DNA of 42,545 bases from assembly GCA_021732995.1 (NCBI GenBank), contig JAKFWA010000104.1:1-42545 (forward strand), given 5' to 3'. Source of the stretch: Planctomycetaceae bacterium (GTDB lineage Bacteria; Planctomycetota; Planctomycetia; Planctomycetales; Planctomycetaceae). Under the pieces are notes generated by a model. It saw only the letters and a program-made list of their open reading frames with translations. It ran no database searches and had not been told where the DNA came from. Of the stretch, positions 1 through 42,545 are shown one piece after another. Made by a program: the position numbers and the translations under genes. Position 1 is the first letter of the stretch; the number at the start of each line of letters is the position of its first letter.

Positions 1-50
1 GGGCAGGGGGGGAGGGGCGATCTCCTACCAACGGCCAAGAGCCACCCAGC

Positions 51-77
51 GTTTCGGCGGACAGGATTGTCCGCCCA
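51..77. repeat. Half copy of dispersed GGACAGG/TTGTCC palindrome
   Basis: This stretch closely matches the right half of the palindromic element at 35830-35885, including the GTTTCG lead-in, the GGACAGG-TTGTCC core and the final CC-AC, with about four differences over 27 bases. The left arm that would start with GTAGG is missing. It lies directly upstream of rlmN and could affect its 5' leader. Membership of the family is seen directly; any function is inference. Confidence 0.6.
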
Positions 78-102
78 CATAACTTAAACGTGTTGAAGGC
101 GG

Positions 103-1152
103 TTGATCGTGAAACGTGGCTTCCTGGAATTGACGCACGCGGAACTGCAGAGCTGGTGCGAAGCTCAAGGGCAGCCGCGCTTTCGCGCCGACCAGATTCG
201 CCGCTGGATCTACGAAAAGCGGGCCTCGTCCTTTCAAGAGATGCTGGACCTCCCGAAGGCCTTGCGCGATCAGCTTGATACTGAGTTCGTGTTGTTCCGC
301 AGCAACATCGTCAATCATCAGGTCGCTCGCGACCGGACGGAAAAGCTGCTGCTGGAACAGGTCGATCAGGAAACCATCGAGTGCGTTCTGATGCGCGAGC
401 CCGATCGCCGCACCATCTGCATCAGCACCCAGGTGGGCTGTGCGATGGGCTGCGTGTTCTGCGCCAGCGGCCTGATGGGCCTGAAACGCAGCCTGACGCG
501 CGGCGAGATCCTCGAAGAGATTCTGCTACTCGATCGGGTGCTCGGGATTGGCGAGCGGCTCACCAACATTGTCGTCATGGGCATCGGCGAACCGCTGGCG
601 AATCTCACCGCGTTGCTCTCCGCATTGGATGAAGTCACCGACAGTAAAGGGCTCGGCCTCAGCCCGCGACGCATCACGATCTCCACAGTAGGCCTGCCGC
701 CGAAGATGCGGGAACTCGCCCAGACCGGCAAGCCGTTCAACCTCGCCGTGTCACTGCACGCTCCATTGAATGATTTGCGCACGCAACTGGTGCCCATTAA
801 TGACCGCATCGGCATTGATGCTGTGCTGGCCGCCGCCGATGAATACTTCGAGATCACCGGTCGAAGAGTGACCTACGAGTACGTGCTGCTGAGCGGCGTG
901 AACGATCAGCCTGAACATGCCGACGAACTGGGCCGCCTGCTGGAGCATCGTCAGGCGCACGTCAACCTGATCCCGATGAACAACGTCGAGATCCTGCCGT
1001 ATGTGGAACCAACGGCACCGCGCACTGCCGAGTTCGTGCGCCGCCTGGAAGCTCGCGGCGTCGTCGCCACCGTCCGCAAACGCAAAGGCGCCGACATCGA
1101 CGCCGCCTGCGGTCAATTGCGTCTGAAAAGCGAATTGCCGATTGTGAAGTAG
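103..1152 (+). CDS. rlmN: Dual-specificity 23S rRNA/tRNA adenine C2-methyltransferase RlmN
   Basis: RlmN is a radical SAM enzyme that methylates C2 of A2503 in 23S rRNA and of A37 in some tRNAs. The protein has 349 residues, close to the usual size. The radical SAM cluster motif is CAMGCVFC (C113, C117, C120). C106, seven residues before the first cluster cysteine, and C336 in the C-terminal DAACGQL segment match the two catalytic cysteines known from E. coli RlmN (C118 and C355). GIGEPL and the SLHAP segment are also typical. The first possible start is TTG at 103; a GTG at 109 is an equally good choice, and GAAGG at 94-98 could serve either. The gene stands alone on the plus strand and converges on gcvPA, with a hairpin between them. 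The two conserved cysteines and the RKRKG-DI-AACGQL ending separate RlmN from Cfr-like relatives reasonably well. Confidence 0.95.
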   Translation: MIVKRGFLELTHAELQSWCEAQGQPRFRADQIRRWIYEKRASSFQEMLDLPKALRDQLDTEFVLFRSNIVNHQVARDRTEKLLLEQVDQETIECVLMREPDRRTICISTQVGCAMGCVFCASGLMGLKRSLTRGEILEEILLLDRVLGIGERLTNIVVMGIGEPLANLTALLSALDEVTDSKGLGLSPRRITISTVGLPPKMRELAQTGKPFNLAVSLHAPLNDLRTQLVPINDRIGIDAVLAAADEYFEITGRRVTYEYVLLSGVNDQPEHADELGRLLEHRQAHVNLIPMNNVEILPYVEPTAPRTAEFVRRLEARGVVATVRKRKGADIDAACGQLRLKSELPIVK

Positions 1153-1224
1153 CACTGCGAGCAGGTACCCCGTGGCGGACGCGTCTCGCGTTCGTCTTTC
1201 CGTTCCCTGCTGATGCTCACAAGA

Positions 1225-1243
1225 CCAAGGCGAGACGCCTTGG
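1225..1243. terminator. Hairpin between convergent rlmN and gcvPA
   Basis: CCAAGGCG and CGCCTTGG form a perfect 8-bp stem with a 3-nt AGA loop, located between the stops of two convergent genes. There is no clear T-tract on either side, so it may be a bidirectional terminator, an mRNA 3' stabiliser, or part of a dispersed repeat. Confidence 0.5.
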
Positions 1244-1296
1244 CCAGTAGACATCGTGTCGTCCGACCAAGGTGATGGCTCCGAGCTGCAACGTCT

Positions 1297-2628
1297 TCAC
1301 GCTCGTAGGGCGGCGACCAGGCGATCGATTTCGGCTCGTGAACGTGTTTCTGTGACGGCGACTAGTACGACGTCCGCGTTTCCAGCCAGCGCTTGCGGGC
1401 CGATGTCAAAACCGGCGCGGCGGGCCTTTTCCATGACGGCTTGAGCACCTGACGTCGAACGCAGGGCGAACTCTTTGAAGAAAGGACGATTGAACGCGAG
1501 CGACAAGCCCGGCACCTTCGCCAGTTGCTCAGCGGCGTAGTGGGCTTTGTCAGCACACAACGTCGCGACTTCCTTCATCCCTTGCGGGCCCATCAGCGTC
1601 ATGTAGACGGTCGCTCGCAGCGCCATCAAACCCTGATTCGTGCAGATGTTGCTGGTGGCTTTCTCGCGGCGAATGTGTTGCTCGCGCGCTTGAATCGTCA
1701 GCACGAAGCAGCGGTTACCTTTGCGGTCGGTGGTCTCACCGATCAGGCGGCCGGGCATCTGACGGACGAACTCATTGCGGCAGGCGATGATGCCCAGGAA
1801 CGGGCCGCCATACTGCATCGGAATGCCGAGACTCTGACCTTCCGCGACGGCGATGTCGGCTCCGTAATCACCCGGACGCTTCAGCAAACCGAGGCTCAGA
1901 GGATCGAAGGATGTAATCGCCAACGCGCCGTGCTTGTGAGCGACAGCGCACAACTCAGCGGTCTGTTCGAGGCAACCGAAGAAGTTGGGCTGCTGCATCA
2001 CGAGACACGCAGTCTTGTCGTTCATCGCCGCTTCGACGGCCGCGACATCGACCGTGCCGTCCGGCGTCGGGACCACCACCACTTCGCAGTCCTTGCGGAA
2101 GAGGTAAGTTTTCACGACCTGAATGTATTCGGGGTTCAGCGAGCCCAGCATGACGACGCGGTCATGCCGCTTGGTATGACGGATCGCCATGAAGACGGCT
2201 TCGCTGACAGCCGTGCCGCCTTCGTAAAGGCTCGCGTTCGAGACATCCATTCCGGTCAACTGGCAGATCAGCGATTGATACTCGAAAAACGCCTGCAGGC
2301 TGCCCTGACTGGCTTCCGCCTGATACGGGGTATAAGCAGTATAGAACTCGGACCGCGACGCAATGGCATCAACCGCCGACGGAATGAAGTGGTCGTAGAC
2401 GCCACCACCGAGGAAACAACTGCGAGTGCCCGGGCCGACATTCTCACGGGCCTTCTGGCGCAGCAGCTGTTCGAGTTCCAGTTCGCTGAGCGGTGCGGGC
2501 AAATCCAGATCGCGCTTCAGCCGCAGATCCGCAGGCACCTGATCCGCCAGAATGTCTTCAATCGACGAAACGCCAATCGCAGCCAACATCTGCTGCTGGG
2601 TTTCCGGAGTCGTAAAGAGATAGCTCAT
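1297..2628 (-). CDS. gcvPA: Glycine dehydrogenase (decarboxylating) subunit 1, GcvPA
   Basis: This is the N-terminal-type subunit of the split P-protein of the glycine cleavage system, which decarboxylates glycine and passes the aminomethyl group to lipoyl-GcvH. The 443 residues fit the usual length of about 440-450. Family sequence is recognisable throughout, including FLGGGVYDHFIP near residue 72, the YTPYQAEASQGSLQ segment, and ASLYEGGTA near residue 133. The pyridoxal phosphate lysine lies on the partner subunit GcvPB, which is not in this window. ATG at 2628 is preceded by an AAGGATGG ribosome binding site. The gene is the last of a minus-strand run after rpiB and gcvH, 49 nt downstream of gcvH, so it is probably co-transcribed with it. 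No gcvT is present beside it. Confidence 0.95.
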   Translation of the reverse strand: MSYLFTTPETQQQMLAAIGVSSIEDILADQVPADLRLKRDLDLPAPLSELELEQLLRQKARENVGPGTRSCFLGGGVYDHFIPSAVDAIASRSEFYTAYTPYQAEASQGSLQAFFEYQSLICQLTGMDVSNASLYEGGTAVSEAVFMAIRHTKRHDRVVMLGSLNPEYIQVVKTYLFRKDCEVVVVPTPDGTVDVAAVEAAMNDKTACLVMQQPNFFGCLEQTAELCAVAHKHGALAITSFDPLSLGLLKRPGDYGADIAVAEGQSLGIPMQYGGPFLGIIACRNEFVRQMPGRLIGETTDRKGNRCFVLTIQAREQHIRREKATSNICTNQGLMALRATVYMTLMGPQGMKEVATLCADKAHYAAEQLAKVPGLSLAFNRPFFKEFALRSTSGAQAVMEKARRAGFDIGPQALAGNADVVLVAVTETRSRAEIDRLVAALRA

Positions 2629-2677
2629 CGACGCTGACCATCCTTAAGTTCGCAAGCAGGTCTGATCCTGTTTCCTC

Positions 2678-3064
2678 TTAGTGAGCTTCGTGTGCGCAGT
2701 GAGCTTCATAGGCCGTTCGATCCATCAACTGATTCGTGTCAGCCGGATTCGAGAGCCGGATCTTGACCATCCAGCCCTTGCCGAAAGCGTCTTTAGACAA
2801 CAGGTCCAGATCGTCAGGCAGCCTGGTGTTGACTTCAATCACCTCGCCGCTGACCGGAGCATAGATGTCGGAGACGGCTTTAACGCTCTCGACCTCGCCG
2901 AGTTCGTCGCCAGCGTTGACCTTCTTACCGACGGCAGGCAGGTCCACGTACACCAGATCGGTCAGCGCCTTCACGGCGAAATCCGTGATGCCAATCGTGG
3001 CTACGTCGCCTTCGACTCGAGTCCACTCATGGGTTTTCGCGTAACGGAGGGCAGACAGGTCCAT
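2678..3064 (-). CDS. gcvH: Glycine cleavage system H protein
   Basis: GcvH carries the lipoyl arm that shuttles the aminomethyl intermediate between P- and T-proteins. The protein has 128 residues, as usual. The lipoylation site lies in EVESVKAVSDIYAP, with the modified lysine at residue 62 from the chosen start. The N-terminus YAKTHEW and the ITDFAVKALTDLVYVDLP block are classic. I chose ATG at 3064, which has a GGAG box 8 nt upstream, rather than the TTG immediately before it. It sits 49 nt upstream of gcvPA and 102 nt downstream of rpiB, so gcvH and gcvPA very likely form one unit. This H-then-PA order without gcvT implies that the T-protein and GcvPB are encoded elsewhere. Confidence 0.96.
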   Translation of the reverse strand: MDLSALRYAKTHEWTRVEGDVATIGITDFAVKALTDLVYVDLPAVGKKVNAGDELGEVESVKAVSDIYAPVSGEVIEVNTRLPDDLDLLSKDAFGKGWMVKIRLSNPADTNQLMDRTAYEAHCAHEAH

Positions 3065-3166
3065 CAACGTAACTCCAGGTTCTCAATCGACACGCCGAGC
3101 GTTAGTGGGCATGAGCCGCGTCCCACCAGAACCGCACGGCGTTTCCGCAGTTCCACAGCACCGTTC

Positions 3167-3619
3167 TTAAGCTTGTGCCTTGCCGGTTTCAATCTCGCGG
3201 ACCTTCTCCAGACGTCGGGCGTGGCGGCCGCCTTCAAAATCCGTCTTCAGCCAGATGCCCATAATGCGTTCCAGAGCCTGCTCGCCGATGAGGTCAGCCG
3301 AGAGGCACAAGACGTTGGCATCGTTGTGACGACGGCTGAGTTCCGCCGTAAGTTCATCATGCACGGGAGCGGCTCGCACGCCATTGAACTTGTTGGCGAC
3401 GATGCACATGCCGATGCCCGTACCGCAAATGAGAATGCCGCGATCGATCTGATGCTGCGAAACAGCGGCCGAAACTTTGCTCGCGTAATCAGGATAGTCG
3501 ACGCTCTCCGTGCTGTTAGGCCCGAAGTCTTGTGCCTCGTGTCCGTGCGATCGGATCATGTCCATGATCCGGATCTTCATGTCGATGCCGCGATGATCAC
3601 TAGCGACAGCAATCTTCAT
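3167..3619 (-). CDS. rpiB: Ribose 5-phosphate isomerase B
   Basis: RpiB interconverts ribose 5-phosphate and ribulose 5-phosphate in the pentose phosphate pathway. The N-terminus MKIAVASDHRG and the CGTGIGMCIVANK segment, which holds the catalytic cysteine, are diagnostic of the RpiB/LacAB family. HDELTAELSRRHNDANVL follows with the conserved histidines. The length of 150 residues matches RpiB. I chose ATG at 3619, which gives the family N-terminus and has AAGG at a suitable distance; a TTG at 3637 would add six residues. The gene is followed on the same strand by gcvH and preceded by the YrdC-like/phosphatase fusion, 178 nt away. Some family members act on allose 6-phosphate or in erythritol pathways, but no such genes are nearby. 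Confidence 0.93.
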   Translation of the reverse strand: MKIAVASDHRGIDMKIRIMDMIRSHGHEAQDFGPNSTESVDYPDYASKVSAAVSQHQIDRGILICGTGIGMCIVANKFNGVRAAPVHDELTAELSRRHNDANVLCLSADLIGEQALERIMGIWLKTDFEGGRHARRLEKVREIETGKAQA

Positions 3620-3797
3620 GGGGTGTGCCTTACTCAAGGTGTGTTCGAGGCGAGGTCCAGGATGTTTTTATTCGAGCCGGTCAGGCTTCCGAGGTCTGCC
3701 AGACGTTGGAAGTTTCAGAGGATGGTCAGTCCTCACGGTGGCGGCTCAAAACTCCTGATTGAAATTCTAAATCCAAGTTCCAAAAGGGCTAACAAAA

Positions 3798-4907
3798 TCA
3801 TTTCGCTGGCGGCAACGGTAAACCGGCGAGGATCGCGTCCAAGTGAGACTCGATTGTCGCCTGACAGCGTTCGTATTCATCGATCCCGCTGCCGATCGGG
3901 TCCGGAACGTCCGAACCGTCTGCAGCGAGTACGCGCACCTTGTCGGCCATCTCGGGACGTTCGGCGAGGATCGCTCGCCGATGCCCCTTCGTCAGGGTGT
4001 AGATGTAGTCCGCCTGATTGAGCAAACGCTCGGTCAATGGCTGACTGGAATGCAGAGTCAGGTCGATTTGCCGCTTCCGTAACAGTTCTGCGGCTTCAGG
4101 ACTGGCAGGCATGCCGTAGCCTGCCGAAATCCCGGCCGACGCGACATAGAAACCGTGCTGAGCCAGTTCAGACTCGTCGCACTTGAGCTTCTCGGCCAGC
4201 TTGAACCGAAAGAGGGCTTCGGCCATCGGGCTGCGGCAAGTGTTGCCGGTGCAAACAAACAAGAAGACGTCGGCAGTCAGTCGCTTCACGCTGTCCGGAG
4301 CGATGACGCCCACATGCGTCACAGAAATCTCTTCGCCATTGAGTTCCGCGACCGTCACGCCATCGGGAAAGCGTGCGGTCCCGTTATCCAGAACCAGCGA
4401 AGCATGATCTCCGCACAACTCGACAAGCTGCGAGCCATTAGCCAACGGCGCGTGACAGCACTCATCGGAAACAATCAGTGGACAAGGCAAGTGCCTGGCG
4501 ACTTCCGTCAGCACTTCGCAACTGGAAACACGAACTCGCAGGCTGGTCTCGCCGATCAGTTGCCGGGTCTGTTCGGGCAGGCTTTGAAACAACCCGGAAC
4601 TGGCAACCGCTGGAGTCAGGACCAGTTGCAGCGGACCGGGCCAGGCGCGTCGCAGCAGCTTGTTGCCGTTGACCGACATCTGCGGCAGGTAATCCGCAGC
4701 TTCTTCAGCGGTGCGACACAGTAACACGAGCGGATGGCCCAACGCGGCCAGCTTCTGAACCGCGGCGGGCAGCAACGCCGAGGCGGCCAGGACGTAACCG
4801 GTCTCTGTAGGTAGCCCGACCAGATTGCCGCCCGCCAACAGTTGGACGGAGCGGTCAATATGATCGCGACGATCCTCAGAAGAGCCGAGGCGTACAATCT
4901 CCGCCAT
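3798..4907 (-). CDS. Fusion of degenerate YrdC/Sua5-like domain with low-molecular-weight phosphatase (YwlE-like)
   Basis: Residues 1 to about 200 resemble the YrdC/Sua5 threonylcarbamoyl-AMP synthase fold: PTETGY at 33-38, AWPGPLQLVL at 88-97 and LRVRV at 123-127 follow the family pattern. The usual lysine-arginine substrate motif is replaced by LAALGHPLVLL, and the SAN motif reads SDE at 147-149, so catalysis is doubtful. Residues from about 213 form a low-molecular-weight phosphatase with the CX5R loop CTGNTCRS (C219, R225) and the general acid in DPIG (D336). T223 in the loop is the residue type that gives YwlE its preference for phosphoarginine; ordinary tyrosine phosphatases have isoleucine there. 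The activity is therefore likely protein-arginine phosphatase, with the N-terminal part possibly a binding module. It is the first gene of the minus-strand run towards rpiB. Domain assignment is firm for the C-terminal half, moderate for the N-terminal half. Confidence 0.85.
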   Translation of the reverse strand: MAEIVRLGSSEDRRDHIDRSVQLLAGGNLVGLPTETGYVLAASALLPAAVQKLAALGHPLVLLCRTAEEAADYLPQMSVNGNKLLRRAWPGPLQLVLTPAVASSGLFQSLPEQTRQLIGETSLRVRVSSCEVLTEVARHLPCPLIVSDECCHAPLANGSQLVELCGDHASLVLDNGTARFPDGVTVAELNGEEISVTHVGVIAPDSVKRLTADVFLFVCTGNTCRSPMAEALFRFKLAEKLKCDESELAQHGFYVASAGISAGYGMPASPEAAELLRKRQIDLTLHSSQPLTERLLNQADYIYTLTKGHRRAILAERPEMADKVRVLAADGSDVPDPIGSGIDEYERCQATIESHLDAILAGLPLPPAK

Positions 4908-5199
4908 GAAGTTCGATCCTGGTCCGTCCCCTCAAGCCGTGTGGAAGTGATGTCGCCGGACACCTCTGCACGATCTTCGCCCGCAGCCCAAGGGTGAGAT
5001 GAAGCACAAAACACGACTGGAAACTGGCCGAGCCACCTGCTTACAGACGCCAACTTCGTCAATCGCGGTGACGAGAATAGTCCCCCCCTGAATGACCATC
5101 AAGCAGCAGGGAAAACCGGTCCAGCATTCGGGAACTCGCGAATGACCTGCCTGCCTCGCTAGAGTCACCCTAAGTCCAGCTTCCACGCGGAGATCGCTA
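4908..5199. promoter_or_regulatory. Divergent intergenic region
   Basis: These 292 nt separate the start of the phosphatase fusion (minus) from the start of the PSCyt1/DUF1549/DUF1553 gene (plus), so promoters for both must lie here or further out. I see no convincing -35/-10 pair, operator repeat or small gene. Confidence 0.35.
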
Positions 5200-8046
5200 A
5201 TGGCTTCCCGGATTCATCGCACGCTCCTGCTCGCCGTGTTCCTCTGCGGATTGCAGAGTCTCTGCGGAAGGGTGGCACAGGCTGATGAGATGCAGGAAGT
5301 CTTTTTCGAGAAAAGAGTTAGGCCGATCCTCGTCGAGCACTGCCAGGCGTGCCACGGCTCCAAGAAACAGGAAGCGGCGTTGCGTCTGGATTCCGCCAGT
5401 GCTCTCAAAAAGGGTGGCGACAGCGGAGCGGTCGTTGTGCCCGGTGACCCCGAGAACAGCCCGCTGATTCATGCGGTGCGGTATGCCGAAGCGACTCGCA
5501 TGCCGCCCAAAGGCAAGCTCCCGGACGCTTCGATCCAGATTCTGACAACCTGGGTCAAACAGGGTGCGTACTGGCCAGCGGACCCGGTGGGCAATCCGAT
5601 CGAGCAGAAACCGGACTGGCAGGAAGTCACCCGCAAGCACTGGGCGTTTCAACCGGTGCCGGAAGTGCCCGTTCCTGAGTTCAAGAAACCGGAGTGGGTG
5701 AAGGATTCGATCGACGCCTTCATCCGGGTTCGTCTAAACGCCGCGAAGATTGAACCCAATCCACCTGCTGATCGACGCACGCTGATTCGCCGAGCGACCT
5801 TCGATCTGCATGGTCTGCCGCCGACACCCGCCGAAGTTGCTGCCTTCGAGGCTGATTCTTCCGACGACGCCTTTGCGACCGTCGTGAACCGGCTGTTGGA
5901 CTCTCCGCGTTATGGCGAACGCTGGGCGCGGCACTGGCTGGACGTCGCGAGGTACTCGGACACACGCGGCTATGTCCGTCTGCGAGACAACCCGAATTAT
6001 CACTTCGCGTGGACCTATCGAGACTATGTCATTCGCGCGTTCAACGAAGATTTGCCTTACGACCAATTTATCCTGCAGCAATTGGCGGCGGATCAACTCC
6101 CGCACGACGACGACCCGCGCTCGTTAGCGGCGATGGGATTTCTGACTCTGGGGCAACGCTTTATCAACAGTCAGCATGATATTATTGATGATCGCATTGA
6201 TGTGGTCTCACGTGGACTGCTGGGGCTGAGCGTCGCATGTGCCCGGTGTCACGATCATAAGTTTGATCCGATTCCAACTCGCGATTACTACGGTTTGCAC
6301 GGCATCTTCTCGAGTTCTCTGGAACCATTTGATCTGCCGGTCATCGCGACCCAGCCTGAGTTGACTCGGTATCTAGATTATATTCGCGAATTACAACAGC
6401 GTACGGCGCAGTATCAGCAATTTCTGGAAACTCACCGGCAGAAATTTGAATTATCATTCCGCAACCGCATCGCCGAATACCTGCTGGCCGGTCAAAAGGA
6501 AGAAGTGCAGGCCAACTTCCTTGCGGTGATGTTTCTAGTTGATTTGACCAAAGATCTGAACCCGGTGACGACTCAGCGCTGGGCGCGGCTGCTTGAGCAA
6601 ACTCGCAAACACCACCACCCCGTGCTCGCGCCTTGGAATGGACTGGCCGCGCTCGCAACAACGGCGGGTGATGAGTTTGCTACTCAGGCGCAGGAGCTCA
6701 TCGCAACGTGGCAACGCTCGCCGCAGGCCGATCGGCCGATGAATCCGCTCGTGCTGCAGAAGCTGAAGGAGTCCTCGCTCAAGAATCTCGAAGATGTCGC
6801 TCGAGGATATGGGGAACTTTTTCAGCAGGCTGACGAGAAGTGGCAAGCAGCGCTCAAGGCAGACAGTTCGGTTAAGGAACTGGAAGGCAAGGACTGGGAA
6901 GAGTTACGGCAGTTGCTGTATGGACCGCAGGCGCCGAGCGTCGTGGCGTTGGATGAGATCGACGAGTTTTTCTTCGTCGACGCGTCGATGCAGAATCAGT
7001 TTCACGAGCAACAGCGGAAGATCGAAGACTGGCTGGCGTCGGCCAACGCGGCTCCGCACGCGCATGTACTGGTCGATTCCCGGAAGCCGCGAGATTCGCA
7101 CATCTTCCTGCGCGGCAATGCCAGCAATCCCGGTCCGGCAGCGGCGCGTCAGTTCCTGGCCGCGTTATCACGCGAATCACAGCGGCCATTTGAAACCGGC
7201 AGCGGACGTCTGGAACTCGCGCGTGCGATCACTGATCGCAACAACCCACTCACGGCGCGAGTCTTCGTGAATCGAATCTGGATGCATCATTTCGGTGCCG
7301 GTCTCGTGCGCACGCCGAGCGATTTCGGCTTACGCGGTGAACCACCAACTCATCCGGAATTACTTGATCATCTGGCACGCCAGTTTATGGATGAAGGCTG
7401 GTCGCTGAAGAAGCTGCATCGTCACGTGATGCTCTCTTCAACCTATCAGCAAAGCAGCGCGGAGAAACCTGCCGCAGTTCGGATACAAGACCCGGAGAAC
7501 CGCTTGCTCTCACGCATGAGCCGCCGACGTCTCGATTGGGAATCGCTGCGTGATTCGCTGCTGGCTGTCTCTGGTGAAATCGACCTGACGATGGGCGGTC
7601 GATCGGTGACGATCACGACGCAGCCTTACTCTCGCCGCCGGTCCGTCTACGGGTTCGTCGACCGGCAGAACCTGCCCGGAATCTTTCGCACCTTTGATTT
7701 CGCAACTCCAGAGACCAGTAACCCGCAACGGCATCAGACAACCGTGCCGCAGCAGGCACTCTTTCTGCTCAACAGCCCGTTCCTCAAACAGCAGACACTA
7801 CACCTCGCGGTCCTGCCCGAGCTGACCAGCATCGAGCCACTCGACCAACGAATTGATGCCGTACATCGCCGCCTCTTCGGTCGACCAGCTCAACCTACAG
7901 AAATCGAATTAGCAACCAGATTCCTCACCGCGCAGCCTGATACCAAACCCGAAGTCAATCCGGCGAATCCATCACAGTATCTCACACCGTGGGAAGAGTA
8001 TTTGCAGGCCCTGTTGCTGTCGAACGAATTCGCATTTGTGGATTGA
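5200..8046 (+). CDS. Secreted planctomycete PSCyt1-DUF1549-DUF1553 protein
   Basis: This is a 948-residue protein of the planctomycete-specific cytochrome-type family. An N-terminal signal peptide covers about residues 1-28 and ends near AQA. The PSCyt1 domain follows, with haem motif CQACH (C48, C51, H52) and a later MPPKG methionine as the probable distal ligand. DUF1549 runs from about 170 to 365 and ends with a second CXXCH motif, CARCH (C347-H351). A variable, glutamine-rich helical middle precedes DUF1553 from about 666 to 925, with RVFVNRIWMHHFG near its start. The family is exported and its biochemical role is not established; links to polysaccharide breakdown have been proposed because the genes often sit near sulfatases and sensors. 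The DUF1501 gene downstream is the usual partner. ATG at 5200 gives a good signal peptide. Confidence 0.93.
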   Translation: MASRIHRTLLLAVFLCGLQSLCGRVAQADEMQEVFFEKRVRPILVEHCQACHGSKKQEAALRLDSASALKKGGDSGAVVVPGDPENSPLIHAVRYAEATRMPPKGKLPDASIQILTTWVKQGAYWPADPVGNPIEQKPDWQEVTRKHWAFQPVPEVPVPEFKKPEWVKDSIDAFIRVRLNAAKIEPNPPADRRTLIRRATFDLHGLPPTPAEVAAFEADSSDDAFATVVNRLLDSPRYGERWARHWLDVARYSDTRGYVRLRDNPNYHFAWTYRDYVIRAFNEDLPYDQFILQQLAADQLPHDDDPRSLAAMGFLTLGQRFINSQHDIIDDRIDVVSRGLLGLSVACARCHDHKFDPIPTRDYYGLHGIFSSSLEPFDLPVIATQPELTRYLDYIRELQQRTAQYQQFLETHRQKFELSFRNRIAEYLLAGQKEEVQANFLAVMFLVDLTKDLNPVTTQRWARLLEQTRKHHHPVLAPWNGLAALATTAGDEFATQAQELIATWQRSPQADRPMNPLVLQKLKESSLKNLEDVARGYGELFQQADEKWQAALKADSSVKELEGKDWEELRQLLYGPQAPSVVALDEIDEFFFVDASMQNQFHEQQRKIEDWLASANAAPHAHVLVDSRKPRDSHIFLRGNASNPGPAAARQFLAALSRESQRPFETGSGRLELARAITDRNNPLTARVFVNRIWMHHFGAGLVRTPSDFGLRGEPPTHPELLDHLARQFMDEGWSLKKLHRHVMLSSTYQQSSAEKPAAVRIQDPENRLLSRMSRRRLDWESLRDSLLAVSGEIDLTMGGRSVTITTQPYSRRRSVYGFVDRQNLPGIFRTFDFATPETSNPQRHQTTVPQQALFLLNSPFLKQQTLHLAVLPELTSIEPLDQRIDAVHRRLFGRPAQPTEIELATRFLTAQPDTKPEVNPANPSQYLTPWEEYLQALLLSNEFAFVD

Positions 8047-8085
8047 GGTAAGAAGCCAATACGCAGGAAGTTATCCATTGATCAA

Positions 8086-8162
8086 CAGAAGCTCGCGAAG
8101 AGCGCAAAGAAAGCATTTTCTGGCAATCAATTAAACTTCTTCGCGCCCTTCGCGAGCTTCTG
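8086..8162. repeat. Long inverted repeat between the two partner genes
   Basis: Arms 8086-8111 and 8137-8162 are complementary at 24 of 26 positions (both begin or end in CAGAAGCTCGCGAAG) around a 25-nt loop. The element lies 40 nt after the stop of the DUF1553 gene and 60 nt before the DUF1501 start. It looks like a dispersed intergenic element rather than a classical terminator, since no T-tract follows the right arm. It could reduce read-through or protect the upstream mRNA end. Confidence 0.75.
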
Positions 8163-8221
8163 TTCCTCTTTGAACTGACTGATTCTGTTGGGCAATTAAG
8201 TCTCGTGAAGAGTAATTACAT

Positions 8222-9622
8222 ATGTTAAGTCGACGCGAATTGTTGAGTCGTTGTGGGATGGGGTTTGGTCTCGTGGGGCTCGAAGCGCTGGCGGGGAAGG
8301 CTCTCGCGGCGGAAGGAGTTGCTGCGAATCCGCTGGCTCCGAAGCAGCCGCACTTTGCGCCGCGGGCTCAGCGAGTCGTGCATCTCTTTATGAATGGTGG
8401 TCCGTCGGCGGTGGATTCGTTCGATGAGAAGCCTGCGCTCACGAAGTATCACGGTCGCACGTTGCCGACATCGCAGCGTACGGAACGCAAGACGGGCACG
8501 GCGATGAAGTCTCCGTTCCGCTTTCGGAACTATGGCAACAGTGGTCTTTCCATCAGCGATATGTTTCCGCATGTGGCTCAGCATGCGGACGATTTGTGTG
8601 TCATCCGGTCGATGTATGCCGATGTGCCGAATCACGAACCATCCTTCATGCTGATGAATTGCGGAGACGCTCGGCAGGCACGGCCGAGTCTGGGTTCGTG
8701 GGTCACTTATGGATTGGGCACCGAGAACCAGAACCTGCCCGGCTTCATCGCGATGTGCCCCGGCGGCTTTCCGACGATGGCTGGCCAGAACTGGCGTTCG
8801 GCGTTCCTGCCCGGTGCTTATCAAGGCACGCACATCAACACTCAGCACACTCAGCCGGAGCAACTGATTGAGCATCTGAAGAACGACTTCCTGCGACCGG
8901 GCCGGCAAAGTGAGCAACTGGCGCTCTTGAGAGAACTCAACGCCCGGCACCTGGAACAGCGCACCGGTGACGCGCTGCTGGAAGCGCGGATCCAGTCCTT
9001 CGAGCTCGCTTATCGCATGCAGAGCGAGGCGACCGACGCGTTTGACCTCAGCCGCGAGCCGGCCGACATCCGGGCGATGTACGGCAACTCGGTTTATGGG
9101 CAGCAGTTGCTGATGACTCGGCGTCTGCTGGAGCGCGGGGTGCGGTTCATTCAGGTCTGGCATCGAGCCGGCCAACCGTGGGATGCACACGACGCGATCG
9201 AGGCGAACCATCGAGGTCTGGCAGGGGAGTGCGATCAGCCGATTGCCGCGTTGCTGGCGGACCTCAAGCAACGCGGGATGCTGGACAGCACGCTGGTGAT
9301 CTGGGGCGGAGAATTCGGCCGCACGCCCACCGTTGAGATTCCGACGCCCGGAGTTTCCAGCCAGGGATTGGGCCGCGACCACAATCACTACGGATTTTCC
9401 ATGTGGCTGGCCGGTGGCGGCGTAAAGGGTGGCTACGCTCACGGGGCTACGGATGAACTGGGCTGGAACGCGGTGGAGAACCGGGTTCATGTCCACGACC
9501 TGCACGCGACCATCCTCCATTTACTGGGCTTTGATCACGAACAATTGACGTATCGCTTTGCGGGACGCGACTTTCGGCTGACCGACGTGCATGGGCACGT
9601 CGTGCATGACGTGCTGGCCTGA
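8222..9622 (+). CDS. DUF1501 domain protein with Tat-type signal
   Basis: This 466-residue protein belongs to the DUF1501 family, which has an alkaline phosphatase/sulfatase-like fold and is abundant in planctomycetes. The N-terminus SRRELLSRCG followed by a hydrophobic stretch to about residue 30 is a twin-arginine export signal. Family segments include HLFMNGGPSAVDSFD near residue 55, RRLLERGVRFIQVWH near residue 300, VIWGGEFGRTP near residue 359 and GRDHNHYGFSMWLAGGG near residue 386. The C-terminal DLHATILHLLGFDHEQLTYRFAGRD is also typical. The enzymatic role is not established. The position directly after the PSCyt1/DUF1549/DUF1553 gene on the same strand is the standard pairing, which suggests the two exported proteins work together. 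The gap of 175 nt holds a large inverted repeat. A hairpin lies downstream at 9748-9786. Confidence 0.93.
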   Translation: MLSRRELLSRCGMGFGLVGLEALAGKALAAEGVAANPLAPKQPHFAPRAQRVVHLFMNGGPSAVDSFDEKPALTKYHGRTLPTSQRTERKTGTAMKSPFRFRNYGNSGLSISDMFPHVAQHADDLCVIRSMYADVPNHEPSFMLMNCGDARQARPSLGSWVTYGLGTENQNLPGFIAMCPGGFPTMAGQNWRSAFLPGAYQGTHINTQHTQPEQLIEHLKNDFLRPGRQSEQLALLRELNARHLEQRTGDALLEARIQSFELAYRMQSEATDAFDLSREPADIRAMYGNSVYGQQLLMTRRLLERGVRFIQVWHRAGQPWDAHDAIEANHRGLAGECDQPIAALLADLKQRGMLDSTLVIWGGEFGRTPTVEIPTPGVSSQGLGRDHNHYGFSMWLAGGGVKGGYAHGATDELGWNAVENRVHVHDLHATILHLLGFDHEQLTYRFAGRDFRLTDVHGHVVHDVLA

Positions 9623-9747
9623 CGCAGGCCGCAGCATCCGGATGATCGATTTGCCCGGATTCCTCGTTATATCGTTGCGAGTTTGTCGCTGAGTGGTGGC
9701 GGATGACCGGCTGGCTGTTGCGGTCCGCGTCTTGGGATTAAAAATCA

Positions 9748-9786
9748 GGCAGACCAGATGGCGGGCTCAGCCTCGTCTGGTCTGCC
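9748..9786 (+). terminator. Perfect 11-bp hairpin between DUF1501 gene and methyltransferase gene
   Basis: GGCAGACCAGA (9748-9758) and TCTGGTCTGCC (9776-9786) pair perfectly around a 17-nt loop. No T-tract follows, so factor-independent termination is uncertain. It ends only 16 nt before the ATG of the next gene, so it could also shape that gene's leader. It argues against the longer start at 9758, which would place the hairpin inside coding sequence. Confidence 0.55.
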
Positions 9787-9802
9787 ATCAAAGGAATTCC
9801 GC

Positions 9803-10531
9803 ATGACTGTCAGTCGTCCGAAACCGAGTGCCCGCAGCCGAGTCGTTCGCTCGTTGCGTAAACTCGTTGAGTTTAAAGGCATTCATCGCACGCACGCCGG
9901 CCAGTATCGCACCCGCATCCGCGAGCTGTACGACGGCCCTCAAGGCGCCGCAATCCGCTTCAGCAGCGTGTTGTCGCTGCACGATCCACTCGTCGGCCGC
10001 ATGCTGGGGTCCGGCCAATTCGACGTCAGCCGCTTCGGAAATGTGCTGGATGTGGGATCGGGTTCAGGCCAGATCCTGAAGTACCTGATCCGCTACGCGC
10101 GTCCGGGAGCCCATATCGTCGCCTGTGATCTGTCGTACCACATGCTGCGGCGAGCCCGTCAGCGTTTCGCCAGCAGCAAGGTGGCCTATGTTGCCGCCGA
10201 CATCGCGAACCTGCCATTTCAGGATGGCGCCTTCGATTGTGTTACCTGCGGCTGGGTTATCGAACACCTGGCCGATCCCACTCCCGGCTTGAAGGAGATG
10301 GCGCGAGTGCTCAAGCCGGGTGGCAGTCTGCTGCTGATGGCGACCGAAGACACCATCACGGGAGCCATGTCGAGCCGCACCTGGAAGTGCCGCACGTACA
10401 ACCGTCAGGAACTGCAGGCGGCGTGCGAATCGGCAGGTCTGGTGTGGCACAAGCCGCTGTGGTTCACCAGCATCCATCGAGCGTTGCGGCTCGGAGGTAT
10501 TCTGGTCGAAGCACAAAAGGTAGCGCAGTAG
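9803..10531 (+). CDS. Class I SAM-dependent methyltransferase
   Basis: The 242-residue protein has the Methyltransf_11 pattern: VLDVGSGSG at residues 81-88 (motif I, SAM binding), an acidic end of strand 2 in VACDLS, AADIANLPF (motif II region), and RVLKPGGSLLL (motif III region). The N-terminal 70 residues are basic and carry no recognised domain. ATG at 9803 has AAAGGA seven nt upstream and is preferred to the in-frame ATG at 9758. It lies 7 nt before the mfnF start, so the two are almost certainly co-transcribed. That context allows a role in C1 cofactor synthesis, but the substrate cannot be read from the sequence; ubiquinone-type, cofactor or lipid methylation are all possible. Confidence 0.85.
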   Translation: MTVSRPKPSARSRVVRSLRKLVEFKGIHRTHAGQYRTRIRELYDGPQGAAIRFSSVLSLHDPLVGRMLGSGQFDVSRFGNVLDVGSGSGQILKYLIRYARPGAHIVACDLSYHMLRRARQRFASSKVAYVAADIANLPFQDGAFDCVTCGWVIEHLADPTPGLKEMARVLKPGGSLLLMATEDTITGAMSSRTWKCRTYNRQELQAACESAGLVWHKPLWFTSIHRALRLGGILVEAQKVAQ

Positions 10532-10538
10532 CAACGCC

Positions 10539-11555
10539 ATGCGGCACATCATCGGGCTCGACATCGGCGGCGCGAATCTGAAAGCCGCCCATAGCGATGG
10601 GATGTGCCGCAGCCGGGCGTTTCCGTTGTGGAAGTCGCCCGAAGGTTTGGCGGATGAACTCAGATCGCTGGTCGCTGACTGGTTGCCGTGCAAAGCTCTC
10701 GCCGTGTCGATGACCGGTGAATTGGCGGACTGCTTCACGACGAAAGCTGAAGGCGTTGACCGCATCCTCAAGTCCGTTGAAGAGTTCGCGGCCGGCGCCG
10801 ACGTCATGGTCTGGCAGACATCCGGTGAGTTCGTCGCGCCCGAAGTCGCTCGCGAATGCCCTCTGCTGACGGCCGCCGCGAACTGGCACTTGCTGGCGAC
10901 GTTTCTAGGACGTCTCGCACCCACCGGCGGCGCGCTGCTGATGGATATCGGCTCGACGACGACCGACATCATCCCTCTGCAGGATGGCTTTCCGGTGCCG
11001 AAGGGCATGACGGACGGTGAGCGTCTGCAGTCGGGTGAGTTGGTTTACTGCGGCGTACGACGTACTCCCCTGTGCGCGTTGGCCGACACCGTCTCGTTTT
11101 GTGGACAACCCATGCGGCTGAGTGCTGAACTCTTCGCGACCACGCTCGATATCTACTTGTTACTGAACTCAATTCCGGAAGACCCCGCCGATCTGGACAC
11201 CGCGAACGGCCGCCCGGCGACTCGAGAGGCCGCTTACGATCGCGTCACCCGCATGCTGTGTTGTGACCGCACGGAGGTTTCCCTTGACGAAGCACACCAG
11301 ATCGCCGCTGAACTCTCCGCACGGCAGGTTGCTCGTATCAGGTCCGCGGTTGACGATGTTCTGTGCCGGATGCCGCAACGCTGCGAGCAAGTGATCTTGT
11401 CCGGCTCCGGCTGCTTCCTCGCCGAACAGATCGTCGCGGAGCATCCCGTCCTGCGGAGCGCGACTCGCACGCGCCTGGATGAACTTCTCTCCCCCGATAT
11501 CTGCGAAGCTGCCTGCGCCTTTGCCGCCGCCCGCTTACTGGAAGAGCTGTATTGA
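10539..11555 (+). CDS. mfnF: H4MPT-linked C1 pathway protein, MfnF-type methanofuran biosynthesis enzyme
   Basis: This 338-residue protein has the ASKHA/hydantoinase-like pattern GLDIGGANLKAA at residues 6-17 and MDIGSTTTDIIP at 135-146, with TDGERLQSGELVYCGVRRTP following. That combination marks the family first described as an uncharacterised protein linked to the tetrahydromethanopterin C1 pathway; the archaeal member MfnF condenses the aminomethylfuran phosphate with tyramine during methanofuran synthesis. In planctomycetes and methylotrophs the H4MPT/methanofuran route oxidises formaldehyde to formate. The gene follows the methyltransferase by 7 nt. No fae, mch, fhc or mtd genes are in this window, so the rest of the pathway must lie elsewhere. 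Family placement is fairly secure; the exact reaction in this organism is inferred from the archaeal homologue. Confidence 0.82.
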   Translation: MRHIIGLDIGGANLKAAHSDGMCRSRAFPLWKSPEGLADELRSLVADWLPCKALAVSMTGELADCFTTKAEGVDRILKSVEEFAAGADVMVWQTSGEFVAPEVARECPLLTAAANWHLLATFLGRLAPTGGALLMDIGSTTTDIIPLQDGFPVPKGMTDGERLQSGELVYCGVRRTPLCALADTVSFCGQPMRLSAELFATTLDIYLLLNSIPEDPADLDTANGRPATREAAYDRVTRMLCCDRTEVSLDEAHQIAAELSARQVARIRSAVDDVLCRMPQRCEQVILSGSGCFLAEQIVAEHPVLRSATRTRLDELLSPDICEAACAFAAARLLEELY

Positions 11556-11622
11556 CTTCCCCGTATTTGGTGGACGCCGCGGTTCCGATGACACCGCGTT
11601 GGCGAGCTGGGATGGTGCTGAG

Positions 11623-11681
11623 AAAAAAGAAACCGCCTTCCGCAACTCCCAGTAATCATGGGAAGCACGCGGAAGGCGGCT
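11623..11681 (-). terminator. Intrinsic terminator of tRNA-Ser
   Basis: Read on the minus strand, an 11-bp stem (11679-11669 with 11643-11633, CCGCCTTCCGC type) plus an inner 3-bp GGG/CCC extension is followed by TTTC and then six Ts. It lies 10 nt downstream of the tRNA 3' end and fits rho-independent termination of the tRNA transcript. It may also stop opposing mfnF transcription. Confidence 0.85.
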
Positions 11682-11690
11682 CTGTTGAAG

Positions 11691-11777
<87 letters not shown>

Positions 11778-11954
11778 GTTGATCGGCTGAGGGCGCGCTG
11801 AGTGGTGCGACCTCGTGCCTGCGGATGGTCCTGTTCCTGCGGCCGAGCTGGCAGCAAATTAATCTGCCGGAACAGGACGTCTTCTTTACTTCATGTGGCC
11901 TGCGAGTCTGGCACTAAGCGGTTGATGCCGTTCACGAGATCGCAGGTCGATGCA

Positions 11955-12212
11955 TCATTCAGACGCGCCGGATTCGGCGGCCTGCTTTTCAGCCTTCACG
12001 CGAGCGCATTCAGCTTCGCGTGCTTCGACGGCAGCGACGGCGTTAATGCGACGACGAATCTGGCGGACCTTGGCGTTGTACTCACGCCACTTCGGACACT
12101 TACGGAACTCTTTGGCTCCGATTCCGCGGGTTTCCAGTACTTTCACCCACGCTTCGAGATCACCGGAAGCGTGTCCCAAGGAACGCTCGAGAACCGGTCG
12201 TTTCAGTCCCAT
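11955..12212 (-). CDS. Small conserved-type protein of unknown function
   Basis: An 85-residue basic protein starting MGLKRPVLERSLGHASG, with a central WVKVLETRGI segment, a KWREYNAKVRQIRRRI helix and an alanine/glutamate-rich C-terminal helix. The ATG at 12212 is preceded by an AGGGAG ribosome binding site, which decides the start; an upstream extension to 12269 in the same frame is possible but has no such site. I do not recognise a named domain. The size, high helix content and strong ribosome binding site suggest a real gene. It lies downstream of the 1001-residue haem protein on the same strand, 210 nt away, and before tRNA-Ser. Confidence 0.7.
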   Translation of the reverse strand: MGLKRPVLERSLGHASGDLEAWVKVLETRGIGAKEFRKCPKWREYNAKVRQIRRRINAVAAVEAREAECARVKAEKQAAESGASE

Positions 12213-12335
12213 TTCTGAATTCTCCCTGTCACCTGCAAGCCAGCGGAGATGAACCAGTCCGCTAGCCAAACGTCACGAATTTGAATTGAGGATTCCCCAA
12301 AAGGGGGGACATTCTTACGCGGAAGTCGAATTCGT

Positions 12336-12377
12336 TCAACGCGCGACTACCGCCCGTTTTTTCAGGGCGGTCGTTGA
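12336..12377. terminator. Hairpin downstream of the haem-protein gene
   Basis: ACCGCCC (12349-12355) pairs with GGGCGGT (12365-12371) around a T-rich 9-nt loop, and outer TCAACG/CGTTGA segments can extend the stem with a bulge. It lies 50 nt past the minus-strand stop at 12423. No T-tract follows on the minus strand, so termination is plausible but not assured. Confidence 0.45.
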
Positions 12378-12422
12378 GCGGCCAATTTCGCGGATTACGC
12401 AGCGAAGTCACGGGCAGATCTG

Positions 12423-15400
12423 CTACTTGCCCAGCTCAAAATGGGGACTTGCGGAGACTCCGTTTGCTTCCAGATATGCCAGCAGATCCAAAATTGCGTT
12501 CGAATCAAACGTATTGAGCAGCCCGGCCGGCATTGGGGACAATGGGGAAACTCGCTCCGACTCGATCTCGGCTCGTTCCAGCTCGACAGTCTCCAAAGGC
12601 GAAGCGGCGTTCGGAGAAACCAGCACAACGCGCTCGTCGCCGCCGACGACCCGGCCTGTCACCGTCCGTCCGGACTTCAGCTCAAAGGTGATGTCGAGGA
12701 ATTTCGAATCAATCACCTTTGATGGGAGAAGGATCGTTTCCAGCAGGTCGCGACGTCCGAAGCGAAAGCCTACGAAGTTCAGGTCTGGGCCGACGGGCTG
12801 ACCTTGTCGGGCGAAGCGATGGCATTTCACGCAGTTCGCTGCTCGGAAGACTTCTTCGCCACGTTTGAAGTTTCTACCCGTACCGACCTCGTTCAGACGA
12901 CCCGCGAGGTCATCCAGTTTCCATTCCTTCACGAGCGTGCCCTGCGGGATCAATGATTGTGGCTGGCCGCTCGGCGACTTCGGTTGCAGATGGTTCGAAA
13001 GTTGGGCGACTTCGGCAGGAGCGAGCGTCGTACGGAACTCGCTGCCGATGGAGAAGAGCGCGATCGGCAACTCGCGACCGCCATCGAAAGTGCTCGAGGC
13101 CGCGAGTTCTTCCAGATACGCCTTGCGATTGGCGATCGTCCAGCCGCCGCGCACGTTCCGCAGTTGAAACAGCCACTGAAACTTTTCTTCCTGAGTCTTC
13201 GCGGCGCGCAGCAGAACCATCGTGCGCGGCACGACCAGCGGGGACTCCAGATAGATCAGCAGTTCGCAGGCGAGCTGATTGGTCTCGGCGCAGCGCGTCG
13301 GATAGATGGACTCGATCCGCTCACGAATCAGGTGCTTCATCTCGGCTGGCGTCGCTGCATCGCGGATGAGGCAGAGTTGATACGCCCGCGCGGCGATCAA
13401 CAACTCTTCGTGTGACAGTTTTGAAATCGGCAGTTCGTTGAGTCGCGTCAGGACTTTGGAAGCCTCGCCCGGTTGCCGCGACAACGTCAGCAAGCCGGTC
13501 ACTGCCGCCAGGGGCTGAGTCGCCGGGGTCAGCACAGCCTCGCGCCACATTTCTACGGGGATAGATTCCAACGCGATGCGGCTGGCATGACGCAACCAGG
13601 CGTCAGGATCTCCCAAGTGCGCCAGCGCGAGTTCCACCACATCACGCTGTCCGTAACCAGCCTCCAGACGATGCCGGATATCGCGCGCGGTTGAGGCGGC
13701 GATGAGGATATCCGGCGCGACGGCGGTCGGCGGCTCAACATCTTTCTCCGAGCCCGTGAATCGAACTCGATACAAACCCGACTGAGTCCCTCGGCCGCCG
13801 GTGGTGAAGTACAGCGCGCCGTCAGGGCCGAACTCCAGGTCGGTCACATTGAGCGGTCGGCCTTCGAGAAACAGTTCGGCGGTGCCTACGTAGCTCGCGC
13901 CGCGCGGCAACATCTCTGCCGAGTAAATGCGACCATACGTCCAATCGAGAATGAACAGCGAGCGCTGATAACGCGCGGGGAAGTTACTGCGCGTGCCAAA
14001 CTTGATGTCCGTGGGAGAGCTCTTCCCGATGTTCAAGTTGGACGGCAGGCTGTCGGGATACCACTCGTTCCGCATGCCGGTGCCTTGCCGCCAGCCGTAG
14101 TCGCCGCCGGGAATCACGTGATTGATGCGCGTCGGTCGATACCACGAAGTGCCCAGGTCGCCTTCATTGTCGGCATCGAACGTGAAGAGTTCACCATCGG
14201 TGTTGAAGTCGATGCCATAGGGGTTACGAAAGCCGGTGGCCCAGAGTTCCCAGTTCTGAGCGGACTCATCCGTGCGGATCAGGTGCCCTGCGGGAAGTTT
14301 TGCCTGCCAGTCGAACAGGTAGCGATCCCAGCGGCAGTTCAGCAGACGATCGACTGCCATGTTGCGGACGCGCGATTGTTCGGGCGAAAAATCTTCAGGC
14401 AGACGCACGTCGTTGCCATGAATGGAATACAGCTTCCCGTCAGGTCCAAAGCAGAGATTGTTGCGACCGTGGCCCACTGATCCCGGAGACTTCTTCAGCA
14501 CCGCGACTTCTTCAAAGTGGCCATCGCGGTTGCGGTCGTCCAGACGAACCAGCGAGTGCGCGTTGTTCGCATTGGCGAACAGCGTGCTGCCTTTGAAGGC
14601 CAGTCCGCGAGCTTCCAGCAGCGTGTCTTCCGCCGAACTGACTTCTGCGGCTGAACGTTGCCCATTCGGCAGTTTGAGTCGCAGCAAACCATTCCGTTTA
14701 TCTCGGCCTTCGCAGCCGATGATCGCATCGCCCTGCGCGTCGAACGTGAGGCTGATCCACGAGCTTTCTCCCGGTTGAGCTGACCTCACCAGTTCCACTT
14801 CAAAACCGGGCAGCACGCGCATCGTGCCCGCCGCCTCGGCCTGATTGGCTCCGAGCGACTTCTTCCATTGGTAGTAGTCACCCTCTTCACCCGGAGGATC
14901 GCCCCACGGCTGAATACCCAGCAGGCCTCGACTGACAGCGTAGGCCATGTTGTTTGAGGTCGGCGCCACTTCGCGTGGCCAGACTCGCCACGTCGGATCG
15001 GTGACAATCGTCCGTCGTCGCCCGTTCTCGTATTCCAGCATGAGCTGGCAACAGACTCCGGAAGAGCCGGACTGATTGCGGGCGTGAATCACGATCTGGT
15101 TGCCGCCCGCTTTCAATTCCCGAGAGACATCGGCTTTTGCCCATTCACGTGACGACGTTGATTTGATGACGTCCCGTCCGTTGACGGTCACGACCATCTC
15201 ATCGTCCGCGAGCCCTTCGAACGTCGCGGCCTTCAGATGAGGGCCTACGTCGAAGTCATGTTGCAGCGTCACCTGATCGCCGTCGATCGACAGCGGCGAT
15301 CCCCAGATCCATTGCGGAATCGGGCCAACATCAGCCAGTGCCGTCGGCATCTCGACGGTCGCCCAGGCCAGCAACCCGCATACGACGGCAATTCGAATAG

Positions 15401-15428
15401 TGGAGCAGTCACGGCAGCGGAACGACAT
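12423..15428 (-). CDS. PVC-type membrane-associated dehydrogenase-like haem-binding protein
   Basis: This 1001-residue exported protein has a signal peptide over about residues 1-33 (ending near ALA), an N-terminal beta-sandwich-like region, then a six-bladed glucose/sorbosone-dehydrogenase-like propeller from about residue 200 to 590, including DRNRDGHFEEVAVL, GYGQR and GDYGWRQGTGM segments. A helical repeat region follows. The C-terminal cytochrome c domain has CVKCH (C866-H870) and a later PMPAGLL methionine as probable axial ligand, ending with a helix LLAYLEANG. Proteins of this architecture are numerous in planctomycetes and are thought to oxidise sugars or related alcohols in the periplasm, but substrates are unproven. 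ATG at 15428 has GAGG six nt upstream; an in-frame TTG lies 6 nt earlier. The gene is monocistronic by appearance and diverges from the NfeD-like gene. Confidence 0.92.
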   Translation of the reverse strand: MSFRCRDCSTIRIAVVCGLLAWATVEMPTALADVGPIPQWIWGSPLSIDGDQVTLQHDFDVGPHLKAATFEGLADDEMVVTVNGRDVIKSTSSREWAKADVSRELKAGGNQIVIHARNQSGSSGVCCQLMLEYENGRRRTIVTDPTWRVWPREVAPTSNNMAYAVSRGLLGIQPWGDPPGEEGDYYQWKKSLGANQAEAAGTMRVLPGFEVELVRSAQPGESSWISLTFDAQGDAIIGCEGRDKRNGLLRLKLPNGQRSAAEVSSAEDTLLEARGLAFKGSTLFANANNAHSLVRLDDRNRDGHFEEVAVLKKSPGSVGHGRNNLCFGPDGKLYSIHGNDVRLPEDFSPEQSRVRNMAVDRLLNCRWDRYLFDWQAKLPAGHLIRTDESAQNWELWATGFRNPYGIDFNTDGELFTFDADNEGDLGTSWYRPTRINHVIPGGDYGWRQGTGMRNEWYPDSLPSNLNIGKSSPTDIKFGTRSNFPARYQRSLFILDWTYGRIYSAEMLPRGASYVGTAELFLEGRPLNVTDLEFGPDGALYFTTGGRGTQSGLYRVRFTGSEKDVEPPTAVAPDILIAASTARDIRHRLEAGYGQRDVVELALAHLGDPDAWLRHASRIALESIPVEMWREAVLTPATQPLAAVTGLLTLSRQPGEASKVLTRLNELPISKLSHEELLIAARAYQLCLIRDAATPAEMKHLIRERIESIYPTRCAETNQLACELLIYLESPLVVPRTMVLLRAAKTQEEKFQWLFQLRNVRGGWTIANRKAYLEELAASSTFDGGRELPIALFSIGSEFRTTLAPAEVAQLSNHLQPKSPSGQPQSLIPQGTLVKEWKLDDLAGRLNEVGTGRNFKRGEEVFRAANCVKCHRFARQGQPVGPDLNFVGFRFGRRDLLETILLPSKVIDSKFLDITFELKSGRTVTGRVVGGDERVVLVSPNAASPLETVELERAEIESERVSPLSPMPAGLLNTFDSNAILDLLAYLEANGVSASPHFELGK

Positions 15429-15532
15429 AAGCAACCTCTACGGTCGGAAGGATCAACTCAACTGTCGAAGCCAATGCGGCGGAAACACTATTGGATCGCG
15501 CCGGACGCTCCGAGGCTGTGGCCTTTTCGTGG

Positions 15533-15576
15533 AGCACGATCTCATCGTGCTTGCTTTCAGTCACGTTGAAAACGTG
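15533..15576. repeat. Tandem hairpin element
   Basis: Two perfect small inverted repeats lie side by side: AGCACGAT-CTC-ATCGTGCT (15533-15551) and CACGTT-GAA-AACGTG (15562-15576). The pair sits in the divergent gap between the haem-protein gene and the NfeD-like gene. Its compact two-hairpin form suggests a dispersed intergenic element or an RNA-level regulator; I saw no second copy in this window. Confidence 0.5.
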
Positions 15577-15693
15577 CCCCACGTTTCGATGTCTTCCTGA
15601 GTCTTTGTCTGTACAGTGGCGGCCAGGCGTCGCCTCAGCAGTGTCAGCAGAGGCCCGGTGTCCGAAACGAACTTCGCAGATGCAGCATCGACG

Positions 15694-16290
15694 ATGGAAA
15701 TGAGTCCTTTGGATATCGCCAAGCTCGTTGCTGTCGTTGCGGCGACGATCGCGATCACGCTGCTGTGGGTTCATCGATCGAGTCAGGCTCACTTCGTGCC
15801 GAGTGCCAGAAATTCTTGCATGATCGCAGCCAGGATCGTGATCGCTCATGCGTTTTTTATCTGGGTGCTGTGTGGCAGGAATTCTGTCCCCGTCGATGCC
15901 TACCTCGTAATTGTTGGAGTCGTGTTCTTCTTGTTCGCAGTGATGGCGTCGGGAGGCGGTTCGCCCAGAGGTGGGGACCTGATCAGCGCTGTGATTTTCT
16001 CCGCGATCATGGGGCCGGTGTTACTACTAATGTTATTTGTGTTCGGATCGCCGGATAAAGAACTGCTCATACCCGAACCAGATGTCTCGGTTCCGAAACG
16101 CGAACCGCCGCCTCGGTCTTGCGATACTGGAATCGCCGTCTCGGCGTTGCGGCCGATGGGCACGATCGAGGTGGCCGGAGAACGCTTCAACGCCTGCTCG
16201 GCGCTGGGCACCATCATTGACGTCGGAACTCCAATCCGTGTCTGCGGCCAACGCGGCGAGTTGCTACTCGTCGAGGTGCTCGAGTCGTGA
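15694..16290 (+). CDS. Membrane protein with NfeD-type C-terminal OB-fold domain
   Basis: The protein has 198 residues from ATG at 15694; an in-frame GTG at 15616 would add 26. Hydrophobic segments lie at about residues 10-25, 40-60, 68-85 and 100-120. The soluble C-terminus, GIAVSALRPMGTIEVAG through to the end, follows the NfeD OB-fold pattern of alternating glycine and valine positions (LRP-G-I-V-G, then IDVG-PIRV). NfeD proteins usually act with stomatin/SPFH partners in membrane microdomains. No such partner is in this window, so it may be an orphan short NfeD. The start is uncertain because no strong ribosome binding site is visible. Confidence 0.72.
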   Translation: MEMSPLDIAKLVAVVAATIAITLLWVHRSSQAHFVPSARNSCMIAARIVIAHAFFIWVLCGRNSVPVDAYLVIVGVVFFLFAVMASGGGSPRGGDLISAVIFSAIMGPVLLLMLFVFGSPDKELLIPEPDVSVPKREPPPRSCDTGIAVSALRPMGTIEVAGERFNACSALGTIIDVGTPIRVCGQRGELLLVEVLES

Positions 16291-16348
16291 CGAAATCGCT
16301 GGTCGGTGATGTTTCGAACTTGTTCGCAAAGTAACGACGGAGGAGCGG

Positions 16349-16798
16349 ATGAGCTGGGATGTCATGGCGTTCAAACTCGAAGGCGAAGTCCGGTCACTTG
16401 CTGATCTTGATGACTCGAAGATGAGATCCATGGGGAGCACCGGTGAGACTCGCGAGAAGATCTCCGCGTGTTTGCCAGTCGTTGACTGGTCAGATCCGAC
16501 TTGGGGTATCTACGACGGCAACGGGTTCTCGTTTGAGTTCAACGTAGGCGCTGGCCAGCCCGATATGAACAACTTCATGATTCATGTTCGCGGTGGCGGA
16601 GACGCAGTGAGCGGCCTCTTGAAGTTTTCCGTGCCGAACGGTTGGTCGCTCTTTGATTGCTCGACGAGTGAACTCATCGATCCGAAGAATCCATCTTCAG
16701 AAGGCTGGAAGGAGTTTCAGGCGTTCCGAGACAAGGTCATCGGAGTGGCAACACGCAACCAGCAGTCGAGCAAGAAACCCTGGTGGAAATTCTGGTAG
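16349..16798 (+). CDS. Unknown cytoplasmic protein
   Basis: A 149-residue protein with an excellent GGAGGAG ribosome binding site before ATG at 16349. It begins MSWDVMAFKLEG and contains WSDPTWGIYDGNGFSFEFNVG, a glycine-rich MIHVRGGGDA segment, LFDCSTSELIDP, and ends in KKPWWKFW. I recognise no named domain. It has no signal peptide or membrane segment. The general plan (short mixed alpha/beta protein with many conserved-looking aromatic residues) resembles small single-domain proteins sometimes annotated as immunity-like, but nothing here shows a toxin partner. It lies 58 nt after the NfeD-like gene and may share its transcript. Confidence 0.72.
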   Translation: MSWDVMAFKLEGEVRSLADLDDSKMRSMGSTGETREKISACLPVVDWSDPTWGIYDGNGFSFEFNVGAGQPDMNNFMIHVRGGGDAVSGLLKFSVPNGWSLFDCSTSELIDPKNPSSEGWKEFQAFRDKVIGVATRNQQSSKKPWWKFW

Positions 16799-17068
16799 AG
16801 GCCGCTCGTGTCGCTAGCCACTGCGCTCCCCCTCGTTAATCGCTTGATGCGCCAGTCCCCGGATTGTTGCCCATCTCCCGGTTGAACGTGAGCCAGATCG
16901 AAGCTGTTTTTCGTCGCGCGAAGGACTCAGCCTGTCCCGGCTGGCTTCAGGTAGATCCCGCCACTTCGCACAAGCCAGCAGGGCGTTTAGACTACAAGTC
17001 GACTGGCAAGGATGCGGCGAACGTTGTCGCTCAGCCATGACGTGCAGCTTAATCGCAGGAACTTCAAC

Positions 17069-17380
17069 GTGGCGGATCGCGAATACTCCCGGTACCAGAA
17101 GAAGGTCATTCAGCGTTTCTATGACAACCGCGAACAGAATGACGAACAGCGTCTCAGCGAAATGATCGCCGACCTGTTTCTGGCGAACGACAAGAAGAAA
17201 GCCAAGCTCTGGGAACAGGCCGAAGAGATCATGAAGCGGCTCGGCGTCCCGGAGGCGCGGCTGGCGCATGTGTTGAAGCAGAAAGATCCCACCGTGCTGG
17301 CCTCCGTCGTGGAAGACATCCGCGCCGGCCACATCAAGCCGCCCAAGAAGGAAAAGCCAGCCACTCCAAAGGCTGAGTGA
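17069..17380 (+). CDS. Small helical protein of unknown function
   Basis: A 103-residue protein starting at GTG 17069 (AGGA eight nt upstream), reading VADREYSRYQKKVIQRFYDN. A longer start at ATG 17012 adds 19 residues that look unrelated to the rest. It is almost entirely charged amphipathic helix to about residue 70, followed by an EARLAHVLKQKDP segment and a lysine/proline-rich tail KPPKKEKPATPKAE. I do not recognise a named domain; the pattern suggests a small RNA-, ribosome- or protein-binding helix bundle. It lies upstream of the HD-GYP-like gene with 130 nt between. Confidence 0.72.
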   Translation: MADREYSRYQKKVIQRFYDNREQNDEQRLSEMIADLFLANDKKKAKLWEQAEEIMKRLGVPEARLAHVLKQKDPTVLASVVEDIRAGHIKPPKKEKPATPKAE

Positions 17381-17510
17381 TTTTCCTGAATGTAGTGAGG
17401 GATTGTCCAAATTCGTGACAGCGGGCGGCAATCCGACCCGCGCGATTGGCAAGAGCGACCTAGATTGCAGGCGGACTCCCCGAGCCCTCCCTTCTGCAGT
17501 CGATTCGTTC

Positions 17511-18860
17511 ATGACAACCGCTATAGCCCAACCTGATGCGCCAGCCGCCGAGACCGAACAAGTCTCGGTGGGCGTCGACGATTTGATCATCGGCCGGCCC
17601 ATCCAGCATCCCATTTACGACGAAAAAGGCACTCTGCTGCTGGCAGCGGGCACCGTGATCTCGTCGGAGTTCAAGCGCCTGCTGCGGCAGCACAAGCTGC
17701 CCGAGGTGTTAATCAGCAAAGAGGATGCGGCCCAGGTCGTGCTGGCTGCTGACATTCTGGAAAACACAGACGCGTTCTGCTTCCACACTGCGCTGACCAA
17801 AGAGTTCGACAAACTCATCGATGGCGGATTGCCTCCGGTTGCCAACACCGGCGCGGCGGTTCGCGACGGCATGGTGAGCCTCGGCAAGAACGGCTACGAC
17901 GCCAAGCAACGCGACCGGCTGGTTGAGAAGAACAAAGAAAACACCCGCGCCTTATCAGACATGATGCAGTCCGCGGCGGAAGGCGGCCGAGTGGACGGCG
18001 CCGTTGCGTCAGACGTCGCCAGCTACTGTCTCTACGAAATGCGATCGGATATCGAGAACGTGCTGACTTCCGAGATCGGCGCGTACGATGACGATTGCAT
18101 GTCAGCTCAAGCTCTGCAGACGTCGATGCTGGCGATGGCCATTGGTATCGAATTGGGACTTGATACTGATAATGTGAAAACTATAGGCACTGTCGGCCTG
18201 GTGCACGACTGGGGCATGATGAAAGTCCCCAAGCGTGTCCGTTCCGCGCCGCACCCGCTGAGTGCCGAAGATTATCACGAGATTCAGAAACATCCGATTT
18301 ACTCACTGGAGATGTTGCAGCAGGCGCAATCAATTCCGGGGCTTGTTTCTGTAATCTCCTACCAGATTCACGAACGACCGGACGGCAGCGGTTACCCGCG
18401 CGGACGATCGACACGCACGATTCATCAGTTTGCCCGTATCGTCGCCGTCGCTGATACGTACGTCGCGATGACCAACGCCCGCTACTGGCGCAAACCTTTT
18501 ATGGCATACGCGGCGATGGAGTGCATCCTGCGCGAGACTCAGCGCAAGCATCTGGATGCCACGGCCGTAAGGGCGTTGCTGCAGGTCTTGTCGCTGTTTC
18601 CGATCGGGAGCCTGGTGGCACTCACGGACGGCAGCGTGGCGCGGGTGATGCGCCGCAACGGAACACATTACACGTCACCGATTGTCTGTCTGCTGCAGGA
18701 TGCGCAGGGCCAGCGCGTCGATGCGGCCACCCAGAGCAGATACATCGATCTCAGTCAGTCAGAGTTGAAAGTTGCGCAGGCTCTGCCCACTCCGGGCAGG
18801 GAGGAAGTGCCACTTTCGGAGGCCATTTCGCTCCTGGGGTATCAAGATTCAATCTCCTGA
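17511..18860 (+). CDS. HD-GYP-like c-di-GMP signalling protein with altered metal ligands
   Basis: Residues 1-190 (from ATG 17511) hold an N-terminal region starting VGVDDLIIGRPIQHPIYDEKG, typical of planctomycete and other HD-GYP proteins. The HD-GYP core runs from about 195 to 400: HD at 232-233, HP at 261-262, IHERPDGSGYP at 286-296 and VAVADTYVAMT at 311-321. In catalytic HD-GYP enzymes, the helix before HD carries a histidine and the GYP block begins HHE. Here the helix ALQTSMLAMAIGIELG has no histidine, and HHE is IHE, so the usual metal site is incomplete. It may be a c-di-GMP receptor or a weak phosphodiesterase. A PilZ gene and a CheY-like gene follow on the same strand. An in-frame TTG at 17403 is a less likely start. 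Confidence 0.85.
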   Translation: MTTAIAQPDAPAAETEQVSVGVDDLIIGRPIQHPIYDEKGTLLLAAGTVISSEFKRLLRQHKLPEVLISKEDAAQVVLAADILENTDAFCFHTALTKEFDKLIDGGLPPVANTGAAVRDGMVSLGKNGYDAKQRDRLVEKNKENTRALSDMMQSAAEGGRVDGAVASDVASYCLYEMRSDIENVLTSEIGAYDDDCMSAQALQTSMLAMAIGIELGLDTDNVKTIGTVGLVHDWGMMKVPKRVRSAPHPLSAEDYHEIQKHPIYSLEMLQQAQSIPGLVSVISYQIHERPDGSGYPRGRSTRTIHQFARIVAVADTYVAMTNARYWRKPFMAYAAMECILRETQRKHLDATAVRALLQVLSLFPIGSLVALTDGSVARVMRRNGTHYTSPIVCLLQDAQGQRVDAATQSRYIDLSQSELKVAQALPTPGREEVPLSEAISLLGYQDSIS

Positions 18861-18881
18861 GAGCAGAGTTGGAACGAGTTC

Positions 18882-19286
18882 ATGCACTCTAAAACTGCCA
18901 ATACCGATCGAGACGAGAAGCTGGCTCAACAAGTCATCCAGATGTTGGACCGTTGGTCCGACAGACTTGATGGGCATCAGTCTCAAAAGCGTGAATCGCC
19001 GCGCCGGAAATATCAGGCGCGGATCACCGTCTTTGTTCCCGAAACAGCGGGTGTCGCCGGTGAATGCGCCGAGTCATCCAGCTTCGATGTCTGGTCGCGC
19101 AATTTGTCGCAATCAGGCATGTCATTTGTTTATCGCGGCCTGATCAAGGCGGACAAAATTGTGATTTGTCTCGATCCGGATCAAGGCGGCACACACTGGT
19201 ATCAAGCGCTGATCGTCCGACGGCGCCAGGTTCATAACGACTTCTGGGAATACGGCGTGAAATTCACGGGAGTTGCTCAGATCTGA
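18882..19286 (+). CDS. PilZ domain protein
   Basis: A 134-residue protein with a helical N-terminus (1-38) and a PilZ domain from about 40. The c-di-GMP-binding signature is seen as PRRKYQARITV (residues 40-50; the arginine spacing is slightly unlike the common RXXXR) and WSRNLSQSGMSFVYRG, containing the NXSXXG element at 74-79. PilZ proteins bind c-di-GMP and pass the signal to motility, polysaccharide or transcription machinery. It starts 21 nt after the HD-GYP-like gene, so both are probably on one transcript. That pairing supports a local c-di-GMP circuit. No effector gene is adjacent. Confidence 0.88.
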   Translation: MHSKTANTDRDEKLAQQVIQMLDRWSDRLDGHQSQKRESPRRKYQARITVFVPETAGVAGECAESSSFDVWSRNLSQSGMSFVYRGLIKADKIVICLDPDQGGTHWYQALIVRRRQVHNDFWEYGVKFTGVAQI

Positions 19287-19360
19287 CTTCGCAGGTTTTG
19301 CCTGTTGCTGGCGCTGCGGCAGATCACACCCTCACCCCCTCAAAGAAGTGGAGTGTTTCA

Positions 19361-19726
19361 ATGAAAGTTCTCGTTGTTGATGATTCCGAAATGACACGCA
19401 TGATCGCCAAGAAGACCCTGAAGTCGCTTGGTATTTCTGACTGTCTGGAAGCGCCGGATGGCGTCGAAGCGTTGAAGGTGTTCGAGGCTGAGAAGCCCGA
19501 TGTCGTCTTCAGCGACTGGAATATGCCGAATATGGACGGCCTGACGCTGCTGAAGGAAATTCGCACTCGCAACAAGGAAGTGCCAGTCATCATCGTGACC
19601 ACCGAAGGGTCACGCGGCAAGGTCGTGCAAGCGATCGCCGAAGGGGTCAGCGATTACCTCGTGAAGCCCTTCACACCCGTTGGCTTCCGTGACATGCTGA
19701 CCAAGTGGTGCAAGGTTACCGTCTAG
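19361..19726 (+). CDS. CheY-like single-domain response regulator
   Basis: A 121-residue stand-alone receiver domain. The acidic pair is D7-D8, the phosphoacceptor D52 lies in SDWNMPNMDG, the switch threonine T80-T81 in VTTEG and the lysine K102 in VKPF; all are intact, so phosphorylation is expected. ATG at 19361 has GGAG upstream. The reading frame is open to 19298 but lacks a better start. The gene follows the PilZ gene by 74 nt and is the last of the signalling run. A strong terminator lies downstream. The kinase is not in this window. SDWNMP is the wording common to CheY proteins that act on chemotaxis-type targets. Confidence 0.93.
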   Translation: MKVLVVDDSEMTRMIAKKTLKSLGISDCLEAPDGVEALKVFEAEKPDVVFSDWNMPNMDGLTLLKEIRTRNKEVPVIIVTTEGSRGKVVQAIAEGVSDYLVKPFTPVGFRDMLTKWCKVTV

Positions 19727-19776
19727 TCCGACTGGCAGACCGAGTTGCGAAAAAGCGTCGCCCGAACATACTCGGT

Positions 19777-19817
19777 CTCCTCGCCCCTTTGGGGAGAGGG
19801 GCCGGAGGTAAGGGGCG
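19777..19817. repeat. Dispersed CCTCGCCCC/GGGGAGAGGGG element
   Basis: The element contains CTCGCCCC-TTT-GGGGAG, then GGGGCCGGAGG and AAGGGGCG. A related copy with the CCCTCGCCCC and GGGGAGAGGGG arms lies at 42516-42544, and the first 20 nt of the window resemble its tail. It is placed between the CheY-like gene and the intrinsic terminator. This looks like a REP-type interspersed repeat. Confidence 0.65.
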
Positions 19818-19842
19818 ATCGTTATCTCAGCGATTAGTATCA

Positions 19843-19883
19843 ACATAAGGCCGAGCAATGACGTTGCTCGGCCTTATGTTTTT
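19843..19883 (+). terminator. Strong intrinsic terminator after the signalling genes
   Basis: ACATAAGGCCGAGCAA (19843-19858) and its exact complement (19864-19879) form a 16-bp perfect stem with a 5-nt TGACG loop, followed by five Ts. This is a textbook rho-independent terminator for the plus-strand HD-GYP/PilZ/CheY run. The right end lies at the stop region of the convergent minus-strand gene. No T-tract exists in the minus direction. Confidence 0.9.
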
Positions 19884-20554
19884 GGACAGGACAACTGCAC
19901 CAGTTCGTCCTTATTGGCTTGGACGATGGCCGCGAGAACGAGCCCGCCGAGCAGCCATGTGCTGGCGTCGTACGCGACGCAGAAGAGTTGATAATCCAGC
20001 GGATAGTGCATCCAGATCACCTGCCGGATTTCCACCCACAGCCCCGAGAACAATCCGAGCGATACCGCGAAGGTCGCCCGCGAGCCAAAGCAGCACAGCG
20101 TTGCCCGCAACCAGACGAGCATTGCTGCGACGAACAGGTTGCAAACCAGGTTGTGCAGAAAGCCCATGCCTAAAACGGCCGGAGACATCGGCTCGATGCC
20201 CGACTGGCGATACATGATCTGCACGACGGGTCCCTGCCGATGCCGCTGCATGAAGGGCGAGTTTGGATCGTCAGCGCGATCCTGAGCTTCGTCGGGCGAA
20301 GGCAACCAATACGCACCGTCTGCTGTCAGTTGCGTCTTGAGAACGTCCGTCACTGCGATCTGATTGTCTGTCGGCAAAGACCGGGTCACCGCGAACTGAT
20401 TCGGCAGCAGCATCCAGAAGACGGCACCCCACACGAACATGACCACGGATGCCAAGACTGCACCAAGCACGACGCGCAGGGCCATGAGGAAGGTTCCCGA
20501 TTGAGGTCCGGTTTCGAAGTGCGCCGCTAGCAGCAGGTCCATTCGCCGTCGCAA
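19874..20554 (-). CDS. Multi-pass membrane protein of unknown function
   Basis: The 226-residue reading frame has hydrophobic segments at about residues 25-50 (ALRVVLGAVLASVVMFVWGAVF), 125-150, 160-175 and 195-212. Between the first and second lies a polar loop of about 70 residues that begins LPNQFAVTRSL and would face the outside. No named family is recognised, though the layout (one helix, a large loop, three helices) is consistent. The start is uncertain: ATG at 20485, giving MALRVVLG, is as likely as the longer forms because it places the first helix at the N-terminus. It is encoded next to a phosphoesterase gene, 13 nt apart, on the same strand. Confidence 0.65.
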   Translation of the reverse strand: MRRRMDLLLAAHFETGPQSGTFLMALRVVLGAVLASVVMFVWGAVFWMLLPNQFAVTRSLPTDNQIAVTDVLKTQLTADGAYWLPSPDEAQDRADDPNSPFMQRHRQGPVVQIMYRQSGIEPMSPAVLGMGFLHNLVCNLFVAAMLVWLRATLCCFGSRATFAVSLGLFSGLWVEIRQVIWMHYPLDYQLFCVAYDASTWLLGGLVLAAIVQANKDELVQLSCPKT

Positions 20555-20567
20555 TCACTCAGCCACG

Positions 20568-21245
20568 CTATTCCGCCAGATGACGATAGCGGAAGTCTCC
20601 AGATTGTCGCGTCTGCCAATACTCGCCCGTGTCGATATCCAAGCAGGTCAGCCACCCGCCGCCGTAGACCCAGGTGTCAATGCAGATGGTGTGACGGAGA
20701 TCCAGTGGCCGGCCATTTTTCTGCGCGGTGTGTCCGCAGATAACAGTCTTACCCGAGCAATGCGGGCCCAGGTCTTTCAGCTTCGACCAGTACAGGGTTT
20801 CGTCCGATTGCTCAGACAGCGGCTTCTTCGGATCGACGGTGGCATGTACGAAGATGTGCTGCTCGGTTTCGTAGTATTTGACGCAGTCGTCGTCGATGAA
20901 GTTGAAGTGCTCATACGGCACGTCGTCCAGCGTCGCGATCACTCCGTCCTGGCCGTACGACATCAACGTCTGCACGCCGCCCACCGAGATCCAGATGTCG
21001 CGTTCCTGGGAGTTGTACGGCGCTGCCGCGAACATCACATCGTGATTGCCACGTAGGGAAACCATGCGTGAGCCGCGATGTCGTTCGATGAGCCAGTCCA
21101 GCACGCCCTTGCTGTCGGGACCGCGATCCACGTAGTCGCCCAGCGTGATCAGAAAGTCGTCGTCACGAATGGGAACGACCTCGATCATCCTCTTCAGCGC
21201 GGCGAGTGAGCCGTGAATGTCCCCAATCGCCAGAGTGCGCGACAT
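20568..21245 (-). CDS. PPP-family metallophosphoesterase
   Basis: The 225-residue protein has all three PPP signature motifs: GDIHG (8-12), GDYVDRG (36-42) and RGNHD (65-69), plus later metal histidines in FVHATVDP and VICGHTAQ. It is therefore a dinuclear-metal phosphoesterase of the bacterial serine/threonine phosphatase or ApaH/PrpE-like type. The substrate may be a phosphoprotein or a diadenosine polyphosphate; the small size and lack of extra domains fit both. The start ATG at 21245 yields MSRTLAIGDIHG, the expected compact N-terminus. It ends 3 nt upstream of the beta-helix gene in the genome order and is likely co-transcribed with it. Confidence 0.9.
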   Translation of the reverse strand: MSRTLAIGDIHGSLAALKRMIEVVPIRDDDFLITLGDYVDRGPDSKGVLDWLIERHRGSRMVSLRGNHDVMFAAAPYNSQERDIWISVGGVQTLMSYGQDGVIATLDDVPYEHFNFIDDDCVKYYETEQHIFVHATVDPKKPLSEQSDETLYWSKLKDLGPHCSGKTVICGHTAQKNGRPLDLRHTICIDTWVYGGGWLTCLDIDTGEYWQTRQSGDFRYRHLAE

Positions 21246-21248
21246 CGA

Positions 21249-22127
21249 CTACTTCCTTGCCTGAAGTTCCGTCGGTTCGACATCGAAATTGCTGTCAATG
21301 ACTTCAGCCAGTCCCAGTTCCTGAATGAGCAGCGAGTGCTCGCGATTACCCTTCGTGCTGCTGTCCGTCAGACGAACTTCTGCCGAACCACCAACCGCCA
21401 GGCCCGCGCGACCGTTCTCCACCAGTTGCACACGATCCAGTTGCACCGTCCTGGCCAGATCGTGGACGTTCACGCCATCCAGGCGGAAGTGCCGAATGGT
21501 GAGATCAGAAACTCGCACGTGCTTCGCGGCATAAATGGTAATACCGCAGTCATGTGAACCGACGCCCAACGGAAGCTGGCGCGGATCGACATACGGCGGT
21601 GTCCGGAGATAGATACGACTTTTCCAGGCGCACCACTGGTTCGGTTCTAATTCCGGCAATTCGGTCCAGGTTTCGCCTTCCGCAGGCTTCAGCTCCGACA
21701 GCAGGTTTTCGCCGCTGATCAGCACATAATGCCCCTTTCGCCAGGGCTTCAGCATCCACAGGTCTTTGCCGACTTCGCGCCAGGCGCCTTCGGGGATGCC
21801 AATCGCACCGGACAGCACTGCGCCGTTGCCCTGAATCTCAAACGGTCGCTCGGCCACACCGCTGAAACGCGAACCGACCAGACTGATCGATTCAAAGTAG
21901 GGCATGCCCGTGTTGGCCAGCGAGATCGTGTCGGACGCCTCAACCAGTTGCATCGCCCGGCGGATCGTCTTTACAGGGCCCGTCGCTTTGTCCTCGGCCT
22001 TGTCGACTCGGCCATCGCTGGCGTCCTGCCCCACGCGGTTGTTGACGTAGATCACCTTGGCCTGCGCCGCTGATGACGTCAGCACCAGGCTCAACAACGA
22101 GAAGCAGACGACACGAAGGCGTGCCAT
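21249..22127 (-). CDS. Secreted parallel beta-helix protein
   Basis: The 292-residue protein has a signal peptide over about residues 1-23, with AQA before the likely cut. It then reads VIYVNNRVGQDASDG and GPVKTIRRAMQLVEASDTISL, the start wording of right-handed beta-helix (pectate-lyase-like) proteins in which a short solenoid is entered after the mature N-terminus. Later residues 205-280 show repeated strand turns: VRVSDLTIRHFRLDGVNV, VQLDRVQLVENGRAGL, VRLTDSSTKGNREHSL. Such proteins bind or cleave polysaccharides, but the catalytic residues cannot be assigned. The start at 22127 is ATG. The gene follows the 2-hydroxyacid dehydrogenase by 133 nt and precedes the phosphoesterase by 3 nt. Confidence 0.82.
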   Translation of the reverse strand: MARLRVVCFSLLSLVLTSSAAQAKVIYVNNRVGQDASDGRVDKAEDKATGPVKTIRRAMQLVEASDTISLANTGMPYFESISLVGSRFSGVAERPFEIQGNGAVLSGAIGIPEGAWREVGKDLWMLKPWRKGHYVLISGENLLSELKPAEGETWTELPELEPNQWCAWKSRIYLRTPPYVDPRQLPLGVGSHDCGITIYAAKHVRVSDLTIRHFRLDGVNVHDLARTVQLDRVQLVENGRAGLAVGGSAEVRLTDSSTKGNREHSLLIQELGLAEVIDSNFDVEPTELQARK

Positions 22128-22260
22128 AGTTCGCTCCGAAACGCCGCAGATGAAGTCGCAGGAAGAACGCGGAGAATTGTCGGCGCAACAGGCGACAATA
22201 CGCCACTTCAGACATCGGCCAGTGCGAAGCGGGACTCTGAGCCGACGTCAGATTCCGGGG

Positions 22261-23208
22261 TCAGTTCGAGTGGACCTGGTACGGCAATGCTTGTCCGGCA
22301 AGGCCTGCCGCCAGATTCTCGACGGTCATCTCGATCATGCGGCGTCGGGTCTTGTGCGCGGCACTCCCCAGATGCGGCGCAATCACCAGATTCGACAATT
22401 TCAGCAGCGGATGATCGCGCGGCAGTGGCTCCGGGTCTGTGACGTCTAAGGCCGCGCTGCGGATTCGTCCGGCTTTGAGGATTTCGTAGAGATCACTCGT
22501 CACAACGACCGGACCGCGTGCCATGTTGATCAGCGTCGCCGTCGGCTTCATCAACTCCAGCTCGCGCTTACCAATCAAGCCCGTGGTGTCCTTCGTCAAC
22601 GGACAGTTCAGCGCGACGAAGTCAGATTCGCGCAGCAGATCATCCAGCGAACGATACTGAGCTCCATAGTCACGCTCAGCCGCTTCGTCGCGCTTGCGAT
22701 TGTGATACAGCAGCGGCATATCGAACGCGCGAGCCCGTTTCGCCACCTGCTTGCCGATCCGTCCCATGCCGACGATGCCCAGAGTGCACGTGCTGACTTC
22801 GTGACCGATCATGATCGATGGGTCATAGTGCACGAACTCGGGACCGCGCGCGAATGCGTCACCAGTCACGATGTTGCGCGCCGACGCCAGCAGCAGCGCC
22901 ATCGTCATGTCGGCCGTTGCGGCATCCAGACAACCGGGAGTGTTGCCGACGGGAATGTTGCGAGCCTTCGCCGCCGCGACATCAATGTGGTCCACACCGA
23001 CGCCGTGATTGCTGACGATCTTCATGTGCGGCATGCGATCCATCAGCGGACCGTCCACGCGAGGGTGACCGTAAGTGATCACGCCCACGCAGGTCGCTAA
23101 CGCTTCGGAACCTTCCGACGTGTCCCATTCGTAGACTCGATAACCGTTGCCCAGCAGGTCCAGCAGCGGTTGCGGAAGTCCGTCGCCCATGATTGGTATC
23201 GCCGACAT
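22261..23208 (-). CDS. D-isomer-specific 2-hydroxyacid dehydrogenase
   Basis: This 315-residue NAD(P)-dependent enzyme has the Rossmann motif GIVGMGRIG (residues 144-152) and the catalytic triad of the family: R231 in NMARGPVV, E260 in TDPEPLP and H279 in IAPHLGSA. NHGVGVDHID (68-77) and TDPEPL are typical of glyoxylate/hydroxypyruvate reductases and D-glycerate dehydrogenases. It would reduce glyoxylate or hydroxypyruvate, or act on another small 2-oxo acid; the preference cannot be read from the sequence. ATG at 23208 follows an AGGAGCC-like site. It stands alone, divergent from the M14 peptidase gene, and 133 nt upstream of the beta-helix gene. Confidence 0.9.
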   Translation of the reverse strand: MSAIPIMGDGLPQPLLDLLGNGYRVYEWDTSEGSEALATCVGVITYGHPRVDGPLMDRMPHMKIVSNHGVGVDHIDVAAAKARNIPVGNTPGCLDAATADMTMALLLASARNIVTGDAFARGPEFVHYDPSIMIGHEVSTCTLGIVGMGRIGKQVAKRARAFDMPLLYHNRKRDEAAERDYGAQYRSLDDLLRESDFVALNCPLTKDTTGLIGKRELELMKPTATLINMARGPVVVTSDLYEILKAGRIRSAALDVTDPEPLPRDHPLLKLSNLVIAPHLGSAAHKTRRRMIEMTVENLAAGLAGQALPYQVHSN

Positions 23209-23419
23209 TGAAAGGCTCCTGAAGGTGCAAGGTCATCAGAGGAAACGAAAAACGCCCGAGGCGGCATTCCTGATCCAGCCCGCAAAGTCGGACAGTATGG
23301 GTGAATCAGCGCGCGGTCGAATGACGAAACATATTGTCGTCTCAGCCGGGTGAAAGCGTGTCTCGACTTGGAGCCGGCACCACCGGGCATTCCCGGTCTC
23401 TTGCGAACAGAGTTTTCTT

Positions 23420-24337
23420 ATGGCGTTGCTGTCGCGACCACAACGAATGCCGCTGGTCGTGGCAATCCTGGCAACCATTACCGGTTGTTCCGGCACGTCG
23501 CGCTGCTGGAACCCCCTCCGTCAAAGTGCCGCTCCGCACTGCACATCCACGCTGCCGCCATCCCTGGCCTTGCGCGTCAGTCCGCAGCCGCTGCCTCCCA
23601 TTACCGAACCGGTCGTTCCGCCACGTCCGCTGACGACAGTTGAGAAACTCAAAGCCGCCGGACCCAAATGGTCCACGATCGGCGAGTCCGTCGAAGAACG
23701 TCCGATCGAGGCGACCGCTATCGGAACCGGACCGCGGCGCATTCTGTTCATCGGCGGCATTCACGGCGATGAGCCCGAAGGCTTGCCCGTGATGGAATGG
23801 TTCACGGAAGAGATGTGGAACGACGCGTCGCTGACCAGCGGCACGACGGTGGTCGTCGTGAAGAACCTGAACCCGGACGGCACCGCCGGCAAGACGCGCG
23901 GCAATAAGCACGGAGTCGACCTGAACCGCAACTTCCCGGCGAAGAACTGGGAGTCCACCGTCAAGACGCCGCGCTTCAATCCCGGGCCGCATCCCGAAAG
24001 CGAACCGGAAACGCGAGTTGCCGTGCAACTGATCCGCGAGTTCGAGCCGCACCGCATCCTCGTGATGCACGCGACTGTCGGTCGTCCGATGAATAACTAC
24101 GACGGCCCCGCGAAGGCACTGGCCCGTCGCATGAGCCAGTTCAACAAGTACGCCGTCACCGAAACGATCGGCTACCCGACCCCCGGCTCGCTGGGCAACT
24201 GGGCCGGCAACGATCTGCAGATCCCGATCATCACGCTCGAGTTCCCCCGCAAGGTCAGCCCCGACCGCGCCTGGGAAACCAACAAAATCGCCCTGCGCCA
24301 AATGCTCGCCGAAGGCGAAGACGATGAAGCCCAATAG
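23420..24337 (+). CDS. Lipoprotein M14-family zinc carboxypeptidase
   Basis: The 305-residue protein has a signal sequence with lipobox ITGC, giving a lipidated C23. The mature N-terminal 50 residues are proline-rich. The catalytic domain has H115 and E118 in GGIHGDEPEG (zinc ligands), NRN at 169-171 in GVDLNRNFP, the third ligand H217 in ILVMHA and the catalytic E274 in ITLEFPR. The layout matches MpaA-type murein peptide amidases, which remove gamma-D-Glu-linked residues from peptidoglycan peptides. It would act at the outer face of a membrane. Planctomycetes make peptidoglycan in thin form, so a cell-wall role is possible. The start at 23420 is ATG. It lies 211 nt from the divergent dehydrogenase gene. 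Confidence 0.87.
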   Translation: MALLSRPQRMPLVVAILATITGCSGTSRCWNPLRQSAAPHCTSTLPPSLALRVSPQPLPPITEPVVPPRPLTTVEKLKAAGPKWSTIGESVEERPIEATAIGTGPRRILFIGGIHGDEPEGLPVMEWFTEEMWNDASLTSGTTVVVVKNLNPDGTAGKTRGNKHGVDLNRNFPAKNWESTVKTPRFNPGPHPESEPETRVAVQLIREFEPHRILVMHATVGRPMNNYDGPAKALARRMSQFNKYAVTETIGYPTPGSLGNWAGNDLQIPIITLEFPRKVSPDRAWETNKIALRQMLAEGEDDEAQ

Positions 24338-24506
24338 GACCGCTCAAAGAATCGCGGTCAGGTGATACCAATCGCACCGACCTTGCCGGTTTTGCACATC
24401 GTTCTTTCGTTGAGTTCCACTTCGTCGCAGATTCATTCGACACAGTCCGAGCTAGGTTTCAGACGGCATTTTCTGACCGTCTTTCTCCAACCGCCGAGGC
24501 TGCTCG

Positions 24507-26585
24507 ATGGTTTCTTCATCAGCACCGCGATCGAAGCATCTGGCAATCTGCTTCGCCAGCACGATCTTCACCAGCGCGTTCCTGCTCTTTCAGGTGCAGC
24601 CGCTGATCAGCAAGTACATCTTGCCGTGGTTCGGTGGCAGCCCGACCGTGTGGAGCACCTGCATGCTCTTCTTTCAGGTCGTGCTGTTCGGCGGGTATGT
24701 CTATGCGCACCTGCTGACGACGTACCTCAACCCCCGCTGGCAGGCGGCTCTGCACTGTGCACTCGTCGTGACTGCGGCGGCTATGTTGCCCATCACTCCC
24801 GATGCCAGTTGGAAGCCGGACGGAGCTGCTGATCCGACGTGGCGAATTGTTTCGTTGCTCACCTGCTGCGTGGGCTTGCCGTACTTCATCCTGTCATCGA
24901 CGGGACCGTTGCTGCAGCGCTGGTTCAGCGTGCAGTTGCCGGGCGCTTCGCCGTATCGGCTGTATGCGTTGTCGAACATTGGATCGCTGCTGGCGTTGAT
25001 CTCATACCCGTTCGCGTTTGAGCCCGTGTTGAGTTCGCCTGCTCAAGCCGATCTCTGGTCGTGGGGCTTTCGAACCTTCGCCGTGCTGTGCGGCTGCTGT
25101 GCGATCGGCTTGCTGAAGCAGCCTGCGCTGGCTGATACGATTACTTCAACAGCGAGTGAGGCAACAACAGAGGAAGCACCGACCTGGGCCGATCGAGCGA
25201 TGTGGGTCGGACTGGCTCTGGTCGCTTCGCTGATGCTCTTGGCGACGACCAATCAAGTCTGCCTGGATGTGGCCACCGTGCCGTTCCTGTGGATTCTGCC
25301 GCTGACGATCTATCTGCTGTCGTTCATTCTGTGCTTCGACGCGGATCGCTGGTACTCGCGCAAGTGGTACGTCGTGCTGCTGGCCTTGTCGCTGCTGGGA
25401 GTCATCCGCACGCTGCTGACCGGTGCCGCCGTGTCCATCGTCCTGCAGGTGATGACGTATCTCAGCGCGCTCTACTTCTGCTGCATGGTGTGTCATGGCG
25501 AACTAGCCAAGCAGCGGCCCAGCCCGCGCTATCTGACATCGTTCTACTTATTGATTTCGCTGGGTGGAGCAGGCGGCGGCTTGTTCGTCGGAGTGCTCGC
25601 ACCGGCCGTGTTCCCGGCGTACTGGGAGCTGCATATCGGCATCGTCGCCTGTCTGATCGCGACGCTGGCCGTGTTCTTCCGCGACAAGGCGAGTGTGCTG
25701 TATCACGGTCAATCGCGACCGGCGTGGGTCGGCCTCCTGGTCTGGTCCGGTCTGCTGGTGCATGCGTTGCAGACCCACGCTCGCGAAGCTGTGAGTTCCG
25801 CACTGGCAGTGACTCGCAACTTCTACGGCGTGCTGCGAATTGTGGATGAGCAACCGGCTGGAACAGCTCCGGCTCATCGCGGTATGTATCACGGCAGCAT
25901 TCTGCACGGCGTCCAGTTCCTGGAACCGGAACACAAACGCAATCCGACCACTTACTACGGTGAGCAATCCGGAGCCGGGCTGGCCTTGCGGTTTCATCGC
26001 ACGAACTCACCGAGACATATCGGAGTCGTTGGGCTCGGTGTGGGCACTCTGGCAACGTACGGTCAGAAGGCTGATCGCCTGCGGTTCTACGAGATTAATC
26101 CCGACGTTATTACACTGGCTCAGCAGTATTTTACTTATTTGTCCGACTCGCCCGCGAAATCGACAATGGTGCTCGGTGATGCGCGGCTGTCACTGGAACA
26201 GGAACCGAACAACCAGTTCGACGTGCTGGTGCTGGATGCCTTTTCGGGAGACGCCATCCCCACGCACTTGCTGACGCACGAAGCCGGGCAGCTCTATACC
26301 CGGCATCTGAAGCCCGACGGCATTCTGTGCATACACATCTCCAACCTGCACTTCGACCTGCGACCCGTCGTACTGGGACTGGCCCGCGACCTCGGTATGC
26401 AGGCCACTTGCGTCGAAGCCCCCGCCGACGAATCACGCGGCCAGTTGATGTGCCACTGGATGCTGCTGACCCGCGAAGCCTTGCCGCCGGAGCTGCTGAA
26501 CGACGCTCACGAAGTCGAAGGTCTGCCCAGCAAGTCTATTCAATGGACCGACGAGTGGAGCAACCTGCTGTCCGTGTTGCGTTAG
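24507..26585 (+). CDS. Membrane-fused spermidine synthase-like protein
   Basis: This 692-residue protein has a multi-pass membrane part over about residues 1-420, opening with [29 protein letters not shown], the wording of fused MFS/spermidine-synthase proteins. A soluble aminopropyltransferase-like domain follows from about 490: [14 protein letters not shown] (nucleotide-fold motif), [26 protein letters not shown] and [17 protein letters not shown], where the conserved aspartate of the family lies. No speD is nearby. Bacterial members of this fused type are poorly characterised; the donor may be decarboxylated SAM or SAM itself. Start ATG at 24507 has weak support. It converges with sthA, and the two stop codons interlock by 4 nt. 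Confidence 0.88.
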
Positions 26586-27976
26586 AACAACCGGTTGTAT
26601 CCGTTCAATGCGGCGACGCGGTAAGCCTCGGCCATTGTGGGGTAGTTGAATGTTGTTGTAATAAAATACTTCAACGAATTGGCTTCGCCCTTCTGCAGCA
26701 TGATGGCCTGGCCGATGTGAATGATCTCGGACGCGTTCGCTCCGAAGCAGTGAATGCCGAGAATCTCCAGAGTTTCACGGTGGAACAGTAGCTTCAGCAT
26801 GCCCGTTCTTTGCCCGGTGATTTGGGCCTTGGCCAGGCTCTTAAAGGCCGCATGACCGACTTCATACGGAATCTTGTCTTCAGTCAGTTCCTTCTCGGTC
26901 TTACCGATCGAACTGATTTCCGGGCTGGTGTAGATACCGATCGGTATGTCCCGTGCCAGTTGGTCGCTTGCGCCCGTGAGAATGTGTTGAGCAGCGGCGC
27001 GACCTTGCTGATACGCGGCGCTCGCCAGAGCCGGGAAGCCGTTGATATCGCCTACGGCGTAGATGTGTGACTGCGACGTCTGGAAGTTCGCATTGATCGG
27101 CAGATTGCCACGGCTGTCCGGAGCGATGCTGCAATTCTCCAGCTTCAGGCGATCCGAGTTTCCGGTGCGGCCATTGGCCCACAGCAGGACGTCCGTCTTG
27201 AGCTGCTTGCCAGATTGCAGGTGGACAACCACGCCATCTGCGACCGACTCGACTCGATCAAAGATCTCCTGATGCCGCAGGATCACTCCGCGATCGCGCA
27301 TGTGATATGCCAAGGCATCGGCGATTTCATCATCAAGAAACTCGAGCAGCCGGGCTCGAGTGTTGATCAGGTTCACCTTGCAGCCCAGGTTGCGAAACAT
27401 CGACGCGTACTCGCAGCCGATAATGCCCGCGCCGTAGACCGTGATGGACTGCGGCGTTTCCGGCAGGTTGAGGATGGTGTCGCTGTCGAAGATGCGCGGA
27501 TGGGAAAAGTCGATTTCCGTTGGCCGATAGGGTCGCGCGCCGGTCGCGATTACGATCCAGCGAGCCTTCAGCTTCAAGGATGCTCCGGTATGGAGATCTA
27601 CCTGCACGGTGTGCGTATCTACGAACGACGCTATGCCTTGAAAGATCGGTACGCGGTTGCGGTCGTAGAAGCCGGTTCGCATCTCGACCTGTTGCTCAAT
27701 GACTGAGCGTGCACTTTTACGAAGCTCCTGAAACGACAGTTGAACGTCGAAGCCGTGATCGCGGTACAGACGGTTGTTGTTGACCTCTGTCATCTGAAAG
27801 ATCGAGAACCGCAAGGCCTTGCTGGGGATCGTTGCCTGGTGCGTGCAGGCACCGCCGATCTCGGTCATGCTTTCAATCATCGCGACATTCAGACCGTTCT
27901 TGGCCGCTTCCATCGAAGCGCCTTCGCCACCCGGTCCCGATCCAATCACCACCACGTCGAAATCAAGCTGATCCAT
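26582..27976 (-). CDS. sthA: Soluble (Si-specific) NAD(P) transhydrogenase
   Basis: SthA is a cytoplasmic flavoprotein that transfers hydride between NADPH and NAD. The 464 residues match its length. The FAD motif [11 protein letters not shown] lies at 10-20. The site that is a CXXXXC disulfide in related enzymes reads [16 protein letters not shown], with C44 but without the second cysteine, as in SthA. The NAD(P) motif [15 protein letters not shown] is near residue 182. A VYGAGIIG glycine triplet and the terminal [11 protein letters not shown]-type dimer segment support the call. ATG at 27976 is the natural start. The gene stands alone in the minus direction, 105 nt from nrnA-like, and converges with the spermidine-synthase-like gene. 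Confidence 0.93.
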
Positions 27977-28081
27977 CTTCCGTTAGCCTCAAATAGAAAA
28001 CTTCATGCGGATGCGCGGCGTCGGGAGCAGCTCAAACTGCGGCACAACACGCGATGAACGATGTATTATTGCGGCGGTCTG

Positions 28082-29062
28082 TCAGCCTTGCACGGCGCGC
28101 TGCATCAAGGGCAGAACCTTCGCGAGTGCCTCGGCCAGAGTCGTCGGAATGACAACGCCCGCAGCCTGCTTATGGCCGCCGCCGCCGAAGACCTCGGCCA
28201 CGGCCGCGACGTTGATGCCCAGCCGGCTGCGCATGCTGACTTTGATATGTTGATTCGGTTGCTCAATGGCGATGAACGCTCCCAGCACGCCGCCGATCCT
28301 CAAGCATTCATTGACAAGATCTTCGGTATCTACCGGGCTGGCACCGCACTCACGGAAGTCCCGCAGAGTGACCCACAAATAAGCCAGCTTGCCGTCCGCT
28401 TCCATCGCGATGCGGCTCAGGACACGTCCGACAAGGCGCGAGCGGGATACGGTCTGCTGCTCGTAGAGCAACCGAAAGAGCGTGTGTGGTTCGGCTCCGG
28501 CATCAATCAGGTGACTGATGATCCGCATGGTGCGACTGGTCGTTGACGGAAAGCGGAACCAGCCCGTGTCAGTCGCGATCGCACAGTAGAGAGCGTTTGC
28601 CGCTTGCGGTCCGATCTTGCAGCCCAGCGCCATCGTCAGTTCGAAGATCAGTTCGCCGGTGGCCGCCGCAGTGGTGTCTTTAAACTCCATCGCGCCCAGC
28701 GCGTCGGAACTCACGTGATGGTCGATAACCACTTTCTTCGCGGCGGTCTTCTTGAAGGCCGCACCCACGTCCAGCAACTGCCCCCAGGCGCTCGTATCGA
28801 CGATGATGTGAACGTCAGTGTCGCGAGCTTCAGCGTCGCTCATGCCTTCGCCCAGCTTGTGGATGCGGCAAGTCGGATCAAGGAACAGCAGAGTGGCCGG
28901 CGCCGCTGACGGATTTACAATGCGGACGCTCTTCCCCAGTGACTCCAGCGCGAAAGCCAGTCCCAGCTCAGATCCGATCGCGTCAGCATCCGGACGCACA
29001 TGGCTCGACAACACAAACCGCTGATGACCGTGAATCAATTCAACGAGCGGGGACCAATCCAT
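28082..29062 (-). CDS. nrnA: DHH-family phosphoesterase, NrnA-like
   Basis: The 326-residue protein has the DHH domain with SSHVRPDADAIGSELG (H21, D25, D27), a later VIIVDTSAWG segment and VVIDHHVS, and the C-terminal DHHA1 domain with GGGGHKQAAG. This is the NanoRNase/pAp-phosphatase architecture, which degrades short oligoribonucleotides and hydrolyses 3'-phosphoadenosine 5'-phosphate. Such enzymes stand in for Orn in bacteria that lack it. ATG at 29062 gives MDWSPLVELIHGHQRFVLSSH, the expected N-terminus. It lies 105 nt upstream of sthA on the same strand and 69 nt downstream of the metalloprotease-like gene. Confidence 0.9.
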   Translation of the reverse strand: MDWSPLVELIHGHQRFVLSSHVRPDADAIGSELGLAFALESLGKSVRIVNPSAAPATLLFLDPTCRIHKLGEGMSDAEARDTDVHIIVDTSAWGQLLDVGAAFKKTAAKKVVIDHHVSSDALGAMEFKDTTAAATGELIFELTMALGCKIGPQAANALYCAIATDTGWFRFPSTTSRTMRIISHLIDAGAEPHTLFRLLYEQQTVSRSRLVGRVLSRIAMEADGKLAYLWVTLRDFRECGASPVDTEDLVNECLRIGGVLGAFIAIEQPNQHIKVSMRSRLGINVAAVAEVFGGGGHKQAAGVVIPTTLAEALAKVLPLMQRAVQG

Positions 29063-29131
29063 GTATCTCTTTCTAACGCGGTGCTGCCGCCATGATGGGA
29101 TCTCTCGCGCTGCTGAGAGATCTCACTTCTA

Positions 29132-29854
29132 TCAGCGGCGTCCGCGAGAGGTCCGGTAACCGTACTCGATCGCAAACCAGTTCGCGTACCGCTCGCGGTC
29201 CTCGGAATTCGTATTTCTCAGATCGTTGACGTGTCCGATCTCGTGAATGAGGACGTTGTTCAAATAGAAGTCCTTGAGCTGCGGTAACGTCCAGGTGAGC
29301 GTCCAGACTCGCCCGTCCTGCGACCACTGAGCCCCGAACATCCGCGCTTCCACGATCTGCTGCGGCGTCGGCGGGCGGGTGTACGTTTCCACCAACGACT
29401 CTTCGAGCGGGTACAGATAGACGTTCTGGCCCCATTGCATGCCGTAGCACGGGAACAGGGCCCGCTTGCGAGTCATCCGGCTGAGCTGCACGACTTCCAG
29501 ACGTTCTGTGAACTGGGCGGGGAGTTCCGCCACCCGAGCCCGGATGTCATCCAGCGTGACGGGATGGATGAAACCTTCCCCTGATGGCTGCTGCACCAGT
29601 TTCAATTCGCCGCCACTCGGTTCGTGCCACTGCTCCTGAGCGTAGAAGTCCGACTGCTGCTCGATGCCAATGTGGCCGCGCTGCCGATAGGCCACCGCCG
29701 GACGGGCAGTGCGTGTCGCCATGCGCAGTCGAGCGGCCTCCCGGACGCGCCTGCGTCCGGTCGTAGGAACGCTCGCCGCCGAAGCCGCGCGCATACCCCG
29801 AGGGCTGGCCTGCGACTTGGCCGCTGGACGATTTGAGGAGAGATGCTTCGTCAT
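29132..29854 (-). CDS. Putative metalloprotease-like protein with HEIGH motif
   Basis: The protein has 240 residues from ATG 29854, which has a GGAGGG box upstream; a longer frame to 29926 is less likely. Residues 1-45 are rich in serine, alanine and arginine and look disordered. The second half ends with FYLNNVLIHEIGHVNDLRNTN, where HEIGH matches the HEXXH zinc motif and the later NSEDRERYANWFAIEYG could provide a third ligand. The middle part reads GHIGIEQQSDFYAQEQWHE and FPCYGMQWGQNVYLYPLEE. No signal peptide is evident. This is a single-domain zincin-like protein of unknown substrate, possibly cytoplasmic. Confidence 0.75.
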   Translation of the reverse strand: MTKHLSSNRPAAKSQASPRGMRAASAASVPTTGRRRVREAARLRMATRTARPAVAYRQRGHIGIEQQSDFYAQEQWHEPSGGELKLVQQPSGEGFIHPVTLDDIRARVAELPAQFTERLEVVQLSRMTRKRALFPCYGMQWGQNVYLYPLEESLVETYTRPPTPQQIVEARMFGAQWSQDGRVWTLTWTLPQLKDFYLNNVLIHEIGHVNDLRNTNSEDRERYANWFAIEYGYRTSRGRR

Positions 29855-30319
29855 GTCCGGTGTCCCTCCGGGGGTCGAGTTGACCCGATTCCGTGAGAGC
29901 CGTCCGTGACTCGATCTGGTTTCCAAGGCGGGAATCGTAACGGGGAGAGCCGACGCAATTCACGTCAGCCCGGACTCGATGGTGCCAAACCTTGAGGCAA
30001 TCTCAAGCTGAACATCGAAAAAGAGGGGAATCGCCATTGAGCAACCAGAAGCGGAGCGCAAGTCCTTTCATGTATGTGGCTTGCAAACAATCAATCGCCG
30101 CTGCCAGCAGGCGATTTCGGCAGTTCGAACTCCGCCGAAAAAAGAGCGGGTCGACGTAAACTCCGTACCGGTGGCGAGATCGGTCGCCGGGAGTTTGTTC
30201 AGTGTTTGATCACTAGCGGGAAATTTCGAGCCGACCGCTTTTGAGTGTCTGTCACGTGAGGGAAACTTCGCGCGATTGGCAGTTCGTGCGGCAAAGGCAA
30301 GCTGATCCAGCTCGGCTGA
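29855..30319. other. Intergenic stretch, no gene seen
   Basis: These 465 nt lie upstream of the metalloprotease-like gene and downstream of the DUF1573 gene, both on the minus strand. I see an inverted repeat CTTGAG-GCAAT-CTCAAG near 29990 and a second, TTTCGGC (30115-30121) with GCCGAAA (30134-30140), enclosing the palindrome AGTTCGAACT. Neither is a clear terminator. The promoter of the metalloprotease-like gene should lie here, but no convincing boxes are visible. Confidence 0.5.
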
Positions 30320-31528
30320 TCACAAGGACGTGAAAACGACCTTCAATGTCAGCTCTTTCATCTGCGGATGGTTCGTCGTGAACGTGATCGTCGCCGGGTC
30401 GTCCTGCGACTTGATCATGGGAGGCAGCCCGGCCGGAATCTCGACCGTCAGCTTCACCTGTTTGCCGTTCATCATCGGTCGCGAGAACGAAGCCTTGAAC
30501 TGACTGGGCTCGCACACCGGCTCGCCGAGTTCCAGATCCTCACTCATGCCCACGGGGATGATGATGACGCTGAAAGTTTTGCCTTTGGCGGCCTCGAAAT
30601 CAGTCAGCACCAAAATTGAGTCTTTGGGAACGACCTTGGCATTGGTCGGGGCGATGAAGGCAAATGGCGGGGGCCGAGTTCCCGTGATGTTGACATTCAG
30701 CTCCTTGTCGTCCGGGACATCTGTCTGCAACCGCAGAGGCTCCGAATAACTCCCGGCTTTACCCTCGGTTGCGACCTCGACAGCCACCTTGTAGACGCCC
30801 CTCAGCCACATGGCGGAGTCGTCTTCCTGACTGGTTTCCGCCGCTTTCATGGTCTCCAGTTCGCCGCGCAGGTGGGTAATCAACTGCCTCCGCTCCTCAG
30901 GAGTGACGGGCAGAATGGTGACCTTTAAGGCCGACGACGATCCTTCGTGCCCGACAACCTTGAAATCGTCGAGCATATTAGACATGACGTAACCCTCGAC
31001 TGTGCCGGGGTTTTCCTTCGATGTCGTCCCTGCAGTCCAATCTCCTGGTGGGAAAGTTCTCAGCTTCTGACCCACAATTCCCTTAATTACCAGAGAAACC
31101 TGAGTCTGCTTGGGGTCGTTAGTGTGCAGTTGGGCACTATGCTCGAAGCGGATGTTGGGATTCCTGATGTGCCAGTTCAGGGTGATCTTGGAAGAACCGC
31201 CGGGAGGAATCGATCCAGCTTCCGGAACTGCCCCAGTGCACTGACAGGTCCGCTTGCCAATCTTGAATTCCAGCGGGGCTTCGCCCTCGTTCTTGATGAT
31301 GAACTCGTGTTCGCCTTTGCTGTCGAGCTGCAGCATGCCGAAGTTGTGGACACTCTGATCAACCACCATCTTCGGCTGTGGCCCTTCGGAAGCAGGTTGG
31401 GGCATGCCCTCCTCGATCTTCGGCTTCTCGACGACAACCGCATCGCCCGAGCTTCTTCCCAACGCGGCTACAATTACTGCCGCAATCACCAGCGACGCCA
31501 CCGCCGCAATCAATGCCCCTGGACGCAT
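30320..31528 (-). CDS. DUF1573 domain protein, membrane-anchored
   Basis: The 402-residue protein has one N-terminal hydrophobic helix (about residues 5-24) that acts as anchor or signal. A DUF1573 (ASH/HYDIN-like immunoglobulin fold) domain follows from about residue 54: VVDQSVHNFGMLQLDSKGEHEFIIKNEGEAPLEF, then RTCQCTGAVP and PPGGSSKITLNWH. The two cysteines in CQC are characteristic of planctomycete members. The C-terminal half appears to hold at least one more beta-sandwich, with PVGMSEDLELGEP and ITFTTNHPQMKELTLKV. No function is established. The gene stands alone on the minus strand, with 465 nt on its downstream side. ATG at 31528 is the only sensible start. Confidence 0.88.
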   Translation of the reverse strand: MRPGALIAAVASLVIAAVIVAALGRSSGDAVVVEKPKIEEGMPQPASEGPQPKMVVDQSVHNFGMLQLDSKGEHEFIIKNEGEAPLEFKIGKRTCQCTGAVPEAGSIPPGGSSKITLNWHIRNPNIRFEHSAQLHTNDPKQTQVSLVIKGIVGQKLRTFPPGDWTAGTTSKENPGTVEGYVMSNMLDDFKVVGHEGSSSALKVTILPVTPEERRQLITHLRGELETMKAAETSQEDDSAMWLRGVYKVAVEVATEGKAGSYSEPLRLQTDVPDDKELNVNITGTRPPPFAFIAPTNAKVVPKDSILVLTDFEAAKGKTFSVIIIPVGMSEDLELGEPVCEPSQFKASFSRPMMNGKQVKLTVEIPAGLPPMIKSQDDPATITFTTNHPQMKELTLKVVFTSL

Positions 31529-32106
31529 CTCAAACCCCGCAAAGAAAACTCTTGTGCCGCTTGTCCACCGAATGGACTCGTCCCACAGACGCTACTCCTA
31601 ACGCGACCATACTGTGAGATGCAATCAGTCTATCACGCGGAGACGGGAGATTCTTCAGCCTGAATCCGATTTGGCTTCACATCGCTCGGGACTGAACAAG
31701 CTGGCGTGGCACCCAGATACCTTAACATGACCCCATGCGTACGGCTCGGGCTGCCGCGGGTAAGTCAGATGCTGGCAACTGCGCAGGGGCCTGCATAGCC
31801 GAGAGCTTTCCCTCGCCGATGAAGGCGCTGGGAGCCCCCGATCCCTATCCCGAACTCCGGTTGCAATTAGAACGGTCGCCGATTCCGTCTGACCGACATC
31901 GCTGGCATGTCGCCAGGGACATCCATGCCTGCCGAACTGAACCTCTTCTTCAAGTTGAACGAAGAGCGCGTGCAAGCCGAAATCTCCAACGCGCTCACTC
32001 TTCTGTGACCTTTGGGATGAGATTTGAGTGCGCGATCAAAACAAAAACGCCAGCGATATTTCTTCGCTGGCGTTCTTGTCATATCGATGAGTAGCCGATG
32101 TCATCG
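31529..32106. other. Intergenic stretch with terminator, no clear gene
   Basis: These 578 nt separate the DUF1573 gene start from the TolC-family gene stop, both minus strand. Apart from the terminator at 32041-32079, I see only a 27-codon plus-strand reading frame at 31925-32008 (start MPAELNLFFKLNEERV) that looks like an amphipathic helix and has a weak AGG box; whether it is a real small protein is open. Longer frames in both directions have the composition of random shadows. Part of this gap must hold the DUF1573 promoter. Confidence 0.5.
32041..32079 (-). terminator. Intrinsic terminator of the TolC-family gene
   Basis: AACGCCAGCGA (32046-32056) pairs with TCGCTGGCGTT (32064-32074) around a 7-nt loop. 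On the minus strand the stem is followed by TTTTGTTTT. It lies 33 nt past the stop of the TolC-family gene. Confidence 0.88.
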
Positions 32107-34341
32107 CTATTCGGCGACCGGTAGCTCCGGCTCTTCGTCGTCGAGCAGCATCACCGGTGAGCTTTCGTCGGACTCGGTATAAACCGTCTGTTCGATCGGG
32201 GCACCGAAGTCTTGCGGTGCTTCGTCACCTGCTTCCGCTGGCATCTCGGCGGCATCGCTCACTTCATACTCTTCTTCGTCGCCGAAGCGTTGCATGAAGC
32301 CAGCCTGTTCGGGTTGCGGACGCGGCACGTCATCATACGGTGCTTCCCGATTGCCGGACGGAACCGGTTCGGTATAGATCGCCCGACCATCGGCTTCCGG
32401 AATGTTCTGTTGATACTCGCCGTACGTCACTGGTTCTTCGCGATCGATCTTGTCATCCAGCCAGTTCAGCGGGACCTTCAGACGTTCACGCTCTTGAGCA
32501 TCCTGATACGCCTTCATCGGCCACAGATCTTCGGTCAGGTAGATTTCGTTGTAGTCCAGCAGCGATCCCTTCTCGTAGTGCACGTTACGAATCGCCAGGG
32601 TGTACTCGCACAAGCTGCGGTAGTAATTCAGTTCCGCATCCAGGAACGCCTGCTGAGTTCTCAGCAACAGGTCGAGCGAAGCCTTGTCCGCTTCGAACGC
32701 AGCCCGCACTGCATCCAGTTGTTCCACAGCGGCGATGCGGCGATCTTCGTTGGTTTCCATCACCGCATATGCACGGTTCATTTCCGAGACCGCGTTGCTC
32801 AACTGATGCACAACTTCGCGTTCCTGCTCAGCCAGCAGTATGCGGTCACGGCAGAGTTGCATTTCGGCATACTGCGTCGCAGCGGAAGCTCGACGAGCAC
32901 CGAGCGGATACGAGAATTCCAGGCCGACCTGCGACTCCTGGAAGTTGCCATCGAACATGTCTTCGACGGCATTATCAAACTGGCCAATATCCTGACCCTG
33001 ATCCAGCAGATCCTTGCCAAAGCCGCGGAAGCGGTAACGTCCGGCAAGATCCAACTGAGGCAACAGGAAGTTCTTGCTGGCGATTAATTCCTTTTCACGT
33101 CGCTTGATAATCCATTTCTGACGACGCAGTTCAGGGCGACGTTGCAGGGCTTCCACCAGCGATGAATCCCAATCAAAGACAACCTTGGCTTCGATCGGTT
33201 CATCCGCCGGGCGGAACAGTTTGCCGTCGTTAATCGGCAGGCCCATGATGAGCCGCAAGCGGCGTTCGGCAGTCATCACACCACCGATACCGCGGAACGT
33301 ACCACCGGCACTGCCGTTGTTGGTTTGCGTCTGGTCGGCCAGTCGACCGCTCAAGGCGTTCTGCACTTGATCCTGCAGACGATAATACTGTTCGCGAGCC
33401 TGAGCTTCTTTCTCAGCTTCACCACCCACGCGACTGGTCTGATACAGAGCATTGATCGCGTTCCACGTTTGCAGCGCGGTGTTACGAGCCGCCACTTTGG
33501 AGTCCAGATCGCGATAGGCGAAGTAGAGGTCCCAGTAGGCGTTCTCCACGTTACTGACGAAGTCGCGCACTGAACCTTCAAACTGAGCCAATGACACGTC
33601 GGTATTGATGCGAGCCAGCACGACACCGGTCATCACGCCGGGTACGTTGCCGGGACCTGCGATTCGCAGGAATTCGTTACCACCACCTCGCAACAACGGA
33701 TGGCGAGCCTGCAATTCGGCCATCGTTGTGAACGCGCTGCCGAAGAAGTTACCGGGAGCGTTGTTCGCGTCGTATTCCATCACGGTACGAGCCGTGAACT
33801 GTGTGCCTGTGGCGGATCGCTTGGCGATCTGGCTTTGAACGCTCAGGAAGTCCTGCACCAGTTGGCGGGTACCACCACCGGCGAACTGGTTGTTGATCGC
33901 CTTATCATTGTTTTCAAAGAACGTGGATGACGACACTGTGGCATCGAACTCGCTGAGCGCCGCGGCAACGCCGAAGCGTGGATCAAGTTCCTGCAGCGCG
34001 ACGTCGTAGGTCGAAGTGGCCGCACCGGGAGAACGCAGAATGAGTCCGCCCAGGTCTCGCATAACCTTCGAGGTCTGCAGAGCTGACCGCACGGCGTCCT
34101 GCAGCGTGAGGTATTCGAACTGGATGTCGTTTTCGTCCAGCACGGTCAACGGCTTGCGAGTCGACAGCAGTTGCGTGTTGAGCGGAGTTTCTACGTCCGG
34201 GTAATCGATCTTGGTCGATTGCGCCTGGTAGTAGCCCGGTGCATCGGTGTGCTTCGGTGCCGGACGCTGGAACCCGCAGCCGGAACCCACGACCGTCATG
34301 GCCGCGAGCGATGCTCCCATCCAGACTTTGAATCCGTTCAT
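32107..34341 (-). CDS. TolC-family outer membrane efflux protein
   Basis: From ATG 34341, which has CAGGA upstream, the protein has 744 residues. The N-terminus MNGFKVWMGASLAAMTVVGSGCGF is an export signal with a possible lipidated cysteine (GSGC; the lipobox is weak). Long coiled helices follow, in two similar halves typical of outer membrane efflux proteins: LTLQDAVRSALQTSK opens the first, and DWDSSLVEALQRRPELRRQKWIIKRREKELIASKNFLLPQLDLAGRYRF opens the second. The C-terminal 120 residues are acidic and proline-rich, an addition to the usual size of 450-500. It would form the outer membrane channel of a tripartite exporter. No inner-membrane pump or adaptor gene is adjacent. The frame to 34497 has no ribosome binding site. 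Confidence 0.87.
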   Translation of the reverse strand: MNGFKVWMGASLAAMTVVGSGCGFQRPAPKHTDAPGYYQAQSTKIDYPDVETPLNTQLLSTRKPLTVLDENDIQFEYLTLQDAVRSALQTSKVMRDLGGLILRSPGAATSTYDVALQELDPRFGVAAALSEFDATVSSSTFFENNDKAINNQFAGGGTRQLVQDFLSVQSQIAKRSATGTQFTARTVMEYDANNAPGNFFGSAFTTMAELQARHPLLRGGGNEFLRIAGPGNVPGVMTGVVLARINTDVSLAQFEGSVRDFVSNVENAYWDLYFAYRDLDSKVAARNTALQTWNAINALYQTSRVGGEAEKEAQAREQYYRLQDQVQNALSGRLADQTQTNNGSAGGTFRGIGGVMTAERRLRLIMGLPINDGKLFRPADEPIEAKVVFDWDSSLVEALQRRPELRRQKWIIKRREKELIASKNFLLPQLDLAGRYRFRGFGKDLLDQGQDIGQFDNAVEDMFDGNFQESQVGLEFSYPLGARRASAATQYAEMQLCRDRILLAEQEREVVHQLSNAVSEMNRAYAVMETNEDRRIAAVEQLDAVRAAFEADKASLDLLLRTQQAFLDAELNYYRSLCEYTLAIRNVHYEKGSLLDYNEIYLTEDLWPMKAYQDAQERERLKVPLNWLDDKIDREEPVTYGEYQQNIPEADGRAIYTEPVPSGNREAPYDDVPRPQPEQAGFMQRFGDEEEYEVSDAAEMPAEAGDEAPQDFGAPIEQTVYTESDESSPVMLLDDEEPELPVAE

Positions 34342-34809
34342 CGTGCCGTGTCCTGATCCACTAATAAGGACTTCGCTCCCTCCCGGAGCGAACAGGGCTC
34401 GCAGTCGAGCCCTCACTGACAGCAGAAACGTGGCGCAAAGCGGCGCGCTTCGACTGTACTCCCTCTTTAGATCGGACAATCCGCAGCATTCGCACAATCG
34501 TTTTTCGCGTTGCCTGCGGAATTACCGCTACAAATTAACGGCTTCCTGGAAGGTCTGAGTCATTGCTACTTGTTCGCTTAAGAACGCTGGTGTTCGTAAA
34601 GATCGCAAACGAAAGCTGAATGGCCATGGGAGGCAGGGAGGAAAAAGTTGCGGGTGACGCGATTCTGGAGCCTGCGAAACGCGAATCCAGTCGCTTCGAT
34701 CCTCACGTTTCCTGCGTTCTGTTCGATCTTCCGGTGCTGACGGGAGTTGTCGTACCATTCACTGGCGGGAACGCGGAGATCGATTGTTGGTTTTCGACAG
34801 GGATGTCAC
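34342..34809. promoter_or_regulatory. Divergent intergenic region at the head of the acyl cluster
   Basis: These 468 nt lie between the TolC-family gene (minus) and the PIG-L gene (plus), so promoters for both must be here. I see no convincing -35/-10 boxes, operator palindromes or riboswitch. No short gene is supported. Confidence 0.4.
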
Positions 34810-35475
34810 ATGAATGTGCTGGTGTTGGCTCCTCATCCTGATGATGAGGTTCTGGGCTGCGGTGGGGTGATCGCGCGGCATGCGGCGGCGGGTGACAACG
34901 TGTACGTGGTTGTGGCTACTCGCGGTCTCGCCGAACTGTATGCCGACGACCTCGTCGCGATCGTGCGACGAGAAGCTCTGAAAGCGCACGCGATTCTGGG
35001 TGTGAAAGAAACCAAGTTCTTCGACTTTCCGGCTCCGGCGCTGGATACCGTGCCGCGCTACAAGCTGGCTTCCACGATCGCCAAGGTGCTCACCGACTGG
35101 CAGATCGACACGTTCTATATCCCGCATCATGGTGACATTCACAGCGACCATTTTCATCTGCATCACGCGGCGCTGGTGGCGGCTCGACCGCTGGCTCATT
35201 GCCCGGTGCGACGCATTCTGGCTTACGAAACACTGTCCGAAACGGAATGGGCCCCGCCGCAAAAGGATGCCGTTTTCTATCCAACGGTGTTCATCGACGT
35301 TGCCGAACATCTGCAGAAGAAACTCGAAGCGATGCAGTGCTTTGCGTCCCAGGTGAAGCCGCCGCCGAACGCTCGTTCGCTGCAGAATATCACGGCACTG
35401 GCTCACTACCGCGGTGCGACGGTGGCCTGTCACGCGGCCGAGAGCTTCATGCTCATTCGTCAGATCGACCGCTGA
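34810..35475 (+). CDS. PIG-L family N-deacetylase
   Basis: The 221-residue protein is a zinc-dependent LmbE/PIG-L enzyme. MNVLVLAPHPDDEVLGCGG (metal and catalytic residues H9, D11, D12) opens it, and DIHSDHFHLHH (H111, H114) supplies the third ligand. Family members remove acetyl or other acyl groups from N-acetylglucosamine-type amino sugars or related small molecules. ATG at 34810 gives the canonical N-terminus; the frame extends upstream to 34747 without support. The gene opens a same-strand run with ACP, KASIII, SDR, acyltransferase and ligase genes, so it probably exposes an amine for re-acylation, or trims an intermediate. The substrate is unknown. Confidence 0.9.
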   Translation: MNVLVLAPHPDDEVLGCGGVIARHAAAGDNVYVVVATRGLAELYADDLVAIVRREALKAHAILGVKETKFFDFPAPALDTVPRYKLASTIAKVLTDWQIDTFYIPHHGDIHSDHFHLHHAALVAARPLAHCPVRRILAYETLSETEWAPPQKDAVFYPTVFIDVAEHLQKKLEAMQCFASQVKPPPNARSLQNITALAHYRGATVACHAAESFMLIRQIDR

Positions 35476-35564
35476 AACTCGCGTTGGCGAGTTTTGGCGC
35501 CTCTGTTAAAAGTCGAAAGCGGCTTTCCCAAAGTGTCTTCACCGAAGCAATGGAGTGCTTGGTT

Positions 35565-35801
35565 ATGGATCAGCAGACGTTCCTGTCGCTGTTGGATGAA
35601 CTGTTTGAAACGGATGCCGGAGTGATCACGCCAGAGACGGCGTTGAAGGAAATTCCCGGTTGGAGTTCGCTCACGTTCGTTGGCCTGATTGCGATGATCG
35701 ACGAAGAATGCGGCGTCACGTTGCCCCCGAACATCATTCTGAATTGCCGCACTGTCGGCGATTTGACCGCTCACGTGCTGCAGAAGCGCGCTGCGGCCTA
35801 G
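35565..35801 (+). CDS. Acyl carrier protein, cluster copy 1
   Basis: A 78-residue acidic carrier protein, MDQQTFLSLLDELFE at the N-terminus. The phosphopantetheine attachment serine is S35 in PGWSSLTFVGLI, where the usual aspartate before it is serine (SSL instead of DSL). A GGAG box nine nt before ATG 35565 fixes the start. The carrier lies 89 nt after the PIG-L gene and before KASIII, and it would hold the growing or transferred acyl group. A second carrier occurs at 38546. The SSL variant is common in secondary-metabolite carriers and may alter which phosphopantetheinyl transferase or partner enzymes it meets. Confidence 0.88.
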   Translation: MDQQTFLSLLDELFETDAGVITPETALKEIPGWSSLTFVGLIAMIDEECGVTLPPNIILNCRTVGDLTAHVLQKRAAA

Positions 35802-35829
35802 AGATTCACCAAGGCTGAGAGGCAAGTTT

Positions 35830-35885
35830 GTAGGGCGGACTATCCTGTCCGCCATCGTTTCGACGGACAGGGTTGTCCGTCCTAC
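35830..35885. repeat. Dispersed GTAGG-CGGAC palindrome, copy in the acyl cluster
   Basis: GTAGGGCGGAC (35830-35840) pairs with GTCCGTCCTAC (35875-35885) with one wobble, and each half contains its own GGAC/GTCC inverted repeat. It sits between the first ACP gene and KASIII. A near copy is at 39569-39617, and a half copy at 51-77. Confidence 0.85.
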
Positions 35886-35958
35886 TTGCCATGTCTGAGT
35901 TGGAGCGGGCGATTCCAATAGCGGCGCTGCCGCTGTTGTCATTCAGGGAGGGAGCGAC

Positions 35959-37062
35959 ATGGCAACGATGCAAGTTTCCGGGATTCGGATTGCGGGACTG
36001 GCTTCCGCCGTGCCCGATCAACTGGAAACGGTGGACGACGATGCGGCGCGATTTGGTCGCGAAGAGGCGGCCAAGATCAGTCAGAGCATTGGTGTCACAT
36101 CGCGGCGAGTTGCTCCCGCGCCCATCTGTGCTTCGGACCTCTGTCATGCAGCCGCTGAGAAGTTGCTGAACGACCTCGGCTGGGAGCGTGACACCGTTCA
36201 GGCGCTGATCTTCGTGACTCAGACGCCCGACTATCTCTCCCCCGCGACGGCCTGCACCCTGCAGTCTCGACTCGGTTTGAGCAAAGGTTGCGCGGCGTTT
36301 GATATCAGCCTGGGTTGCTCAGGATATGTGTATGGACTGGCCACTGCGGCGCAGTTCGCGAAAGGTCTCAGCAACGGCACTGACGGCTCGGGCCGTGTGC
36401 TGCTGCTGGTAGGCGACACGATTACGCGGGTGATCTCGCCACAGGATCGTTCGACGGTGCCGCTCTTCGGTGATGCCGGTTCAGCAACGGCTCTGGAATT
36501 CAATGCGTCGGCTGCTCCGATGAGCTTCGTGCTCGGGACGGACGGCAATGGCCGCGACCACTTGCTGATTCCGGCGGGTGGCTTCCGCACGCCGCGCACG
36601 GCAGCGACCGGCGAGCGAACCGCACGCGAGAATGGCAACATTCGTAGCGACGATGACCTGTTCATGAACGGCGCTGAAGTCTTCATGTTCACGCTGTGCG
36701 AAGTGCCAAGCCTCTTCAAAAATGCGACGCAGGCAGCGGGCTGGACGATCGACGATGTGGATGGCGTCATCATGCATCAGGCCAATTCGTTCATGCTCAA
36801 CCACCTGCGCAAGCGACTCAAGATTCCGGAAGACAAGTTCGTGGTGGCGCTCGATGGTTACGGCAACACGAGCTGCGCTTCGATTCCTCTGGCGCTCTCT
36901 GCGACCTACGCGAAGAAGGCCGATGAGTCGCGACGGCTGGTACTGGCTGGCTTCGGTGTCGGTTGGTCATGGGGCGGCGCTGCGGTCACCGTCGATAACG
37001 CCGTTCTGCCTGAAGTGGTCATCGTCCCTGGTCTGCCGGCTGTTGTGCGGGAGGCGGCGTGA
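35959..37062 (+). CDS. 3-oxoacyl-ACP synthase III (KASIII/FabH-like)
   Basis: The 367-residue protein is a ketosynthase III. The catalytic triad is C120 in [12 protein letters not shown]273 in [10 protein letters not shown] and N303 in [11 protein letters not shown], all intact, so condensation is expected. [23 protein letters not shown] and DAGSATALE are standard family segments. It is about 40 residues longer than housekeeping FabH. It would extend a CoA- or ACP-bound starter with malonyl-ACP. ATG at 35959 has a GGGAGGGAG site. It overlaps the next SDR gene by one nt, so expression is coupled. The position between two ACPs, a reductase and an acyltransferase points to a dedicated acyl pathway rather than general fatty acid synthesis. 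Confidence 0.93.
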
Positions 37063-37820
37063 TGCTGAATCCGCTCGACATGACAGGTCGGACGGTTCTC
37101 GTGACGGGAGCTTCGTCGGGACTGGGCCGCGAAGTCTGCGTGCTGCTGAGTGAACTGGGGGCCAAAGTGGTGCTGGTGGCTCGCAGCCCGGAACGGCTGG
37201 CCGAGACCGCCGCGCGGCTGTCGGGTACTGGTCATCGCATCGAAGCCTTTGACGTCAGTCAAGTGGACGCGATTCCGGAATGGATGAAGTCCATCGCGGC
37301 GCAGACCGGTCCTCTGTCGGGCGTGGTGCATGCGGCCGGAATTCATTTCACGGTGCCACTGCGAGTGCTGCAGCCCGCGAAACTCGATGACCTCATGCGC
37401 ATCAACTTCGGAGCCGCCGTCGCGCTGACGAAGGGCCTGCGTCAGAAAGGCGTGCGTGCCGAACGCACAAGCGTCGTGTACTTCTCGTCCGTGATGGCCG
37501 TGGTCGGTCGTCAGGGCGTTTCCGCCTACGCCGCCAGCAAGGGAGCACTGGTCTCGTTGGCGATGTCGCTGGCTCTGGAATTGGCCAGCGAAGGCGTGCG
37601 AGTCAACTGCGTGGCTCCCGGTCATGTGCGGACCGAAATGGCCGAAAAAGCCGAAGAGCTGCTGTCGGCAGAACAGATCAAGTCGATTGAAGACATGCAC
37701 CCGCTGGGTCTGGGCGAACCGCGTGACGTGGCGAACGCAGTGTCGTTCCTGCTGTCGGACGCGAGCCGCTGGATCACGGGGCAAACGCTGGTGATTGACG
37801 GTGGTTACACCATTCATTGA
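37062..37820 (+). CDS. SDR-family 3-oxoacyl-ACP reductase, cluster copy 1
   Basis: A 252-residue short-chain dehydrogenase. The cofactor motif TGASSGLG is at 15-22, HAAG (90-93) replaces the usual NNAG, the catalytic serine S143 lies in FSSVMA and the YAASK active site gives Y156 and K160. [16 protein letters not shown] is the normal FabG-type end. It probably reduces the 3-oxoacyl product of KASIII. ATG at 37062 overlaps the KASIII stop by one nt, and GGGAGG lies just upstream. A TTG/GTG three nt earlier is a less likely start. The acyltransferase gene follows 19 nt later. Confidence 0.91.
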
Positions 37821-37839
37821 ACGGATGCAGGATCGAGAC

Positions 37840-38523
37840 ATGACAGCGCGATTGCTCATCATCGGAGCGGGTGGCTTTGGCCGAGAGATCCTCGCCTGGG
37901 CAGAGGACGTCGTTCGCGCGACGCCGTCTCCCGAATGGACGATCGGCGGCTTTCTGGATGCGAATCCACAGGCGCTCAAGGCCTTCAATATCGACGTGCC
38001 GGTTGTTGGCGATCCGGCGAGCTATGCTCCGCAACCGAATGACCGCTTTGTGTGTGCCATCGGCGATCCGGCGACGAAGCTGCGAGTGTGTGAGGCTCTG
38101 CGCGGTCGTGGTGCTCAATTCATCAACTTGGTTCATCCCACAGCGCTGGTCGGCCCGCGCTGTCAGTTGGGGACCGGTGCCATCCTGTGTCCGTTCGCGG
38201 CGTTGACCGTCGATGTGACGCTCGGCGACTTCGTGACGTTGAACCTGCGAGCGGGCGTCGGGCACGACGTCCGTATCGGCGATGGCGCAACCTTGAATGC
38301 CTACTGCGACGTGACTGGAGCAGCGCGACTCGGCAAGGGCGTGTTCATGGGCAGTCATGCTGTCGTTGCCCCGAAGGCTGTCGTGGAAGACTTTGCTCGA
38401 ATTGGTGCTGGCAGCGTGGTTGTGCGGCGAGTCAAAGCTGGCTCGTCTGTCATCGGTGTTCCAGCAAAACGAATTGATTTTGATACCGTGGCCGCGCCCG
38501 CTGAGAGCGCAAAGGCCGCCTGA
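37840..38523 (+). CDS. NeuD-like hexapeptide acyltransferase
   Basis: The 227-residue protein has an N-terminal Rossmann-like domain, LLIIGAGGFGREILAWAED, as in NeuD/PglD sugar acyltransferases. A left-handed beta-helix of hexapeptide repeats then follows from about residue 95: HPTALVGPRCQLGTGAILCP, LGDFVTLNLRAGVGHDVRIG, GVFMGSHAVVAPKAVV and RIGAGSVVVRRV. The last HDVRIGDGATLN segment has the histidine used by these enzymes. They transfer acyl groups from CoA or ACP to the amine of nucleotide-linked amino sugars. ATG at 37840 has CAGGA seven nt upstream. The gene lies 19 nt after the first SDR and 22 nt before the second ACP, in the centre of the cluster. Confidence 0.88.
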   Translation: MTARLLIIGAGGFGREILAWAEDVVRATPSPEWTIGGFLDANPQALKAFNIDVPVVGDPASYAPQPNDRFVCAIGDPATKLRVCEALRGRGAQFINLVHPTALVGPRCQLGTGAILCPFAALTVDVTLGDFVTLNLRAGVGHDVRIGDGATLNAYCDVTGAARLGKGVFMGSHAVVAPKAVVEDFARIGAGSVVVRRVKAGSSVIGVPAKRIDFDTVAAPAESAKAA

Positions 38524-38545
38524 ATTATTAATGCAAGGAATTGCT

Positions 38546-38866
38546 ATGAGTTCACCTACTCGCGATCAGGTCGCCAATTGCGTACTGGCTGCAATTGATA
38601 CGCTCAATCCGCAACTGGAATCCGATCGACAGATCGAACGCAGCCTCACAGCGAAGTTGTTCGGTCGCGAAGCTCCGCTCGATTCGCTGGGACTGGTCAA
38701 TTTGATCGTCACGGTGGAAGAGCAGCTTTCTGACGATCTCGATGTGACGATCACGCTGGCGAATGAAAAAGCGATGTCGCGCCGCACGAGCCCGTTCCGG
38801 TCGGTCGATGTGCTGATCGACTTCATCTTGGAAATGCTCAGTGACGAGGCGAAGGCAGCGGCATGA
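38546..38866 (+). CDS. Acyl carrier protein, cluster copy 2
   Basis: A 106-residue carrier protein. The pantetheine serine is S47 in PLDSLGLVNLIV, the normal DSL motif, unlike the SSL of the first carrier. It is longer than housekeeping ACP, with an insertion before the last helix that reads TLANEKAMSRRTSPF. AAGGAA is five nt before ATG 38546. Its stop overlaps the start of the second SDR by 4 nt (ATGA). The distinct motif and length suggest the two carriers serve different steps or partners. Confidence 0.88.
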   Translation: MSSPTRDQVANCVLAAIDTLNPQLESDRQIERSLTAKLFGREAPLDSLGLVNLIVTVEEQLSDDLDVTITLANEKAMSRRTSPFRSVDVLIDFILEMLSDEAKAAA

Positions 38867-39564
38867 GCTCTGAACGCGTCATCGTCATTACAGGGACTCG
38901 CAAAGGCATCGGCCGGTATCTCGCCGAGAAGTATCTCGCAGCGGGAGATCGAGTCGTGGGATGCTCGCGCGACCCCAATGACCTGCAGCATGAGAACTAT
39001 CGGCATCACTGCCTCGACGTGGCCGACGAAGATGGCGTGAAGAAACTCTTCAATGCGACGCGCAAAGAGTTCGGGCAGTTGGATGTGCTCATCAACAACG
39101 CGGGCATCGCGTCGATGAATCATTCGATGCTGACTCCGCTGTCGACGATTGAACGCGTCTTGAGCACGAACGTGACGGGAACGTTTCTGTTCTGTCGCGA
39201 GGCCGCGCGGCTCATGCAGAAGAAACAATCTGGACGCATCGTCAACTTCGCAACGGTGGCCGTGCCCCTGAAGCTGGATGGCGAAGCGATCTACGCGGCG
39301 TCTAAAGCGGCGGTTGTCTCACTAACCGAGGTGCTGGCCCGAGAATTCGCTCCGCTCGGTATCACCGTGAACGCCGTCGGCCCGACGCCCGTGAAGACGG
39401 ACCTGATCCGCAATGTTCCCGAAGACAAGATTCAGGCCCTGCTGAACCGTCAGGCAATTCCCCGCTTCGGCGAGTACCGCGACGTTGAGAACGTGATCGA
39501 CTTCTTCATCAGTTCTGCCAGCGATTTCATCACCGGGCAAGTGCTCTATTTGGGCGGGGTGTAG
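38863..39564 (+). CDS. SDR-family oxidoreductase, cluster copy 2
   Basis: A 233-residue short-chain dehydrogenase. The cofactor motif TGTRKGIG is at 10-17 and NNAG at 78-81. The active-site tyrosine and lysine are Y144 and K148 in YAASK. The usual catalytic serine position reads NFATVAV, giving threonine 131, so the SDR triad is modified. It overlaps the second ACP by 4 nt, so it probably acts on a substrate held by that carrier. It may be a ketoreductase or a dehydrogenase; sequence cannot decide which. A palindromic repeat and the small membrane-protein gene follow. Confidence 0.9.
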   Translation: MSSERVIVITGTRKGIGRYLAEKYLAAGDRVVGCSRDPNDLQHENYRHHCLDVADEDGVKKLFNATRKEFGQLDVLINNAGIASMNHSMLTPLSTIERVLSTNVTGTFLFCREAARLMQKKQSGRIVNFATVAVPLKLDGEAIYAASKAAVVSLTEVLAREFAPLGITVNAVGPTPVKTDLIRNVPEDKIQALLNRQAIPRFGEYRDVENVIDFFISSASDFITGQVLYLGGV

Positions 39565-39568
39565 CTTT

Positions 39569-39617
39569 GTAGGTCGGACAATCCTGTCCGACAGCCGGAC
39601 AAGATTGTCCGGCCTAC
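39569..39617. repeat. Dispersed GTAGG-CGGAC palindrome, second copy in the acyl cluster
   Basis: GTAGGTCGGACAATC (39569-39583) pairs with GATTGTCCGGCCTAC (39603-39617) with one wobble, again with a GGAC/GTCC sub-palindrome in each half. It lies five nt after the stop of the second SDR. It is the counterpart of the copy at 35830-35885; the two bracket the five genes from KASIII to SDR2. Confidence 0.88.
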
Positions 39618-39660
39618 TTGTGACGTTCGCCCGCACGGTCCACTTGTCGTTCTCGAACCT

Positions 39661-39689
39661 GTCTTCACAGGATCGGGCAACTCTGAGAA
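39661..39689. repeat. 29-nt direct repeat, left copy
   Basis: This 29-nt stretch is perfectly repeated at 40356-40384, 695 nt away, with further similarity (13 of 19) in the next 19 nt, which end CTCACGCCTG in both. It lies before the small membrane-protein gene. No known insertion-sequence end or integrase is seen, but direct repeats flanking a single gene suggest duplication or insertion. Confidence 0.85.
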
Positions 39690-39819
39690 TCTGTGGCCCT
39701 CACGCCTGTGTTATGGCCGGTCTCCGACCGAGCCACAAGATGCGACCGCAGGTCTTCCGAAGAGACTGCGCGTGGCACAGGAGACCTCCGGTTACTGAGT
39801 GTGCAGTCAGGAAGTGATC

Positions 39820-40404
39820 ATGCAAGAGGAAACAGGACTGTGGCGATCGTTGGGTGACATCGTTGCATTCTCGGCTATTAACTTGGTCCTGATTCTGTTC
39901 AGTTTGATCGCTTCATTCGTGCTGGAAGAAACCACTTTTCATGTTTGTTTGTTCTCACTGCTGATTCTTGCATTTCTTTCACCAGAGTGGCGAATCAGGA
40001 AAGTGATCACGCAACAGGCAACAGAACGATGGCGATCATTGGGCATGATCGCCGCAATTTCGATTGTTCACCTGCTCCTTCATGACCTCTGCACCATCGC
40101 CCCAAACCTGTGGGTCCCTCTACACACAGATAATATATACGCCGTGGCAGAAGTTCGGATGTGGTGGTTCTTCACTCAGATCCTTGCATTCCCTTTGGGT
40201 TGGATGCGTGATCTTCGAACGCCGCACTTTAATCCATTGCTGGCACTAGTGCCGAACAGCGTCCTGTGGGGCACAACATTGTACTTCGCCTGCAGGACGG
40301 TCCATCGTTATTGCTGCGGTCGGTCAAAGAACAGCATTCAGCGACCCACCAACCCGTCTTCACAGGATCGGGCAACTCTGAGAACCTTCAGCTCTCACGC
40401 CTGA
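39820..40404 (+). CDS. Small multi-pass membrane protein of unknown function
   Basis: The 194-residue protein from ATG 39820 (AGGAAG upstream) has about four or five hydrophobic segments: AINLVLILFSLIASFVL, FHVCLFSLLILAFLS, MIAAISIVHLLLHDLC, WWFFTQILAFPLGW and LLALVPNSVLWGTTLYF. No family is recognised. The C-terminal 15 residues, SSQDRATLRTFSSHA, are encoded by the right copy of the flanking direct repeat, so the natural end may once have been elsewhere. Codon use and base composition look slightly more AT-rich than neighbours. It lies between the second SDR and the ligase and may be a passenger in the cluster. Confidence 0.65.
   Translation: MQEETGLWRSLGDIVAFSAINLVLILFSLIASFVLEETTFHVCLFSLLILAFLSPEWRIRKVITQQATERWRSLGMIAAISIVHLLLHDLCTIAPNLWVPLHTDNIYAVAEVRMWWFFTQILAFPLGWMRDLRTPHFNPLLALVPNSVLWGTTLYFACRTVHRYCCGRSKNSIQRPTNPSSQDRATLRTFSSHA
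40356..40384. repeat. 29-nt direct repeat, right copy
   Basis: An exact copy of 39661-39689. It lies inside the 3' end of the small membrane-protein gene, where it encodes the peptide SSQDRATLR. The same peptide is read in one frame of the left copy, which suggests that the left copy may be a remnant of coding sequence. Confidence 0.85.
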
Positions 40405-40466
40405 ACCGGAACGGTTCAGTAGTTCGCGGGCTTGTGATTTTGACGACCTTCAGAGGATGGAACCTC

Positions 40467-41819
40467 ATGACGTCCTGCATTGATTTCCTGCTGACCAGCT
40501 TTCGCTCACGCTCGGGTGCCGACGCTATTGTCTGGCGCGATCAGGCTTACAACTACCGTTGGCTCGCCGAACGTATCGGTCACTGGCAGGATTTTTTGAT
40601 TCACAATGAAGTCACGAGCGGCACTGTGGTTGCCCTCGAAGCGGACTTTTCGCCGAACGCCGTGGCTCTGTTCCTCGCCCTGGCGGAAGCCGGTTGCGTG
40701 CTGGTGCCGCTGACGTCCGCAGTCGCAACGAAACGTACTGAGTTTCTGGAAGTTTCTCAGGCAGAAATTTCGATTGCGATTGATACTCAGGACGACGTGT
40801 CGGTGAAGCGGTTTGAGGCCGTCGCTTCGCACGACATCTATCAAAAGCTGCGCAGTGAGAAGCGGCCGGGGCTGGTGATCTTCTCATCGGGTTCGACGGG
40901 CAAGAGCAAGGCGGCTGTGCATGACGTGGTGCCGCTGCTGGAAAAATTCAAGACGCCGCGTCACGCATTGCGCACAATCTCGTTTCTGCTGTACGACCAC
41001 ATTGGCGGTATCAACACGATGCTGTACACGCTGGCCAACGGCGGGTGCCTCGTGACGGTACAGGATCGCTCGCCAGATGCCGTGTTGCGAGCCGTTGATA
41101 AACACAAGGTCGAACTGCTGCCGACGTCGCCGACGTTCCTGAATCTGTGCCTGATCGGTGAAGCGTGGAAGCGACACGATCTCAGTTCACTGAAGACGGT
41201 GTCCTATGGCACCGAGCCGATGCCTGAGAGCACTCTACGCCGGTTCCATGAACTGTTCCCGCACATCAACCTGCTGCAGACTTATGGGTTGTCCGAAGTG
41301 GGCATCCTCAGATCGAAGTCACGCAGCAGCGATTCGTTGTGGGTGAAGCTGGGCGGCGACGGTTTTGATACTCGCATTGTTGACGGCATTCTGCAGATCA
41401 AAGCGCAGTCCGCGATGCTCGGTTACTTGAACGCACAAAGCCCGTTCACCGCCGATGGCTGGTACAATACTGGCGACCGCGTCGAAGTCGACGGCGAATG
41501 GATGCGCATCCTGGGCCGCGAGTCCGAGATCATCAACGTGGGCGGCGAGAAGGTTTACCCCGCCGAAGTGGAAAGCGTGATCCAGGAGCTGCCCGCCGTG
41601 GCTGATGCGGTAGTCATCGGCGTGAAGAACCCGATCACCGGCATGATGGTGTGTGCCCGAGTGCAACTGCGCGAGCAAGTCGATCAGAAGGCCTTTGTGG
41701 CCGAGCTGAAGGCTTACTGTCGTCAGCGCCTGCAGCCGTACAAGGTGCCGGTGAAGGTTGAGTTCATCGCCGAAAGCCAACACTCCGAGCGCTTCAAGAA
41801 GATGCGCCGCGGGGCTTAA
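40467..41819 (+). CDS. AMP-dependent acyl ligase
   Basis: The 450-residue protein is an ANL-superfamily adenylating enzyme. The AMP-binding loop is FSSGSTGKSK (139-148), the YGLSEVG motif precedes the adenine contact, WYNTGDRVEVDGEWMRILGRESEIINVGGEKVYPAEVE covers the hinge and A8 region, and the C-terminal subdomain ends KKMRRGA with a candidate catalytic lysine. The normal length is 500-550, so the N-terminal part is short. It would activate a carboxylic acid for loading on CoA or on one of the two ACPs. ATG at 40467 has AGAGGA upstream; the frame is open to 40266 but overlaps the previous gene. It follows the membrane-protein gene by 62 nt and lies 53 nt before the last, partial gene. Confidence 0.9.
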   Translation: MTSCIDFLLTSFRSRSGADAIVWRDQAYNYRWLAERIGHWQDFLIHNEVTSGTVVALEADFSPNAVALFLALAEAGCVLVPLTSAVATKRTEFLEVSQAEISIAIDTQDDVSVKRFEAVASHDIYQKLRSEKRPGLVIFSSGSTGKSKAAVHDVVPLLEKFKTPRHALRTISFLLYDHIGGINTMLYTLANGGCLVTVQDRSPDAVLRAVDKHKVELLPTSPTFLNLCLIGEAWKRHDLSSLKTVSYGTEPMPESTLRRFHELFPHINLLQTYGLSEVGILRSKSRSSDSLWVKLGGDGFDTRIVDGILQIKAQSAMLGYLNAQSPFTADGWYNTGDRVEVDGEWMRILGRESEIINVGGEKVYPAEVESVIQELPAVADAVVIGVKNPITGMMVCARVQLREQVDQKAFVAELKAYCRQRLQPYKVPVKVEFIAESQHSERFKKMRRGA

Positions 41820-41872
41820 TCGCCGCTACGATACCTGCAAGACAACTGTCACTCCTTAGCGAGTTCAAGTTC

Positions 41873-42545
41873 ATGCAGGATCAGGACAAAACTGGGTGGT
41901 CACGGCGTCAATTCTGGCTGACGGTGCTGGTGGTGTGGGGCACGTTTCTCGTGTACTCGTTCTGCCATGCGCCGATCCCAGGGGCCAATGAGCCGCATTA
42001 TCTGTGCAAAGCCAAGTACTACTGGCAGCCGGAGTGGTGCAACCGCGACCTGTTCCTGACGTCGTCCAATCCGCACCTGATGTTCTACGTCGTGGTCGGC
42101 TGGTTGGCTGAATGGTGTTCGCTCGACGTGATTGCCGTCCTCACTCGCGGCTTCGGTTACCTGCTGCTCGCGATTGGCTGGGTGCGGTTCACTCGCGTGC
42201 TGGCGGTGCAACCGGCGTTGAGCGTCGTCAGTGTCTGGCTGATGCTCGCGATGAATTCGGTCATCAGCCTGTCCGGTGAATGGCTGGTGGGCGGCATTGA
42301 GTCCAAAGTTTTTTCCTACGCGTTCGTGCTGTCCGGCTTAGCTGATGGCCTGCGTCACCGCTGGACTTTGACAGGATTGCAGCTCGGCCTGGCTGTGGCG
42401 TTCCATCCGCTCGTCGGACTGTGGAGCGTCATCGCGGCGGGTGCAGCAACGTTGTGGGAAGAGTGGCGAGCGGGTCGGCTTCTACTTTCGAGTTTCCTCC
42501 CCCAACCAAAAACTACCCTCGCCCCGGGCCACCGGGGAGAGGGGT
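41873..42545 (+). CDS. Multi-pass membrane protein, cut by the window end
   Basis: The frame starts at ATG 41873 and stays open to the end of the window (at least 224 residues). The first helix is FWLTVLVVWGTFLVYSF, followed by PIPGANEPHYLCKAKYYW, which resembles the first loop of planctomycete polyprenol-linked or unknown multi-pass membrane proteins. At least four more helices follow. The last part runs through a CCCTCGCCCC/GGGGAGAGGGG repeat (42516-42544), so the gene may be broken or extended there. It lies 53 nt after the ligase gene and is a candidate for the membrane step of the acyl pathway. Confidence 0.7.
   Translation, partial: MQDQDKTGWSRRQFWLTVLVVWGTFLVYSFCHAPIPGANEPHYLCKAKYYWQPEWCNRDLFLTSSNPHLMFYVVVGWLAEWCSLDVIAVLTRGFGYLLLAIGWVRFTRVLAVQPALSVVSVWLMLAMNSVISLSGEWLVGGIESKVFSYAFVLSGLADGLRHRWTLTGLQLGLAVAFHPLVGLWSVIAAGAATLWEEWRAGRLLLSSFLPQPKTTLAPGHRGEG
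42516..42544. repeat. Dispersed CCTCGCCCC/GGGGAGAGGGG element at window end
   Basis: CCCTCGCCCC pairs with GGGGAGAGGG around GGGCCACC with slight mismatch. It is related to the element at 19777-19817. It lies inside the open frame of the last gene and the window ends within it, so its full extent is unknown. Confidence 0.7.

Follow-up and report, generated by a model that had tools for sequence, protein, structure and literature searches.

Gene content and spacing of the locus

The window, i.e. the whole 42,545-nucleotide stretch of planctomycete DNA that was analysed, stops with its contig at position 42545, and the gene row described here is readable up to that point. ORF calling and a Pfam/NCBIfam scan place all ORFs of the row (34810-41819) on the + strand, which bears out the gene positions and the same-strand arrangement given by the first-pass annotation. 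The row comprises the following features:

34810-35475, + strand: PIG-L/LmbE-family de-N-acylase, a candidate amine-exposing enzyme (PF02585, 87 bits against a cut-off of 28, 1.7e-24)
35565-35801, + strand: carrier protein ACP1 (PF00550, 3.8e-9)
35827-35888, + strand: dispersed palindromic repeat in the ACP1-KASIII gap, outside the pathway, alignable with the copy at 39566
35959-37062, + strand: KASIII of the VioS-like kind (Pfam/NCBIfam matches)
37062-37820 (GTG alternative start at 37059), + strand: SDR1, a FabG/VioR-like 3-oxoacyl reductase (Pfam/NCBIfam matches)
37840-38523, + strand: NeuD/PglD/VioB-type hexapeptide N-acyltransferase (TIGR03570, 179 bits against a cut-off of 161)
38546-38866, + strand: ACP2, an apparent divergent carrier protein (conserved Ser47, four-helix model)
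38863-39564, + strand: SDR2, a FabG-like reductase (Pfam/NCBIfam matches)
39566-39620, + strand: second copy of the dispersed palindromic repeat, outside the pathway (RNA fold -37.9 kcal/mol)
39820-40404, + strand: unassigned ORF in the insertion-like SDR2-ligase gap (ORF only)
40467-41819, + strand: AMP-forming acid:carrier ligase (PF00501 6e-37, PF13193)

The count of nine genes proposed earlier holds only if the unassigned ORF at 39820-40404 is included, and this ORF is probably not a pathway gene. It has no Pfam/NCBIfam match, it lies in an insertion-like gap, and no counterpart was shown in the related loci compared; it was rejected as a pathway gene. In a genome of the same genus as the window (G001), the SDR2 and ligase matches are only 77 bp apart. 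A 30-bp direct repeat is present at 39660 and 40355.

The overlaps that had been taken as a sign of coupling are real (1 nt for KASIII/SDR1 and 4 nt for ACP2/SDR2), but the remaining spacing is less tight, with gaps of 89 bp (PIG-L/ACP1), 157 bp (ACP1/KASIII) and 902 bp (SDR2/ligase), the latter two each holding a strong dispersed hairpin. This palindromic repeat has many copies across the genome, and the fold of 35825-35890 reaches -40.7 kcal/mol (z -8.4). Scans for promoters (0 sites against a shuffle mean of 2.1) and terminators (6 against 7.4) found no excess.

The ten upstream proteins scanned include no glycosyltransferase, and the 20 scanned proteins of the window neither a sugar aminotransferase (VioA/DegT) nor a pse-type gene. 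NeuB gave no match in the window's genome in a search that was positive in 9 of 14 control genomes; nonulosonic acid was rejected as the acceptor on this ground, i.e. the acceptor is probably another compound.

Two cassettes with separate carriers and reductases

Judged from related loci, the supposed nine-gene cluster is a composite: cassette A (ACP1-KASIII-SDR1-NeuD/VioB-like) and cassette B (ACP2-SDR2-AMP ligase) both contain a carrier protein and a reductase of their own. In G001, A and B lie on different contigs, and one nine-gene pathway was therefore rejected as the default. The gene set does recur in relatives, as had been supposed, and A and B are found together in other planctomycetes and in a gammaproteobacterium.

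Catalytic positions of cassette A are well kept. Ser35 of ACP1 is present in 14/14 aligned rows. The KASIII residues C120, H273 and N303, previously described as intact, are all present, with Cys and His kept in 21 of 21 rows and Asn in 20 (i.e. 21 sequences of >44% identity, the window and near-copies included). A housekeeping FabH identity was rejected because 17 FabH rows of related genomes form a main block in the tree and this KASIII falls outside it; a second KASIII is found in the window's genome, at C10. SDR1 retains Ser144, Tyr157 and Lys161 in all 16 rows. For the NeuD-like enzyme, the best PDB match of a profile built from 7 sequences is VioB (7txp, 6.6e-37), and His142, which we take to be catalytic after PglD, is found in 13/13 rows. 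In plasmid searches, relatives of KASIII also turned up in Azospirillum, close to NulO or sugar genes, and Azospirillum rows are included in the trees, that of KASIII among them.

For cassette B, ACP2 has no Pfam match, PF00550 included, and a PP-binding match was obtained for 2 of 29 ACP2 members (E up to 0.01). Ser47 is present in 83/83 aligned rows and occupies the phosphopantetheine Ser position at the start of helix II. The model (pLDDT 80.6) has helices at 6-23, 47-65, 74-77 and 87-105, and its two best fold matches are ACPs, weak by E-value (0.08 and 0.5). Given the invariant Ser47 and the four modelled ACP helices, ACP2 looks like a carrier protein. SDR2 keeps Tyr144 and Lys148 in 82/82 rows, whereas the place of the catalytic Ser is taken by Thr in 74 rows, with Ser itself in the other 8. 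The C-terminal Lys of the ligase (position 447 of the 453-residue query), presumably catalytic, is conserved in 84/85 rows, and among the best 25 of 102 model matches no ligase model is exceeded in its cut-off. A relative of SDR2 adjoining an adenylate-forming enzyme was also seen in Rhizobium in the plasmid searches.

Compared by gene kind, cassette A has the same four enzymes as acp, vioS, vioR and vioB of the viosamine island of Pseudomonas syringae pv. tabaci (PMC3927599). In that study, the N-(3-hydroxybutyryl) sugar is absent from mutants of vioA, vioB and vioR, and vioS and acp are named by homology. Of the viosamine-type features, a Cys-His-Asn KASIII, a dedicated ACP and reductase and a VioB/PglD-type N-acyltransferase are present in the window, but no sugar aminotransferase was found among its 20 scanned proteins. 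Since a product is reported for this combination of genes, the likeness supports the earlier proposal of carrier-bound short acyl synthesis followed by N-acyl transfer by a NeuD/VioB-type enzyme. In that island, however, the amine comes from the aminotransferase VioA, with VioM and VioT in the locus, whereas in the window PIG-L stands beside cassette A and a second carrier-reductase-ligase set lies behind it.

This second set had been called unrecognised, yet relatives occur in many phyla, and the same annotations (ACP, 3-oxoacyl-ACP reductase, AMP-dependent synthetase) are given to orf1-orf2-orf3 of the group II polar flagellar glycosylation islands of Aeromonas in PMC7874193, a likeness of annotation. 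There, orf1-orf3 sit with luxE, luxC and pse genes and have a suggested role (liposugar); by contrast, the row in the window has no pse genes and its genome no NeuB match. The PseH step of the pseudaminic acid pathway is likewise an N-acylation of a nucleotide-linked amino sugar, but PseH is a GNAT enzyme and that of the window a hexapeptide NeuD/VioB-type enzyme. The Shewanella sfmABCDE genes were rejected as a further example of the set, since, according to PMC3765264, the operon does have a reductase and a TPP enzyme but otherwise encodes a methyltransferase, an ATP-grasp ligase and a synthase of the NeuB type.

What the genes are, that their catalytic residues are kept, that both cassettes are conserved and that they recur as a pair is established by computation; everything said below on reactions, substrates and the part played by PIG-L is inferred. 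Our preferred reading, held with about even confidence, is that the locus pairs two self-sufficient makers of short 3-oxo/3-hydroxyacyl-ACP, both of which supply acyl groups for amide bonds on an amino sugar. In cassette A, KASIII would condense a short acyl-CoA with malonyl-ACP1, SDR1 would then reduce the condensation product, and the VioB/PglD-type enzyme would transfer the acyl group to a sugar amine; the same route is proposed for acp/vioS/vioR/vioB, with N-(3-hydroxybutyryl)viosamine as product (PMC3927599). In cassette B, a comparable thioester would be made by ligation, the ligase loading a free acid on ACP2 and SDR2 adjusting the bound acyl group; acetoacetate to 3-hydroxybutyryl is a guess. 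PIG-L would probably free the amine, taking the place of the aminotransferase of other loci. Overall, the probable task of the cluster is to decorate an amino sugar with a short acyl group of an uncommon kind.

The PIG-L deacetylase beside cassette A

PIG-L carries the motifs HPDDE and HxDxHxDH, in which every H/D position is conserved in 38-40 of the 40 rows (a set that includes near-copies). The family and the metal-binding motif are shared with BshB1, diacetylchitobiose deacetylase and TT1542, but the score is far under the cut-offs of the BshB1 and MshB models, and a BshB1-type deacetylase was rejected (72 bits against an NCBIfam equivalog cut-off of 182.5). Orthologues occur in 23 of 170 genomes of the family, of which PIG-L is a resident gene. 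The cassette was seen adjoining PIG-L in 5 of these 23 genomes and not seen adjoining it in 18, six of which were read for only ~1.5 kb or less per side, while others are cut by contig ends.

In G031 and G461, cassette A has ClpC-PIG-L on one side and an M19 dipeptidase gene on the other; it precedes the same M19 gene in G460, has its genes in another order in G001, and has a DegT aminotransferase in its locus in G026 (ClpC, M19 and DegT identified by Pfam). Inside one genus, the same locus is found with and without cassette A. In the PIG-L tree the window's nearest partner is G001 (88/93, a group not starred), whereas the KASIII tree places it with G031, G460 and G461 (100/98), and a KASIII clade of the window and G001 was rejected (AU p 0.033, in a test chosen post hoc with the tree already known). 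Because the two trees group the window differently, it is probable that the cassette was joined to PIG-L on more than one occasion.

PIG-L adjoins KASIII in three arrangements, i.e. that of the window and G031, that of G001 with PIG-L last, and that of Chloroflexi with a different KASIII. Owing to this repeated adjacency, the acyl swap proposed by the first-pass annotation, in which PIG-L would free an amine for the NeuD-like enzyme, is a plausible hypothesis; its basis is that the genes are neighbours again and again, not that they form an operon of constant composition, since PIG-L is resident and the cassette is unseen beside it in 18 of 23 genomes. It is possible, if somewhat doubtful, that PIG-L is a bystander, the cassette having landed by chance beside a resident deacetylase with the amine coming from an aminotransferase elsewhere. 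Chance would fit those 18 genomes, the cassette-free loci of G457 and G459, where PIG-L keeps its position, the four near full-length DegT proteins on other contigs of G000, and G026, whose cassette locus includes DegT and whose PIG-L search at 1e-45 returned no match; it fits poorly with three separate arrangements beside KASIII, or with the distant NeuD-like gene (27%) near PIG-L in G007 and G495. The pairing of PIG-L with an acyl cassette offers a testable case of N-acyl exchange on sugars.

The carrier-reductase-ligase triad across phyla

Among the best 80 of 489 loci found via the ligase, a non-random sample on which the counts given here are based, the triad of cassette B is contiguous in 68, 65 of them in the window's order. 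Triad loci spread over 19 named phyla, with a carrier protein mostly missed by Pfam. A PseH-like gene directly follows the triad in 7/80 loci (4 scored, 4/4 above the PseH cut-off), and in Alteromonas sediminis the triad has pse genes around it (pseB, C, F, I, G, H), each of which scores above its NCBIfam cut-off. Elsewhere the ligase is followed by a hexapeptide gene (L115, L058), an AAC(3)-like gene (L054, by Pfam; L053, below cut-off), a polysaccharide deacetylase (L064) or a gene without a Pfam family (e.g. L130, L056). The Chloroflexi locus L105 combines the triad genes SDR2, ligase and ACP2 with PIG-L, KASIII, AcpS and FabD; AcpS and FabD also occur in L099 (cut at its start), and in L106 the triad genes were seen with PIG-L and KASIII. 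Genes after the ligase are often predicted users of acyl thioesters, L064, L130 and L056 being cases to the contrary, and the variety behind the triad (PseH, other acyltransferases, KASIII, NRPS and PKS) suggests that it supplies a special acyl-ACP. This acyl group may turn up in flagellin glycans and surface sugars, and perhaps also in the products of NRPS and PKS. Among the papers found on the triad or on PIG-L with acyl cassettes, only PMC7874193 was relevant, judged by title and the start of the abstract, and none tests the triad's product.

Thirteen of the 80 triad loci have KASIII matches, 14 in total, and none of these is on the other strand or more than 3.7 kb away from the ligase. In three of these (L055, L061, L067), KASIII starts 31-71 bp past the ligase match and an ACP1-like gene comes next, an order suited to a serial route that we consider unlikely for the window. 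Here the acyl-ACP2 loaded by the ligase (and reduced by SDR2) would be the KASIII starter, extended on ACP1, reduced again by SDR1 and transferred as a longer acyl group by the NeuD-like enzyme. The window has a single N-acyltransferase for two ACPs, and in L061 SDR1 has no match other than SDR2 itself, so one reductase may serve both parts; the same locus, however, holds two PglD/NeuD-type genes, which fit two parallel products. Moreover, no KASIII match was found in the sequence examined at 67/80 triad loci, and G031 has cassette A while its ACP2 search returned no match.

Slightly less probable still is a broader version, in which the triad, transferred from phylum to phylum, works as a plug-in acyl-starter kit and gives one special acyl-ACP to unrelated enzymes (PseH, NeuD/VioB, KASIII, NRPS, PKS); in the window, it would prime the KASIII cassette, the resident PIG-L would open the amine, and a surface-sugar acyl group would be exchanged for a made-to-order one.

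That ligase-ACP2-SDR2 serves a lipid or small secondary metabolite and no glycan is very improbable: triads do precede NRPS genes (recognised by Pfam and rich in condensation domains in L120 and L128, recognised from similar starts in L102 and L129) and a KS-first PKS (Pfam for L079, a similar start for L124), but the window proteins scanned include no NRPS or PKS, PseH-like genes and, in more loci, other N-acyltransferases follow the ligase, and in G055 the triad is followed by a glycosyltransferase, a MocA-type oxidoreductase and DegT.

Window gene row and its repeats

The window spans contig C78 of its genome (G000) from end to end, and the contig stops at 42545. Gene calls, Pfam and NCBIfam confirm that the PIG-L, ACP1, KASIII, SDR1, NeuD-type acyltransferase, SDR2 and AMP ligase genes share a single strand, and the KASIII residues C120, H273 and N303 named in the first-pass annotation are correct. 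That annotation had treated nine same-strand genes as one acyl-swap cluster; its overlaps of 1 and 4 nt hold, but the row is not unbroken, with gaps of 89, 157 and 902 bp. On comparison with relatives, the row reads as two cassettes, A and B, downstream of PIG-L:

34810-35475, + strand, PIG-L deacetylase
35565-38523, + strand, cassette A (ACP1, KASIII, SDR1 and NeuD/VioB-type N-acyltransferase)
38546-38866, 38863-39564 and 40467-41819, + strand, cassette B or triad (ACP2, SDR2 and AMP ligase)

A hairpin repeat is found in two of the three gaps, and the 902-bp stretch yields 50 matches in its own genome (itself included), mostly to this repeat. The repeats are as follows:

35827-35888 and 39566-39620, dispersed palindromic repeat of ~55-60 bp, RNA fold about -38 to -41 kcal/mol, many near-identical genome copies (40 of 238 candidates scored)
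39709-39803, segment of another dispersed repeat, also within the 902-bp gap, 80-87% identity to four other genome places
39660 and 40355, 30-bp direct repeats adjoining the second dispersed repeat

The ORF in the 902-bp gap sits between the 30-bp direct repeats, and has no known family and no match in the compared related loci. Only 77 bp separate the SDR2 and ligase matches in G001, from the same genus. Divergent from PIG-L, an outer membrane efflux protein (OEP, TolC-type) is encoded at 32107-34497 on the - strand.

Cassette A and PIG-L among relatives

KASIII matches at 1e-75 or better occur in 4 of 59 close genomes (G000, G031, G001, and G026). Across 170 family genomes, the PIG-L orthologue is present in 23 (E up to 1e-45) and KASIII in 13 (E up to 1e-75), and PIG-L was seen to adjoin the cassette in 5 of the 23 (G000, G001, G031, G460, and G461); among the other 18, six were covered for ~1.5 kb or less per side, and some more end at contig ends. 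Cassette A is flanked by ClpC-PIG-L on one side and an M19 dipeptidase gene on the other in G031 and G461, and by PIG-L and that dipeptidase gene in G460, while genomes without it have the orders ClpC-PIG-L-dipeptidase (G457) and PIG-L-dipeptidase (G459). The order is ACP1-KASIII-SDR1-NeuD-PIG-L in G001 and ACP1-KASIII-SDR1-NeuD-KASIII-DegT in G026. Two of the other 18 genomes carry a distant NeuD-like gene (27%) near PIG-L, on the opposite strand to it and with the rest of the cassette absent:

L171 (locus of G007), 9576-10202
L186 (locus of G495), 7471-8118

The PIG-L tree places the window with G001 (88/93), whereas the KASIII tree places it with G031, G460 and G461 (100/98); an AU test, run once that tree was known, rejects a KASIII clade joining the window to G001 (p 0.033). 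Because the two trees group the window differently, cassette A seems to have come to PIG-L more than once. A tree of NeuD tends towards the KASIII grouping, with support short of the starred level, and the SDR1 tree does not decide between the two.

In three loci of genus g318 (L173-L175), a formyltransferase-like gene, the PIG-L orthologue and an amidohydrolase gene follow one another (Pfam check in L174 only), perhaps another N-acyl exchange pair.

Distribution and followers of cassette B

Four ligases used as queries against genome contigs brought up 489 relatives, and the analysis covers the 80 best. These 80 loci span 19 phylum names, three loci having none; SDR2 matches occur in 78 and ACP2 matches in 75. 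All three genes lie mutually within 250 bp in 68, with the window order in 65, and in the remaining 12 one or two matches are missing (in several cases at contig ends) or the spacing is wider. In a phylum sample of 392 genomes, the ligase is found at 1e-90 in G000 and G271 only, and is therefore rare there.

The gene after the ligase varies. In Alteromonas sediminis (L095) PseG and PseH flank the triad, and PseB, C, F and I lie upstream; each of the six scores above its NCBIfam cut-off. By sequence cluster, a PseH-like gene immediately follows the ligase in 7 of the best 80 loci (4 of 4 scored pass the PseH cut-off). Other followers are individually checked hexapeptide proteins (L115, L058), an AAC(3)-fold protein (L054), a polysaccharide deacetylase (L064), NRPSs (L120, L128), a KS-first PKS (L079) and KASIII (L055, L061, L067); those of L130 and L056 have no Pfam family. 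Given this variety, we read the triad as a putative single acyl-ACP source serving many acceptors.

By sequence cluster, 13 of the best 80 loci have polysaccharide deacetylase genes close to the triad, again a deacetylase adjoining an acyl cassette. Two examples were checked, both with PF01522:

L100, 318-1298
L064, 2990-3862

The ACP2 ORF has a DSL motif, and no Pfam or NCBIfam model names it. The window ACP2 has no Pfam match; among 29 members of its family, 2 match PP-binding at E 0.01. Ser47 is present in all 83 aligned rows, counting near-copies, and a model predicted from 29 sequences (pLDDT 80.6) shows the ACP helices, its two best fold matches being ACPs at weak E-values (0.08 and 0.5). 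In SDR2, the catalytic Ser position is Thr in 74 of 82 rows.

Acyl supply, acceptor and known systems

Elements of both cassettes recur together elsewhere: ACP2-SDR2-ligase-KASIII-ACP1-NeuD in L061 (Planctomycetia, no SDR1 match shown), ACP2-SDR2-ligase-KASIII-ACP1-SDR1-methyltransferase-KASIII in L067 (Gammaproteobacteria), and SDR2-ligase-KASIII-ACP1-SDR1 in L055 (Planctomycetaceae, cut at both ends). Among the best 80 triad loci, 13 contain KASIII relatives (14 matches over 1.17 Mb); every match is on the same strand as the ligase and within 3.7 kb of it. Each cassette has its own carrier and 3-oxoacyl reductase, and the thioester would arise by condensation in A and by ligation in B. A reading in which each makes its own acyl thioester explains loci holding A or B alone; one in which B primes the KASIII of A explains L061 and the tight KASIII-after-ligase loci. 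We slightly prefer independent supply by each cassette.

L105, a locus from Chloroflexi, carries PIG-L, a PglD-type gene, KASIII, AcpS, SDR2, ligase, ACP2 and FabD; AcpS and FabD are likewise present in L099, and ACP-dependent acyl assembly is thus the likely function. L106 holds PIG-L, KASIII, SDR2, ligase and ACP2, with AcpS and FabD not seen. The KASIIIs of L105 and L106 are not close to that of the window (38-40%), and fall on the housekeeping-block side of the tree, with a long-branch warning. As for the acceptor, NeuB has no match in G000, four near full-length DegT proteins are encoded elsewhere in that genome, and no glycosyltransferase is among ten upstream window proteins scanned.

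According to PMC3927599, P. syringae pv. tabaci has a viosamine island with acp, vioS (KASIII), vioR (reductase) and vioB (acyltransferase), acp and vioS being named by homology; its sugar bears a 3-hydroxy-1-oxobutyl group, and vioA, vioB and vioR mutants lack this acylated sugar. Aeromonas group II islands carry orf1-3 (ACP, 3-oxoacyl-ACP reductase and AMP-dependent synthetase), for which PMC7874193 only suggests a liposugar role. Both systems are likened to the window by annotation, as the searches made brought up no Aeromonas or P. syringae sequences. In titles and abstract openings, searched in a library that lacks most subscription papers, no test of the triad appears.

An acetolactate-synthase-like TPP enzyme adjoins the triad on the opposite strand in L042 (a locus of G055; 3846-5744). 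Flagellin modification in Shewanella also needs a TPP-type gene, sfmB, according to PMC3765264.
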